DNA of 64,000 nucleotides, from positions 10,745,758 through 10,809,757 of the forward strand of contig JARWKL010000009.1 of the NCBI GenBank assembly GCA_029961685.1. The letters run 5' to 3'. The notes beneath the pieces are model-generated. The model saw nothing but the letters and a program-made list of their open reading frames with translations, was not told the origin of the DNA and made no database searches. Both the position numbers and the translations under genes were made by a program. Shown piece after piece: positions 1 through 64,000 of this stretch (its first letter is position 1; each line of letters begins with the position of its first letter). This DNA comes from Aristolochia californica. Taxonomy: Eukaryota; Streptophyta; Magnoliopsida; Piperales; Aristolochiaceae.

Positions 1-1
1 T

Positions 2-1258
2 ACTATCTTAGCCAGTGCGGCCTCTCAATCTTGGCCATTGCATCAGATGGATGTGAAGAATGCCTTTCTCCACGGTGATCTGCAGGAAGACGTCTATATA
101 AAGCGTCCCTCGGGTATGTCTACATCCTCTCCTGATCATGTCTACAAGCTACAATGTCCTTTGTATGGGCTTAAACAAGTCCCCCGAGCTTGGTTTGAGA
201 AATTTCGCAGCATACTTATCCTCCACCAGTTTACCCAGAGTCAGTATGATTCATCTCTCTTTAATCATAAGTCTATTGCGGGCAAGGTCATTCTCTTGGT
301 TTATGTGGATGACATCATCATTACTAGCACTGATTCTGGACTGATTACCAAGCTTCAAAAGGTGTTGCATGCCACTTTTCATATGAAGGATCTTGGACGC
401 CTCACTTACTTCTTAGGGCTGGAGGTCCATCACACACTCAAAGGTATTTTCTTAAACCAACATAAGTATATTCAAGATCTTATCACACTCGCTGGGTTGG
501 AGGACACATCTTCGGTGGCTACCCCTATGGAGGTCAATGTCACATATCGGAAAGATGAAGGGACTCTCCTTGATGATCCGACTATCTATCGACGACTAGT
601 CGGGAGTCTCATCTACTTGACTACTACTCACCCGAACATTTCCCATGTTGTTCATAAGGTCAGTCAGTTTATGGCATCTCCTCGACAGCTTCATCTTGCG
701 GCAGTTCAGCGCATCATCTGCTATCTGCGCAGCTCCCCTACTCGTGGTTTATTCTTTCCTACCGGCTCCACGCTACAACTGGTTGCCTACGGTGATGCTG
801 ATTGGGCAGGGTGCCCCGATACCCGTTGCTCTACTACAGGCTGGTGTATGTTTTTAGGCGATGCACTGATTTTTTGGAAATGTAAGAAACAAGATCGAGT
901 GTCCAAGTCATCTACCGAGGCCGAGTATCGTGCTATGTCTACTGCGTGTTCGGAAGTTATTTGGCTCCGTGGTCTTCTTGCTGAGCTCCAGTTTCCTCAG
1001 CCCTCATCTACACCGCTTCATGCAGATAATACAAGTACTATACAGATTGCAGCCAATCCGATTTTTCATGAGTGTACCGAGCATATTGAGGTTGACTGTC
1101 ACTCCATCCGCGACACTTTGGAGCGCCAGGTAATATCTCTTCTATACATTTCTTCGGATCTTCAAGTGGCCGATGTCTTCACCAAAGCATCGTCTCAATC
1201 CCGACATAATTTTTTGGTTGGCAAATTGTTGTTGGTTGACTCACCATCATCAATTTGA
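2..1258 (+). CDS. Ty1/copia reverse transcriptase-RNase H, 3' part of pol (copy 0)
   Basis: C-terminal part of a copia polyprotein; it copies element RNA into cDNA and removes the RNA strand in the virus-like particle. The frame is open from the window edge to the stop at 1256-1258. Visible motifs: the RT start MDVKNAFLHG, the catalytic YVDD (about residue 90 of the part shown), the copia-specific KDLGRLTYFLGLE, and RNase H residues in DADWAGCPD, SSTEAEY and HADNTS. The 5' part lies outside the window. The frame is intact here and nearly identical to 60723-61994, with only scattered substitutions. A purine tract and the 3' LTR follow directly. The match continues far past the element end into the flank, so this copy arose by duplication of the region rather than by a separate insertion. 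Confidence 0.95.
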   Translation, partial: TILASAASQSWPLHQMDVKNAFLHGDLQEDVYIKRPSGMSTSSPDHVYKLQCPLYGLKQVPRAWFEKFRSILILHQFTQSQYDSSLFNHKSIAGKVILLVYVDDIIITSTDSGLITKLQKVLHATFHMKDLGRLTYFLGLEVHHTLKGIFLNQHKYIQDLITLAGLEDTSSVATPMEVNVTYRKDEGTLLDDPTIYRRLVGSLIYLTTTHPNISHVVHKVSQFMASPRQLHLAAVQRIICYLRSSPTRGLFFPTGSTLQLVAYGDADWAGCPDTRCSTTGWCMFLGDALIFWKCKKQDRVSKSSTEAEYRAMSTACSEVIWLRGLLAELQFPQPSSTPLHADNTSTIQIAANPIFHECTEHIEVDCHSIRDTLERQVISLLYISSDLQVADVFTKASSQSRHNFLVGKLLLVDSPSSI

Positions 1259-1265
1259 GGGGGGA
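1257..1265 (+). other. Polypurine tract of copia copy 0
   Basis: The run GAGGGGGGA overlaps the RNase H stop codon and ends immediately before the LTR start TGTTACAATATG. It is the primer site for plus-strand DNA synthesis in LTR elements. The same tract is at 61993-62001. Confidence 0.85.
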
Positions 1266-1582
1266 TGTTACAATATGTTAAAATGTATATTAAATGTAAT
1301 TTATGTTCATAATTGTTGTATAATTTGAAATATGTGCATAGGGTTATTTCATTAGGCATAATGGGACGGGGGGGGAAGGGTGGGGGTGTCGTCTTGGGCC
1401 CATGGGCCAATTTGTAACAAGAAAACCTAAAGGTTAAATACCTAATGAAAGGGGGAAAATCCCCAATGGAAACATTTTTGATTAATCTTTTGTCTGCTTC
1501 GTTTCGTCGTGAAACCAGAGAGCTACGCTCTCTCTTGTGGGTGTTTGGACTGTTCCGTCAGTCCCTTGATTTTGATTTGTCA
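1266..1582 (+). mobile_element. 3' LTR of copia copy 0
   Basis: Begins TGTTACAATATG and ends GATTTTGATTTGTCA, the same termini as the LTRs at 56836-57136 and 62002-62305. It carries a G-rich tract near 1370-1385 and a short GAGAGCTACGCTCTCTC hairpin near 1520. The next five bases, CACCG (1583-1587), match the target duplication seen around the complete copy at 56.8-62.3 kb. Confidence 0.93.
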
Positions 1583-1835
1583 CACCGAGCCTGCAACAAA
1601 CTTGAGTCATAATGACAGGGAGGTTCCAGGAATAGATGCGATGTCCACAATATGAAGGCCTGATAGTAGTTACTTTACTTTCAATTGGTTTAATTCAAAG
1701 ACTGAATTTGCTTCAACCGTGATTCATGTTTGGAGTGTTTGTTGGAGTCAGTTGGTAGAAGAGTTTGTAATGAAAGGGACGGAGAGACAACAGTAAGGAT
1801 TCCCTGCAAGAACAACAATGAATAATTCATATTCA

Positions 1836-1890
<55 letters not shown>

Positions 1891-2034
1891 TTTTTCCTAA
1901 ATGCTTTTGTCAGTGTGGTGCTTGCAATCAATTGAAAGAGGGGTACTAAATTTTTATATAAAAGGAACATTTCATGCTTAACCTTGTAGATAATTATTCT
2001 GTTTGAAATTTTACTTAGATGCAATAAACGATGT
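1583..2034. repeat. Dispersed repeat X, segment with (GA)n
   Basis: Non-coding repeat recurring in the window at 4246-4690, 14046-14400 and 62306-62749, each time with a (GA)n run in the same place (here 1841-1888). It is the target into which the copia element inserted: CACCG is followed by AGCCTGCAACAAACTTGAG, a continuation also present uninterrupted near 33887-33910. No coding frame is convincing; the short frames across the GA run are low-complexity artefacts. Confidence 0.8.
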
Positions 2035-2684
2035 TGTCATAGTGGTTCCGTCCACTCTTGTTAGATTTTGTGGTCTGAGTTAGGTACTTGGCTTTCCGCA
2101 CATTAAACGGCTAGTCTTTTCGGGTTGTATTGGCTAGGTATCTGACTCAGAACTCCGAAGTTAAGCGAACTTGGGCAAGACTAATTCTAGGATGGGTGAC
2201 CTCCTGGGAAGCACTCTTGCCTAAGACTTTGACATGGTATCAGAGCTAGGCACGCCACGGCCCGCGTTCGTATCCCATGAGAAGTGGCTCCAGAATGGGT
2301 GGGGGTGGGTGTCAGAGTGGTTCCGTCCGGTATCTGACTCAGAACTCCGAAGTTAAGCGAACTTGGGCAAGACTAATTCTAGGATGGGTGACCTCCTGGG
2401 AAGCACTCTTGCCTAAGACTTTGACATGGTATCAGAGCTAGGCACGCCACGGCCTGCGTTCGTATCCCATGAGAAGTGGCTCCAGAATGGGTGGGGGTGG
2501 GTGTCAGAGTGGTTCCGTCCACTCTTGTTAGAGTTTGTAGTCTGAGTTAGGTACTTCGCTTTCTACACCTTAAACGGCTAATCTTTTCGGGTTGTATTGG
2601 CTAGGTATCTGACTCAGAACTTCAAAGTTAAGCGAGATTGGGCAAGAGTAATTCTAGGAAGTACTCTTGCCTAAGACATTGACA
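2035..2684 (+). mobile_element. Cassandra-type TRIM with three LTRs and 5S rRNA-derived sequence
   Basis: LTRs at 2035-2234, 2310-2426 and 2502-2684 start TGTCA(T/G)AGTGGTTCCG and end TTGACA. Each of the first two is followed by the PBS TGGTATCAGAGC (2235, 2427) and a short G-rich internal stretch ending in GGGTGGGGGTGGG. Each LTR contains a piece matching the 3' half of plant 5S rRNA (AACTCCGAAGTTAAGCG, then GGATGGGTGACCTCCTGGG). This is the Cassandra layout: a short non-autonomous retrotransposon whose LTRs carry a 5S-like internal polymerase III promoter. The middle LTR lacks about 83 bp of its 5' part. The third lacks about 16 bp covering the 5S box C. LTR-int-LTR-int-LTR suggests unequal recombination between LTRs. 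No clear target duplication is visible. Confidence 0.9.
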
Positions 2685-3590
2685 GTTACAACAATCTTGT
2701 GTGCAAGTGTATATTTTTTCGCTTGTGCTCGATGACTACATACTGCTTCCACTTGGAATTATGAATTTGGTGGTACGACAACATGCTAAAAAATGAGAAA
2801 CATAGTCCATGGTACAAGATATATCTGCCATGAGCTGTGAAAGGTTATAAGAAAAAAAAAAGAAAAACTCACTCAATTCATATAAATCAACCTTTCTCTC
2901 ATATTATTGAATAAGCATTCACATTTAAATCTCATCACATAGTACATCCCATTTTATGATACACTATTCATCCATTTACATAAGATATCTCATACATCAA
3001 TTACATATTTTGGCATGCACAACCCCTTGCTACCAACACGATCTTCAATAGTATTACTGGGTTGCTTGGAACCACCGGATAGTGACATAATGAGAAGCTA
3101 AGGCCATGCGTTAGATCACTAACAAATTGAAACTTCATCTTGCTATGCTTTGATCTGACAAATTATTACCGGAACAAACTAGAGTGATGTCCAATAACAT
3201 ATCAAAAAGAAGAAAAACATAAAATTTAATGCACATACTTATCCACCATAGGCTAATAAACAAATTATTCTTTTCTATACATTGTTCAAATATTCAAATT
3301 TCAATCTCAGTCTTATAATTTGATATACATATTTACTGATACATTGCATTTACCTTCTTTTATTGTCTTCTATGAATTACACATTTCAACTTGTTTCAAA
3401 CATGGTTACTGTTTGGGTGATTGGAGAATGATACCACATGCAGGATTGCTTGGAACCACACATTGCTAAAAAAAATTGAACTTGTAAATACCAAATGTGA
3501 TTAAAAATTGGTAAACCGTGAGTTGCGATGGCCACGAAAATGTGAATTTGCATTAGTCGCATTCAGGATAAAGAGAATTTTTTGCGAAGG
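2685..3590. repeat. Repeat X, AT-rich downstream segment
   Basis: Continuation of repeat X interrupted by Cassandra. It resembles 4690-5530 and 14400-14975 and is nearly identical to 63443-64000 as far as that reaches. No credible gene, RNA or promoter is visible. Confidence 0.7.
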
Positions 3591-4502
3591 GCATTGAGAT
3601 GGCCTAGAGCATTATCTATATCATTTTTAGGAAGTTTTAATTTAACTTACTCAACAATTCAATTAGGTTGAATGGTACCAAGACGGTGGTTTGGTGGACA
3701 AGAAGAGAAGAATTCCTTTGGTGAGTATTAGGAGGAATTTTTGAAGGTTTCTAATACTATTCACTTAAATTGCATTTCTCATTGTATCGAAGTTGGCATT
3801 TGGACGGAAATGACTAAATGAGAAATGGAATTTGTTTGCTCACACAACTTTAGATTGGACATTTTGATGGTTTCAAATTCTGGTCACATAAATTGTATCT
3901 TCGCACTGTATGGAAGTTGGAATTTAGATGAAAAGGATTGAATGAGAAATGGAATCTGTAGCGCAATATCCATAAAGAGCAAGAGGTGAAAAAAAGAAGA
4001 CAAAAAACTCAAACAATACAAGTGTGAATAATAAACCATTCTTGTGCTCCTAAAACATCATTCTAATATTCAAATTTCAATAAGTACTTCATCACACAAT
4101 ATAATAAAAGTTGTTATGATACATTAACCATCCTTTTAGAACATCTAAGAATTACACTTCCACATTCAACCATCACAACACACATTTTTGAATGCTCAAA
4201 TCAATGGTGTTAGATAAAAGAATTTGTAATGGGTTTAGTTGGAACACCGAATCTACAACAAACTTGAGTAATAATGATAGGGCGGTTCCAAGAATAGATG
4301 TGATGTCCACAATATGAAGGCCTAACAATAGTTACTTTTCTTTCAACTGGTTTAATTCAAAGACTGAGTTTGCTTTAACCATGATTCATTTTGGAGTGTT
4401 TGTTGGAGTCAATTGGTAAAAGGGTTTGTAATGAATGGTAGGGAGAGAGAGAGACAACAATAAGGATTCCCTGCTAGAACAACAATGAATAATTCATATT
4501 CA

Positions 4503-4533
<31 letters not shown>

Positions 4534-5540
4534 ATTGTTTCCTAAATGCTTTTATCAGTGTGCTTGCAATCAATTGAAAGAAGGGTATTAAATTTTTATT
4601 TAAAAAGAACATTTCATGCTTAACCTTTTAGATAATTAATCTGTTTGAAATTTTGCTTAGATGCAATAAACGCTGCTTCAACAATCCTGTGTGCAAGTGT
4701 ATATTTTTTCGCTTGTGCTCGACGACTACAAACTGCTTCCACTTGGAATTAAGAATTTGGTGGTTTGACAACATGCTAAAAAAAAATGAGAAACAAAGTC
4801 CATGGAGCAAGATTTATCTGCCATGAGTTGTGAAAGGTTAAAACAAAAAAGAAAGAAAAACTCATTCAATTTGTATAAATCAACCTTTCTCTCTTAATAT
4901 TGAATAAGCATTTACATTTAAATCTCATCACATAGTACATCCCATTTTATGATACACTATTTATCCATTTACATAAGATATCTCGTCTATCAGTTACATA
5001 CTTTGGCATGCACAACCCCCTGCTACCAACACGATCTTCGATAGTATTACTGAGTAGTCGGGAACCACCGGATAGTGATATAACAAGAAGCTAAGGCCAT
5101 ACTTTAGATCACTAACAAATTGAAACTTCATCTTGCTTTGCTTTGATTTGACAAATTGTTACCGGGTGATGTCCAATAACACATCAAAAAGAAAAAAAAC
5201 ATAAAATGTAATGCACAAACTTTATCCACCATAGGCTCAAAAAGCGAATAAACAAACTATTCTTTTCTATACATTGTTCAAATATTCTAATTTCAATCTC
5301 GTCTTATAATTTGATATACATATTTACTGATAATTTGCATTTACCTTCTTTTACTGCCTTCTATGAATTACACATTTCAATTTGTTAATTCCACATGCAG
5401 GATTGCTTGGAACCACACATTGCTAAAAAAAATTGAACTTGTAAACACAAAATGTGATTAAAAACTAGTAAACCGTGAGTTGCGATGGCCACGAAAATGC
5501 AAATTTGCATTTGTCACATTCGGGATAAAGAGAAGAAAAC
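3583..5540. repeat. Second tandem copy of repeat X
   Basis: Starts at GAAGGGCATTGAGATGGCC and repeats the X sequence in the same orientation as 1583-3590, with a (GA)n run at 4508-4533. It holds the first half of X (3583-4245), which matches 11361-12115, 26020-26455, 33236-33970 and 56171-56835, and the second half (4246-5540). There is no Cassandra or copia insertion here, so it shows what an uninterrupted copy looks like. I see no gene in it. Confidence 0.75.
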
Positions 5541-5819
5541 TCTTTCAATTGGCAAAACAGGTTCCATTAACTTAGAAACTTGCAAACGGTTTAGCAAAAA
5601 GACAGAGCTCGCGTGAAACGTATTCAAATTAGGGGTGATACCCGTAGTAATAAAATGGAGAATGAGAGGTTGTAATGCAAGAGAGCTAGAGAGGAAGATA
5701 AAGAAAAACTAATGCTCACAGCGGGCCTTAAAACTGCCCAGGGGAGGGGAGGGACGGGCTACAACAGGTACAAAAACAAAAGAATAGCCTTGTCTACTCC
5801 CATCTCCTCCCCGCCCAAA

Positions 5820-7615
5820 AGAACAAAAAAAAACACCAGTTTTATTGATATTTGTTTGACTGGCCCGCAAGCGCACCTGCTAAGGCACAGCCGCCCTGAA
5901 GCTTATTACAATTTACAGTCTAGATGTCCCCAATCACTCCTCAACAATTTACACCATGCATACCCCCAATCTGAGACCTAAGTACAAGAACCCCTTACTG
6001 CTTACTCATTCATAAGACCTAGAAATCATTCACCGTAGACCTCCTCTCATTCTCCTTGTCATGTGATATCTTCACGCCAAGAAACAAACCCAATCCAATT
6101 TAGAAGTGCAAAACTGAAAATGGCAAATCACAACTTGAGTATATCATTGTGGAAAATAAAATGATGGAAGAATTCATATATTAAACAATCTCAAAGAAAG
6201 TTAATTCATAAAGTTATTTTAGAAAGAGTTAAACGCATAAGCAGGAATTCAAGTTTGCAGCTAGTGGGTAATCAGATTATTACCTGAGAGAGAACGAACA
6301 CAACCAGAAGGATAATAGAACTGAACAGGAATGGCCATAGAGAGCCGGAATCCTTGTGTGCACCGTGAGACTTACGACCATGACCGCTTCCTGTTTTGCA
6401 AAACATTCAACAGAAGAAGACCAGTTAATGTGATGGCAGAGAGCAGAAACTGCATCGCAGCTAGTATTTCCCTTGATAAGATTTCTATGCGTCATTTTTT
6501 TATACAATTAAAACAGCAATGCAGCTAATTCAGAGCATCAACCACAGCAAGGCAAGGCCACTTTCAACGCATAAGATGGAACATGGAAACAGAGTATAGG
6601 ATCTTTACCACTAATGATGTCGATCGTCGCCATACTGAAGGACTCTCTGTAAGGAGGATGAAGTTGATAGTAGAGATACAGGGGACGTGGAACTGCAAAA
6701 ATAGACAACAAAAAACTGGAATCAGAAACTGTTGTACGCGAGAAAAAACAGAGAGCCACGGAAACAAAATCCAGATGAAACAACAAAACAGACAAAAAAA
6801 GCAGAGAGCCACGGAAACTGTATCTGAATACAGTAATCTGTTTCCCACTCATTTACCGGGCGGAGGAGTTTCCAAGAAAAAGAACAGAAAATGAAATATA
6901 ACAGCTGCAATACAAAATGGAGGGCAGGGATACCGACAAGGAATAACGAGAAGAGAAAGAATTTGCGTTAATGCCACAATGAATCGAAGAGAGAACTAAA
7001 ACCATAAAAAAAATAAACTAAAAAAATAAAATCTCCTAATGAATATGCAATCGCGGAACCATTTTCTGATAAATACAAACAGACAAAGAAAATGAAAAAT
7101 AAAAATAAAATCACAAAGACGTCCAAACATTAACAGAAAAATCAAGATTATCGCAACTGCAATATAAAATGGCACGACGCAGGGATACCGTCGAAGAAGA
7201 AAGAAGAAGAGAAAGAATTTGTGTTACCACTACAATGTATCGAAGAGATAATTAAAACCATAAATATTTCCTAATGAATAATCAAATCCCGGGAAAGAAA
7301 TCAAAGAAGCCGAAGAAGGCAAACAGAGAAACAAGGTTAAGGTTAGAGGGAAAGAACTAACATATTGTTGTTCAATCCGCAGACCACCGTCGTTGCGGAT
7401 GACAGCGAGCTCCGACGAAGAAAGCCCATTGCCACCGTATTTGTCTCCACCGGTCCGACGCGCGCTTGAAGACTTGGAAACTCAGACCACCCCTGCCGTC
7501 TCTTCTTCTACATCGCTTTCGCGTGCCTTGGCGCCAGAAGACACCGCCGGACCGCCGCTGCCTGACGAGGACACGACTTAACAAGAACAGAAAGAGAGGC
7601 GGGAAAGGCGATTTT
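5820..7615 (-). CDS. Small gene: predicted 57-60 residue single-pass membrane protein (multi-exon)
   Basis: Unrecognised gene; function unknown. Coding exons on the minus strand: 6633-6609 (ATG, 25 bp), 6390-6284 (107 bp) and a short last exon. The first two join in phase to 44 codons, MATIDIISG then GSGHGRKSHGAHKDSG, followed by a hydrophobic stretch (LWPFLFSSIILLVVFVLSQ) that reads as one membrane helix with a basic, His/Gly-rich N-side. The donor CAG|GTAATA ends exon 2. The strongest next acceptor (ATTTTCAG) gives 6113-6072, 57 residues in all; an alternative at 6069 gives 60. A non-coding 5' exon spans about 7615-7362 (donor GTTAGT) and a 5'UTR extension lies at 6692-6634 (acceptor TTTTTGCAG). 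AATAAA near 5838 on the minus strand fits a 3' end near 5820. Splice sites are inferred by eye. Confidence 0.55.
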
Positions 7616-7640
7616 GAGGGAAGATGTGATGTGAGACAGG

Positions 7641-7648
7641 TTTATATA
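7641..7648 (-). promoter_or_regulatory. TATA box for the small minus-strand gene
   Basis: TATATAAA on the minus strand, about 30 bp upstream of the presumed transcription start near 7615. The downstream region is GC-rich leader, consistent with a plant core promoter. The duplicate gene copy at 15-16.5 kb is cut before this point. Confidence 0.5.
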
Positions 7649-7649
7649 C

Positions 7650-8374
7650 TAATTCCTACTTGGGTGGACCATGAAATGTGGCCCTCACTAGTCTGATTAT
7701 GGCCCGTGGACTCTGGATCTTCCGTCAGTAGGAAGAAATTAAATTGATAAGAGAAAATTATTTTAAATTTTCCAAGTAGAAAATGTGAATTCGATTTTAT
7801 CAAAAGAATTTAACATTTGAGACTGCTTACAAAATAATTAAAAAACTAATCCCAACTTTTAACATTAATCCTACTAACTTACAACAAATATGAAAATAAA
7901 TTATTGAAAAAATATAGGAGTAATTAATTTTTTTTATTTAATATTTTCATGGTTAATAACGAAAAAACAGCATTTTTATTCTTTAATGTCATTTTTCCTT
8001 AGATGCAACTTATATCAATTGATTGTGGTAATATTTACATTTTCCAAGAACGGACCTCAAATAAGAAGAAAAATTAAGAACCATCACCAAGAAAAAATAA
8101 ATAAATAGCCGTTAAACAAGTATAAAACACACAAATAAAAAGAGAAGAAGACTTGGAGGAAAAGAGAAAATTGGCTCTCAAAAGTTGAACTTTGGAAAAC
8201 AGTGTAAACGAACTTTCGTATAAACAAAACAAAAAATGAATAACTAAACTATAACAGAAAACCCAATTTGCTACAAAGATGAATCATCATCAATCAATGG
8301 ATTTCATTAGGAGAGGAAGGAGTTCAACCATCCACACCCCTCCCCCACCCCCCACCCCCCCCCCCCCCCCCCCT
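7650..8374. other. AT-rich spacer ending in a poly-C tract
   Basis: No gene or recognisable element is visible over most of this stretch. It ends with C-rich sequence including an uninterrupted C19 run (8355-8373), one of four long C/G homopolymers in the window. Confidence 0.5.
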
Positions 8375-8990
8375 CGCCGCCACGCGTGAAGACGATTTCA
8401 CACGTGCGAGATCATAAGCAAGTGAAAAAAAAATTCATAAACTCCGGTTGTCCCTTTGTTGTTGCTCTTGAAGAAATTGAAAAGTCATTTTAGTAGAAAT
8501 ACATTTCTAGGGACTATTAGTGGTTTTTTGAAAAAATATTAAAAATACATTTTTAATAGAAATACATTTCTAGGACTACTAGTGCCTCATATTTTTTGGA
8601 AGTATTTTTCTGATTGAAAATTATTATTAAAAAATCATATAATTTTCTAAGTTAGATTTTCTTGCCAAGATGGGCTAGAAAACCGTATAGAAATTTTTTG
8701 AATAAGTATTTGATAATTGATATTGTAATAATTTTAGCACGAGGTAATTTTCATAGCAATTTTGTGTTTGGCATTTTATTTGATTAAAATTTTATCAATA
8801 AGTATAGTAATATATTAGATTAATTATTAATTTTTATTTATTTTCCTTGAAGAGGCAATAAGAGGTCCATTTAACTTTCCTAAGAAAATTTTAAAATATT
8901 TCTTATAATTTTCTAGTAAGTCACTAATAGTCAACCAGGCTCGAACATAGGCAGGTTCAGGCTCGACTCAGGTCGATGCCACCCCTGCTT
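8375..8990. repeat. Dispersed repeat with a hAT-like terminus
   Basis: 8375-8935 matches 12700-13255 and its right part matches 30691-30850. It ends in CTCGAC/CTCAGG-rich sequence and GATGCCACCCCTG, the reverse complement of CAGGGGTGGCATC, a terminus typical of hAT-family elements. The other end and a target duplication are not identified, so the family call is tentative. Confidence 0.4.
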
Positions 8991-11360
8991 CCCACCAGTG
9001 ACATGTCTAGATAAGGAAGTCGGAGTAGCTTCTCTTGAATTGTTGTTCCATTCGACCTCGAAACGGTTAGGTAGTAGTTTCTGGACAAGGTTTGTCTGGA
9101 AGGTTTTGACATAGTTGAAGACGTAATCCCATCTCCCACAAGTTCAACCCAACAAATTGGTCTTTGAATTCATACATAATTTCGTCCAACCGATTCACCG
9201 TCGGGAGTGCCTCTATCGGAATAGTAGTGCAAATGCTCTCTCTGGGTAACTTTGCATCCTTATCCGCTGAATGCACAATTCTATATCTTGTCCTCCCTTC
9301 CAATTTACAATTTTGGTGTTAGAAACGAGGCGAAGAGAAACAACAAATTATAAACTAGGTCAATAGATGGAAGAAATTAGGATACCATCAATTGTAGTAA
9401 GCCAAAATTGGGTAGATGGTGGCGATTGTGGTGAGAGCGTTCTAGAAATCCATAGAGTCAACAAAATTGATAATATCCCATGGGATCTTGAAGCCCATGA
9501 AAACCTTCCACCTAGTTTTATTTTTAATTTTTAAGTTACTTATCTTATTTTGTTAATTGAAAAATCTAAATAAAACTATCTTAATAAGGTCAAATCTATC
9601 ACAGTATTTTATTAATAAACTCATCATCCACTTTACATTATATTTTCCATTATGTACACTAACACAAGAGAGAGTACTTTACGTTGCACTTTCCATTGAG
9701 CACCCTAAGGCCTTATTAGTACACTCTGAAGTGAAAGTGAAAATGAAAGTATTTTCATTAGTGAAAATAGCCCAAAACCTGTTAGTGTGTACCGTAATTG
9801 GTGAGTGACACTCATTCTTGAGAAAAAAAACGAGGGAAAGTGAAATCACTCCTCCCTGAGGTTAGTGAATTCACTTTCACTCGCACGCTCACTCGCTCTC
9901 TCACTCTTGTTATGCTCATTTTGCCCTCTCACTTTCGCATTTGGATATAATAAAATTAAATATTTTTTTAAGTATTTTATTTTATACATTTAATTAAATT
10001 CAAAAAATTAATTTAATTAATTAATTCTTAATTTAAACAAGTTGAAATTTATCTTACACTATTAAAAAAATATTTAAAATAATTATATTATAAAAAATAA
10101 ATCTAACTAAGTAATTTTAACTATTTTTATTTATATAAATTCATGATTTTAATATTATATTTGATTTCTAATTTAAGAGTGAGAATTTGGATTTTACACA
10201 AGTAACAATTTGATTAAGAATTTGGATATTATAAAAGAAAGTATTTGTTTGATCATATTTTTATATATTTAATTAAAAAATTAATTATTAATTTTTTAAT
10301 TAATTTTAGATAATTTTTATTTTTTAAAATTATTTATTTATTTAAAACAAGTTAATTTTTTATTAATTTAAAACTTCTTAAAATTTATTTTATTTTAGCC
10401 AAATATAGCTATCTAAATTAAAATTTAAATCTATTAGATAAATTTATAAAATAAAATAAACTTTTTTATTTATATAAAATTCTTATTTTGAAAATTATAT
10501 TTAATGACTATTTTAAGAGTGAGAATTTAGATTTTTTAAAGTAACTAATTGATTAACATTTGGATAATATAAAAGGATGGATTTGTTTAATCATTTTATA
10601 AATATTTAATTAAATAAATTGTCGTAATTTTTTAATTATTTAATAATTTAAAATTAATTAGATAAGTTTGAGTTTATTTAAATAAAAAATTAATAAAATT
10701 AATTTTTTAAAATTATTTTTGAATAATAAAATACCATCTTTTTATTTACCTAAATTTATAAATTTTAATATTATATTTAATTAATATTTTAGGAGTGAGA
10801 ATTTAGATATTAAAAAGTAACAATTTGATTAGGCATTTTGATATCATAAAAGTAAAGTTTTTTAAGTTATTTATTTATATATAATTAATTAATTAAATAA
10901 ATAAACTTTAATTTTTATTATTATTGATGAATTAAGAAGAGTTAAAATCTATCCTAACTTATTAATAGAAAATTTAGATAATCAATATCCTATAAAATTT
11001 AAATCTATTGGAGTATTTTTTTAATAAATTTCTTATGTAATTTCCACTAAACTTTCCATTGTGCATACTAACATAAAAAAATAATTCACTTTCACTTTCA
11101 CTTTCAAAATGCACTAAACCCCCCTTGAAGTTTGTAGGAATGATTTCTATGGTAAATATTCGCACGAAAGTAATCTTTCTTTTAAGATGTGCAAATATCT
11201 GAAAAAGAAAATTCCATATTGCCTTGTGATAAGAAAGGTGTATGAAAGGACCCAAAAATGTAAATAGCTAATATCCATTAGGCTCAAGAAATAAGCACTG
11301 AAAGGGAAGACCTATCCCTTCCCAGAACTAGTGGAGGATATTGCTAGATTTGAATTTCTA
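8991..11360. repeat. Single-arm copy of the large repeat that forms the palindrome at 22-26 kb
   Basis: Same sequence and order as 30890-33235, the right arm at 24084-26035 and 54188-56170, and inverted relative to 21990-23975. The proximal 0.5 kb carries a minus-strand frame (9303-9067) and a plus-strand frame (9367-9534, starting MEEIRIPSIVVSQNWVDGG), both partly preserved in other copies. The rest is very AT-rich. It ends at TTTTTTGGGAAGGGCATTGAG, where repeat X begins. I cannot name the family. Confidence 0.6.
9709..11126. mobile_element. AT-rich DNA-transposon-like insert with GTGAAAGTGAAA subterminal repeats
   Basis: The left end reads GGCCTTATTAGTACACTCTG then repeated GTGAAA units; the right end, read in reverse complement, gives GGGGTTTAGTGCATTTTG then the same units. 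These imperfect inverted ends enclose about 1.4 kb of AT-rich non-coding DNA. Equivalent segments: 31567-32983, 24602-25775, 54709-55930 and, inverted, 22262-23474. It looks like a long MITE or non-autonomous TIR element. The superfamily is undecided because a clean target duplication is not visible. Confidence 0.5.
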
Positions 11361-12115
11361 GATTTTTTTGGGAAGGGCATTGAGATGGCCTTGAGCATTA
11401 TCTATATCAATTTTAGGAAATTTTAATTTAACTTACTCAACAATTCCTTAGGTTGAACAGTACCAAGACGGTGGTTTGGTGGACAGGAAGAGAAGAATTC
11501 CTTTGGTGAGTATTAGGAGGAAGTTTCGAAGGTTTCGAATACTATTCACTTAAATTACATTTCTCATTGTATCGAAGTTGGCATTTGGATGGAAGGGACT
11601 GAATGAGAAATGGAATATGTTTGCTCACACAACTTCAGATTGGACGTTTTGATGGTTTCAAATTCTGGTCACATAAATTGTATTTTCTCACTGTATGAAA
11701 GTTGGAATTTGGATGAAAATGATTGAATGAGAAATGGAATCTATAGAGCAATATCCATAAAGAGCAAGAGGTAAAAAAAAAAAGAAGACAAAAAAATCTA
11801 ACAAGACAAGTGTGAATAGTAAACCATTCTTGTGCTCCTAAAACATCAGTATAATATTCAAATTTCAATAAGTACTTCATCACACTATATAATAAAAGTT
11901 ATTACGATACATTAACCATCCTTTTAGAACATCTAAGAATTACACTCCCACATTCAATCATCACAACACACATTTTTGAATGCTTAAACCAATGGTGTCA
12001 GATTAAAGAACTTGTAATGGGTTTAGTTGGAAAGCCGAGCTTGCAACAAACTTGAGTCATAATGATAAGACGGTTCCAGGAATAGATGTGATGTCCGCTA
12101 TATAAAAGTCTGATA
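11361..12115. repeat. Repeat X, first half
   Basis: Starts GGGAAGGGCATTGAGATGGCC and runs to the point where the GC-richer insert begins at about 12116. Matches 3583-4300, 33236-33970 and 56171-56835. No gene seen. Confidence 0.7.
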
Positions 12116-14045
12116 GTTATGGGTAATTTCAAACCAAGCCGGCTCGAGCTCGGCTCCGTTCTGGCACGGTTCAATTCAGTATACCTGGATCTTGAGCTGA
12201 TTTTGAGATCCGGGATCGGCTCATTTAAATTAACGAGTCGGGCTCGACTGAATCAAGGTTTGGTTCGAAAGCTCATGAGCCAGCTCTTTAATTTAACAAG
12301 CGGTGTGGGATTCGGGGGATTTGGGGGAGTCGGGACTAGGGAGCGGGACCAAGAGCTGGAGCACCGAGCGGAGTGGGAGAGAGAGCGAGGGGGGAAAATT
12401 CTTCCTCCCCTCGTCACCGCTGAGCCCCTCCCAACCGTTGTTGTGGCCACCTTTGTCGCTGTCGATAACTGCCTCACCGGCCGCCTTCTGCCTTTTCGTC
12501 ACCACTGATTTTGTGGCCACCGCTATATTTCTTCCCCCTAGTCTGCCTTCTCCTTTGTTTCCGTCGTCACCGCTTCTGTCGTCACAACCGTTATCGCCGA
12601 AAAAAGTTCCTTGCCGATGCCACTGGAAGCTTTTCCAACCGCGTCGTTCCTCATCCTTGGTGGAAACCAGAGGACCTAAGTTAGAAGGAAAAAAATAATC
12701 CCCCCTAGCGAGAAGACAATTTCGCACATGCGAGATTATAAACAAGTGAAAAAAATAATAATAAATTCTAGGGACTATTAGTGGTTTTGTTAATAAATGT
12801 TGAAAAAATATTTTTAGTAGAAATACGTTTCTAGGGACTAGTAGTGCCTCAAGTTTTTTTGCAATAATTTTCTAATTGGAAATTCTTAGTAAAAAAAATC
12901 ATATAATTTTCTAAGTAAGATTTTTCTGCGAAAATCGTAGAGAAAAGTTTTGAATAAGTATTTAACAGTTGATGCTATAATACTTTTAGCATGAGGCAAT
13001 TTTCATAGCAATTTTGTGTTTGACATTTTATTTGATTAAAAATTTATCTATAAGTATAGTAATATATTAGATTAATTATCAATTTTTTTATTTCCCTAGA
13101 AGAGGCAATTAGAGGTCCATTTAACTTTCCTAAGAAAATTTTAAAATATTTCTTGTAATTTTCTAGTAAGTCACTAATAGTAATAGAATTTTATTTAAAA
13201 GTTTCTTTTGGAAATATGCATCATAGGAAAAATATTTCTAGTTTTTCCTAGAATATAAATTTTCAACCAGGGGCACTAAGGAGGCCATAGTAAATTTACA
13301 TGCATATTCAAAAATTAAAAAATAAGCTAGACAACATTTTGGGTAAAAAAGATTAATATTATTGCGTTCTAATCTATTATCGAGATTCAATCCTGAACCT
13401 CCCCTACCATTCTTTTTATAAAATGTATGCATAATTTTATATATATTTTATTTAACATATATTTTATGTAGAGTATTAAACATATGTTAAGCTTGAACTC
13501 GGTTAAAATTATTAGGCTCGAGCTAGAGCTCAAGCTTGAACTCGGTTAAAATTATTAGGCTTGAGCTCGATTACAATTTTAGGCTCAAGGCTAGGATCGA
13601 CTCGAGCTCGAGTTTGAAATATTTAAATCAAGCTTGGCTCTAACATAAGAAGGTTTAGGCTCAACTCAATTCGATGCCACCCTTATGCCAAATTTTAAGT
13701 AGAGGTCATGCCCAATTTTATGTAGAGGTCATGCCCAATTTTATGTAAAATGTATGCATAATTTTATATATAATTAATTTTTTATATATTTTTTGAAAAA
13801 TTTTAAATGTATGTTGAGCTCGAACTGGAGCTCGAACTAGAGATATATAATTTTTGAAAAGTTTTAAATGAATGTTGAAGTTCGAGTTCAGCTCGAACTT
13901 GGTTAAAATTATTGGGCTCGAGCTCGATAACAATTTTAGGCTCGAGGCTGGGCTCGGCTCGAGCTCGAGTTCGAAATATTTAAATCAAGCTCAGCTCGAA
14001 CATCGGAAAGTTCGGGCATGACTCGACTCGATGCCACCCCTACTA
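12116..14045. mobile_element. Putative hAT-like non-autonomous insertion in repeat X
   Basis: Interrupts X: the sequence left of 12116 and right of 14046 is continuous in X at 4310-4330. The left end is TATGGGTAATTTCAAACC and the right end is the reverse complement of TAGGGGTGGCATCGAGTCG; both lead into GAGCTCGGCTCGAGCTCG-type sequence. 12290-12700 is GC-rich with overlapping frames on both strands, which I take as non-coding. Inner parts (12700-13255) repeat 8375-8935. The 8-bp target duplication expected for hAT is not clear. The left 0.6 kb also occurs at 33970-34602. Confidence 0.45.
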
Positions 14046-14221
14046 ACATTAGTTACTTTACTTTTAGTTGGTTTAATTCAAAGACTGAGTTTGCTTCAAC
14101 CGTGATTCATGTTGGAGTGTTTGTTGGAGTTAGTTGGTAGAAGAGTTTGTAATGAATGGTAGGGAGATAGAGACAATAATAAGGATTCACTGCTAGAACA
14201 ACAATGAATAATTCATATTCA

Positions 14222-14252
<31 letters not shown>

Positions 14253-14975
14253 ATTATTTCTTAAATGCTTGTGTCAGTGTGCTTTCAATCGATTGAAAGA
14301 GGGTTATTAAAATTTTATTTAAAAAGAACATTTCATGCTTAACCATGCAAATAATTAATCTGTTTGAAATTTTGCTTAGATGCAATAAACGTTGCTTCAA
14401 CAATCCTGTGTGCAAGTGTATATTTTTTCGCTTGTGCTCAACGACGACATATTGCTTCCATTGGGAATTAAGAATTTGGTACAACATGCTAAAAAACATG
14501 AGAAATAAAGTCCATCGTGTAAGATATATCTGCAATGAGCTGTGAAAGGTTATAAGAAAAAAAAAAGAAAAACTCACTCAATTCATATAAAACAACCTTT
14601 CTCTCATAATATTGAATAAGCATTCACATTTAAATCCCATCACACAGTACATCCCATTTTATGATACACTATTCATCTATTTACATAAGATATCTCATCT
14701 ATCAATTACATACTTTGGCATGCCCAACCCCTGCTACCAACACGATCTTCGATAGTATTACTAGGTTGCTTGGAACCACCGGATAGTGATATAATGAGAA
14801 AGTAAGGCCATGCGTTAGATCACTGACAAATTGAAACTTCATCTTGCTTTGCTTTGATATGACAAATTGTTATCGAAACAAACACGGGTGATGTCCAAAA
14901 AAACTTTTAAAAGAAGAAAAACATAAACTGTAATGCACAAACTTATCCACCATAGGCTCAAAAAGAGAATAAACA
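14046..14975. repeat. Repeat X, second half
   Basis: Continuation of X with a (GA)n run at 14226-14252. It is fused at about 14976 to the duplicated small-gene segment. No independent gene is seen. Confidence 0.7.
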
Positions 14976-16495
14976 AACCCTATCCAATTTAGAAGTGCAA
15001 AACTGAAAATGGCAAATCACAACTTGAGTATATCATTGTGGAAAATAAAATGATGGAAGAATTCATATATTAAACAATCTCAAAGAAAGTTATTTCATAA
15101 ATTAAAATAACCAACCAAAATTAGCTGGGAACTCGTGAAACAGAGAAAAGAAAGAGAAGATAAAACATATGCAAGAGAAATAAATTGAAGACACGACAAA
15201 CAATTTTCAGATAGATACAGAAAAGGAAAAGAAAAAGAAATTTTGTTTAGAAAGAGTTAAACGCATAAGCAGGAATTCAAGTTTGCAGCTAGTGGGTAAT
15301 CAGATTATTACCTGAGAAAGAACGAACACAACCAGAAGGATAATAGAACTGAACAGGAATGGCCATAGAGAGCCGGAATCCTTGTGTGCACCGTGAGACT
15401 TACGACCATGACCGCTTCCTGTTTTGCAAAACATTCAACAGAAGAAGACCAGTTAATGTGATGGCAGAGAGCAGAAACTGCATCGCAGCTAGTATTTCCC
15501 TTGATAAGATTTCTATGCGTCATTTTTTTATACAATTAAAACAGCAATGCAGCTAATTCAGAGCATCAACCACAGCAAGGCAAGGCCACTTTCAACGCAT
15601 AAGATGGAAAATGGAAATAAAGTATTGGATCTTTACCACTAATGATGTCGATCGTCACCATACTGAAGGACTCTCTCTAAGGAGGATGAGGTTGATAGTA
15701 GAGATACAGGGGAAACTGGAATCAGAAACTATTGTACACGAGAAAAAACAGAGCCACGGAAACAAATCCATATGAAAATGTTTCCCACTCATTTTTTGAT
15801 AAACACAAACAGACGAAGAAAATAAAAAAAATGAAATCACAAAGACTTTCCAAAGATTAACAGAAAATGAAATATAAATACCGCCACAATGAATCGAAAA
15901 CAGAATTAAAACCATACAAATTTTTGCAATCCTGGAACCATTTTCTTGTAAACACAAAACAAACAAACGTTGAAAATGAAAAATAAAAATAAAATCACAA
16001 AGACGTCCTAACATTAACAGAAAATGAAATATAATGGCTGCAATACAAAATGGCGGTCTGGGAATAATGAGAAGAGAAAGAATTTTTGTTAATGCCACAA
16101 TGAATCTAAAAGAGAACTAAAACCATAAAAAAAAATCTCCAAATGAATATGCAATCGCGGAACCATTTTCTGATAAACACGAACAGACAAAGAAAATGAA
16201 AAAATAAAATAAAATCACAAAGACGTCCAAACATTAATAGAAAATGGCACGACGCAGGGATACCGTCGAAGAAGAAAGAAGAAGAGAAAGAATTTGTGTT
16301 ACTGCTACAACGAATCGAAAAGATAATTAAAACCATAAATATTTTCTAATAAATAATAAAATCCCGGGAAAGAAATCAAAGAAGTCGAAGAAGGCAAACA
16401 AAGAAACAAGGTTAAGGTTAGAGGGAAAGAACTAACATATTGTTGTTTCAATCCGCAGACCACCGTTGTTGCGGATGAGAGTGAGCTCCGACGAA
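14958..16495 (-). pseudogene. Truncated duplicate of the small membrane-protein gene
   Basis: Second copy of the 6.07-7.37 kb gene in the same orientation. The coding exons are preserved: 15661-15637 (ATG, reading MVTIDIISG) and 15418-15312 (107 bp, same membrane helix), with the acceptor ATTTTCAG kept and a frame to a stop at 14960. Differences: the second residue is changed, the acceptor of the 5' leader exon (GCAG) is deleted and replaced by other sequence near 15715, the last intron has an insertion (about 15085-15250), and the 3'UTR with its AATAAA is replaced by repeat X. The 5' exon and promoter are cut at 16495 by a rearrangement joint. It is probably not expressed from its own promoter. 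Confidence 0.6.
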
Positions 16496-16972
16496 GATAT
16501 GGAGGACTGCCATTTTATACGATAAGATCCTATACATCATTTGCAGCAAGCTAGGAGTTCATAATGCTCTCTCATCCCCAGTTTGAGGGGAAGTGTTGGA
16601 AGATGGGTCCAAACCCATAAGACATGGACCCACCATGATCACACGAGCTGGTGGGACCCACCATGATAACGTGAGGTGGCATGATGAGTCCTACACAATA
16701 AGAAGTCTTACAGAACCAAAATTATTATGGAAGCAGGTCTCATAGAAGAGTTTCAGTTTAAAGGTGTTTAAGTCATGTTAGTTTTCTTTTTATATTGAGT
16801 TATTTAATTATGTTAGGACTTATCTTTAAGTGTTAGAGTTTGGGTGTAATTGGGACAAAGGTATAGTTTAATTGTAATTGGACTCTACTACCTTCCTATA
16901 TTATAAATAGAGGTTCATGTACTCTGATTACAACAAATCAATGAAGTATTTATCTTTTCCTTAAATTCAACA
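16496..16972 (+). mobile_element. 3' remnant of a non-autonomous LTR element (end of internal region plus LTR)
   Basis: 16496-16593 is the last 100 bp of the internal region with PPT-like GTTTGAGGGGAAG. 16594-16972 is a 379-bp LTR (TGTTGGAAGATGGGTCC ... AAATTCAACA). It is nearly identical to 47575-48051, where the rest of the element is present. The joint at 16495/16496 falls in a short GATAT shared by both partners. Confidence 0.8.
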
Positions 16973-17241
16973 GTTATATAAAAAGGATATTATAAAATAT
17001 TTTTCAGCTCAATATCTATTAGTAATATCAAAATAATATTAATTTATTAACTTAATATATAAAAATTAAAATATTCAAACAAATACTTACTTTTATAATA
17101 TAAAAAACTTAATGCAATTATTATATTAAAAGAGTTTAAATTATCACACTTAAACTAACGTATATTCGCAGTTATATTTGTTTAAATTCATTACCCATTG
17201 TACTATGCAAACAATGTACTAATAAAAATAAAAAATAACAT
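16973..17241. other. AT-rich spacer
   Basis: Short AT-rich flank between two LTR elements, equivalent to 48052-48321. Nothing recognisable. Confidence 0.5.
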
Positions 17242-17408
17242 TGTTTATTTTCAGGACTCCATGAATTTATCTCATGGAGAAAAAGGAAAAGAAACCCATT
17301 GGGAGAAAACTGGAGGAAGAAGGCTTATGGAATTGATGATCCTAACCCTCCCCTTGAAGCACTATTTATAGATTTATGAACCTACTGTATTACAATAATA
17401 CCCCTGAA

Positions 17409-17434
17409 CTTAGGGTTTAGGGTTTAGGGTTTTA
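17409..17434. repeat. Telomere-like TTTAGGG run inside the LTR
   Basis: Three consecutive TTAGGGT/TTTAGGG units; two units occur at the matching place in the other LTR (near 21150) and in 48490 and 52630. This is short interstitial telobox-like sequence, not a telomere. Confidence 0.6.
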
Positions 17435-19930
17435 ACCCTAGAACTTTAACTTAATTACAATAATGCCATCTCTATGAAATGACTCTTTATTTACATCCTG
17501 CCATCATTGTATATTGGCCTATGGGCCTTTTCCTTGATCTGTGGGCCTTAAGCCCATCTTCTATATCTCTTGGTTGCATGTCTCCCTTGGTCTTATGGGC
17601 TTGGGCCTTCCTTGGTCGTGTGGGCTTGGGCCCTATCTTCCAACACTCCCCCTCAAGCTGGGGGTGAGAGAACAGTATGAATTCCCAGCTTGCTACAAAT
17701 GATGTATAATATCTTTGTATAAAATGACACATTTTCCAATATGCCTTCATCTTCCAACACTCCCCCTCATGCTGGTTCTCTCGTTCATGAGGCCTAGTTG
17801 GCATAATATCAGTGAGAGTAAATCACTCCTAACCACTAAGACATTGCTCCATACTTCAGTCATAACTCATGTTGGCTGTAGGACACACTTCGTCTTTTGT
17901 AGGTAGTGTGTCTATCGGAATTGCTCTGAAGTGTCCACCTCCACCACCGTGTCCCTCCACGGGACAACAAGTCTCAAGTGGTAGAGTAATATATGATATT
18001 AATGGTGGAAAGTAACATAAATATAATTATAAGTTCCTCCATCACGGACTTCCTACTTCAAATATTTTTTATATTTTTTACGGGGATGAAGTTCCTATAA
18101 AACAGAGTAAGCTCAGCCCAGGAACATCGTAACAGCAATCAAGAAGATAACAAACGCTGGAAGAGCTTCAATGGTTTCTGGACTTACAGAAGAAGAAAAT
18201 AAAAATGAAAACGAACAGGGAATAGGTATTACACTAGATGCGATTTGTTGCTGAAGAACACCTCTATTTATAGGTGATTTGTAGCACTGAATCGAGGAAG
18301 ACAGCTGGGAGACAACTACGAAAATAATAGAAAGGAAGCTTCCTTTCTCTTCCGGCGCTGATGGAAGCCTCTATACCCTCTGTCCACTGCAACGGTCAGT
18401 ACAGAGTCACCTCTATTTTTCGCTCCTTCCATTAATTCCCATTCACACTTGAGTCCTTTTAATTTTTCTTTCATGCTTACCCCGCCGCCAAGGGGGGCAG
18501 TCCCCTTGGACCCCCGTCGGGGCTGTCGCCCCGAACCCCGCCTTCATTTTACAGTTTCTTCACAAATAACCATTGTGGTCACAATTTGACCTCATCAGCG
18601 TCAAAGCCAGAACTGCTAACTAATTTACTCACTCTCGAGATTGGCGCTCCTCATAATTGGGGCCCAGTGAATACATTAGATTAGCAATAACTCGTGAGAG
18701 GTGGGCATTGACACACTAACAATTCCTCCATCATGGACTTCCAACCACAAATATTTTTTATCCTCTGTCATGAACTCCCAACCACAAATAATTTTGGTAT
18801 TTTTTATTGGAATGAGGTTCCTCCGTCATAGACTCCCAACCACAAATAATTTTGATATTTTTGACGGGGATATAGTTCCTCCGTCATGGACTCTCTATCA
18901 AAAATGTTTTTTACGGGAACAAATAAATAATGGTATGAGGCTATCTCTTCTTCAATAATAAAGTCTCATCAAAAGAGACACAATAGCAGCAGGTGAAATG
19001 GGCTCGAGCCCATTTAACACAACCCAAAATAATCCTTGTAAAATGATCCATGAAATAATCCAATGCACATATTTGTTCTAAATAATATGCTGACCAAGGA
19101 ATAATTTGTCAATGCTTCAAAAATAATAATCCAGTTAGAGAAAAAATTTACCGAGTCGCGCTGAAATATTTATAAAACTTGGGCATGTATACCGAGGCAG
19201 AAATAGGTGGCCCAAGTCAGGTTGACCTAGACCCAAGTTGACCCAAACTGAGTTGGTTTGAGATGACTCGGTTTGAAACAGAAGTCACGCTCGATTGGAA
19301 AGCTATTGGGTTAACTCGCCGGTCCGGGTTGTGGGATAGCTCATGCACTGAACCGGTGCTCAGATAAAATTTCTTAACTTAAGAACCTTTAATCGGGAAA
19401 CAGTGCCTTCTTCCCCAATCGAACAGAGCGGCCAAAAACTTTCTTCGTCCGGAACCGGCAACAGCAAGACAGTGATGGCAGAGCAATGGCTGGAGATCCT
19501 TATGAATAGAGCAATATCGAATCAAGATCGGAAATAATCTTTCCGGAATAAAATAGCAGAGAAGATGGACACACAGAGATTTCTTCGGTGTCTCTGGCTG
19601 TTTCTGCGGCGAAGAAAATAATCTAGCGAAGAACTTGTATAATCAACAAGATATGCTCTTTTTGGAACTTTTTTGAGTTGTCTTCAAGCAGGTAAAATCA
19701 AATCAAGAGCTTCCCGAAATATATGATTGGTAAGATGACTGATTCGAGCTTACTGGTGCTTTCCGAAAAAATATTTCCAACAGAGAACCTGTTGGCTGGA
19801 AGATAATAAGCAACAACAAAATAATTCTGGATGGTGACTGTTGATTTCAAGAATGATATTACGGTTGCTGGAATGACAGTGGTGGAGATTTCTAGCAAGA
19901 TTTTTCCATCTCTCGACGAGAAATGGAACC

Positions 19931-20274
19931 TGTTAATGATAGTTCTCACATACATTAGTGAGTATAAAAATCTTGCATTTATTAGTTGGCCGAAGAGGTT
20001 TCCTACGTGGCTAGTCATTTTGGGATAGGGCCTTCGACCCAATTTGATATGGTATCAGAGCAAGGTTCTCATATGTGGTCATCCACCCAAATTATCCACG
20101 TGCTACCATGTGAGGGTCTCTACCCAAATTATCCACATGCTATCACGTGAGGGGGAGTGTTAAGGATAGTCCCACATACATTAGTGAGTATAAAAATCTT
20201 ATATTTATTAGTTGGCAAAAAAGGTTTCCTAAGTGGCTAGTCATTTGGGATAGGGCCTTCGACCCAATTTGACA
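19931..20274 (+). mobile_element. TRIM (miniature LTR element) nested in the minus-strand element
   Basis: LTRs of 119 and 117 bp (19931-20049 and 20158-20274) start TGTTAA(T/G)GATAGT. The PBS TGGTATCAGAGC (20050-20061) follows the first and GTGAGGGGGAG precedes the second. The internal region is about 108 bp with no coding capacity. Flanks GAACC and AAACC suggest a 5-bp target duplication with one mismatch. The second LTR ends ACA, the first ATA. Copy in the second block: 51395-51739. Confidence 0.85.
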
Positions 20275-21410
20275 AAACCAAACTCGTCTTCTTCGGTGAA
20301 GGCAATAAACAGAGAGCATAGCTGGCGTTCAGGAGCCAGTAGAGTGTTGTCAATGAAGGAGAAGGCAGACGAAGACAATGCTAGCGCAGACCGTCAAAGA
20401 GCAGCAGTAACATCCGACAGCAGCATCACATGATCTATGGGACAGAGAGAAGACTGGCCTCATCAAAAAGATACCGTGAAGCTTCCTCTGGCTCTTGAGC
20501 TTGCCGCATGCCGAAAAGAAGCTATCTTCTTTTATAATATTTCCAATGAGAACAAAAATGTGGCTAGTGCAATAACGAAGCCAACTAGATCCCTGCCTCT
20601 GATGGGTCGCCGGAGTTATTTGTAGAAGGATACTCTCCTGGTTGAGAGATGGGTCGGGTTGACAGGACCAAGTTGCATTCATGTTAAAAAGCAAAGAAGG
20701 AACCCATATACTCCTGCCTTCGATCGATTGTCGTGTTGGGCTCTCGCTGTAAAGACAAGTCAACTCGGCTCAACATAGATACGAAAAAAAAGTGCGCAGA
20801 GAGAGAGAGAGAGAGTTGTGGTTGCCTCGAGCATACAAGCATGGTGGATGATACAATTTAACCATAAAAAAAAAATTGTCTAAGAATTAAAAGAGAGAAA
20901 AAAAATTTCTAATCCTAAATGAAGAAGAATTAAACCTGAAAAACCATAGTAGGAATTCTGAAAATCATAGGTCTGATACCATGTTGATTTTCAAGACTCC
21001 ATGAATTTAGCTCATGAAGAAAAAGGGAAAGAAACCCATTGGGAGAAAACTAGATGAAGAAATCTTATGGAATTGATGATCCTAACCCTCCCCCTGGAGC
21101 TTTATTTATAGATTAATAAAACTACTGTATTACAATAATACCCCTGAACTTAGGGTTTAGGGTTTTAATCCTGGAACTTTCACTTAATTACATCAATGCC
21201 ATCTCTATGAGATGACTCTTTATTTACCATCTTAACATCATTGTATGTGGGCCATGGGCCTTCTCCTTGATTTGTGGGCCTTGAGTCCGTCTTCTATATC
21301 TCTTGGTTGTATGGATCTTCCTTGGTCTTATGGGTTTGGGCACATCTTCTAACACACTTGGATGTGTGGGCCTTCCTAGGTCGTGTGGGCTTGGGCCCTA
21401 TCTTCCAACA

Positions 21411-21544
21411 AACACATATAACTCAATCACCTATTTAATATAAAAAAGCTATTACTGTACATACAAAATACAACCAAAAAAATATTTAATGCCATTAAAA
21501 CATAATAGTCAATAATTTTTCCACATTTGAATTGCTAATACATT
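21411..21544. other. AT-rich flank, probably 3' region of the Harbinger remnant
   Basis: Short non-coding stretch next to the transposase stop. No other feature is seen. Confidence 0.4.
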
Positions 21545-21985
21545 TCAAAAATATGATGCTCTTGTAGATTGTATTGCAGACTCCCTCTGAGTACTTATTT
21601 GAGTGTCCACATCATCCTTAAAATCATCACCACTGTCACTGTCTTCATTTTTAATTATATTGTTATCTTCACAATGTTCTTCACCAAAATCATCACTTGA
21701 ATCATGTTCTTCATCTTTAAATAAATCCATGGAATCCTCTATGGGTATATAATTATGCAATATACAACAAGCAATCATAATTTTTACCTGGACATCAAAA
21801 TCAAAAGGAGGAGCATCTTTTAATATCTTGAAATGAGCTTTTAAAGCCCCAAATATATGCTCGATAGTATTCCGTTAAGATGAGTGTCTTCGATTAAATA
21901 CTTCTCTTTCATCTGTAGGAGTATTATCTCCAAATTCTTGCAAGTGATAACGAGTCCTTCAATAGGGTGCCAAAAACCCTAAGCC
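21545..21985 (-). pseudogene. PIF/Harbinger transposase C-terminal remnant
   Basis: Minus-strand reading shows hallmarks of the Harbinger DDE transposase C-terminus: LGFLAPY, RTRYHLQEFGDN, FNRRHSS, RNTIEHIFGALKAHFKIL and ACCILHNYI, then an acidic tail with DSDSGDDF. Two in-frame stops interrupt it: TGA after LGFLAPY, and TAA where a Leu is usual in HSS-L-RN. The N-terminal two thirds, with the first catalytic acids, are absent; sequence switches to the large inverted repeat at about 21985. Intact family members have about 350-450 residues. The second-block copy (52989-53463) has both stops, so they predate the duplication. Confidence 0.85.
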
Positions 21986-24900
21986 CTCTCAATGCCCTTC
22001 CCAAAAAATGCTAGAAATCCAAATCTAGCGATACCCTCCACTAGTTTTGGGAAGGTACAGGTCCTCCCTTTCAGTGCTTATTTCTTGAGCCTAATGGACT
22101 AGCTATTTACATTTTCGGGTTCTTTCATACACCTTTCTTGTCACAAGGCAATATGGAATTTTATTTTTCAAATATTTGCACATCTTAAAAGAAAAGATTA
22201 CCTCAGTATGAATATTTTTCTTAGAAATCATTCCAAGAAACTTCAAGGGGGGGGGGGAGGTTAGTGTGTTTTCAAAGTGAAAGTGAAAGTGAAATTTTTT
22301 TGTGTTTGTATGCACAATGAAAAATATAGTGGAAAGTACAAAAGAAAATTATTAATAAAATATTCTAATAGATTTAAATTTTAACGGATATTTTTTATCT
22401 AAGTTTTCTAGTAATAAGTTAGGATAGATTTTAACTCTTCTTACTTAATCAATAATAATACTAATTAAACTTTAATTAATTAATTAATTAATTATATAAA
22501 TAAAATAAAAAAATTTACTTTTATGATATCCAAATGCTTAATCAAATTGTTATTTTTTATTTAAATAAACATAAATATTTAATTTATTTTAAATGATTAA
22601 ATAACTAAAAATAAATTAAGATTATTTATTTAATTAAATATATATAAAAGGATTAAACAAATCCATACTTTTATATTATTCAAATGTTAATCAAATTGTT
22701 AATTTAAAAAATTTAAATTCTCACTCTTAAAATAGTCATTAATATAATGTTAAAAATAAGGATTTAATATAAATAAAAAAGTTTATTGTGTTTTATAAAA
22801 TCATCTAATATATTTACCTTTTACTTTAGATAACTATATTTAACTAAAATAAAATAATTTTAAGTTGTTTTAAATTAATAAAAAATTTAAAAATTAACTT
22901 TTTTTAATTTTAAAAAATATTAACATGTTTTAAATTAATAAATGCTTTTTAAAAATAATTATTTATTTAATTAAATAGATTAAAAATGATCTAACAAATA
23001 CTTACTTTTATAATATCCAAATTCTTAATGAAACTGTTACTTGTGTAAAATCTAAATTCTCACTCTTAAATTAGAAATCAAATATAATATTAAAATCAAG
23101 AATTTGTATAAATAAAAAATAGGGTATTTTATTATATAAAACTATTCAGTTAGATTTAACTTTTATAATATAATTTTATTAAACTATTTTTTTAATAAAG
23201 TAAGATAAATTTCAACTTGTTTAAATTAATAAATTAATTAAGCTTTTTAATTTACTTAAATGTAGTTAATTTTATTATATCCAAATGCAAAAGTGAGAGG
23301 GCAGAATGAGCATAACAAGAGTGAGAGAGCGAGTGAGTGATTTAACTTTCTCTCGTTTTTCTCAAGAATAAGTGTCACTTGACACTTACGGTGCATACTA
23401 ACAAGTTTTGGGTTATTTTCACTAGTGAAATTACTTTTATTTTCACTTTCACTTTGTACTAATGGGGCCTTAGTGTGCTCAATGGAAAGTGCAACGTAAA
23501 GTACTTTCTTGTGTTAGTGTACACAATGGAAAATATAATGGAAAGTAGAAGATGAGTTTATTAATTGTGATAGATTTAACCTAATTAAGATAGTTTTATT
23601 TAGAATTTTCAATTAACAAAATAAGATAAGTAACTTTAAAATTAAAAATAAAACTAGGTGGAAGCCTTTCATGGGCTTCATTCAAGAGCCCATGGGATAT
23701 TATCAATTTTGCCAACTCTATGAACTTCTAGAACGCTATCACCACGATCGCCACCATCTACCCAATTTTGATGGTATCCTAATTTCTTCCACCTATTGAC
23801 CTAGTTAATAATTTGTTGTTTCTCTTCATCTCGTTTCTAACACCAAAATTGGAAACTGGAAGGGAGGCCAAGATATGGAACTGTCCATTCGAAAGGGCGG
23901 GGAAGGATGCAAGGTTACCCAGAGGGAGCATTTGCGCTACTGTTCCGATAGGGGCACTCCCGACAGCGTATCAATTGGACAAAATTAGGTATGAATTGAA
24001 AGACCAATCTGTTGCGTTGAACTTGTGAGCGATCGTGGAGAGCATTCTAGAAGCCCATAGAGTTGGCAAAATTGATAATATCGTCGAACTGATACACCGT
24101 CGGGAATGCCTCTATCGGAACAGTAGTGCAAATTCTCTCTCTAGGTAACTTTGTATCCTTCTCCACCCTTTCGAATGCACAGTTCCATATCTTGGCCTCC
24201 CTTCCAATTTACAATTTTGGTGTTAGTAACGAGACAAAGAGAAACAACAAATTATATTTTAGGTCAATAGGTGGAAGAAATTAGGATACCATCAATTGTA
24301 GTAAGCCAAAATTGGTAGATGGTGGCGATTGTGGTGAGAGCATTCTAGAAATCCATAGAGTTGGAAAAATTGACCCACGGGCTCTTGAAGCCCATGAAAA
24401 CCTTCCTCCTAGTTTATTTATAATTTTTAAGTTTCTTATCTTATTTTGTTAATTGAAAAATCTAAATAAAACTATCTTAATAAGGTCAAATCTATCATAG
24501 TATTTTATTAATAAACCCATCTTCTACTTTCCATTATATTTTCCATTGTGTACACTAACACAATAAAGTACTTTACTTTGTACTTTTCATTGAGCACACT
24601 AAGACCTCGTTAGTACACTCTAAAGTGAAAGTGAAAGTGAAAATGAATTACTTTCACTAGCAAAAATAACCCAAAACATGTTAGTGTGCACTGTAAGTGG
24701 CGAGTGGCACTCATTCCTGAGAAAAAAAGGAGGGAAAGTGAAACCACTCCTCCCTAAGGCTAGTGAATTAACTTTCACCCGCGCGCTCACTCACTCTTTC
24801 ACTCTTCTTATGCTCATTTTGCCCTCTCACTTTTGCATTTGAAAATAATAAAATTAAATATTTATTTAAGTATTTTATTTATACATTTAATGAAATTAAA

Positions 24901-26035
24901 AAAGATAAATTTAATTAATTTAATTATTAATTTAAACAAGTTGAAATTTATCTTACGTTATAAATAGAATAGTTAAATAAAATTATATTATAAAAATTAA
25001 ATATAACAAAGTAATGTTAATATTTTTTGAAATTATTTATTTATTTAAAACGAGTTAGTTGTTTTTATTAATTTATAACTACTTAAAATTTATTTTATTT
25101 TAGCCAAATATAGCTATCTAAAAAAAATTATTTATATAAAATCCTTATTTTTATCATTATATTTAATGACTATTTTAAGAGTGAGAATTTAGATTTTGTA
25201 AAGTAACAATTTGATTAACATTTGGATAATATAAAAGTTAGGGTTTGTTTAATCATTTTATATATACTTAATTAAATAAATAGTCTTAATTTATTTTAAT
25301 TATTTAATACTTTAAATTAAATTATATATATTAGATTTTATTTAAATAAAAATATAATAAAATTAAATTTGTAAAAGTATTTTTGAATAATAAAATACCA
25401 TATTTTTTATTTACATAAATTTATAAATTTTAATATTATATTTCAAGAGTGAGAATTTAGATATTAAAAAGTAACAATTTGATTAAGCATTTGGATATCA
25501 TAAAAGTAAAATTTGTTAAGTATTTTATTTATATATATATTTAATTAATTAAATATATAAAGTTTAATTATTATTATTATTGATGAATTAAGAAGAGTTA
25601 AAATCTATCCTAACTTATTAATTGAAAAGTTAGATAAAAAATATCCTATAAAATTTAAATATATTAGAGTATTTTATTAATAAATCTCTTACGTACTTTC
25701 CACTAAACTTTCCATTGTGCATACTAACATAAAAAAATAATTCACTTTCACTTTAACTTTGAAAATGCACTTACCCCCCCCTTGAAGTTTCTAGGAATGA
25801 TTTCTAGGGAAACTATTCGTACGAAAGTAATCTTTTCTTTTAAGATGTGCAAATATCTGAAAAAAGAAAATTCCATATTGCCTTGTGACAAGAAAGGTGT
25901 ATGAAAGGACCTGAAAATGTAAATAGCTAAAGTCCATTAGGCTCAAGAAATAAGCACTAAAAGGGAGGACCTATTCCCAAAACTGGTGGAGGATATCGCT
26001 AGATTTGGATTTCTAGAATTTTTTGGGAAGGGCAT
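21986..26035. repeat. Large inverted repeat (palindrome), arms about 1.95 kb, spacer about 0.1 kb
   Basis: The left arm 21986-23975 is the reverse complement of the right arm 24084-26035 with moderate divergence. Outer ends read CTCTCAATGCCCTTCCC on the left and GGGAAGGGCATTGAGA on the right; inner ends are CCCGACAGCGTATCA and TGATACACCGTCGGG. Each arm holds one AT-rich TIR-like insert (22262-23474 inverted; 24602-25775). A plus-strand frame at 23813-24028 corresponds to the minus-strand frame of the single-arm copies. It could be a foldback-type element or two copies inserted head to head. Confidence 0.8.
22247..22257. repeat. G11 run at the arm terminus
   Basis: Homopolymer at the end of the AT-rich insert in the left arm. 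The equivalent position in the second block is G24 and marks a deletion junction. Confidence 0.7.
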
Positions 26036-26460
26036 TGAGATGGCCTAGATCATTATCTATATCATTTTTAGGAAGTTTTAATTTAACTTACTCAACAATT
26101 CCTTAGGTTGAATGGTACCAAGACGGTGGTTTGGTGGACAAGAAGAGAAGAATTCCTTTGGTGAGTATTAGGAGGAAGTTTTGAAGGTTTCTAATACTAC
26201 TCACTTAAATTGCATTTCTCATTGTATCGAAGTTGGCATTTGGATGGAAATGACTGAATGAGAAATGGAATATGTTTGATCACACAACTTCAGATTGGAC
26301 ATTTTGATGGTTTCAAATTCTGGTCACATAAATTGTATCTTCTTGCTGTATGGAAGTTGGAATTTGGATGAAAAGGATTGAATGAGAAATGGAATATGTA
26401 GCGCAATATCCATAAAGAGCAAGAGGTGGAAAAAAAATGACAAAAAACAAGACAAGTGTG
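26020..26460. repeat. Repeat X fragment, truncated at the copia LTR
   Basis: Matches 56171-56610 but stops at GACAAGTGTG, about 230 bp before the copia insertion site, where truncated LTR sequence begins. Confidence 0.75.
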
Positions 26461-26762
26461 AAAATGTATATTAAATATAATTTATGTTCATAATTGTTGT
26501 ATAATTTGGGATATGTACATAGGGTTATTTGATTAGGCTTAATGGGATGGGGGGGGGGCGGGGGGTGTATTGTCTTGGGCCCATGGGCCATTTTGTAACA
26601 GGAAAATCTAAAGGTTAAATACCTAATGAAAGGGGGAAAATCCCCAACGGAAACATTTTGATTAATCTTTCGTCTGCTTTGTTTTGCCGTGAAACCAGAG
26701 AGCTACGCTCTCTCTTGTGGGTGTTTGGACTGTTCCGTCAGTCCCTTGATTTTGATTTGTCA

Positions 26763-26774
26763 TGGTATCAGAGC
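26763..26774 (+). other. Primer binding site (tRNA-iMet) of copia copy 1
   Basis: TGGTATCAGAGC directly after the LTR end TTGTCA, complementary to the 3' end of initiator tRNA-Met, the usual copia primer. Confidence 0.9.
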
Positions 26775-27453
26775 TCCGAAGATTAACCGTCCGACGCATT
26801 TTTGTCCGATGACCTATGTTGTTCGACGAGTTTTTTTTTTTCGGCATTGATTGCGGGCGTCGTTAGAAAAACCTGTCGGGTGGTTCCGTTGCCGGAAAAG
26901 CTACGGGGTTCCGTTGCCAGGAAGAGGGTTCTAGCCGGAAGGGGAAATGAAAGGGAGAGGGTTCTCGCCGGAAGGGGAAACGAAAGGGGTGGTTTTCGGG
27001 GGTTGTCGGAAAGCATTGTTCGAGCTCGGGAAAGTTGTGGTTCCGTCGTCAGAAAAGCTCCATCGGTGGTTTCGTTGCCGGAGAAGCTACAACGGGAAGG
27101 GGGTTCTCGTCGGGAAACTCGCCGGAAGGGGGAACGAAGGTACGATTTTTTTTTCTCCTGCGCGTTCGATTGATTATTTGGCATAAGGTCGTTATAAAAT
27201 TTGCGAACCTTTGTGGGATGATTTGAAACTTCTGAAAGTTTTGGGGGCCATTCTGGAATTTCTGAAGGTGTGAGGGTGTTTTTCGAATTTCTAATAGTTT
27301 GGGGGTCTAATTCGAATTTCTGTTAACCTGGGGGCAAATCTTGGATTTCTGCAAGTGTAGGGGTCCACTTGAAATTTATGAAAAGTGGGGGTATGTTTTG
27401 AATTTCTTATCTTGCGGGGGTGCATTAGGAATTTTGCTAGATTCGATCTTATC

Positions 27454-29054
27454 ATGCCAGCAGACAAGTCCAATTTCACTACTATTCGATTCACGGGCAA
27501 GTACTACGGTACTTGGGAATTTCAGTTCTAGTTATTTGTTCAGGGAAGAGGTTTATGGGGTCATATTGATGGGAGTGATCTGGCACCTGGCGATGCTAAC
27601 GCATTGTCAAAATGGATCATCATGGATGCTAGAGTCATGACTTGGATACTTGCATCTCTTGAGCCTCACTAGTCCCAAATCTGAGGCCCTACAAAACTGC
27701 CGCAGATATGTGGAATTACCTCCACAAGGTTTATCGTCAAACCAACACGGCCCAACGATTTTAAGTTGAATATGAACTTGCAAATTTCACCCAAGGCAGT
27801 CGTTCGATTGAAGAATATTTTTCGGGCTTCCAAAATTTATGGGTTGATTACATTGACATTGTTTACGAGGATGTCCCTGCCGCTGCTCTCTCTGTTGTGC
27901 AAGCTGTACATGACACCAGTAAACGGGATCAATTCTTGATGAAGCTTCGTCCTGAGTTTGAGATTGCTCAATCACATCTGATGAATCGTCATCCAGTGCC
28001 GTCCCTGGATACCTGTTTGAGTGAACTTCTCTGGGAGGAGCAGCGCTTTACTACTCAGGCTGGCATGGAACCTCGCATTCAGGCTGATCTCTCGGCTCCT
28101 GTAGCTTATGTAGCACCAAGAAGACCTAAGGGTCGGGACACCAGTTCTGTTCAGTGCTTCCACTGCAAAGCTTATAGTCACTTTGTTCGGAACTCCCCCA
28201 AGGGGTCGGTTCTGTTCTATAGCTACTGTAAAATGCCGGGTCATCACATCACCGTTTGCCCTACACAACCTGAAAGGAGGAAGCCAACAGCTTATCATGC
28301 ATCCACCGATACATCTAGTTCTGCCACATTGCCACCTGCCGTTTCAGTCCCTATCATTCCTGTTCCACCAGCACCTGCCAGTTCCACCATTCTCACTCCT
28401 GAAATGGTACAACAGATGATCATTTCTGCCTTTTCTACTTTTGGTATCTCAGGTAAACAGAACCTTTTTACTCAACCATGGTATTTTGATTATAGTGCCT
28501 CTAACCACATGACCAACAATGTGGTATGTCTTTCAAATGTCAGAAAGTATGATGGCAATATGCACATCAACACTGCTGATGGTAGTACTCTGCCTATCAG
28601 TGTTGTTGGTGACCTCTCTCCATCTTTAGTTGATGTCTTTGTGTCTCCTGACTTGTCGACAAACCTTTTGTATGTTGGTCAATTAGTTGATAAAAACTGT
28701 AATATTCAGTTTTCTCGCTTTGGTTGTGTTATGCAGGATCAAGCGTCGGGGAAGGTGATCGCGAAGGGGCCTAAAGTGGGCAGGCTATTTTCACTTAAAG
28801 TCTTTCTATCCACTGTTATTCCCCGTTCTCCTGTAATTTCTTTTGCTTGTAATGTTGTTGGATTTGGCCCTAAGTTGTGGCATAGACGTCTAGGCCACCC
28901 AAACTTGTATGTACTTCGTACATTATTTAAATCGGGTTTATTAGGCAATCAAGATTGTACTTCTCATGATACGTCTTTTGACTGTTCATCATGTAAACTT
29001 GGCAAAAGTAAAACTCTATCATTTCTGCAACATTCCTCGCATTCCTCCCACTGA
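27454..29054 (+). pseudogene. copia copy 1 gag-protease-integrase N-terminus
   Basis: Gag packages element RNA. Its start ATG is at 27454, but stops occur early (after WEFQF) and near 27670-27690. From 27897 the frame is open to a TGA at 29052-29054, covering the gag C-terminus (DQFLMKLRPEFEIAQSHLMN), one zinc knuckle (CFHCKAYSHFVRNS, last Cys replaced by Ser), a second degraded knuckle (YSYCKMPGHHITVC), protease and integrase zinc domain (LWHRRLGHPN ... CSSCKLGK). The protease motif is DYSA instead of the usual D-S/T-G, so it should be inactive. The terminal TGA is shared with copy 2. Confidence 0.85.
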
Positions 29055-30021
29055 TTTGACCTTATTCATAGTGATGTTTGGGGAATTGCTCCCGTTATCT
29101 CGCATGAACAAATTAAGTACTTTGTCACCTTTATTGATGACTTTAGTCGATTTACCTTAGTCTACTTCCTACGGGCTAAGTCTAAAGTTTTTGTCATTTT
29201 TAAGAGGTTTCTTGCCCTCATTGAAACACAGTTCTTCGCTCTGACTCTAGAGGCGAGTACATGTCGGCAGAATTCCAAGAATTTCTTCAAAGCAAAGGCA
29301 TTATCTCTCAACGTTCTTCTCCCTCGACACCCAACAAAATGGTGTTGCTAAGCGCAAAAATCGTCACCTTCTTGATATGGTCTGCACCCTTCTCATTGAA
29401 TCATCCGTTCCTCCTAGGTTTTGGTGTGAAGCTCTCTCTACCTTCGTCCATTTAATTAACCCCCTGCCTTCGCCTGTCTTGCATCATGTCTCTCCCTTTG
29501 TTAAATTATTCGGTTATTCTCTGTCCTACATAGATCTTCGGACGTTCGGTTGTGTTTGTTTCGTGCATTTACCTGATCATGAACGATATAAACTTACAAC
29601 CCAATCTGTTATGTGTGCATTTCTTGGGTATGGCGGTTCTCAAAAGGGCTATGTTTGCTACGATCCTCAGGCGTGTCGAGTCCTTGTTTCTCGGAATGTG
29701 GTCTTCTTTGAAAACCAATATTTCTTTCCCTCTCAAGTTACACTTCCGTCTACCTCTTTTTCTAGTTTGTCGAGCTTTGATGAGCCTCAACCCACTGCCT
29801 CGCTGCCCTCTCCTCCTTCTGACCTAGCGCTTGCTCCTGATCCTCCCTCTGCTCCTGCTCCCCTCAATCTTCACAGATCCACATGTAGTTCTCACCCTCC
29901 TGACTGCTTTGGTTTTCCCTCCCCTGTATCTCTGGTAGCTACTTTGTCTTCTATTTCCATTCCTTCTAGCCATAAACAGGCTATAGCACATGAGTGTTGG
30001 AAAAAGGCCATGCAAAACTGA
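29055..30021 (+). pseudogene. copia copy 1 integrase core and linker, frameshifted
   Basis: The core continues after the stop with FDLIHSDVWG and FIDDFSRFTLVYFL, carrying the first two catalytic acids. A one-base deletion near 29330, relative to copy 2, shifts the frame. The rest reads from 29377 (PPRFWCEALSTFVHLINPLPS) through GCVCFVHLPDHERYK to a Pro/Ser-rich linker. At the catalytic Glu position both copies have Lys (AKRKNRH where copia elements normally have AERKNRH). Confidence 0.8.
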
Positions 30022-30133
30022 ACTACAAGCGCTAGAGGAGAATCACACCTGGGACATTGTGGCTTGCCCTCCTACTATTCGACCTCTTGGAAGAAAGTGA
30101 ATCTTCTCTGTCAAGCTGCGTTCAGATGGATCG

Positions 30134-30511
30134 TTGGATCGGTACAAAGCCCGTCTTGTGGCCCTGGGGAACAGGCAGGAATATGGGATTGATTATGAGG
30201 AAACTTTTGCCCCATTTGCCAAGATGACCACAGTTCGTACTATCTTAGCCAGTACGGCCTCTCAATCTTGGCCATTGCATCAGATGGATGTGAAGAATGC
30301 CTTTCTCCACGGTGATCTGCAGGAAGATGTCTATATAAAGCTTCCCTCGGGTATGTCTACATCCTCTCCTGATCAAGTCTGCAAGCTCCGACGTCCTTTG
30401 TATGGGCTTAAAGAAGCCCCCCGAGCTTGGTTTGAGAAATTTTTTAGCACACTTATCCTCCACCGGTTTACCCAGAGTCAGTATGATTCATCTCACTTTA
30501 ATCATCAAAAA
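30134..30511 (+). pseudogene. copia copy 1 reverse transcriptase, 5' fragment
   Basis: Reads DRYKARLVALGN, YGIDYEETFAP, MDVKNAFLHGDLQED and LYGLKEAPRAWFEKF, then ends at the junction with repeat X about 25 codons before the YVDD site. It lacks the stop found in copy 2 at 60675. It cannot encode a polymerase. Confidence 0.88.
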
Positions 30512-30690
30512 GTGATGTCCAATAACACATCAAAAAGAAGAAAAACATAAAATGTAATGCACATACTTATCCACCATAGGCTCAAAAAGCGAACAAACAA
30601 ACTATTCTTTTCTATACATTGTTCAAATATTCAAATTTCAATCTCAATCTTATAATTTGATATACATATTTACTGATACATTGCATTTAC
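30512..30690. repeat. Repeat X fragment
   Basis: Matches 3206-3360 and 63943 onward. It joins at about 30691 to sequence equivalent to 8889, so the counterpart of 3360-8889 is missing here. Confidence 0.75.
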
Positions 30691-33235
30691 CTTTAAAATA
30701 TTTCTTATAATTTTCTAGTAAGTCACTAATAGTAATAGGATTTTATTTAAAAGACTTTTTGGAAATATGTATCATAGGAAAAACATTTCTAGTTTTTACT
30801 AGAATATAAATTTTCAACCAGGCTCGAACATAGGCAGGTTCAGGCTCGGCTCAGGTCGATGCCACCCCTGCTTCCCACCAGTGACATGTCTAGATAAGGA
30901 AGTCGGAGTAGCTTCTCTTGAAATGTTGTTCCATTCGACCTCGAAACGGTTAGGTAGTAGTTTCTGGTCAAGGTTTGTCTGGAAGGTTTTGACATAGTTG
31001 AAGACGTAATCCCATCTCCCACAACTTCAACCCAACAAATTGGTCTTTCAATTCATACATAATTTCGTCCAACCGATTCACCGTCGGGAGTGCCTCTATC
31101 GGAATAGTAGTGCAAATGCTCTCTCTGGGTAACTTTGCATCCTTCTCCGCTGAATGCACAATTCTATATCTTGTCCTCCCTTCCAATTTACAATTTTGGT
31201 GTTAGAAACGAGGCGAAGAGAAACAAAAAATTATAAACTAGGTCAATAGATGGAAGAAATTAGGATACCATCAATTGTAGTAAGCCAAAATTGAGTAGAT
31301 GGTGGCGATTGTGGTGAGAGCGTTCTAGAAATCCATAGAGTCAACAAAATTGATAATATCCCATGGGATCTTGAAGCCCATGAAAACCTTCCACCGAGTT
31401 TTATTTTTAATTTTTAAGTTACTTATCTTATTTTGTTAATTGAAAAATCTAAATAAAACTATCTTAATAAGGTCAAATCTATCACAGTATTTTATTAATA
31501 TATTTTCCATTATGTACACTAACACAAGAGAGTACTTTACGTTGCACTTTCCATTGAGCACCCTAAGGCCTTATTAGTACACTCTGAAGTGAAAGTGAAA
31601 ATGAAAGTACTTTCATTAGTGAAAATAGCCCAAAACCTGTTAGTGTATACCGTAACTGGCGAGTGACACTCATTCTTGAGAAAAAAAACGAGGGAAAGTA
31701 AAATCACTCCTCCCTGAGGTTAGTGAATTCACTTTCACTCGCATGCTCACTTGCTCTCTCACTCTTGTTATGCTCATTTTGCCCTCTCATTTTCGCATTT
31801 GGATATAATAAAATTAAATATTTGTTTAAGTATTTTATTTTATACATTTAATTAAATTTAAAAAGATTAATTTAATTAATTAATTATTAATTTAAACAAG
31901 TTGAAATTTATCTTACATTATTAAAAAAGTTAAAATAATTAAATTATAAAAATTAAATCTAACAAAGTAATTTTAACTATTTTTATTTATATAAATTCAT
32001 GATTTTAATATTATATTTGATTTCTAATTTAAGAGTGAGAATTTGGATTTTACACAAGTAACAATTTGATTAAGAATTTGGATATTATAAAAGAAAGTAT
32101 TTGTTTGATCATATTTTTATATATTTAACTAAAAAATTAATTATTAATTTTTTTATTAATTTTAGATAAGTTTTATTTTTTAAAATTATATTTTTATTTA
32201 AAACAAGTTAATTTTTTATTAATTTAAAACTTCTTAAAATTTATTTTATTTTAGCCAAATATTGCTATTTAAATTAAAAGTAAAATCTATTAGATGATTT
32301 TGTAAAATAAAATAAATTTTTTTATTTATATAAAATTCTTATTTTTCACATTATATTTAATGACTATTTTAAGAGTGAGAATTTAGATTTTTTAAAGTAA
32401 CTATTTGATTAACATTTGGATAATATAAAAGCATGGATTTGTTTAATCATTTTATAAATATTTAATTAAATAAATTGTCATAATTTTTTAATTATTTAAT
32501 ACTTTAAAATTAATTAGATATGTTTGAGTTTAATTAAATAAAAAATCTAATAAATTTAAAATTTAAAAGTATTTTTGAATAATAAAATACCATCTTTTTA
32601 TTTACCTAAATTTATAAATTTTAATATTATATTTAATTATTATTTTAGGAGTGAGAATTTAGATATTAAAAAGTAACAATTTGATTAGGCATTTTGATAT
32701 CATAAAAGTGAAATTTTTTAAGTTATTTATTTATATATAAGTAATTAATTAAATAAATAAAGTTTAATTATTATTATTATTGATGAATTAAGAAGAGTTA
32801 AAATCTATCCTAACTTATTAATAGAAAATTTAGATAAACAATATCCTATAAAATTTAAATCTATTGGAGTATTTTATTAATAAATTTCTTATGTACTTTC
32901 CACTAAACTTTCCATTATGCATACTAACATAAAAAAATAATTCACTTTGACTTTCACTTTCAAAATGCACTAAACCCCCCTTGAAGTTTGTAGGAATGAT
33001 TTCTTTGGAAAATATTCGCACGAAAGTAATCTTTCTTTTAAGATGTGCAAATATCTGAAAAAGAAAATTCCATATTGCCTTGTGACAAGAAAGGTGTATG
33101 AAAGGACCCGAAAATGTAAATAGCTAATGTCCATTAGGCTCAAGAAATAAGCACTGAAAGGGAAGACCTATCCCTTCCCAGAACTAGTGGAGGATATTTC
33201 TAGATTTGGATTTCTAAATTTTTTTGGGAAGGGCA
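30691..33235. repeat. Single-arm copy of the large repeat, second block
   Basis: Equivalent to 8889-11360: the hAT-like end (30780-30880), the proximal frames (31186-30968 minus; the plus-strand frame here has a stop), and the AT-rich TIR-like insert (31567-32983). 30740-30810 keeps about 60 bp absent at 8935. No intact gene. Confidence 0.65.
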
Positions 33236-34602
33236 TTGAGATGGCCTTGAACATTATCTATATCAATTTTAGGAAGTTTTAATTTAACTTACTCAACAAT
33301 TCCTTAGGTTGAATAGTACCAAGACGGTGGTTTGGTGGACAAGAAGAGAAGAATTCCTTTGGTGAGTATTAGGAGGAAGTTTCGAAGGTTTCTAATACTA
33401 TTCACTTAAATTGCATTTCTCATTATATCGAAGTTGGCATTTGGATGGAAAGGACTGAATGCGAAATGGAATCTGTTTGCTCACACAACTTCAGATTGGA
33501 CGTTTTGATGGTTTCAAATTCTGGTCACATAAATTGTATTTTCTCATTGTATGAAAGTTGGAATTTGGATGAAAATGATTGAATGAGAAATGGAATCTAT
33601 AGAGCAATATCCATAAAGAGCAAGAGGTAAAAAAAAGAAGACAAAAAAAATCTAACAAGACAAGTGTGAATAATAAACCATTCTTGTGCTCCTAAAACAT
33701 CATTCTAATATTCAAATTTCAATAAGTACTTCATCACACAATATAATAAAAGTTATTACGATACATTAACCATCCTTTTAGAACATCTAAGAATTACACT
33801 CCCACATTCAATCATCACAACACACATTTCTGAATACTTAAACCAATGGTGTCAGATTAAAGAGCTTGTAACGGGTTTAGTTGGAACACCGAGCCTACAA
33901 CAAACTTGAGTCATAATGATAAGACGGTTCCAGGAATAGATGTGATGTCCGCAATATGAAAGTCTGACAGTTATGGGTGGTTTCAAACCAAGCTGGCTCG
34001 AGCTCGGCTCCGTTCTGGCACGGTTCAATTCAGTATACCTGGATCTTGAGCCGATTTTGAGATCCGGGATGGGCTCGTTTAAATTGACGAGCCGAGCTCA
34101 ACTGAATCAAAGTTTGGCTCGAAAGCTCATGAGCCGGCTCGTTAATTTAACAAGCGGTGCAGGATTCGGGGGATTTGGGGGAGTCGGGACTAGGGAGCGG
34201 GACCAAGAGCTGGAGCGTCGAGCGGAGTGGGAGAGAGGGGAGAGAGAGCGGGGGGGGGGGGGGGGGGGGGGGGGGAATTCTTCCTCCCCTCGTCACTGCT
34301 GAGCCCCTCCCATCCGTTGTTGTTGCCACCTTTGTCGCTGTCGACAATTGCCTCACCGGCCGCCTTCTGCCTTTTCGTCACCACTGATTTTGTGGCCACC
34401 GCTATATTTCTTCCCCCTAGTCTGCCTTCACCTTTGTTTCCGTCGTCACCGTTTCCGTCATCACAACCGTTATTGCCGAAAAAAGTTCCTTGCCGACGCC
34501 GCTGGAAACTTTTCCCTCCGCGTCGTTCCTCATCCTTGGTGGAAACCAGAGGACCTAAGTTAGAAGGAAAAAAATAATCCCCCCTAGCGAGAAGACAATT
34601 TC
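33236..34602. repeat. Repeat X first half plus left part of the hAT-like insert
   Basis: 33236-33970 is X. 33971-34602 equals 12117-12723, including the GC-rich stretch, here with a G26 run at 34250-34275. The similarity stops sharply after CAATTTC at 34602, where second-block-specific DNA begins. Confidence 0.7.
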
Positions 34603-35640
34603 CTCATCAATAGACACCGCCGGTACCGCCCCCCCGGACACTCTCGATGTGGACCAGGCACACCTCCGCTTCTCTCATGTCAGGTTACCCTCCACCGCGA
34701 AAAATCTGACCCTATACACTACTTCCGTCGAGTACCGTCGCAGCTAGCTTCCATTTTTTCCCCGCTCTCGCCCATCAGAACGGTGTGACTCCTCTGTCAA
34801 GATCGTCGCCATTGAACAAGTTACTGGTGGAGATTGCCGAAGAGAAAGTCCTTATAATCGATGGAATTCTGGTGGACGAGCCGCCTGGTGCCGCTCGTGC
34901 TTGGTCATCGGCGTCGGAAATAGGCTTTTTCTCTCTCACAAACCCAATTCTTACAAGACAAGGGTATGCCGCCCGTGGGAGGACTTGGGCCCGTGCGCAT
35001 GTGCATCAAAATGCTTGGTGCTTACCTCTCGTTTCCGACGTCGTTCTGTACTGTTCACGCAGATATTTAATTGCTATTTCTATTGAATGTCGATTCTCAG
35101 TTTGCAAGCGGAAAAGAGCAGCTGCCATCAGCACGTCAGTTTCAAACGCCCTTGTTGAATTTCATATTTACTTGCCTTCTTGTTTCCTTTTCAGTTCCTT
35201 TCTTTGCTTCTCTACGTAAGATGCTCTTTGATTTTAAGCATTTTCAAATTTAATAATGAAAATGCCTAATACTATCCAGGAATGTAATTTTTCTGTATTT
35301 TTCTTGGTTATGTTTGGTTGATTCGACATAATGTCCAGGATAGCTAACTTTAGAAAGGCAAAAGTAAAAGTGGTTTTTTGGCTACATTTCCATGCTACAC
35401 AAGTAAGCCTTTTGTTAAATATGACCTTATGTTAGAGCTAAGTTTATTTCCATTCCGGAATGTGGCTTTTTCATTGCTCTTGAAATGGCTATTTGGATAG
35501 ATATCTCAGCATTTAGTTTTCATCTGACATTGTTTCAAGTTTCTTGAGCTAGAGCTACCACTGATTTGTGGAGTGGAATTGACCTATCATTTGGTTGCTC
35601 GTTGTATTGCCCTAATAATGATCTGATTTTTTTATTCTTG
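34603..35640. other. Second-block-specific sequence upstream of the NT-C2 pseudogene
   Basis: Moderately GC-rich to about 35070, then AT-rich. A 144-codon plus-strand frame (34785-35219) starts MTPLSRSSPLNKLLVEIAEE; I do not recognise it, and its second half is T-rich and low in information. It may be leader or promoter DNA of the gene that follows, but no exon of the expected NT-C2 N-terminus is seen. Confidence 0.3.
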
Positions 35641-35642
35641 TT

Positions 35643-36839
35643 GATACTGGAAAGACAACAAAAACAAAAACAACCAAAGCCAATGTGGGGAATGAGAACT
35701 GCAAATGGTCGGATCCTATCTATGAGACTGCAATACTATTCCAAGATGTTAAAACTAAAATGTTTGAGGAGAAGCTCTACAACCTTGTGGTTGCAATGGT
35801 ATCTGTCGTTCTTTTGAACTTCTCTCTCTCTCTCTCTCTCTCTCTCACTTGGACCCTATATCTCATCTCTTTCTTTTCTTATAGAAGCCTATTATTTTGT
35901 TATTGTGTTAAACTAATTTAGAGTTATTTATCTTTAGTAGACATTTAGAAGGGATATTCTTCTGTTTTGTCAAGGATCATCTCGTTCTAGCATCCTTGGT
36001 GAGGCCACCATAAATCTGGCGGACTTGCAGACGCATCAAAACCTTTATCTGCTGCACTTCCTCTTCGGGGGGGCATTCTTGTGTTGGATTAGTTTCCTTT
36101 GTGTGCTGTTGATGGTGATCGTTTTTTCATGACTTGGTAACCATAAACTTGCTACTATTTTCTTCTTTTTCTTCCAAACTACTAATTGCACTCACAACTT
36201 CTTGAATTTTGGAAAGAAGAAAATCAGACTTGTAGGTGATCGGAAAAGAAAAAAAAATTCTATCTTTTGCTACTAATTGGGCCTGCTTAGATTCAACTTC
36301 ATTAAGTGAATGCTTCAAACTCATGTGTTTTGTACTTCTCATAGTGTTTGCCTTGCGTCATGTAAAAGGTATAAAAAATGGTAATGTTGTGAATTTTATC
36401 TGTATGGCAGGTTACAATCCAACTTCTCACATCTAAAACTGGCTACAGGTGTTGCTTCAGTGATCCTACAAATTTGCATTGACTTCATTATTAACACTAT
36501 AGTTTGAGACGTTGGATAAGGGTATTGATTCATCTAAGTGAAGCATGTTTTCCCAGAGCTAAGTGATTTGATGTGGAGGGAAGTTTTGTTGCATCAATCG
36601 TTGGGATTTTCCTATCATCTTCTTGCGGCTTCGTCTCGATTTTCTTGAAGTTTTGAGTTTTAATTATTTGTGAAATCGGTAGTTGGTCTAAATTTTCATT
36701 GGATTGTCATAGAGAGTTTGAACAACGATGAGATGTCAGAGAGAGGAGATTTTAGATGCCCACTGGTCCAAGCGTTCATGATAAATCTGCCAAAAAAGTG
36801 TCATCTTTTGCAGAGGCGGCAAATGATCAGATTGACAAG
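35643..36839 (+). pseudogene. NT-C2 domain coiled-coil protein, 5' exons (broken)
   Basis: Pieces of the plant NT-C2 domain, a membrane-binding C2 variant at the N-terminus of long coiled-coil proteins, appear in order. 35643-35798 reads TKANVGNENCKWSDPIYET and EEKLYNLVVAM. 35975-36090 reads SSRSSILGEATINLADLQ. 36411-36448 reads VTIQLLTSKTGYR. About 36700-36839 reads MSERGDFRCP then, after a one-base shift, KKVSSFAEAANDQIDK. GT/AG borders surround most pieces. The domain's N-terminal strand is missing, the end of exon 2 is degraded and frames do not join cleanly, so the gene is dead here. It continues at 44341 after an intron filled by an LTR element. The homology is recalled, not searched. 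Confidence 0.75.
35820..35847. repeat. (TC)n microsatellite
   Basis: Uninterrupted CT dinucleotides in the first intron of the NT-C2 pseudogene. Confidence 0.9.
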
Positions 36840-37941
36840 GTTTAGAATTGTCATTTCTTGCTAGAGTTTAAACGTACATTAAACAAACAATGAGAAACAT
36901 ATTTAGGAACTTACCGGAAATGGAATGAATCAAATTACTAACATGCATATATGCATATTGTTCATATACATTGTTATGAACTCAATAGCAGGCCGGGTAA
37001 TGCAAAGGCACAATGGTTGAGTCTTTTAGTATTAAGTTAATTATTTTTCTTTCTATTTACTTTTGCTTCATTTTTATTTTAATTGATGAGTTAGTATGCC
37101 ATAGGGGCAATACTGTAATTCTTTCTCTTGAACCCTTGTTAGCGTAAACCCTACTTAAGGGGTGAAAGGAATGAGAAAAGACAAGTCTGATTTTAGTCTA
37201 ACCAAGGTTTTGAGTTCTCCTAAACGAGCTCAGGGGTGTGCGTTCTCCTTAATGAACTTAGGGTTTTCAAACTTCCCTTCGACTTTATTCTTTTCTTCTC
37301 TTTTTCTTCCCTACGAATCACTGTGTTAGATCCGGGACCATAACAACTGGGTATTAGAGCAGGGTAACATGGGTATTCCAGCATTGACGAGTTAAGAGAT
37401 TTGGTTGTTAGAGTGTAGAATGTATGGGTAAAAAATGAGGTGAGGTTTGCTTATATCAGACAGCTGTTGGAACAAATCCCAACTCTTTGACTCCAAATCG
37501 ACAGACTTGAAAAGGAGGTACGAAGGGCAGCAATGCAGGCATAAGCTGAGGCATGAATGAAAAGAATCGACCAGCAACTCGACAGACTCAAAATGGAAAT
37601 GTGTATAGCAGCAATGCCTGATGATATACGTCCGTCTTCCATTGAAATGTCGAAGAGATTGAAAAGTCGTTGTTCTAGAAGAAGACGGGGCAACCTTTGT
37701 CTCAACAAATAATTTTGGCTGTTCCGAAGTCGATCGACCTCAAATTTCTTTGGAACAACCCGATTTGGGCTCATAAGTTTTCGTCGAGCTCCTCTGTACT
37801 CGGCAACCTAAACTAAAGCCCAGCCTCTAGAAATCCGAAGTCAGGGAGACTGGAAATTTTCGAGCCTAGAGGCTCAATGATAAAGTTTGCCCAGATACCT
37901 CCTTCGTCAACATAGTGGCTGTTGTTCGCCGTTGATAAAAA

Positions 37942-38538
37942 TTTCCTAAGGTCATTCTTCTCGGCAACGACGGTGCGGGGAAGATCTCGTTGATAAATCA
38001 ATGGGTCGTGCTAGCAGATGCAAACAAGAAAGACCAAAAACCCAAAATCTTTGATTTCACAGTGGAAATTGTTGCCTTGGCGGAAAAAGAGAATTCCGGC
38101 AGTAAAATTAAACAATTGTTTCCCCTTATCTCAATTTGTTTCTCACATGTTGTTCGTTACAATGGTAAACACCAGCCAGAAAATGGGCTATCGGAGAAAT
38201 GGTGTCACAGAGGATTCTGGTGTGCCGTCTCTGCTTTACTATCCTGGTTGTGGTCTTGTTTCTGTGCAGGCAGTGGCCAATCTTTGAAGGAACCTTCATT
38301 GAGAAGATCAACTACTTCATCACCGTTGGTGCTTACAACTAATTCTTGCGAACCTTCAGAGGTCGTTTGTGGAACAAATCCTTTGGTTAACATGTATTCA
38401 GCCTGCGGAGATGTAGTGTCCGCTCGAACACTGTTCTATGAAATTATTCTACTAGGTCTGGTTTCTTGGAATTATATGGTGTACAGTTATGCAAAGTGTG
38501 GGACTAAGGCGTCTCTACCAGGTAGCTATTCGACTTAA
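37942..38538 (+). pseudogene. Captured Rab-like GTPase P-loop exon fused to a PPR piece
   Basis: 37942-38007 reads FPKVILLGNDGAGKIS followed by LINQWV, closely resembling the start of Rab7/RabG proteins; the P-loop Thr/Ser after GK is Ile, so nucleotide binding would be impaired. The frame stays open through unidentified sequence (38010-38370), then reads LVNMYSACGDVVSARTLF and GLVSWNYMVYSYAKCG, a PLS-type PPR array. The frame ends at 38536-38538, but PPR-like MPERDVV continues in another frame. The frame from 37990 is 182 codons and joins at least two unrelated genes. No function is claimed. Confidence 0.7.
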
Positions 38539-38771
38539 TGCCGGAACGCGACGTTGTAGTTGGTAGACCGCCACCTAGCCTCTATATGTCATTAGTGGCC
38601 GTGGGGATGAAACCATAAAATCAAAGTGCCCATAAAATCAATGGCGCACCTGTATCTTCTTCCCTACAAATGCCTGGAACACAGTGCATATACAGGAAAA
38701 CTTTTGGGTGTTTCCATAATTAGAGTGACAGTGAATATATGGCTGGTCAGCTTTGAGCATTTGGACATGTA

Positions 38772-38960
38772 ATGCGTGATAATCCAGAGGAGGTAGATCC
38801 TTGGTTCACTAATACGTGTACTGTGAAATCTTCTAGTCCATCAGCCAAGGAAACTTTAAATTCAAAATGCAAAAAGGATGGTATGTCCCTTGTAGTGGCT
38901 GGATGTGTGTCTCAAGGAAGTAGATACTTGAAGGAGCTTGGAGGGATTAGTATAACTGAA
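38772..38960 (+). pseudogene. Captured fragment of a CDKAL1-type tRNA methylthiotransferase
   Basis: Reads DNPEEVDPWFTNTCTVKS, KKDGMSLVVAGCVSQGS and RYLKELGGISI. NTCTVK and VVAGC carry the first two conserved cysteines of the MTTase N-terminal domain of the t6A-modifying CDKAL1/MtaB family, which in plants and animals adds methylthio to tRNA position 37. The radical-SAM CxxxCxxC part is absent, so only the N-terminal domain was captured. It leads in the same frame (ORF 38772-39173) into a PPR-like FWNALGACQIY. Confidence 0.75.
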
Positions 38961-39320
38961 GTGCATACACTGTTCTGGAATGCTCTAGGTGCTTGCCAAA
39001 TATATGTAGAAATGCTAAGAGGTATTAAGACAGGAGCTGGGAGCATGGTTGAAATCGTGCAAATTGATAGGGGAGGTGCAATGGCAATTTTGCACTCTAT
39101 ATCAATGGGAAGGCTTCCACTTGCCGAGGGAATGAACGCCAATTTATCTGCTGCTGCTACAACAATTCGCTAGAGAGCACTAATTGCTCTTTGTGAGTCA
39201 TCTCAGAAGAATTATAGCGACGTTGTTGCTGCCAAATCAGACCTAAACTATATTGGTCAGCAGATAGAGAAAATACTTCAACTGAAGAATTATATTGTTG
39301 TTTGTGAGAACATAATCAGG
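38960..39320 (+). pseudogene. Captured PPR end piece and an unidentified coding segment
   Basis: 38965-39010 reads FWNALGACQIYVEM, like the end of PPR arrays (WNALLGAC). It is followed in frame by an unrecognised helical-looking segment (MVEIVQIDRGGAMAILHSIS, then LAEGMNANLSAAATTIR) to a stop at 39171. After the stop the same register continues with SSQKNYSDVVAAKSDLNYIG and LKNYIVVCENIIR, which looks like one conserved host protein I cannot name. Confidence 0.5.
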
Positions 39321-39442
39321 TATAGAATCTTTGTTAAAAAAATTATTGAGTCACATGATGTGATAAAAATGTGTGTTCTGAAGTGTGACCCAAATTTGGC
39401 AATAAGTCTCATGAATGTGAATGGCCGTCATTAGACCTATAC

Positions 39443-40150
39443 ATGCATATCTACAAGCAAAAGCAAATATTACATGTCCTTGCTGATCTGGTGACATATA
39501 CCATACTCCTAAATGTCTATTGTCTGGCTGAGAGTGTAGAGAGGGCACAAGATATTTACGAGAAAGTAAGACATATGGCATCAGTTGGGGCTTGCAGATT
39601 ACATCTCACCACCTACAACACAATTATAAAGGTTTTTACAGATGCCAAAATGTCGCAATTGGCATGGAAAATAACAGAAGAGATGGTCTCAGATGGTGTT
39701 AGTCCTAATGTTGTCACCTGGTCATCATTGATTAGTGCCTTTGCCAAAGCAGATCTAATGGAGCGTGCAATTCACACATTTGATGAAATGCTCCTCTCTG
39801 GCTATGAACCTTCATTGAAGCAGCAACTTCTAATCTCCATCATTTTTATGACTATTTGGATTGCAATTGTCAGCTACATTGCTCTGCCATCCAACTTCAC
39901 CCTCTATGATTTTGGAGTTGCGAAACTAGTTAAGAATTGGCACTTCTTCTTCTGTGTTGCTATTGGATTGTGGGCTGGACTCATTATTGGATACACAATG
40001 GAGTATTACACTAGCAATGCTTACAGTCCTGTGCAGGATGTTGCTCCTTCTTGCAGAACAGGAGCAGCAAAAAATGTGATCTATGGCCTCACACTGGGTT
40101 ACAATTTTTTCATAATTCTACTTAGGTTTCAGTCTTGCTGCCATATATAG
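39443..40150 (+). pseudogene. In-frame fusion of P-class PPR repeats and vacuolar H+-pyrophosphatase
   Basis: 235-codon frame. Residues 1-122 are PPR motifs ([71 protein letters not shown]). From about 39815 it becomes membrane pyrophosphatase: [74 protein letters not shown]. The TEYYTSxxYxPVxxVAxSxxTG-like region is typical of plant type I V-PPases, proton pumps of the vacuolar membrane. Frame is lost after LGYN, where about ten codons are missing, then the V-PPase continues at 40124. The catalytic first half of the pump is not present. Confidence 0.8.
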
Positions 40151-40275
40151 ACTTTCTGTGGCAGTTTTGGGAATGTTTAACACAATTACAACCAGGCTTG
40201 CGCTTGACACCTATGGAGTCAAGGGGGAGGAAGATCATGTAGCTTGCATGGTTGACCTACTTGGCCACAGTGGGT
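40124..40275 (+). pseudogene. V-PPase continuation fused to a PPR E-motif piece
   Basis: Reads [20 protein letters not shown] and RLALDTYG in V-PPase register, then switches at GVKGEEDHVACMVDLLGHSG, the conserved end region of PLS-type PPR proteins (usually EEDHYACMVDLLGRSG). A second chimeric joint between the same two gene classes, in the same frame. Confidence 0.75.
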
Positions 40276-41835
40276 ACCCTTTGATGTAAAATTTAGTTAC
40301 ATCGGCTTTAATACCTTGCAAGCGTACGAATCGTTCATGTAATCTAGCAGTAAGCGAGGGTCATATCCACAGGGAGGATTGAATTTTGTGTATTCTTCAG
40401 TCAACTAGCCTAACCAAATATGATGAATTAATCTGAACTAAACACTAATTATATCCTACATTATCAAGCAATAATCTAATTAACTACTTGCACAACAGGA
40501 AACGTCAACTCTGGATTTTATCGTGATTCGTGCCTCTCTCGAGCGCCACGAAACCACGAATCCGGATTCTCAATCCTTGCATCTAGCCCCTCTCGGGCGC
40601 CTAGAGTTAATGACAAAGAGCGGATTACAATAGAATGCAGAGAATCAATTTCCTTTTGTGATGATGCTAAAATTATCAACTCTGGATTTTACTGTGATTC
40701 GTGCCTCTCTCGAGCGCCATGTAATCACGAATCCGATTTCTCAAACCTTGCGTCTAGCCCCTCTCGGGCGCATAGAGTGAAAGACAGAAATCGGATTAAA
40801 ATACCAAAATCCAACCTCAATTATAATCCTACCCTAATTAGCTAATTTAATCAAATATCCAGAAAACAAATCTTAAATAAACATTAATTATCAAATCAGA
40901 TTCAATTAACATTCAAAACCTAAGTTCAAACTATATAAAAAATTAAATTCAATAATGATGAATTACTCCCCTTCTTCTTCCTCTCGGTCGGGCAGCAACT
41001 CGTTCTCACGAGTGCTGCAATTTCCCGAAATTGGTGGCGTTGGGTGGCAATAGTGAGTGGCCGGAGGTAGAGACGACGCCGGCGACGAAGGTTGGAAGCC
41101 GACGGATGGAGGTAACGTCCGGTGAAGAACGAAACAGAGATGAAGTTCTCTAACCGGCTCTCTCGAGTCTCGGTCGGAGTCGGAATCGCTCCGAGAATGA
41201 TCAAAAATACGTAACCGACGCCGGAGGATGGTCGAAAAGCGAAGTTTGGCACCGGAGAAGCCCTCTCGGATCACTTCTCGGCCTGGCGAGCGACGACTGT
41301 CGAACTCACCTCGACGGAGACTCTCTCGAGCTCTCCTCGGGTTTGTTCTCGGTTGCTGGACGTCAATGGACGACGGTGGACGATGGTGGCGCGGTGGAAG
41401 GTATTGGCCCGGCGAACGACGGCGGGGAACTCCTCTCGAGTCCTCCCCTGTTTCCGGTCAAAGTCCTCTGTTTTGGTCTCCGTCTCTGTTTTCTCTTCAC
41501 GCTTCCCCCTCTCGGGTTTTCCCTCCTGGGTCTCTCCTCTTGGTCCCTCTCGTTCGACGCTCCCCTTCCTCTTTAAATATGATTTTTCTTATTTTAAAAC
41601 TATTTGCCCTAGAAATTACCTCCATTTCACTAAGGGCATTTTGGTAAATATCTTCTTCTCCACCCAAATTCTCCTGAAATTCCATAATTGAATCTATAAA
41701 AAGCATTTCAGGAAGAAATAAAACTAAAAAATAATGAAATATAATTTAGGAGAGAGAAATATGCAATATAGACAGTGATTAATGCCAAATTCAATAAATG
41801 CTCATTTCATTTGAAAACCGATAAATAACCACCTA
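40276..41835. mobile_element. Uncharacterised 1.5-kb insertion within the captured region
   Basis: Interrupts captured PPR sequence: VDLLGHSG stops just before it and [12 protein letters not shown] sequence resumes at 41830. It begins near TGTAAAATTTAGTTACATCG and contains GCGAGGGTCATATCCACAGG. 40500-40670 and 40672-40812 are a direct tandem repeat of about 150-170 bp rich in CCTCTCGAGCGCC / GCCCCTCTCGGGCGC. 40960-41560 is GC-rich with overlapping frames on both strands (for example 41252-40926 minus) that I do not trust as genes. Ends and family are unresolved. Confidence 0.4.
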
Positions 41836-42915
41836 TAACACAATTATAAAGGTTATTCTATTATAATTAACCTAGTTCTCATGTCAGAATATGGCATCTA
41901 TCAGTACCCTGCAACAGCAACCAAAGTGATAGAGGATTACACTGGCCAGACTGGGTGCTGGCCCAACATATCATCCACGGTTTTTACTGTTGCCTACAAA
42001 CCAGTGATGTACATACCATCAATTCTAGATCAATTTATTGTAGTGGGTTTACTCACAGCTAGCGCGAATCTGGGTGCATTACATAAAGGGAAACTCTTGT
42101 AGGCTTACATCAAGAGAGATTTTAACTGCCCCCATTCACAGTACTTTACAGAAGCTGAGGTTCTCACTAAAATTTGAGCACGGCTATTGGTGGGTTACTT
42201 GCATGAATATTCATGTGAGGCTTATGTTGCTGCTCTCTATTATGGGATAAACAATACAGGAAGTGGAAAATAGATGCAAATGTTTTCAGGTCAACTATTT
42301 TTAGTGCCAATTGAACTTGATCTGGGTCCAAGAATTGGACTTATTTACACAGAATTAGTCAGAGCCTTAACCAGTACTATTGCGGCTACGTGTGGATTTC
42401 ACAAGGATATGTAGAGTGGTCCGAGGTCAGTAGTTTATGCCAAAAAAAAGAGATGGTACACTGACAGAACTTGGGTAGACAACAAGTCAATACATTATAG
42501 TTCCCTATTTTGTTAACTTTTCGCATTGGTGGGTTCATTCTCACATGGGTTTCCAAAGATTATGGTGGAACATCTTGTTGGCCAGTCATGGTTGGAGCAG
42601 GTGATAGTTTAGACTATTGTTTGGTTGCTTGACCATGTGGTGGGTTGCTGCAGCGAGTAATGCTGGAAGTGTTGGATTCTCACCCAAAAAAACAATTTTC
42701 TGGAGGAACATTCTGTCAACGGGGGAAACCAGTGGTGGATTTCGGATACCGCAATCTCTCCGTCCGAGGTGTTACATTGGAGCGCTTACACTGTTTGGGT
42801 CGCCTAGTGGGTTGACACAGATGCCACAGATGTTACATGGGAAGATGTGGAGACGTTTCAGCACACATACCCTACCTTCATGCTTGAGGAAGCTCTTTCT
42901 CCACGAGGGGAGTGA
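41836..42915 (+). pseudogene. Further captured pieces and gypsy polyprotein tail
   Basis: 41881-42020 has an open, unrecognised coding-like segment (YGIYQYPATATKVIEDYTG). 42040-42120 reads VVGLLTASANLGALHKGKLL then AYIKRDF, a PLS-type PPR segment with a stop inside. 42121-42420 has more coding-like pieces I cannot name (HSQYFTEAEVLT; LVGYLHEYS). 42800-42915 ends with ATDVTWEDVETFQHTYPTF and MLEEALSPRGE before a stop at the PPT, matching the usual Ty3/gypsy integrase C-terminal end (ATWED...FPxFxLED). Confidence 0.5.
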
Positions 42916-43319
42916 TGTTATGAACTCAATAGCAGGCCGAGTCATACAGAGGCGTAGTGGCTGAGTCATCTAGTATTAAGTTAATTGTTTTTCTTTCTAT
43001 TTACTTTTACTTTATTTTTATTTCAATAGACGAGTTAGTATGCCGTAGGGGTATTATTGTAATTCTTTATCTTGAACCCTTGTTAGCATAAACCCTACTT
43101 AAGGGGTGAAAGGAATTAGAAAGGGCAAGCCTGATTTTAGTCTAAACAGGGTTTTGAGTTCTCCTAAACGAACTTAGGGTTGTGAGTTCTCCTTGACGAA
43201 CCTAGGGTTTTCAAGCTTCCATTCGGCTTGATTCTTCTCTTATCTTCTTCTTCCCTACGAATCACTGTGTTAGATCCGGGACCGCAACATCCACACACAT
43301 GAGCACCCACGCACAACCT

Positions 43320-43320
<1 letters not shown>

Positions 43321-43386
<66 letters not shown>
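43321..43386. repeat. C42 homopolymer followed by (AC)n
   Basis: 42 consecutive C then 12 AC units, about 30 bp after the 3' LTR end. Longest homopolymer in the window; its true length is uncertain. Confidence 0.85.
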
Positions 43387-43393
<7 letters not shown>

Positions 43394-44340
43394 TACATAT
43401 ATACACTTTAGTTGATGATTTAAATAATTAAATTCTAATTGACAGTAAACTAAAGTTATAATTGATGTGACTGAAATTTAACCAACTTATTTGGAAAGAT
43501 TCTATAAGATTTTCATTTGAACCTTTTATTTGTGGCAATATACGAACTTATGTTTTTTTTTTTTTTAGACCATGAGAAGGTAGAATTCATTGAGAAACAT
43601 GCGACCATGATATAGCCAAGGATTTGCAGATGTCCCATTTAATTGAGTAAATGTTTACTGTAATTTTTGGGAGTGTATGTATTCTCTATTATTGACTTGC
43701 ACAGTAAAAAATTTTTATTGAAACGTATTTGCTGTGTGTGCATGAAGTTTCGTAAAGATTTACTATAAAATTTAGGAAAACTTAAAAAGATTTTAAAAAT
43801 TTTGGAAAAATATTACTTTGTTTTGCAAATGAATATTCCCAAAAATATGTTGCCTACATGGAGAAAGATTTCAGGTAGCCATGGATGTCTTCTTGCTTGC
43901 TGCCTTTTCATAGTTTCAACGGGACGCCTGACCCTTCTGATTTACTTGCTCTATTCTTACAGAAAATAAAAGTTGAATAATACTTCATTATGTTGCTATA
44001 TCCTGATGTTTGTCATTGTGGTTTCTATTAAGGTTGCATGTTGCATGTGTGTGAATTTATATCTTTCTCTATTATCAAGTACTCTGCTACTTGCATGGTC
44101 TTTTCTTATTTTTCATTACTATGACACAGTTAACTTTGTCTTTGAAACTGATTTATAAAATTCACTTTCAGGTCAATGTTTTGATCTATCTAATAGGCTC
44201 CTGGTGAAAATTCCATTGAAATGACACACTAAATTCTTCAGGTCTTACTGTTGGTTTTTGAAATTTTATTTCACTTCATTTTTTTCATATTTAATCTTTT
44301 CTGGGATGGGGTTTCATGCTTATTTTCACTTTTAAAGCAG
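43387..44340. other. Intron remainder of the NT-C2 pseudogene
   Basis: AT-rich, with no coding frame I trust, ending in a pyrimidine-rich stretch and the acceptor AAAGCAG at 44340. Confidence 0.5.
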
Positions 44341-44944
44341 GTAAATTCAATAGTAAGATTCAAATCAGACTCTACAGAGCTAATTAAATGCTTATTATCC
44401 TCAAATGTTGATGGTGCATTGACCCATCCAGAGGACATTCTAAAGTCTAGATTGCATCGTCAAAAGTTAGATGTAGCTGAACCAAAAGACAAACTTTGGA
44501 ATGAAGAGCCTGTTAAAAAGCTAACCGGTAGATCATTTCCATCACATGAAGAACTCTTGGTGGAGCAGAAAGCTGAACTTTCTGGGGTGTATGTACAAAA
44601 TGTACATTTTGGGAGTGTCTTCAGATATTTTAGAAGGGGATTTGGATGAAATCAATGGTAAGATTAAACTTCTGAAGCAAAAGATATAGATAGCTTGAGT
44701 AGCAGTTAAAGCATGAAGACGATTCTAGAGGATTTTTGACTCTTAAACTTCAATCTACGTTGCATGAGATCGAGATATTGAGGGACTCTGAAGTTGAGTG
44801 CATATCTAGATGCAATGATTTGAAGTCAGAAAATCATGTTCTGGAAGTAGAATTACAGAGTACCACAGCTGAGAACTCTCACCTCACTCATAAACTTGCT
44901 GAATGTGAAGAAGTTATCTCAGAACGCAGAAGTTACGAATTGTA
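44341..44944 (+). pseudogene. NT-C2 coiled-coil protein, downstream exon (broken)
   Basis: Begins right after AAAGCAG and reads VNSIVRFKSDSTEL, which continues DQIDK at the end of the 36839 exon; related plant proteins have DQxDKVNARVRFKSES-like sequence there (recalled, not searched). Further on are charged, coiled-coil-like segments: SDILEGDLDEINGKIKLLKQ, LKLQSTLHEIEILRDSEVEC, SENHVLEVELQSTTAENSHL and LAECEEVISERRSYEL. A stop at 44647 in the first register, a frameshift, and a stop after LLKQKI show decay. The exon ends at 44944 against AT-rich repeat DNA; the rest of the gene is not in the window. Confidence 0.7.
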
Positions 44945-45279
44945 AGTGCTGGGGAAAGTGAAAGTACTTTACCTAGTGAAAGTGACAATTAATTACTTGT
45001 TTGTGTTAGTGTGCGTAATGAAAAATGCAATATAAAGTACTTGTTTGTGTTAGTGTGCACTATGTAAAGTACAGTGTATAGTACTTGTTTGTGTTGGTAT
45101 GCACAATGGAAAGTGCGGTGTAAAGTACAAAGAGATTATTTATTAATAAAATATTTTTATATATTTGACTTTTAGAAAATTAAATTAATATTAGTTAATT
45201 AATTAAATATAATAATTAAACAGATGCTTACTTTTATACTATTAAAATTTTAATCAAGGAAGGCCCACATATCCAAATG
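44945..45279. repeat. Fragment of the GTGAAAGTG-type element with short tandem repeats
   Basis: Starts GGGGAAAGTGAAAGTAC, like the subterminal repeats of the AT-rich TIR-like inserts. 44994-45130 holds three tandem units of about 45 bp, each with ACTTGTTTGTGTTRGTRTGC. It truncates the NT-C2 exon. Confidence 0.55.
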
Positions 45280-47047
45280 TGTTGGAAGATGGGTCCAAGC
45301 CCATAAGATATGGACTCACCATGATCACACGAGCTAGTGGGACCCACCATGATCACATGTGGCATGATAAGTCCTACACAATAATAAGTATTACAGTATT
45401 AGATTTATTGTGGACACAAGTCTCGTCGAAGAGTTTTAGTTTAAAGTTATTTGAGTCATGTTAGTCTTCTTTTTATATTGGGTTATTTAATTATGCTAAG
45501 ACTTATCAAGTGTTAGAGTTTGGGTGTAATTGGGATAAAGGTAGTTTAATTATAAATGGACTCTACTACCTTCCTCTATTAGAGGTTTATGCACTCTATT
45601 ACAACAAGTCAATAAAGTATTTTTTTTCCATAAATTCAACATGCTCTCAGAGCAGGTTCTGTGTGTTGACTCGGTCAACCCACAGAGATAATGTGATCAT
45701 TTTTCTGATCTATTATCTCAAGCAGTTTAGCTTCGTATTTCTCTTTTTATAGTCCCTATACCTATTATTTTATTTACGTTTTCACATCTATGCTGAGATT
45801 TTTATATTTCATATTATATATTGATGGAAAGATATTCGAGTCTATTTTCCATAGAAAAATGACTTTTTGAAATCGGAGTTATCTACAAAGAGAAATCAAT
45901 ATTTGAAGCAGCAAAGGTCAGATTACAAAAGAAATTCATGCAGCAGTAGAAAGCTTCAACTTCCGAGCTATTTTATGCTATCAAGAACGAGACTTTATAT
46001 GGAGAAATATATAAAAAAAAATATATACAAGTCTATTTTCTTAATTATTCAACCAATTCTATATCTGACTTTTTTATATGGAGATATTGATCTTGGAAGA
46101 GTCAATGGTCATGCTAGAAAAAGGGGAAAAAATACTTAGTTCGGCATATACCCAAATCTACCAAATTATATATCTCACTAGAAGTATATTTTATGAAAAT
46201 AAATTATACTTGGATGAAAGGTATTTAAGTCTAGTTTTAGAAGGAGAAAATTTTATGTCAATCTGATCTATATTTAAGGATATATTCGCATTGGAAGAAT
46301 TAAAGGTCATACTGGCATCCTGTGACTTTAAAAAATCCAAATTTAAGCCAATTGTTTTGCTTCACTTTTAGAGTTGTTGTTATTGATCAAGTGTATTAAA
46401 AAAAATATCTCACTTACCCCTTTTTTTGTTACTACATCTATGTTATTTAGTTCAAGATAGGAACATTACCATTACCTCCCAGCTTCAGGGAAAGAAATAC
46501 AAGAAAGAGGTATTTTATTCCATATATTGTGGAAAGTTTCATGTGACCAATATATTCAAGAAATGGGGAGCACAAAAGATGAAACTTTTGCATCTAAGAA
46601 GAAATTTTTTGCAGCAAAGAAAATTAATGATAAAAAATCTTGACTTGCAGTAATAATTGTGGTAATTATTGGAGATACTTGATTCAGCTGGACTCGATTC
46701 TATTTCTTTGGCTGAATTATTATTTTGAGGTATTCACAACATATTCCTTGGTCAACATATTATTTGGTGCAGGTAATCGTATCAAATTATTTCATGGGTT
46801 TTTACAAGGATTTTATTATTGTGGTCCATGTTATATGCGCTTGGGCACATTTTAGCTGCAGTTATTGTGTCTCTTTGGATGAGACATTATTATTGAAGAA
46901 GTGGTGGCCTCAGCATCCTATCTTCCCCTTTACCCATTACTTATTGGTTATTTGACAACCTTACTCCTACCATCCTTTATTTGACTCTTACATACTTCTT
47001 TGGGCCAACCTCTTGTGTGTTGCTTTGTTTGGGAGTTTAAGTCCATT

Positions 47048-47087
<40 letters not shown>

Positions 47088-48051
47088 TGGGTCTTTTATC
47101 ACCGTCTTATGAATGACGGACATTACCCACTTATCAGGTCTTTTATTGTCGTCTTGTGAATAACAAGCATTTATCACGTATCACGTCTTTTATTGTCGTC
47201 TTGTGAATAACAAACATTTATCACATATCAATGCCGGGGTTGGGTCACCGCGATGGAGGAGATTATTACTACATATATGTTACCCCCCATAAGTGGTAGT
47301 TATTACTCCTGCCACTTGAAAGTCGTTGTCCTGTGGAGGGACACGGTGATGGAGGAGTTTTTTCTGCACTTCTAAGCTCTACGTATAAACCCACTACCTG
47401 CAAAAGATAGGAGTGCCACTACCTGAGAATGATAGGAGTAGGCCTTATATCCAGCATGGGTTATGACTGGAGTATGGAGTGATGTCATACGGCTTGGAGT
47501 GATTTTACTCTCACTTATCGTATGCCAGTTGGGCCTCATGAAAGAGAACACCAGCGTGAGGGGGAGTATTGGATGATATGGAGGACTGCCATTTTATACG
47601 ACAAGATCCTATACATCATTTGCAGCAAGCTAGGAGTTCATAATGCTCTCTCATCCCCAGTTTGAGGGGAAGTGTTGGAAGATGGACCCAAACCCATAAG
47701 ACATGGACCCACCATGATCACACGAGCTGGTGGGACCTACCATGATAACGTGAGGTGGCATGATGAGTCCTACACAATAAGAAGTCTTACAGAACCAAAA
47801 TTATTATGGAAGCAGGTCTCGTAGAAGAGTTCCAGTTTAAAGGTGTTTTAGTCATGTTAGTTTTCTTTTTATATTGAGTTATTTAATTATGTTAGGACTT
47901 ATCTTTAAGTGTTAGAGTTTGGGTGTAATTGGGATAAAGGTATAGTTTAATTGTAATTGGACTCTACTACCTTCCTATATTATAAATAGAGGTTCATGTA
48001 CTCTGATTACAACAAATCAATGAAGTATTTATCTTTTCCATAAATTCAACA
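45280..48051 (+). mobile_element. Non-autonomous LTR retrotransposon (2.8 kb)
   Basis: 5' LTR 45280-45641 and 3' LTR 47673-48051 start TGTTGGAAGATGG and end AAATTCAACA. A PBS-like TGCTCTCAGAGC follows the first (two differences from TGGTATCAGAGC) and GTTTGAGGGGAAG precedes the second. The 2.0 kb interior has no gag or pol; it contains (TA)n at 47058-47086 and near-tandem units with TCTTTTATTGTCGTCTTGTG (47091-47220). The LTRs are clearly diverged from each other, and flanks AAATG / GTTAT do not match, so the element may be a recombinant. Its 3' 477 bp also occur at 16496-16972. Confidence 0.8.
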
Positions 48052-48321
48052 GTTATATAAAAAGGATATTATAAAATATTTTTTAGCTCAATATCTATTA
48101 GTAATATCAAAATAATATTAATTTATTAACTTAATATATAAAAATTAAAATATTCACACAAATACTTACTTTTATAATATAAAAAAACTTAATGCCATTA
48201 TTATATTAAAAGTGTTTAAATTCTCACACTTAAACTAACGTATATTCGCAGTTATATTTGTTTAAATTCATTACCCATTGTACTATGCAAACAACGTAAT
48301 AATAAAAATAAAAAATAACAT
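48052..48321. other. AT-rich spacer
   Basis: Equivalent to 16973-17241. Nothing recognisable. Confidence 0.5.
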
Positions 48322-49571
48322 TGGTGATTTTCAAGACTCCAGGAATTTATCTCATGGAGAAAAAGGAAAAGAAACCCATTGGGAGAAAACTGGAGGAAGA
48401 AGGGTTATGGAATTTATGATCCTAACCCTCCCCCTGAATCTCTATTTATAGATTTATGAACCTACTGTATTACAATAATACCCCTGAACTTAGGGTTTAG
48501 GGTTTTAACCCTAGAACTTTAACTTAATTACAATAATGCCAACTCTATGAAATGACTTTTTATTTACATCCTGCCATCATTGTATGTGGGCCTATGGGCC
48601 TTTTCCTTGATCTGTGGGCCTTAAGCCCGTCTTCTATATCTCTTGGTTGCATGTCTTCCTTGGTCTTATGGGCTTGGGCTTTCCTTGGTCGTGTGGGCTT
48701 GGGCCCTATCTTCCAACACTCCCCCTCAAGCTGGTGGTGAGAGAACAATATGAATTCCCAGCTTGCTGCAAATGATGTATAATATCTTTGTATAACATGG
48801 CGCATTTTCCAATATGCCTTCATCTTCCAACACTCTCCCTCATGTTGGTGCTCTCGTTCATGAGGCCCAGTTGGCATAATATCAGTGAGAGTAAATCACT
48901 CCTAACCACTAAGACATTACTCCATACTTCAGTCATAACTCATGTTGGATGTAGGACACACTCCGTCTTTTGTAGGTAGTGTGTCTATCGGAATTGCTCT
49001 GAAGTGTCCACGTCCACCACCGTGTCCCTCCACAGGACAACGAGTCTCAAGTGGTAGAGTAATATATGATATTAATGGGGGAAAGTAACATAAATATAAT
49101 TATAAGTTCCTCCATCATGGACTTCCAACTTTAAATATTTTTTATATTTTTTACGGGAATGAAGTTCCTATAAAACAGAGTAACCTCAACCCAGGAACAT
49201 CGTAACAACAATCAAGAAGATAGCCAACGCAGAACTTTATTTTAATAAAAAGCTGATTTCGTCCCACCACATGCTCTTAGAAGTGCTTCAATGGCTTATG
49301 GACTTACAGAAGAAGAAACTAAAAATGAAAACAAACAGGGAATAGGTATTACTCTGGATGCGATTTGTTGCTGAAGAACACCTCTATTTGTAGGTGATTT
49401 GTAGCACTGAATCGAGGAAGACAGCTGGGAGACAGCTACGGAAATAAGATAAAGGAAGCTTCCTTTCTCTTCCGGCGCCGATGGATGCATCTGTACCCTC
49501 TGTCCACTGCAACGGTCAGTACAGAGTCACCTCTATTTTTCGCTCCTTCCATTAATTCCCGTTCACACTTG

Positions 49572-50272
49572 AGTCCTTTTAATTTTTCGTTCATGCTTGG
49601 GTCTCCCCGTACCCCGCCGCCAAGGGGGCCAACCCCCATGGACCCCCGTCGGGGCTGTCGCCCCGAACCCCACCTTCATTTTACAGTTTCTTCACAAATA
49701 ACCATTGCGGTCACAATTTGACCTCATCAACGTCAAAGCCAGAACTGCTAACTAATTTACTCACTCTCGACATCGGCGCTCCTCATAATTGGGGGCCAGT
49801 GAATACATTAGATTAGCAATAACTCGTGAGAGGTGGGCATTGACACACTAACAATTCCTCCATCATGGACTTCCAACCACAAATATTTTTTATCCTCTGT
49901 CATGGACTCCCCAACCACAATTCCTTTTAATTTTTCGTTCATGCTTGGGTCTCCCCGGACCCCGCTGCCAAGGGGGGCAGCCCCCTTGGACCCCCGTCGG
50001 GGTTGTCGCCCCGAACCCTGCCTTCGTTTTAAAGTTTTTTCACAAATAACCATTGCGGTCACAATTTGACCTCATCAGCATCAAAGCCAGAACTGCTAAC
50101 TAATTTACTCACTCTCGACATTGGCGCTCCTCATAATTGGGGGCCAGTGAATACATTAGATTAGCAATAACTCGTGAGAGGTGGGCATTGACACACTAAC
50201 AATTCCTTCATCATGGACTTCCAACCACAAATATTTTTTATCCTCTGTCATGGACTCCCAACCACAAATAAT
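49572..50272. repeat. Local tandem duplication, about 350 bp per unit
   Basis: Units 49572-49919 and about 49922-50272 both start CCTTTTAATTTTTCGTTCAT and contain the GC-rich GGACCCCCGTCGGGG palindrome. The first-block element (18455-18780) has one unit, so this happened after the block duplication. Confidence 0.75.
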
Positions 50273-51394
50273 TTTGGTATTTTTTATTGGGATGAGGTTC
50301 CTCCGTCATAGACTCCCAACCACAAATAATTTTGATATTTTTGACGGGGATATAGTTCCTCCGTCATGGACTCTCAATCACAAATATTTTTTACAGGAAC
50401 AAATAAATAATGGTATGAGGCTATCTCTTCTTCAATAATAATGTCTCATCAAAAGAGACACAATAGCAGCAGGTGAAATGGGCTCGAGCCCATTTAACAT
50501 GACCCAAAATAATCCTTGTAAAATGATCCATGAAATAATCCAATGCACATATCTTTTCTAAATAATATGCTGACCAAGGAATAATTTGTCAATGCTTCAA
50601 AAATAATAATCCAGTTAGAGAAAAAATTTACCGAGTCACGCTGAAATATTTATAAAACTTGGGCATGAATACCGAGGCAGAAATAGGTGGCCCGAGTTAG
50701 GTTGACCTAGACCCAAGTTGACCCAGACTGAGTTGGTTGGAACAGAAGTCACGCTCGGTTGGAAAGCTATTGGGTTAACTCGCCGGTCCGGGTTGCGAGA
50801 TAGCTCATGCACTGAACCGCTGCTCAGATAAAATTTCTTAACTTAGGAACCTTTAATTGGGAAACAGTGCCTTCTTCCCCGACCGAACAGAGCGGCAAAA
50901 AACTTTCTTCGTCCAGAACCGGCAACAGAAGGACAGTGATGGCAGAGCAATGGCTGGAGATCCTTATGAATAGAGCAAGATCGAATCAAGATCGGAAATA
51001 ATCTTTCCGGAATAAAATAGCAGAGAAGATGGACACAGAGAGATTTCCTCGATGTCTCAGGCTGTTTCGGCGGCAAAGAAAATAATCTAGCGAAGAACTT
51101 GTATAATCAACAAGACATGCTCTTTTTGGAACTTTTTTGAGTTGCCTTAAAGCAGGTAAAATCAAATCAAGAGCTTCCCGAAATATATGATTGGTAAGAT
51201 GACTGATTCGAGCTTACTGGTGCTTTCCGAAAAAATATTTCCAACAGAGAACATGTTGGTTGGAAGATAATAAGCAACAACAAAATAATTCTGGATGGTG
51301 ACTGTTGATTTCAAGAATGATATTACGGTTGTTGGAATGACAGTGGTGGAGATATCTAGCAAGATTTTTCCATCTCTCCACGAGAAATGGAACC

Positions 51395-51739
51395 TGTTAA
51401 TGATAGTTCCCACATACATTAGTGAGTATAAAAATCTTGCATTTATTAGTTGGCAGAAGAGGTTTCCTACGTGGCTAGTCATTTTGGGATAGGGACTTCG
51501 ACCCAATTTGATATGGTATCAGAGCAAGGTTCTCATATGTGGTCATCCACCCAAATTATCCACGTGCTACCATGTGAGAGCCTCTACCTAAATTATCCAC
51601 ATTCTACCATGTGAGGGGGAGTGTTAAGGATAGTCCCACATACATTAGTGAGTATAAAAATCTTGCATTTATTAGTTGGCGAAAGAGGTTTCCTAAGTGG
51701 CTAGTCATTTTGGGATAGGGCCTTCGACCCAATTTGACA
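51395..51739 (+). mobile_element. Nested TRIM, second copy
   Basis: LTRs 51395-51513 and 51622-51739, PBS TGGTATCAGAGC at 51514-51525, PPT GTGAGGGGGAG before 51622. Same position within the host element as 19931-20274. Confidence 0.85.
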
Positions 51740-52988
51740 AAACCAAACTCGTCTTCTCCGGTGAAGGCAATAAACAAAGCGCATAGTCGGCGCTCAGGAA
51801 GCTTAGCAACGCCAGTAGAGTGTTGTCAATGAAGGAAAAGGCAGACGAAGACAATGCTAGCACAAACCGTCAAAGAGCAGCAGTAACATCCGACAACAGC
51901 AACACACGGAACTATGGGACAGAGAGAAGACCAGCCTCGTCGAAAAGATACCGTGAAGCTTCCTCTAGCTCTTGAGCTTGCCGCATGACGAAAAGAAGCT
52001 ATCTTCTTTTATAATATTTCCAATGAGAACAATAATGTGGCTAGTGCAATACTGAAGCCAACTGGATCCCTGCCTCTGAGGGGTCGCCGGAGTTATTTGT
52101 AGAAGGATACTCTCCTGGTTGAGAGACGGATCGGGTTGACAGGACCAAGTTGCATTCATGCTAAAAAGCAAAGAAGAAACCCATATACTCCTGCATTCGA
52201 TCGATTGTCGTGTTGGGCTCACACTGTAAAGACGAGTCAACTCGGCTCAACATCGATACGAAAAAAAAGTGCGCGAGAGAGAGAGAGAGAGTTGTGGTTG
52301 CCTCGAGCATACAGGCATGGTGGATGATACAATTTAACCAAAAAAAAAAAAAACTGTCTAAGAATTAAAAGAGAGAAAAAAAATTTCTAATCCTATATGA
52401 AGGAGAATTAAACCTGAAAAACCATAGTAGGAATCCTGAAAATCATAGGTCTGATACCATGTTGATTTTCAGGACTCCATGAATTTAGCTCATGAAGAAA
52501 AAGGGAAAGAAACCCACTGGGAGAAAACTAGATGAAGAAATCTTATGGAATTGATGATCCTAACCCTCCCCCCTGAAGCTTTATTTATAGATTAATAAAA
52601 CTACTGTATTACAATAATACGCCTGAACTTAGGGTTTAGGGTTTTAACCCTGGAACTTTAACTTAATTACATCAATGTCATCTCTATGAGATGACTCTTT
52701 ATTTACCATCCTAACATCATTGTATGTGGGCCTATGGGCCTTCTCCTTGATTTGTGGCCTTGAGCCCGTCTTCTATATCTCTTGGTTGCATGGATCTTCC
52801 TTGGTCTTATGGGTTTGGGCCCATCTTCTAACACACTTGGATATGTGGGCCTTCCTAGGTCGTGTGGGCTTGGGCCCTATCTTCCAACAAACACATATAA
52901 CTCAATCACGTATTTAATATAAAAAAGCTACAACTGTACATACAAAATACAACCAAAAAAAATATTTAATGCCATTAAAATATAATAG

Positions 52989-53463
52989 TCAATAATTTTT
53001 CCACATTTGAATTGCTAATACATCTAAAAAATATGATGCTCTTGTAGATTGTATTGCAGACTCCCTCTGAGTACTTATTTGAGTGTCCACATCGTCCTTA
53101 AAATCATCACCACTATCACTGTCTTCATTTTTAATTATATTGTTATCTTCACAATGTTCTTCACCAAAATCATCACTTGAATCATGTTCTTCATCTTTAA
53201 ATAAGTCCATGTAATCCTCCATGGGTATATAATTATGCAATATACAACAAACAATCATAATTTTTACCTGGACATCAAAATCAAAAGGAGGAGCATCTTT
53301 TAATATCTTGAAATGAGCTTTTAAAGCCCCAAATATATGCTCGATAGTATTCCGTTAAGATGAGTGTCTTTGATTAAATACTTCTCTTTCATCTGTAGGA
53401 GTATTATCTCCAAATTCTTGCAAGTGATAACGAGTCCTTCAATAGGGTGCCAAAAACCCTAAG
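52989..53463 (-). pseudogene. PIF/Harbinger transposase C-terminal remnant, second copy
   Basis: Same remnant as at 21545-21985, including both internal stops. Substitutions include VCCILHNYI for ACCILHNYI and a longer frame at the C-terminus (to 52989) because the terminal stop is changed. No functional transposase can be made from it. Confidence 0.85.
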
Positions 53464-56170
53464 CCCTCTCAATGTCCTTCCCAAAAAATGCTAGAAATCC
53501 AAATCTAGCGATACCCTCCACTAGTTTTGGGAAGGGACAGGTCCTCCCTTTCAGTGCTTATTTCTTGAGCCTAATGGACTAGCTATTTACATTTTCGGGT
53601 CCTTTCATACACCTTTCTTGTCACAAGGCAATATGGAATTTTATTTCTCAAATATTTGCACATCTTAAAAGAAAAAATTACCTCAATATGATTTCCTAGA
53701 AATCATTCCAAGAAACTTCAAGGGGGGGGGGGGGGGGGGGGGGGGTTAAATAAAACTAGGTGGAAGGCTTTCATGGCCTTCATTCAAGAGCCCATGGGAT
53801 ATTTTCAATTTTGCCAATTCTATGAACTTCTAGAACGCTATCACCATGATCGCCACCATCTACCCAATTTTGATGGTATCCTAATTTCTTCCACCTATTG
53901 ACCTAGTTAATAATTTGTTGTTTCTCTTCATCTCGTTTCTAACACCAAAATTGGAAACTGGAAGAGAGGCCAAGATATGGAACTGTCCATTCGAAAGGGC
54001 GGGGAAGGATGCAAGGTTACCCAGAGGGAGCATTTGCACTACTGTTCCGATAGGGGCACTCCCGACAACGTATCAATTGGAAAAAATTAGGTATGAATTG
54101 AAAGACCAATCTGTTGAGTTGAACTTGTGAGCGACTGTGGAGAGCATTCTAGAATCCCATAGAGTTGGCAAAATTGATAATATCGTCGAACTGATACACC
54201 GTCGGGAATGCCTCTATCGGAACAGTAGTGCAAATGCTCTCTCTAGGTAACTTTGTATCCTTCTCCACCCTTTCGAATGCACAGTTCCATATCTTGGCCT
54301 CCTTCCAATTTACAATTTTGGTGTTAGTAACGAGACAAAGAGAAACAACAAATTATATATTAGGTCAATAGGTGGAAGAAATTAGGATACCATCAATTGT
54401 AGTAACCCAAAATTGGGTAGATGGTGGCAATCGTGGTGAGAGCATTCTAGAAGTCCATAGAGTTGAAAAAATTGATAATATCCCATGGGCTCTTGAAGCC
54501 CATGAAAACCTTCCTCCTAGTTTATTTTTAATTTTTAAGTTTCTTATCTTATTTTGTTAATTGAAAAATCTAAATAAAGCTATCTTAATAAGTTCAAATC
54601 TATCATAGTATTTTATTAATAAACCCATCTTCTACTTTCCATTATATTTTCCATTGTGTACACTAACACAATAAAGTACTTTACTTTGTACTTTTCATCG
54701 AGCACACTAAGGCCTCGTTAGTACACTCTAAAGTGAAAGTGAAAGTGAAAATGAATTACTTTCACTAGCGAAAATAGCCCAAAACATGTTAGTGTGCACC
54801 GTAAATGGCGAGTGGCACTCATTCTTGAGAAAAAACGAGGGAAAGTGAAACCACTCCTCCCTAAGGCTAGTGAATTAACTTTCACCCGCGTGCTCACTCA
54901 CTCTTTCACTCTTCTTATGCTCATTCTGCCCTCTCACTTTTGCATTTGAAAATAATAAAATTAAATATTTATTTAAGTATTTTATTTATATATTTAATGA
55001 AATTAAAAAATATTAATTTAATTAATTAATTATTAATTTAAACAAGTTGAAATTTATCTTACGTTATAAATAGAATAGTTAAATAAAATTATATTATAAA
55101 AATTAAATCTAACAAAGTAATGTTAATATTTTTTGAAATTATTTATATATCTAAAACGAGTTAGTTGTTTTTATTAGTTTATAACTACTTAAAATTTATT
55201 TTATTTTACCCAAATATAGCTATCTAAAATAAAAGTTAAATCTATTAGATGATTTTATAAAAAAAATTATTTATATAAAATCCTTATTTTTATCATTATA
55301 TTTAATGACTATTTTAAGAGTGAGAATTTAGATTTTGTAAAGTAACAATTTGATTAACATTTGGATAATATAAAAGTAAGGGTTTATTTAATCATTTTAT
55401 ATATACTTAATTAAACAAATTTTCTTAATTTATTTTTAATTATTTAATACTTTAAAATAAATTATATATATTAGAGTTTATTTAAATAAAAATATAATAA
55501 AATTAAATTTGTAAAAGTATTTTTGAATAATAAATTACCATATTTTTTATTTACATAAATTTATAAATTTTAATATTATATTTCAAGAGTGAGAATTTAG
55601 ATATTAAAAAGTAACAATTTGATTAAGCATTTGGATATCATAAAAGTAAAATCTGTTAAGTATTTTATTTATTTATATATATATATATAATTAATTAAAT
55701 TTATAAAGTTTAATTATTATTATTATTATTGATGAATTAAGAAGAGTTAAAATCTATCCTAACTTATTAATAGAAAAGTTAGATAAAAAATATCCTATAA
55801 AATTTAAATATATTAGAGTATTTTATTAATAAATCTCTTATGTACTTTCCACTAAATTTCCATTGTGCATACTAACATAAAAAAAATAATTCACTTTCAC
55901 TTTAACTTTGAAAATACACTTACCCCCCCTTGAAGTTTCTAGGAATGATTTCTAGGGAAACTATTCGTACGAAAGTAATCTTTTCTTTTAAGATGTGCAA
56001 ATATCTGAAAAAAGAAAATTCCATATTGCCTTGTGACAAGAAAGGTGTATGAAAGGACCTGAAAATGTAAATAGCTAAAGTCCATTAGGCTCAAGAAATA
56101 AGCACTAAAAGGGTGGACCTACCCTATTCCCAAAACTGGTGGAGGATATCGCTGGATTTGGATTTCTAGA
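53464..56170. repeat. Decayed palindrome: deleted left arm and full right arm
   Basis: 53464-53721 is the outer left arm, 53722-53745 is G24, and 53746-54080 is the inner left arm; the 1.4 kb between (22258-23645 in the first block) is gone. The right arm 54188-56170 is complete, with the AT-rich TIR-like insert at 54709-55930 and plus-strand frame 54372-54560 (MEEIRIPSIVVTQNWVDGG). Frame 53915-54130 matches 23813-24028. Confidence 0.75.
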
Positions 56171-56835
56171 ATTTTTTGGGAAGGGCATTGAGATGGCCTA
56201 GATCGTTATCTATATCATTTTTAGAAAGTTTTAATTTAACTTACTCAACAATTCCTTAGGTTGAATGGTACCAAGACGGTGGTTTGGTGGACAAGAAGAG
56301 AAGAATTCCTTTGGTGAGTATTAGGAGGAAGTTTTGAAGGTTTCTAATACTATTCACTTAAATTGCATTTCTCATTGTATCGAAGTTGGCATTTGGATGG
56401 AAATGACTGAATGAGAAATGGAATATGTTTGATCACACAACTTCAGATTGGACGTTTTGATGGTTTCAAATTCTGGTCACATAAATTGTATCTTCTCACT
56501 GTATGGAAGTTGGAATTTGGATGAAAAGGATTGAATGAGAAATGGAATGTGTAGCGCAATATCCATAAAGAGCAAGAGGTGAAAAAAAATGGCAAAAACC
56601 AAGACAAGTGTGAATGATAAACCATTCTTGTGTTCCTAAAACATCATTCTAATATCCAAATTTCAATAAGTACTTCGTCACACAATATAATAAAACTTAT
56701 TATGACACATTAACCATCCTTTTAGAACATCTACGAATTACACTTCCACATTCAACCATCACAACACACATTTCTGAATGCTCAAATCAATGGTGTCAGA
56801 TAAAAGAACTTGTAATGGATATAGTTGGAACACCG
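56171..56835. repeat. Repeat X, first half, up to the copia insertion
   Basis: Runs from GGGAAGGGCATTGAGATGG to GTTGGAACACCG. The last five bases (CACCG, 56831-56835) are the left target duplication of the copia element. X resumes at 62306. Confidence 0.85.
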
Positions 56836-57136
56836 TGTTACGATATGTTAAAATGTATATTAAATGTAATTTATGTTCATAATTGTTGTATAATTTGGGA
56901 TATGTACATAGGGTTATTTGATTAGGCTTAATGGGGGGGGGTATTGTCTTGGGCCCATGGGCCATTTTGTAATAGGAAAACCTAAAGGTTAAATACCTAA
57001 TGAAAGGGGGAAAATCCCCAACGGAAACATTTTGATTAATCTTTCGTCTGCTTCGTTTCGCCGTGAAACCAGAGAGCTACGCTCTCTCTTGTGGGTGTTT
57101 GGACTGTTCCGTCAGTCCCTTGATTTTGATTTGTCA

Positions 57137-57148
57137 TGGTATCAGAGC
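57137..57148 (+). other. Primer binding site (tRNA-iMet) of copia copy 2
   Basis: TGGTATCAGAGC abutting the 5' LTR end. Confidence 0.92.
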
Positions 57149-57831
57149 TCTGAAGATTAACCGTTCGACGGATTTTTGTCCGATGACCTATGTTGTTTGA
57201 CGAGTTTTTTTTTGTTTTCGGCATTGATTTCGGGCGTTGTTAGAAAAACTTGTCGGGTGGTTCCGTTGCCGGAAAAGCTACGGGGGTTCCGTTGCCAGGA
57301 AGAGGGTTCTAGCCGGGAGGGGAAACGAAAGGAAGAGGGTTCTCGCCGGAAGGGGAAACGAAAGGGGTGGTTTTCGGGGGTTGTCGGAAAGCATTGTCCG
57401 AGCTCGGGAAAGTTGTGGTTCCGTCGTCGGGAAAGCTCCATCGGTGGTTTCGTTGTCAGAGAAGCTACAACGGGAAGGGGGTTCTCGTCGGAAAACTCGC
57501 CGGAAGGGGGAACGAAGGTACGATTTTTTTTTGTCCCGCGCATTCGATTGATTATTTTGCATAAGGTCATTATGCAATTTGCAAACCTTTGGGGGCCGAT
57601 TTGAAATTTCTGAAAGTTTTGGGGGCAATTCTGGAATTTCTGAAGGTGTTGAGTGTGTTTTTCGAATTTCTAATAGTTTGGGGGTCTAATTCGAATTTCT
57701 GTTAACCTGGGGGCAAATCTTGGATTGCTGCAAGTGTAGGGGTCTACTTGAAATTTCTGAAAAGTGGGGTATGTTTTAAATTTCTTATCCTACAGGGGTG
57801 CATTAGGAATTTTGCTAGATTCGATCTTATC
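57149..57831. other. copia copy 2 leader
   Basis: Untranslated leader between PBS and gag. GC-rich at first with CGCCGGAAGGGG-type repeats (57290-57500), then T/G-rich lines repeating GAATTTCTG at intervals. The long frames across it on both strands (57157-57604) come from base composition and have no known domain. Same in copy 1 (26775-27453). Confidence 0.6.
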
Positions 57832-58826
57832 ATGCTAGCAGACAAGTCCGATTTCGCTACTATTTGATTCACGGGAAAGAACTACGATACTTGGGAATTT
57901 TAGTTCCGGTTATTTGTTCAGGGAAGAGGTTTATGGGGTCATATTGATGGGAGTGATTTGGCACCTGGCGATGATAACGCATTGTCAAAATGGATCATCA
58001 TGGATGCTAGAGTCATGACTTGGATACTTGGATCTCTTGAGCCTCACTAGTCCCAAATCTGAGGCCCTACAAAACTGTCGTAGATATGTGGAATTACCTC
58101 CACAAGGTTTATCGTCAAACCAGCACGGCCCATCGATTTTAAGTTGAATATGAACTTGAAAATTTCACCCAAGGCAGTCGTTCGATTGAAGAATATTTTT
58201 CGGGCTTCCAAAATCTATGGGTTGATTACATTGACATTGTTTACGAGGATGTCCATGTTGCTGCTCTCTCTGTTGTGCAAGCTGAACATGACACCAGTAA
58301 ACGGGATCAATTCTTGATGAAGCTTCGTCCCGAGTTTGAGATTGCTTAATCACATCTGATGAATCGTCATCCAGTGCCGTCCCTGGATACCTGTTTGAGT
58401 GAACTTCTTTGGGAGGAGCAGCGCTTTACTACTCAGGCTGGCATGGAACCTCGCGTTCAGGCTGATCTCTCTGCTCTTGTAGCTTAAGTAGCACAAGGAA
58501 GACCTAAGGGTCGGGATACCAGTTCTGTTCAGTGCTTCCACTGCAAGGCTTATGGTCACTTTGTTCGGAACTGCCCTCAGGCTGATCTCTCGGCTCCTTT
58601 AGCTTATGTAGCACAAGGAAGACCTAAGGGTCAGGACACCAGTTCTGTTCAGTGCTTCCACTACAAGGCTTATGGTCACTTTGTTCGGAACTGCCCCAAG
58701 AGGTCGGTTCTGTTCTATAGCTATTGTAAAAAGCCGGGTCATCACATCACCGTTTGCCCTACACGACCTGAAAGGAGGAAGCCAACAGCTTATCATGTAT
58801 CCACCGATACATCTAGTTCTGCCGCA
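57832..58826 (+). pseudogene. copia copy 2 gag with duplicated zinc-knuckle segment
   Basis: Starts at 57832; a stop follows 11 codons later and others occur (after WEF; near 58050; TAA at about 58347 in the FEIA-SHLMN region). Recognisable pieces: GLWGHIDGSDLAPGD, RDQFLMKLRPEFEI, VPSLDTCLSELLWEEQRF. About 120 bp including the knuckle CFHCKAYGHFVRNC is tandemly duplicated (about 58460-58577 and 58578-58697); the second unit has CFHYKAYGHFVRNC, losing a zinc ligand. A third, degraded knuckle follows (YSYCKKPGHHITVC). Copy 1 has a single unit. Confidence 0.8.
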
Positions 58827-59552
58827 TTGCCGCCTGCCACTTCAGTCCCTATCATTCCTGTTCCACCAGCACCTACCAGTTCCACCACTCTCACTCCTGA
58901 AATGGTACAACAGATGATCATTTCTGCCTTTTCTACTTTTGGTATCTCGGGTAAACAGAACCTTTCTACTCAACCATGGTATTTTGATTTTGGTGTCTCT
59001 AACCACATGACCAACAATGTGGTATCTCTTTCAAATGTCAGAAAGTATGATGGCAATATGTACATCAACACTGCTGATGGTAGTACTCTGCCTATCAGTG
59101 TTGTTGGTGATCTCTCTCCATCTTTAGTTGATGTCTTTGTGTCTCCTGACCTGTCGACAAACCTTTTGTATGGTTGTCAATTGGTTGATAAAAACTGTAA
59201 TGTTCAGTTTTCTCGCTTTGGCTGTGTTGTGCAGGATCAAGCGTCGGGGAAGGTGATCGCGAAGGGGCCTAAAGTGGGCAGGCTATTTCCACTTAAAGTC
59301 TTTCTATCCACTGTTATTCCCCGTTCTCCTGTAATTTCTTTTGCTTGTAATGTTGTTGGATCTGGCCCTAAGTTGTGGCATAGACGTCTAGGCCACCCAA
59401 ACTTGTCTGTACTTCGTACATTATTTAAATTGGGTTTATTAGGCAATCAAGATTGTACTTCTCATGATACGTCTTTTGACTGTTCATCATGTAAACTTGG
59501 CAAAAGTAAAACTCTATCATTTCTGCATCATTCCTCTCATGCCTCCCACTGA
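58827..59552 (+). pseudogene. copia copy 2 protease and integrase zinc domain
   Basis: 241-codon frame. The protease region reads WYFDFGVSNHMTNNV where active copia proteases have D-S-G-A/C-S, so the catalytic triad is altered. The integrase zinc domain has LWHRRLGHPN and CSSCKLGK (HHCC pattern). The frame ends at TGA (59550-59552) immediately before FDLIHSDVWG, at the same place as in copy 1. Confidence 0.85.
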
Positions 59553-60520
59553 TTTGACCTTATTCATAATGATGTTTGGGGAATTGCTCCCGTTATCTCG
59601 CATGAACAAATTAAGTACTTTGTCACCTTTATCGATGACTTTAGTCGATTTACCTTAGTCTACTTCCTACGGGCTAAGTCTAAAGTTTTTGTCGTTTTTA
59701 AGAGGTTTCTTGCACTCATTGAAACACAGTTCTCCGCTCTGACTCTGGAGGCGAGTACATGTCAGCAAAATTCCAAGAATTTCTTCAAAGCAAAGGCATT
59801 ATCTCTCAACATTCTTGTCCCTCGACACCCCAACAAAATGGTGTTGCTAAGCGCAAAAATCGTCACCTTCTTGATATGGTCTACACCCTTCTCATTGAAT
59901 CATCTATTCCTCCTAGGTTTTGGTGTGAAGCTCTCTCTACCTTCGTCCATTTAATTAACCCCCTGCCTTCGCCTGTCTTGCATCATGTCTCTCCCTTTGT
60001 TAAATTATTCGGTTATTCTCCGTCCTACACAGATCTTTGGACGTTCGGTTGTGTTTGTTTCGTGCATTTACCTGATCATGAACGATATAAACTTACAACC
60101 CAATCTGTTATGTGTGCATTTCTTGGGTATGCCGGTTCTCAAAAGGGCTATGTTTGCTATGATCCTCAGGCGTGTCGAGTCCTTGTTTCTCGGAATGTGG
60201 TCTTCTTTGAAAACCAATATTTCTTTCCCTCTCAAGTTACACTTCCGTCTACCTCTTTTTCTAGTTTGTCGAGCTTTGATGAGCTTCAACCCACTGCCTC
60301 GCTGCCCTCTCCTCCTTCTGACCTAGCTCTTGCTCCTGATCCTCCCTCTGCTCCTGCTCCCCTCAATCTTCACAGATCCACACGTAGTTCTCACCCTCAT
60401 GACCGGTATGGTTTTCCCTCCCCTGTATCTCTGGTAGCTACTTTGTCTTCTATTTCCATTCCTTCTGGCCATAAACAGGCTATAGCACATGAGTGTTGGA
60501 AAAAGGCCATGCAAAACTGA
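59553..60520 (+). pseudogene. copia copy 2 integrase core and linker
   Basis: LIHNDVWG (usual D region), FIDDFSRFTLVYFLRAKS with the second Asp, then STPQQNGVAKRKNRHLLD, where the expected catalytic Glu is Lys. A register change lies near 59750. Downstream: RFWCEALSTFVHLINPLPS, FGCVCFVHLPDHERYKL, FLGYAGSQKGYVCYDP and a Ser/Pro-rich linker. The frame closes just before RT at AMQN-stop; RT follows in another register (shared with copy 1). Confidence 0.85.
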
Positions 60521-61994
60521 ACTACAAGCGCTAGAGGAGAATCACACCTGGGACATTGTGGCTTGCCCTCCTACTATTCAGCCTCTTGGAAGTAAGTGGG
60601 TCTTCTCTGTCAAGCTGCGTTCAGATGGATCGTTGGATCGGTACAAAGCCCGTCTTGTGGCCCTGGGGAACAAGTAGGAATATGGGATTGATTATGAGGA
60701 AACTTTTGCCCCAGTTGCCAAGATGACCACAGTTCGTACTATCTTAGCCAGTGCGGCCTCTCAATCTTGGCCATTGCATCAGATGGATGTGAAGAATGCC
60801 TTTCTCCACGGTGATCTGCAGGAAGACGTCTATATAAAGCGTCCCTCGGGTATGTCTACATCCTCTCCTGATCATGTCTACAAGCTACAATGTCCTTTGT
60901 ATGGGCTTAAACAAGTCCCCCGAGCTTGGTTTGAGAAATTTCGCGGCATACTTATCCTCCACCAGTTTACCCAGAGTCAGTATGATTCATCTCTCTTTAA
61001 TCATAAGTCTATTGCGGGCAAGGTCATTCTCTTGGTTTATGTGGATGACATCATCATTACTAGCACTGATTCTGGACTGATTACCAAGCTTCAGAAGGTA
61101 TTGCATGCCACTTTTCATATGAAGGATCTTGGACGCCTCACTTACTTCTTAGGGTTGGAGGTCCATCACACACTCAAAGGTATTTTCTTAAACCAACATA
61201 AGTATATTCAAGATCTTATCACACTCGCTGGGTTGGAGGACACATCTTCGGTGGCTACCCCTATGGAGGTCAATGTCACATATCGGAAAGATGAAGGGAC
61301 TCTCCTTGATGATCCGACTATCTATCGACGACTAGTCGGGAGTCTCATCTACTTGACTACTACTCACCCGGACATTTCCCATGTTGTTCATAAGGTCAGT
61401 CAGTTTATGGCATCTCCTCGACAGCTTCATCTTGCGGCAGTTCAGCGCATCATCTGCTATCTGCGCAGCTCCCCTACTCGTGGTTTATTCTTTCTTACCG
61501 GCTCCGCGCTACAACTGGTTGCCTACGGTGATGCTGATTGGGCAGGGTGCCCCGATACCCGTTGCTCTACTACAGGCTGGTGTATGTTTTTAGGCGATGC
61601 ACTAATTTCTTGGAAATGTAAGAAACAAGATCGAGTGTCCAAGTCATCTACCGAGGCCGAGTATCGTGCTATGTCTACTGCGTGTTCGGAAGTTATTTGG
61701 CTCCGTGGTCTTCTTGCTGAGCTCCAGTTTCCTCAGCCCTCATCTACACCGCTTCATGCAGATAATACAAGTACTATACAGATTGCAGCCAATCCGATTT
61801 TTCATGAGTGTACCGAGCATATTGAGGTTGACTGTCACTCCATCCGCGACACTTTGGAGCGCCGGGTAATATCTCTTTTGTACATTTCTTCGGATCTTCA
61901 AGTGGCCGATGTCTTCACCAAAGCATCGTCTCAATCCCCACATAATTTTTTGGTTGGCAAATTGTTGTTGGTTGACTCACCATCATCAATTTGA
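60489..61994 (+). pseudogene. copia copy 2 reverse transcriptase-RNase H
   Basis: Starts with ALEENHTWDIVACPP, GSKWVFSVKLRSDGSLDRYK and ARLVALGNK, then a TAG at 60675-60677 where copy 1 has a Gln codon. It continues in the same frame (423 codons from 60723) with MDVKNAFLHG, YVDDIIIT, LGLEVHHTLKG, DADWAGCPDT, SSTEAEYRAM and HADNTSTIQ to the stop at 61992. The catalytic RT and RNase H residues are intact; the upstream stop and shifts block a full polyprotein. Confidence 0.92.
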
Positions 61995-62305
61995 GGGGGG
62001 ATGTTACGATATGTTAAAATGTATATTAAATGTAATTTATGTTCATAATTGTTGTGTAATTTGGAATATGTGCATAGGGTTATTTCATTAGGCATAATGG
62101 GACGGGGGGGGGAAGGGTGGGGGTGTCGTCTTGGGCCCATGGGCCAATTTGTAACAAGAAAACCTAAAGGTTAAATACCTAATGAAAGGGGGAAAATCCC
62201 CAGATTAATCTTTCGTCTGCTTCGTTTCGCCGTGAAACCAGAGAGCTACGCTCTCTCTTGTGGGTGTTTGGACTGTTCCGTCAGTCCCTTGATTTTGATT
62301 TGTCA

Positions 62306-62558
62306 CACCGAGCCTGCAACAAACTTGAGTCATAATGACAGGGAGGTTCCAGGAATAGATGCGATGTCCACAATATGAAGGCCTGATAGTAGTTACTTTA
62401 CTTTCAATTGGTTTAATTCAAAGACTGAATTTGCTTCAACCGTGATTCATGTTTGGAGTGTTTGTTTGAGTCAGTTGGTAGAAGAGTTTGTAATGAAAGG
62501 GACGGAGAGACAACAGTAAGGATTCCCTGCAAGAACAACAATGAATAATTCATATTCA

Positions 62559-62605
<47 letters not shown>

Positions 62606-62749
62606 TTTTTCCTAAATGCTTTTGTCAGTGTGGTGCTTGCAATCAATTGAAAGAGGGGTACTAAATTTTTATTTAAAAGGAACATTTCATGCTTAACCTT
62701 GTAGATAATTATTCTATTTGAAATTTTACTTAGATGCAATAAACGATGT
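62306..62749. repeat. Repeat X, second half after the copia insertion
   Basis: Begins with the right target duplication CACCG (62306-62310). (GA)n at 62563-62603. Nearly identical to 1583-2034. Confidence 0.85.
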
Positions 62750-63442
62750 TGTCATAGTGGTTCCGTCCACTCTTGTTAGAGTTTGTGGTCTGAGTTAGGT
62801 ACTTGGCTTTCCGCACATTAAACGGCTAGTCTTTTCGGGTTGTATTGGCTAGGTATCTGACTCAGAACTCCGAAGTTAAGCGAACTTGGGCAAGACTAAT
62901 TCTAGGATGGGTGACCTCCTGGGAAGCACTCTTGCCTAAGACTTTGACATGGTATCAGAGCTAGGCACGCCACGGCCCGCGTTCGTATCCCATGAGAAGT
63001 GGCTCCAGAATGGGTGGGGGTGGGTTCGTATCCCATGAGAAGTGGCTCCAGAATGGGTGGGGGTGGGTGTCAGAGTGGTTCCGTCCGGTATCTGACTCAG
63101 AACTCCGAAGTTAAGCGAACTTGGGCAAGACTAATTCTAGGATGGGTGACCTCCTGGGAAGCACTCTTGCCTAAGACTTTGACATGGTATCAGAGCTAGG
63201 CACGCCACGGCCTGCGTTCGTATCCCATGAGAAGTGGCTCCAGAATGGGTGGGGGTGGGTGTCAGAGTGGTTCCGTCCACTCTTGTTAGAGTTTGTAGTC
63301 TGAGTTAGGTACTTCGCTTTCTACACCTTAAACGGCTAATCTTTTCGGGTTGTATTGGCTAGGTATCTGACTCAGAACTTCAAAGTTAAGCGAGATTGGG
63401 CAAGAGTAATTCTAGGAAGTACTCTTGCCTAAGACATTGACA
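62750..63442 (+). mobile_element. Cassandra-type TRIM with three LTRs, second copy
   Basis: LTRs 62750-62949, 63068-63184 and 63260-63442, PBS TGGTATCAGAGC at 62950 and 63185. Same truncated middle LTR and same box C deletion in the third LTR as at 2035-2684. Private change: a 43-bp duplication of the internal TTCGTATCCCATGAGAAGTGG segment at about 63004-63067. Confidence 0.9.
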
Positions 63443-64000
63443 GTTACAACAATCTTGTGTGCAAGTGTATATTTTTTCGCTTGTGCTCGATGACTACCTA
63501 CTGCTTCCACTTGGAATTATGAATTTGGTGGTACGACAACATGCTAAAAAATGAGAAACATAGTCCATGGTACAAGATATATCTGCCATGAGCTATGAAA
63601 GGTTATAAGAGAAAAAAAAGAAAAACTCACTCAATTCATATAAATCAACCTTTCTCTCATATTATTGAATAAGCATTCACATTTAAATCTCATCACATAG
63701 TACATCCCATTTTATGATACACTATTCATCCATTTACATAAGATATCTCATACATCAATTACATATTTTGGCATGCACAACCCCTTGCTACCAACACGAT
63801 CTTCAATAGTATTACTGGGTTGCTTGGAACCACCGGATAGTGACATAATGAGAAGCTAAGGCCATGCGTTAGATCACTAACAAATTGAAACTTCATCTTT
63901 CTATGCTTTGATCTGACAAATTATTACCGAAACAAACTAGAGTGATGTCCAATAACACATCAAAAAGAAGAAAAACATAAAATTTAATGCACATACTTAT
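63443..64000. repeat. Repeat X, downstream segment to window end
   Basis: Nearly identical to 2685-3260. No gene seen. Confidence 0.75.

Follow-up and report, generated by a model that had tools for sequence, protein, structure and literature searches.

A probable mosaic of host gene pieces between the LTRs of a Bs1-like element in Aristolochia californica

What occupies the interior of a 6.3 kb LTR element in the genome of Aristolochia californica, and how could it have come to be there? The element lies within the window (the whole stretch of 64,000 nucleotides that was analysed), and a first-pass annotation described it as an LTR retrotransposon whose polyprotein is largely replaced by pieces of unrelated host genes. 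The LTR pair and the sense-strand pieces described below support this interpretation: host gene pieces, probably from six sources, probably replace most of the coding region of the element.

Element architecture

The features belonging to the element itself, together with a probable later insertion, are as follows.

36972..37345, plus strand: 5′ LTR, 374 bp, TG...CA, gap-free and 88.2% identical to 42916-43289
37346..37364, plus strand: PBS-like site ACTGGGTATTAGAGCAGGG, degraded, from direct reading
37365..37700, plus strand: leader with degraded coiled-coil-like frames, possibly a gag remnant, by eye
40285..41809, unstranded: probable later solo LTR, 1525 bp, TG...CA, with TTTGA flanks at 40280-40284 and 41810-41814
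42808..42915, plus strand: short gypsy-like pol tail (..VTWEDVETFQHTYPTF..), by eye, overlapping the PPT-like GAGGGGAGTGA
42905-42915, plus strand: PPT-like purine-rich GAGGGGAGTGA, directly upstream of the 3′ LTR, from direct reading
42916..43289, plus strand: 3′ LTR, 374 bp

The two LTRs, present as first described, are identical at 330 of 374 positions in a pairwise alignment (32 transitions, 12 transversions, no gaps, K2P 0.13), and both are bounded by TG...CA. Direct reading also bears out the PBS-like site and PPT beside them, the PBS being degraded: PBS-like TGGGTATTAGAGC is immediately internal to the 5′ LTR, and ACTGGGTATTAGAGCAGGG resembles an initiator-Met-tRNA PBS. The standard PBS word TGGTATCAGAGC is present elsewhere in the 64-kb window. 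The flanking pentamers, TACAT on the left and TCCAC on the right, are equal at three of five positions and form no clear TSD; the copy is old and adjoins a microsatellite, so a TSD may have eroded.

The proposed gypsy-like tail stands as a resemblance seen by eye but lacks domain support, no relevant Pfam model having matched either this tail or the gag-like leader. Likewise no Pfam model for gag, RT, RNaseH or integrase domains matched in the pieces scanned, and with no recognisable gag-pol domains in these pieces we do not assign the element to Ty3/gypsy. Rfam and tRNA scans of the whole 64-kb window at default thresholds returned nothing.

Some 1.5 kb of the interior (40285-41809) probably arrived later as a solo LTR rather than as cargo, and minus this segment the element is about 4.8 kb long. 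It is a single candidate defined by a 5-bp flank repeat and TG/CA ends; at least one such candidate occurs by chance in 31% of resampled-sequence trials over the ranges searched, and in 1% in narrow ranges that were picked post hoc around the visible borders.

Catalogue of host gene pieces

Between the leader and the tail, the following pieces can be distinguished.

37930..38007, plus strand: Rab7-like GTPase N-terminal piece (P-loop), weak; PDB Rab7 E 0.0021, starting at Rab7 residue 4
38362..38558, plus strand: PLS-class PPR piece with an internal frame change, ending LFDLMPERDVV; first part from Pfam/PDB, end by eye
38550..38966, plus strand: CDKAL1-type methylthiotransferase piece, from about parent residue 6, with three stops; tblastn, PF00919 and tree
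38967..39436, plus strand: open frames without credible match; Pfam matches at chance level at most, best PDB E 0.06
39437..39814, plus strand: P-class PPR piece; PPR_2, PDB and P0023
39806..40217, plus strand: type-I V-PPase piece (about residues 359-504 of the mung-bean V-PPase) in frame with the PPR piece; Pfam and mung-bean V-PPase alignment
40212..40274, plus strand: probable PLS-class PPR piece YGVKGEEDHVACMVDLLGHSG; lone PDB match, synthetic PPR-DYW, E 0.26, and motif recognition
41828..41857, plus strand: second copy of P-PPR sequence, 30 bp, 28/30 to 39608-39637
42028..42096, plus strand: probable PLS-class PPR piece (..LGALHKGKLL); PDB 5iww E 0.85 and motif recognition
42103..42270, plus strand: M16 peptidase piece; PF16187 E 8.4e-6, 25.5 bits against a cut-off of 29.7
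42271..42807, plus strand: sense frames without match in Pfam or PDB

Three of the sources are certain, two are well indicated (PLS-class PPR and M16) and one is weak (Rab7). The certain pieces all score above Pfam cut-offs, and confirm the identities first proposed for them: the CDKAL1-type methylthiotransferase (PF00919, UPF0004, E 1e-13, 51.5 bits against a cut-off of 27), of which 105 of 141 residues are identical to the A. californica protein P0124 (tblastn, 38550-38972); the P-class PPR (PPR_2, E 1.2e-23, 83.4 bits against 30); and the vacuolar H+-pyrophosphatase (H_PPase, E 9.2e-18, 64.7 bits against 29.7), which aligns to residues 359-506 of the mung-bean V-PPase with an internal deletion or frame change near 40140. 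The PPR_2 and H_PPase matches share one 253-aa frame.

The PLS-class PPR at 38362..38558, also named at first pass, is upheld by good E-values, with a Pfam PPR score just under the cut-off (E 7.5e-5, 23.2 bits against 25); against a synthetic PPR-DYW protein it reaches E 1.3e-17 over three repeats summed and 0.0013-0.0031 singly, and its closing LFDLMPERDVV was assigned by eye against the printed synthetic PPR-DYW consensus. The M16 peptidase is an additional source, with a good E-value (4.9e-4 with a shorter query piece), a Pfam score below the cut-off and no PDB match. For the Rab-like GTPase the evidence is weak: in PDB, Rab7 is the best of 32 matches, of which the top 22 are all Rab-type and 21 of these are named Rab7, Rab9 or YPT7, and Pfam Ras stays under its cut-off (E 0.016). 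Of the named pieces this is the weakest. Neither 40212..40274 nor 42028..42096 has a Pfam match, and there is no credible Pfam match in 39020-39436, 41860-42020, 42271-42807 or the leader (best PDB E 0.06 where PDB was tried). A PPR E motif at the CDKAL1 exit was considered and dropped because PDB and Pfam gave nothing.

Every identified host piece lies on the sense strand of the element. The 10 antisense ORFs scanned, from a total of 18 of at least 60 aa, gave only a chance-level match (E 0.06), and the remaining eight coincide in part with an LTR or with the nested insert. The Pfam, PDB and tblastn matches thus agree with the original description of sense-strand pieces of several host genes.

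Parent and age of the CDKAL1 piece

The CDKAL1 piece groups with the A. californica gene (support 96/89, parent branch length 0) in a tree of the piece and 20 of 120 listed relatives, these being the best 120 of 414. At 136 comparable columns, 10 match A. californica alone and one A. fimbriata alone. At the level of sequence, these comparisons establish the A. californica gene as the parent. The plant CDKAL1 parents were found by a protein search with a query stripped of PPR words; a query retaining them had only three distant CDKAL1 relatives among the matches listed, and crowding by the PPR words is suspected.

The identity of 105/139, each stop being scored as a change, corresponds to some 0.12-0.14 changes per site; the LTR branch is 0.065, and at that value none of 1500 simulations reached the divergence of the CDKAL1 piece. 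On the assumptions of neutrality, a substitution bias like that of the LTRs and an unchanged parent, the piece seems to be roughly twice the age of this insertion.

A second copy of the PPR/V-PPase fusion

The same PPR/V-PPase fusion is carried by P0023, a predicted A. californica protein with an open 370-aa frame, and is therefore present at least twice. The two copies are identical at 172 of 225 residues with no gap, and the V-PPase of P0023 runs 103 residues beyond the point at which the window element switches to PPR-like sequence. The cargo was probably altered stepwise, in more than one round, as judged from the two sequences. At six of 106 V-PPase columns they share a state seldom or never seen in the other V-PPases compared (90 of the 119 from plants, the 29 without the anchoring motif being left out), and one of these states is the PPR-derived junction residue. 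The protein matches for this comparison were the best 120 of 423, and none of the named matches listed is an Aristolochia V-PPase, so some of the states common to P0023 may be ordinary Aristolochia states.

The existence of P0023 raises the alternative that host transcripts already fused, from chimeric retrogenes of this kind, were captured whole. We consider this unlikely on two counts. First, within the V-PPase part seven changes occur in the window copy alone and 11 in P0023 alone, with seven not assignable. Second, divergence is the same in the PPR part (91/120 identical) and the V-PPase part (81/106), although 500 random pairs of plant V-PPases have a mean identity of 86%, and P0023 is thus unlike a conserved gene. 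Selection on the PPR/V-PPase frame was also considered. In a neutral-decay simulation run at the level of divergence seen here (0.06-0.07 per branch), both copies remain stop-free in about 7-8% of runs, and the absence of stops is therefore no firm evidence of selection.

Junctions and proposed origin

Both sides can be named at four junctions, and all four keep the frame, two of them involving the PPR pieces known from the E 0.26 and 0.85 matches. At three junctions there are residues matching both sides: DVV (PPR/CDKAL1), P or PS (PPR/V-PPase) and YG (V-PPase/PPR). Random joins have at least one common residue in 12-13% of cases, at least two in 1.0-1.3% and at least three in about 0.1%. The PPR parents in this comparison are designed or synthetic proteins, among which the residue after P varies, so the PPR/V-PPase overlap may be a single residue. 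Within the pieces, the CDKAL1 alignment is continuous for 141 residues and that of the V-PPase is continuous bar one deletion, and no intron-like interruptions are seen in these protein-level alignments.

Because the pieces are in sense orientation, the junctions in frame and the two-sided residue matches short, we favor template switching onto host mRNAs as the likely origin of this multi-gene mosaic. Such switching onto several mRNAs had been suggested at the outset; it is still the best mechanism, but stays a proposal read from the sequence. We infer spliced templates, co-packaging, a helper element and a number of rounds, as follows. A non-autonomous LTR retrotransposon of the Aristolochia lineage, its tail gypsy-like by eye, would have exchanged almost all of its own coding region for a mosaic from a number of spliced host mRNAs (probably six). 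Particle, reverse transcriptase and integrase would have come from an autonomous relative, the host mRNAs co-packaged with the element RNA would have offered alternative templates, and the enzyme would have hopped between them at short matching stretches. With LTRs, PBS and PPT retained, the chimera could still have been copied, its cargo probably changing over more than one round; this copy would then have inserted, decayed and later probably gained the solo LTR. Tan et al. (2016), as cited in PMC5408686, reportedly described LTR-mediated mRNA retroposition with microsimilarity-guided switching from element RNA to a co-packaged mRNA, from which the present case differs in having several mRNAs in one element.

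It is unlikely that the mosaic was gathered from genomic DNA by a DNA transposon, either a Helitron or a Pack-TYPE element, which later inserted into the LTR element or was taken up by it. Helitrons and Pack-MULEs are prolific collectors, with 1194 gene fragment captures given for maize Helitrons (PMC2774510), but Pack-MULEs are described as holding exons and introns (PMC4717578). Here the identified pieces are all in sense orientation and, where aligned, show no intron-like interruption, the mosaic spans almost from leader to PPT, and repeat searches of 35000-45000 (at least 25 bp) and 40150-42000 gave no inverted repeat pair bounding it.

Microhomology at junctions is typical of DNA repair too, and pieces could have been added to an integrated element as filler DNA from cDNA or transcripts at breaks; we regard this as very unlikely, since pieces in sense only, junctions that keep the frame and a fusion known from two copies better fit a copied RNA/cDNA intermediate. 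Chance or misassembly of host exons between two LTRs, for which the lack of a clear TSD might speak, is hardly credible given gap-free LTRs of equal length, several pieces with stops or frame changes, and the recurrence of the fusion in P0023.

Beyond template switching in this one element, it is possible, though doubtful, that it belongs to a parasitic lineage that in repeated rounds of reverse transcription exchanges cargo among host mRNAs at in-phase microhomology, a mobile exon shuffler with fusions spreading in Aristolochia. If so, fusions such as PPR/V-PPase may enter annotations as novel chimeric proteins with open frames.

Relation to known elements

Several known systems carry host gene pieces. 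Pack-MULEs and gene-capturing Helitrons do so as DNA elements, and Pack-MULEs with exons and introns (PMC4717578), whereas the termini here are LTR, PBS and PPT. Gene-carrying TRIMs such as soybean GmaRetroS15 likewise hold pieces of several genes between LTRs, exon-only and in two cases with exons of more than two genes, but measure 1,172-1,449 bp (PMC4717578) against 6.3 kb, or about 4.8 kb, here, with 374-bp LTRs. Microsimilarity is stated to permit switching between an LTR element and mRNA (PMC5408686). Under the conditions of a maize survey, none of 425 intact gene-fragment LTR elements was seen to combine two or more standard nuclear genes (PMC2774510). The literature searched, mostly outside subscription papers and including PMC3726574, PMC7053079, PMC2104539 and PMC8445822, makes no mention in its available text of four or more sources in a single LTR element or of an Aristolochia case.

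The closest likeness is to maize Bs1, an LTR retroelement in which segments of three host genes (PMC13317346), a number that stands out among maize LTR elements, are joined into a chimeric gene. Sense-strand host pieces lie between the LTRs here too, as in a Bs1-type transducing LTR retrotransposon. Three sources are certain here, two more well indicated and another weak, and with the suggestion of stepwise change from the related fusion the element looks Bs1-like but more extreme. Since it probably draws on six sources and has a relative in which one of the junctions is missing, the order of capture and the switch points would become readable, and multi-template switching by LTR elements would pass from inference to a testable series.

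Structure and content of the element

Sequence similarity points to five source genes, and probably a sixth, for the host pieces inside a decayed LTR retrotransposon at 36972–43289 of the window, if its P-class and PLS-class PPR pieces, which likely derive from separate genes, are counted separately. The features are as follows.

Features of the element (window coordinates)
36972–37345, direct repeat pair: 5′ LTR, 374 bp, TG...CA
37930–38007, sense: Rab7-like N-terminus, weak (PDB E 0.0021)
38362–38558, sense: PLS-class PPR piece (Pfam E 7.5e-5, good but below cut-off)
38550–38966, sense: CDKAL1-type methylthiotransferase, N-terminal part (PF00919 E 1e-13, above Pfam cut-off)
39437–39814, sense: P-class PPR piece (Pfam E 1.2e-23, above cut-off)
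39806–40217, sense: type-I V-PPase piece, mung-bean residues 359–506 (Pfam E 9.2e-18, above cut-off)
40212–40274, sense: small PPR-like piece (E 0.26 plus motif recognition)
41828–41857, sense: second copy of a 30-bp P-PPR snippet (28/30)
42028–42096, sense: small PPR-like piece (E 0.85 plus motif recognition)
42103–42270, sense: M16 peptidase piece (E 8.4e-6, good but below Pfam cut-off)
42916–43289, direct repeat pair: 3′ LTR, 374 bp, TG...CA

The paired LTRs proposed in the first-pass annotation are borne out by a gap-free alignment in which the repeats differ by 32 transitions and 12 transversions and agree at the other 330 of 374 positions (K2P 0.130), and the PBS-like site and PPT reported with them are found at the expected LTR edges, as a degraded initiator-Met-type PBS directly 3′ of the 5′ LTR and a purine tract directly 5′ of the 3′ LTR. 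The gypsy-like tail of that annotation is visible by eye, as is a gag-like leader, but neither has a relevant Pfam match, and the element's place in Ty3/gypsy is not established. Its flanks carry no convincing 5-bp target duplication (TACAT versus TCCAC, the right flank being a poly-C/CA microsatellite).

Pfam cut-offs separate the strong pieces (CDKAL1, P-class PPR and V-PPase) from the PLS-class PPR and M16 pieces. The methylthiotransferase and vacuolar H+-pyrophosphatase pieces recognized earlier from the sequence alone are thus upheld, the former also matching P0124, an A. californica CDKAL1-type protein, at 105 of 141 residues. Both PPR classes named earlier are recovered, the PLS class below the cut-off and with E 1.3e-17 against a synthetic PPR-DYW protein, summed over three repeats; the Rab-like GTPase is recovered weakly. 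All host pieces lie on the sense strand, as had been claimed, and the 10 of 18 antisense ORFs of at least 60 aa that were scanned gave a single chance-level match (E 0.06). The remaining sense stretches have no credible match to Pfam models.

Part of the interior is probably not cargo: the stretch at 40285–41809 starts with TG, ends with CA, has TTTGA on both flanks, and is probably a later solo LTR. Resampling the sequence produces such a pattern in 31% of cases across the full search ranges; the figure is 1% for narrow ranges near the visible borders, which were chosen afterwards. Within the stretch lies a 128-bp direct duplication (40505–40803, 88%).

A PPR/V-PPase fusion shared with a predicted protein

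The predicted A. californica protein P0023 (370 aa) carries H_PPase and PPR domains, and its fusion matches that of the element at 172 of 225 residues, gap-free across the junction. Over 106 V-PPase columns the two copies have in common six states, including the PPR-derived junction residue, that occur in at most one of 90 plant V-PPases, although the named matches listed include no Aristolochia V-PPase and some of these states may be ordinary in the genus. Private states number 7 in the window copy and 11 in P0023, with 7 differences unassignable. The PPR and V-PPase parts are equally diverged (91/120 and 81/106 identical) although plant V-PPases average 86% identity over 500 random pairs, a pattern that fits neutral drift of both copies. 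The V-PPase of P0023 runs 103 residues past the YG at which the element turns PPR-like; the simplest order of events is an earlier fusion, with the 3′ part of the V-PPase replaced afterwards.

Source and age of the CDKAL1 piece

Among the 120 best matches listed, the closest relatives are those of A. californica (71%) and then A. fimbriata (68%). A tree of 21 rows, window piece included, pairs that piece with the A. californica gene (96/89), on a branch of 0.4 versus 0 for the gene. Among 136 columns compared, 95 are the same in all three sequences, 10 are shared by the window piece with A. californica alone and 1 with A. fimbriata alone, 27 are altered solely in the window piece, and 3 differ in all three. 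The pairing and the column counts together indicate that the source gene belonged to the A. californica lineage once it had separated from A. fimbriata, and that the piece has evolved freely since capture. Neutral simulation puts its divergence at ~0.12–0.14 changes per site, against 0.065 for a single LTR branch, a twofold difference, and capture therefore probably preceded insertion of the element; the estimate assumes neutrality and an unchanged parent, and reverse transcription errors would count towards it.

Junctions and a possible mechanism

Four junctions have both sides nameable (PPR to CDKAL1, P-PPR to V-PPase, V-PPase to PPR, and PPR to M16). Frame is kept at all four, against an expectation of ~1/81 for independent junctions, two of the four resting on weakly identified PPR pieces; the PPR piece ahead of CDKAL1 has a frame change farther upstream. 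The first three junctions carry residues that fit both neighbours: DVV, P (PS in some designed repeats) and YG, in that order. At the fourth, AYIK lies inside the M16 match, and we take it to resemble the PPR side. Simulated joins between V-PPase, CDKAL1 and P0023's PPR part have at least one residue common to both sides in 12–13%, at least two in 1.0–1.3% and at least three in ~0.1%. These figures are indicative, since in the observed overlaps the PPR side comes from a designed or synthetic protein and the junctions were selected for having two known sides.

Joining by template switching, in which reverse transcriptase would move among co-packaged host mRNAs at short homologies, is consistent with the brief matches at the junctions, the uniform sense orientation and the unbroken coding pieces; a helper element, packaging and spliced templates are all three inferred. 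Switching onto co-packaged mRNAs at microsimilarities is described for LTR elements (PMC5408686).

Comparison with known gene-capturing elements

The element is of a kind already known and stands out in degree: it probably draws on six sources and shows signs of stepwise change. Maize Bs1 carries three host genes (PMC13317346), and two TRIMs of a soybean and Medicago set carry exons from more than two genes (PMC4717578). In a maize survey, under its conditions, none of 425 gene-fragment LTR elements had more than one standard nuclear gene (PMC2774510). The literature searched, with partial coverage, mentions no element with more sources than this one.

Surroundings in the window

The element lies between nested-repeat blocks (1–34602 and 45279–64000) that match each other at ~93–97%.

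Matches among the nested repeats (window coordinates)
16493–22260 with 47572–53735: left versus right block
Parts of 23646–30505 with 53748–61004: left versus right block
1–3242 with 60737–64000: left versus right block
8931–12723 with 30814–34602: inside the left block

Both blocks have long copia-like polyprotein frames, recognized by eye (27765–30021 and 58488–61994). An AT-rich stretch at 22623–25555 is a large decayed palindrome, with a 72% match to its reverse complement over ~3 kb, and a 42-bp C run followed by a CA repeat (43321–43397) starts ~32 bp beyond the 3′ LTR. At 2113–2520 are two tandem 192-bp units, each containing 5S-rRNA-like sequence that falls short of the Rfam RF00001 gathering score of 38 (26.0 and 24.7 bits), and then the PBS word TGGTATCAGAGC, which is present too at 62950 and 63185; we take these units to resemble the 5S-carrying Cassandra TRIM elements.
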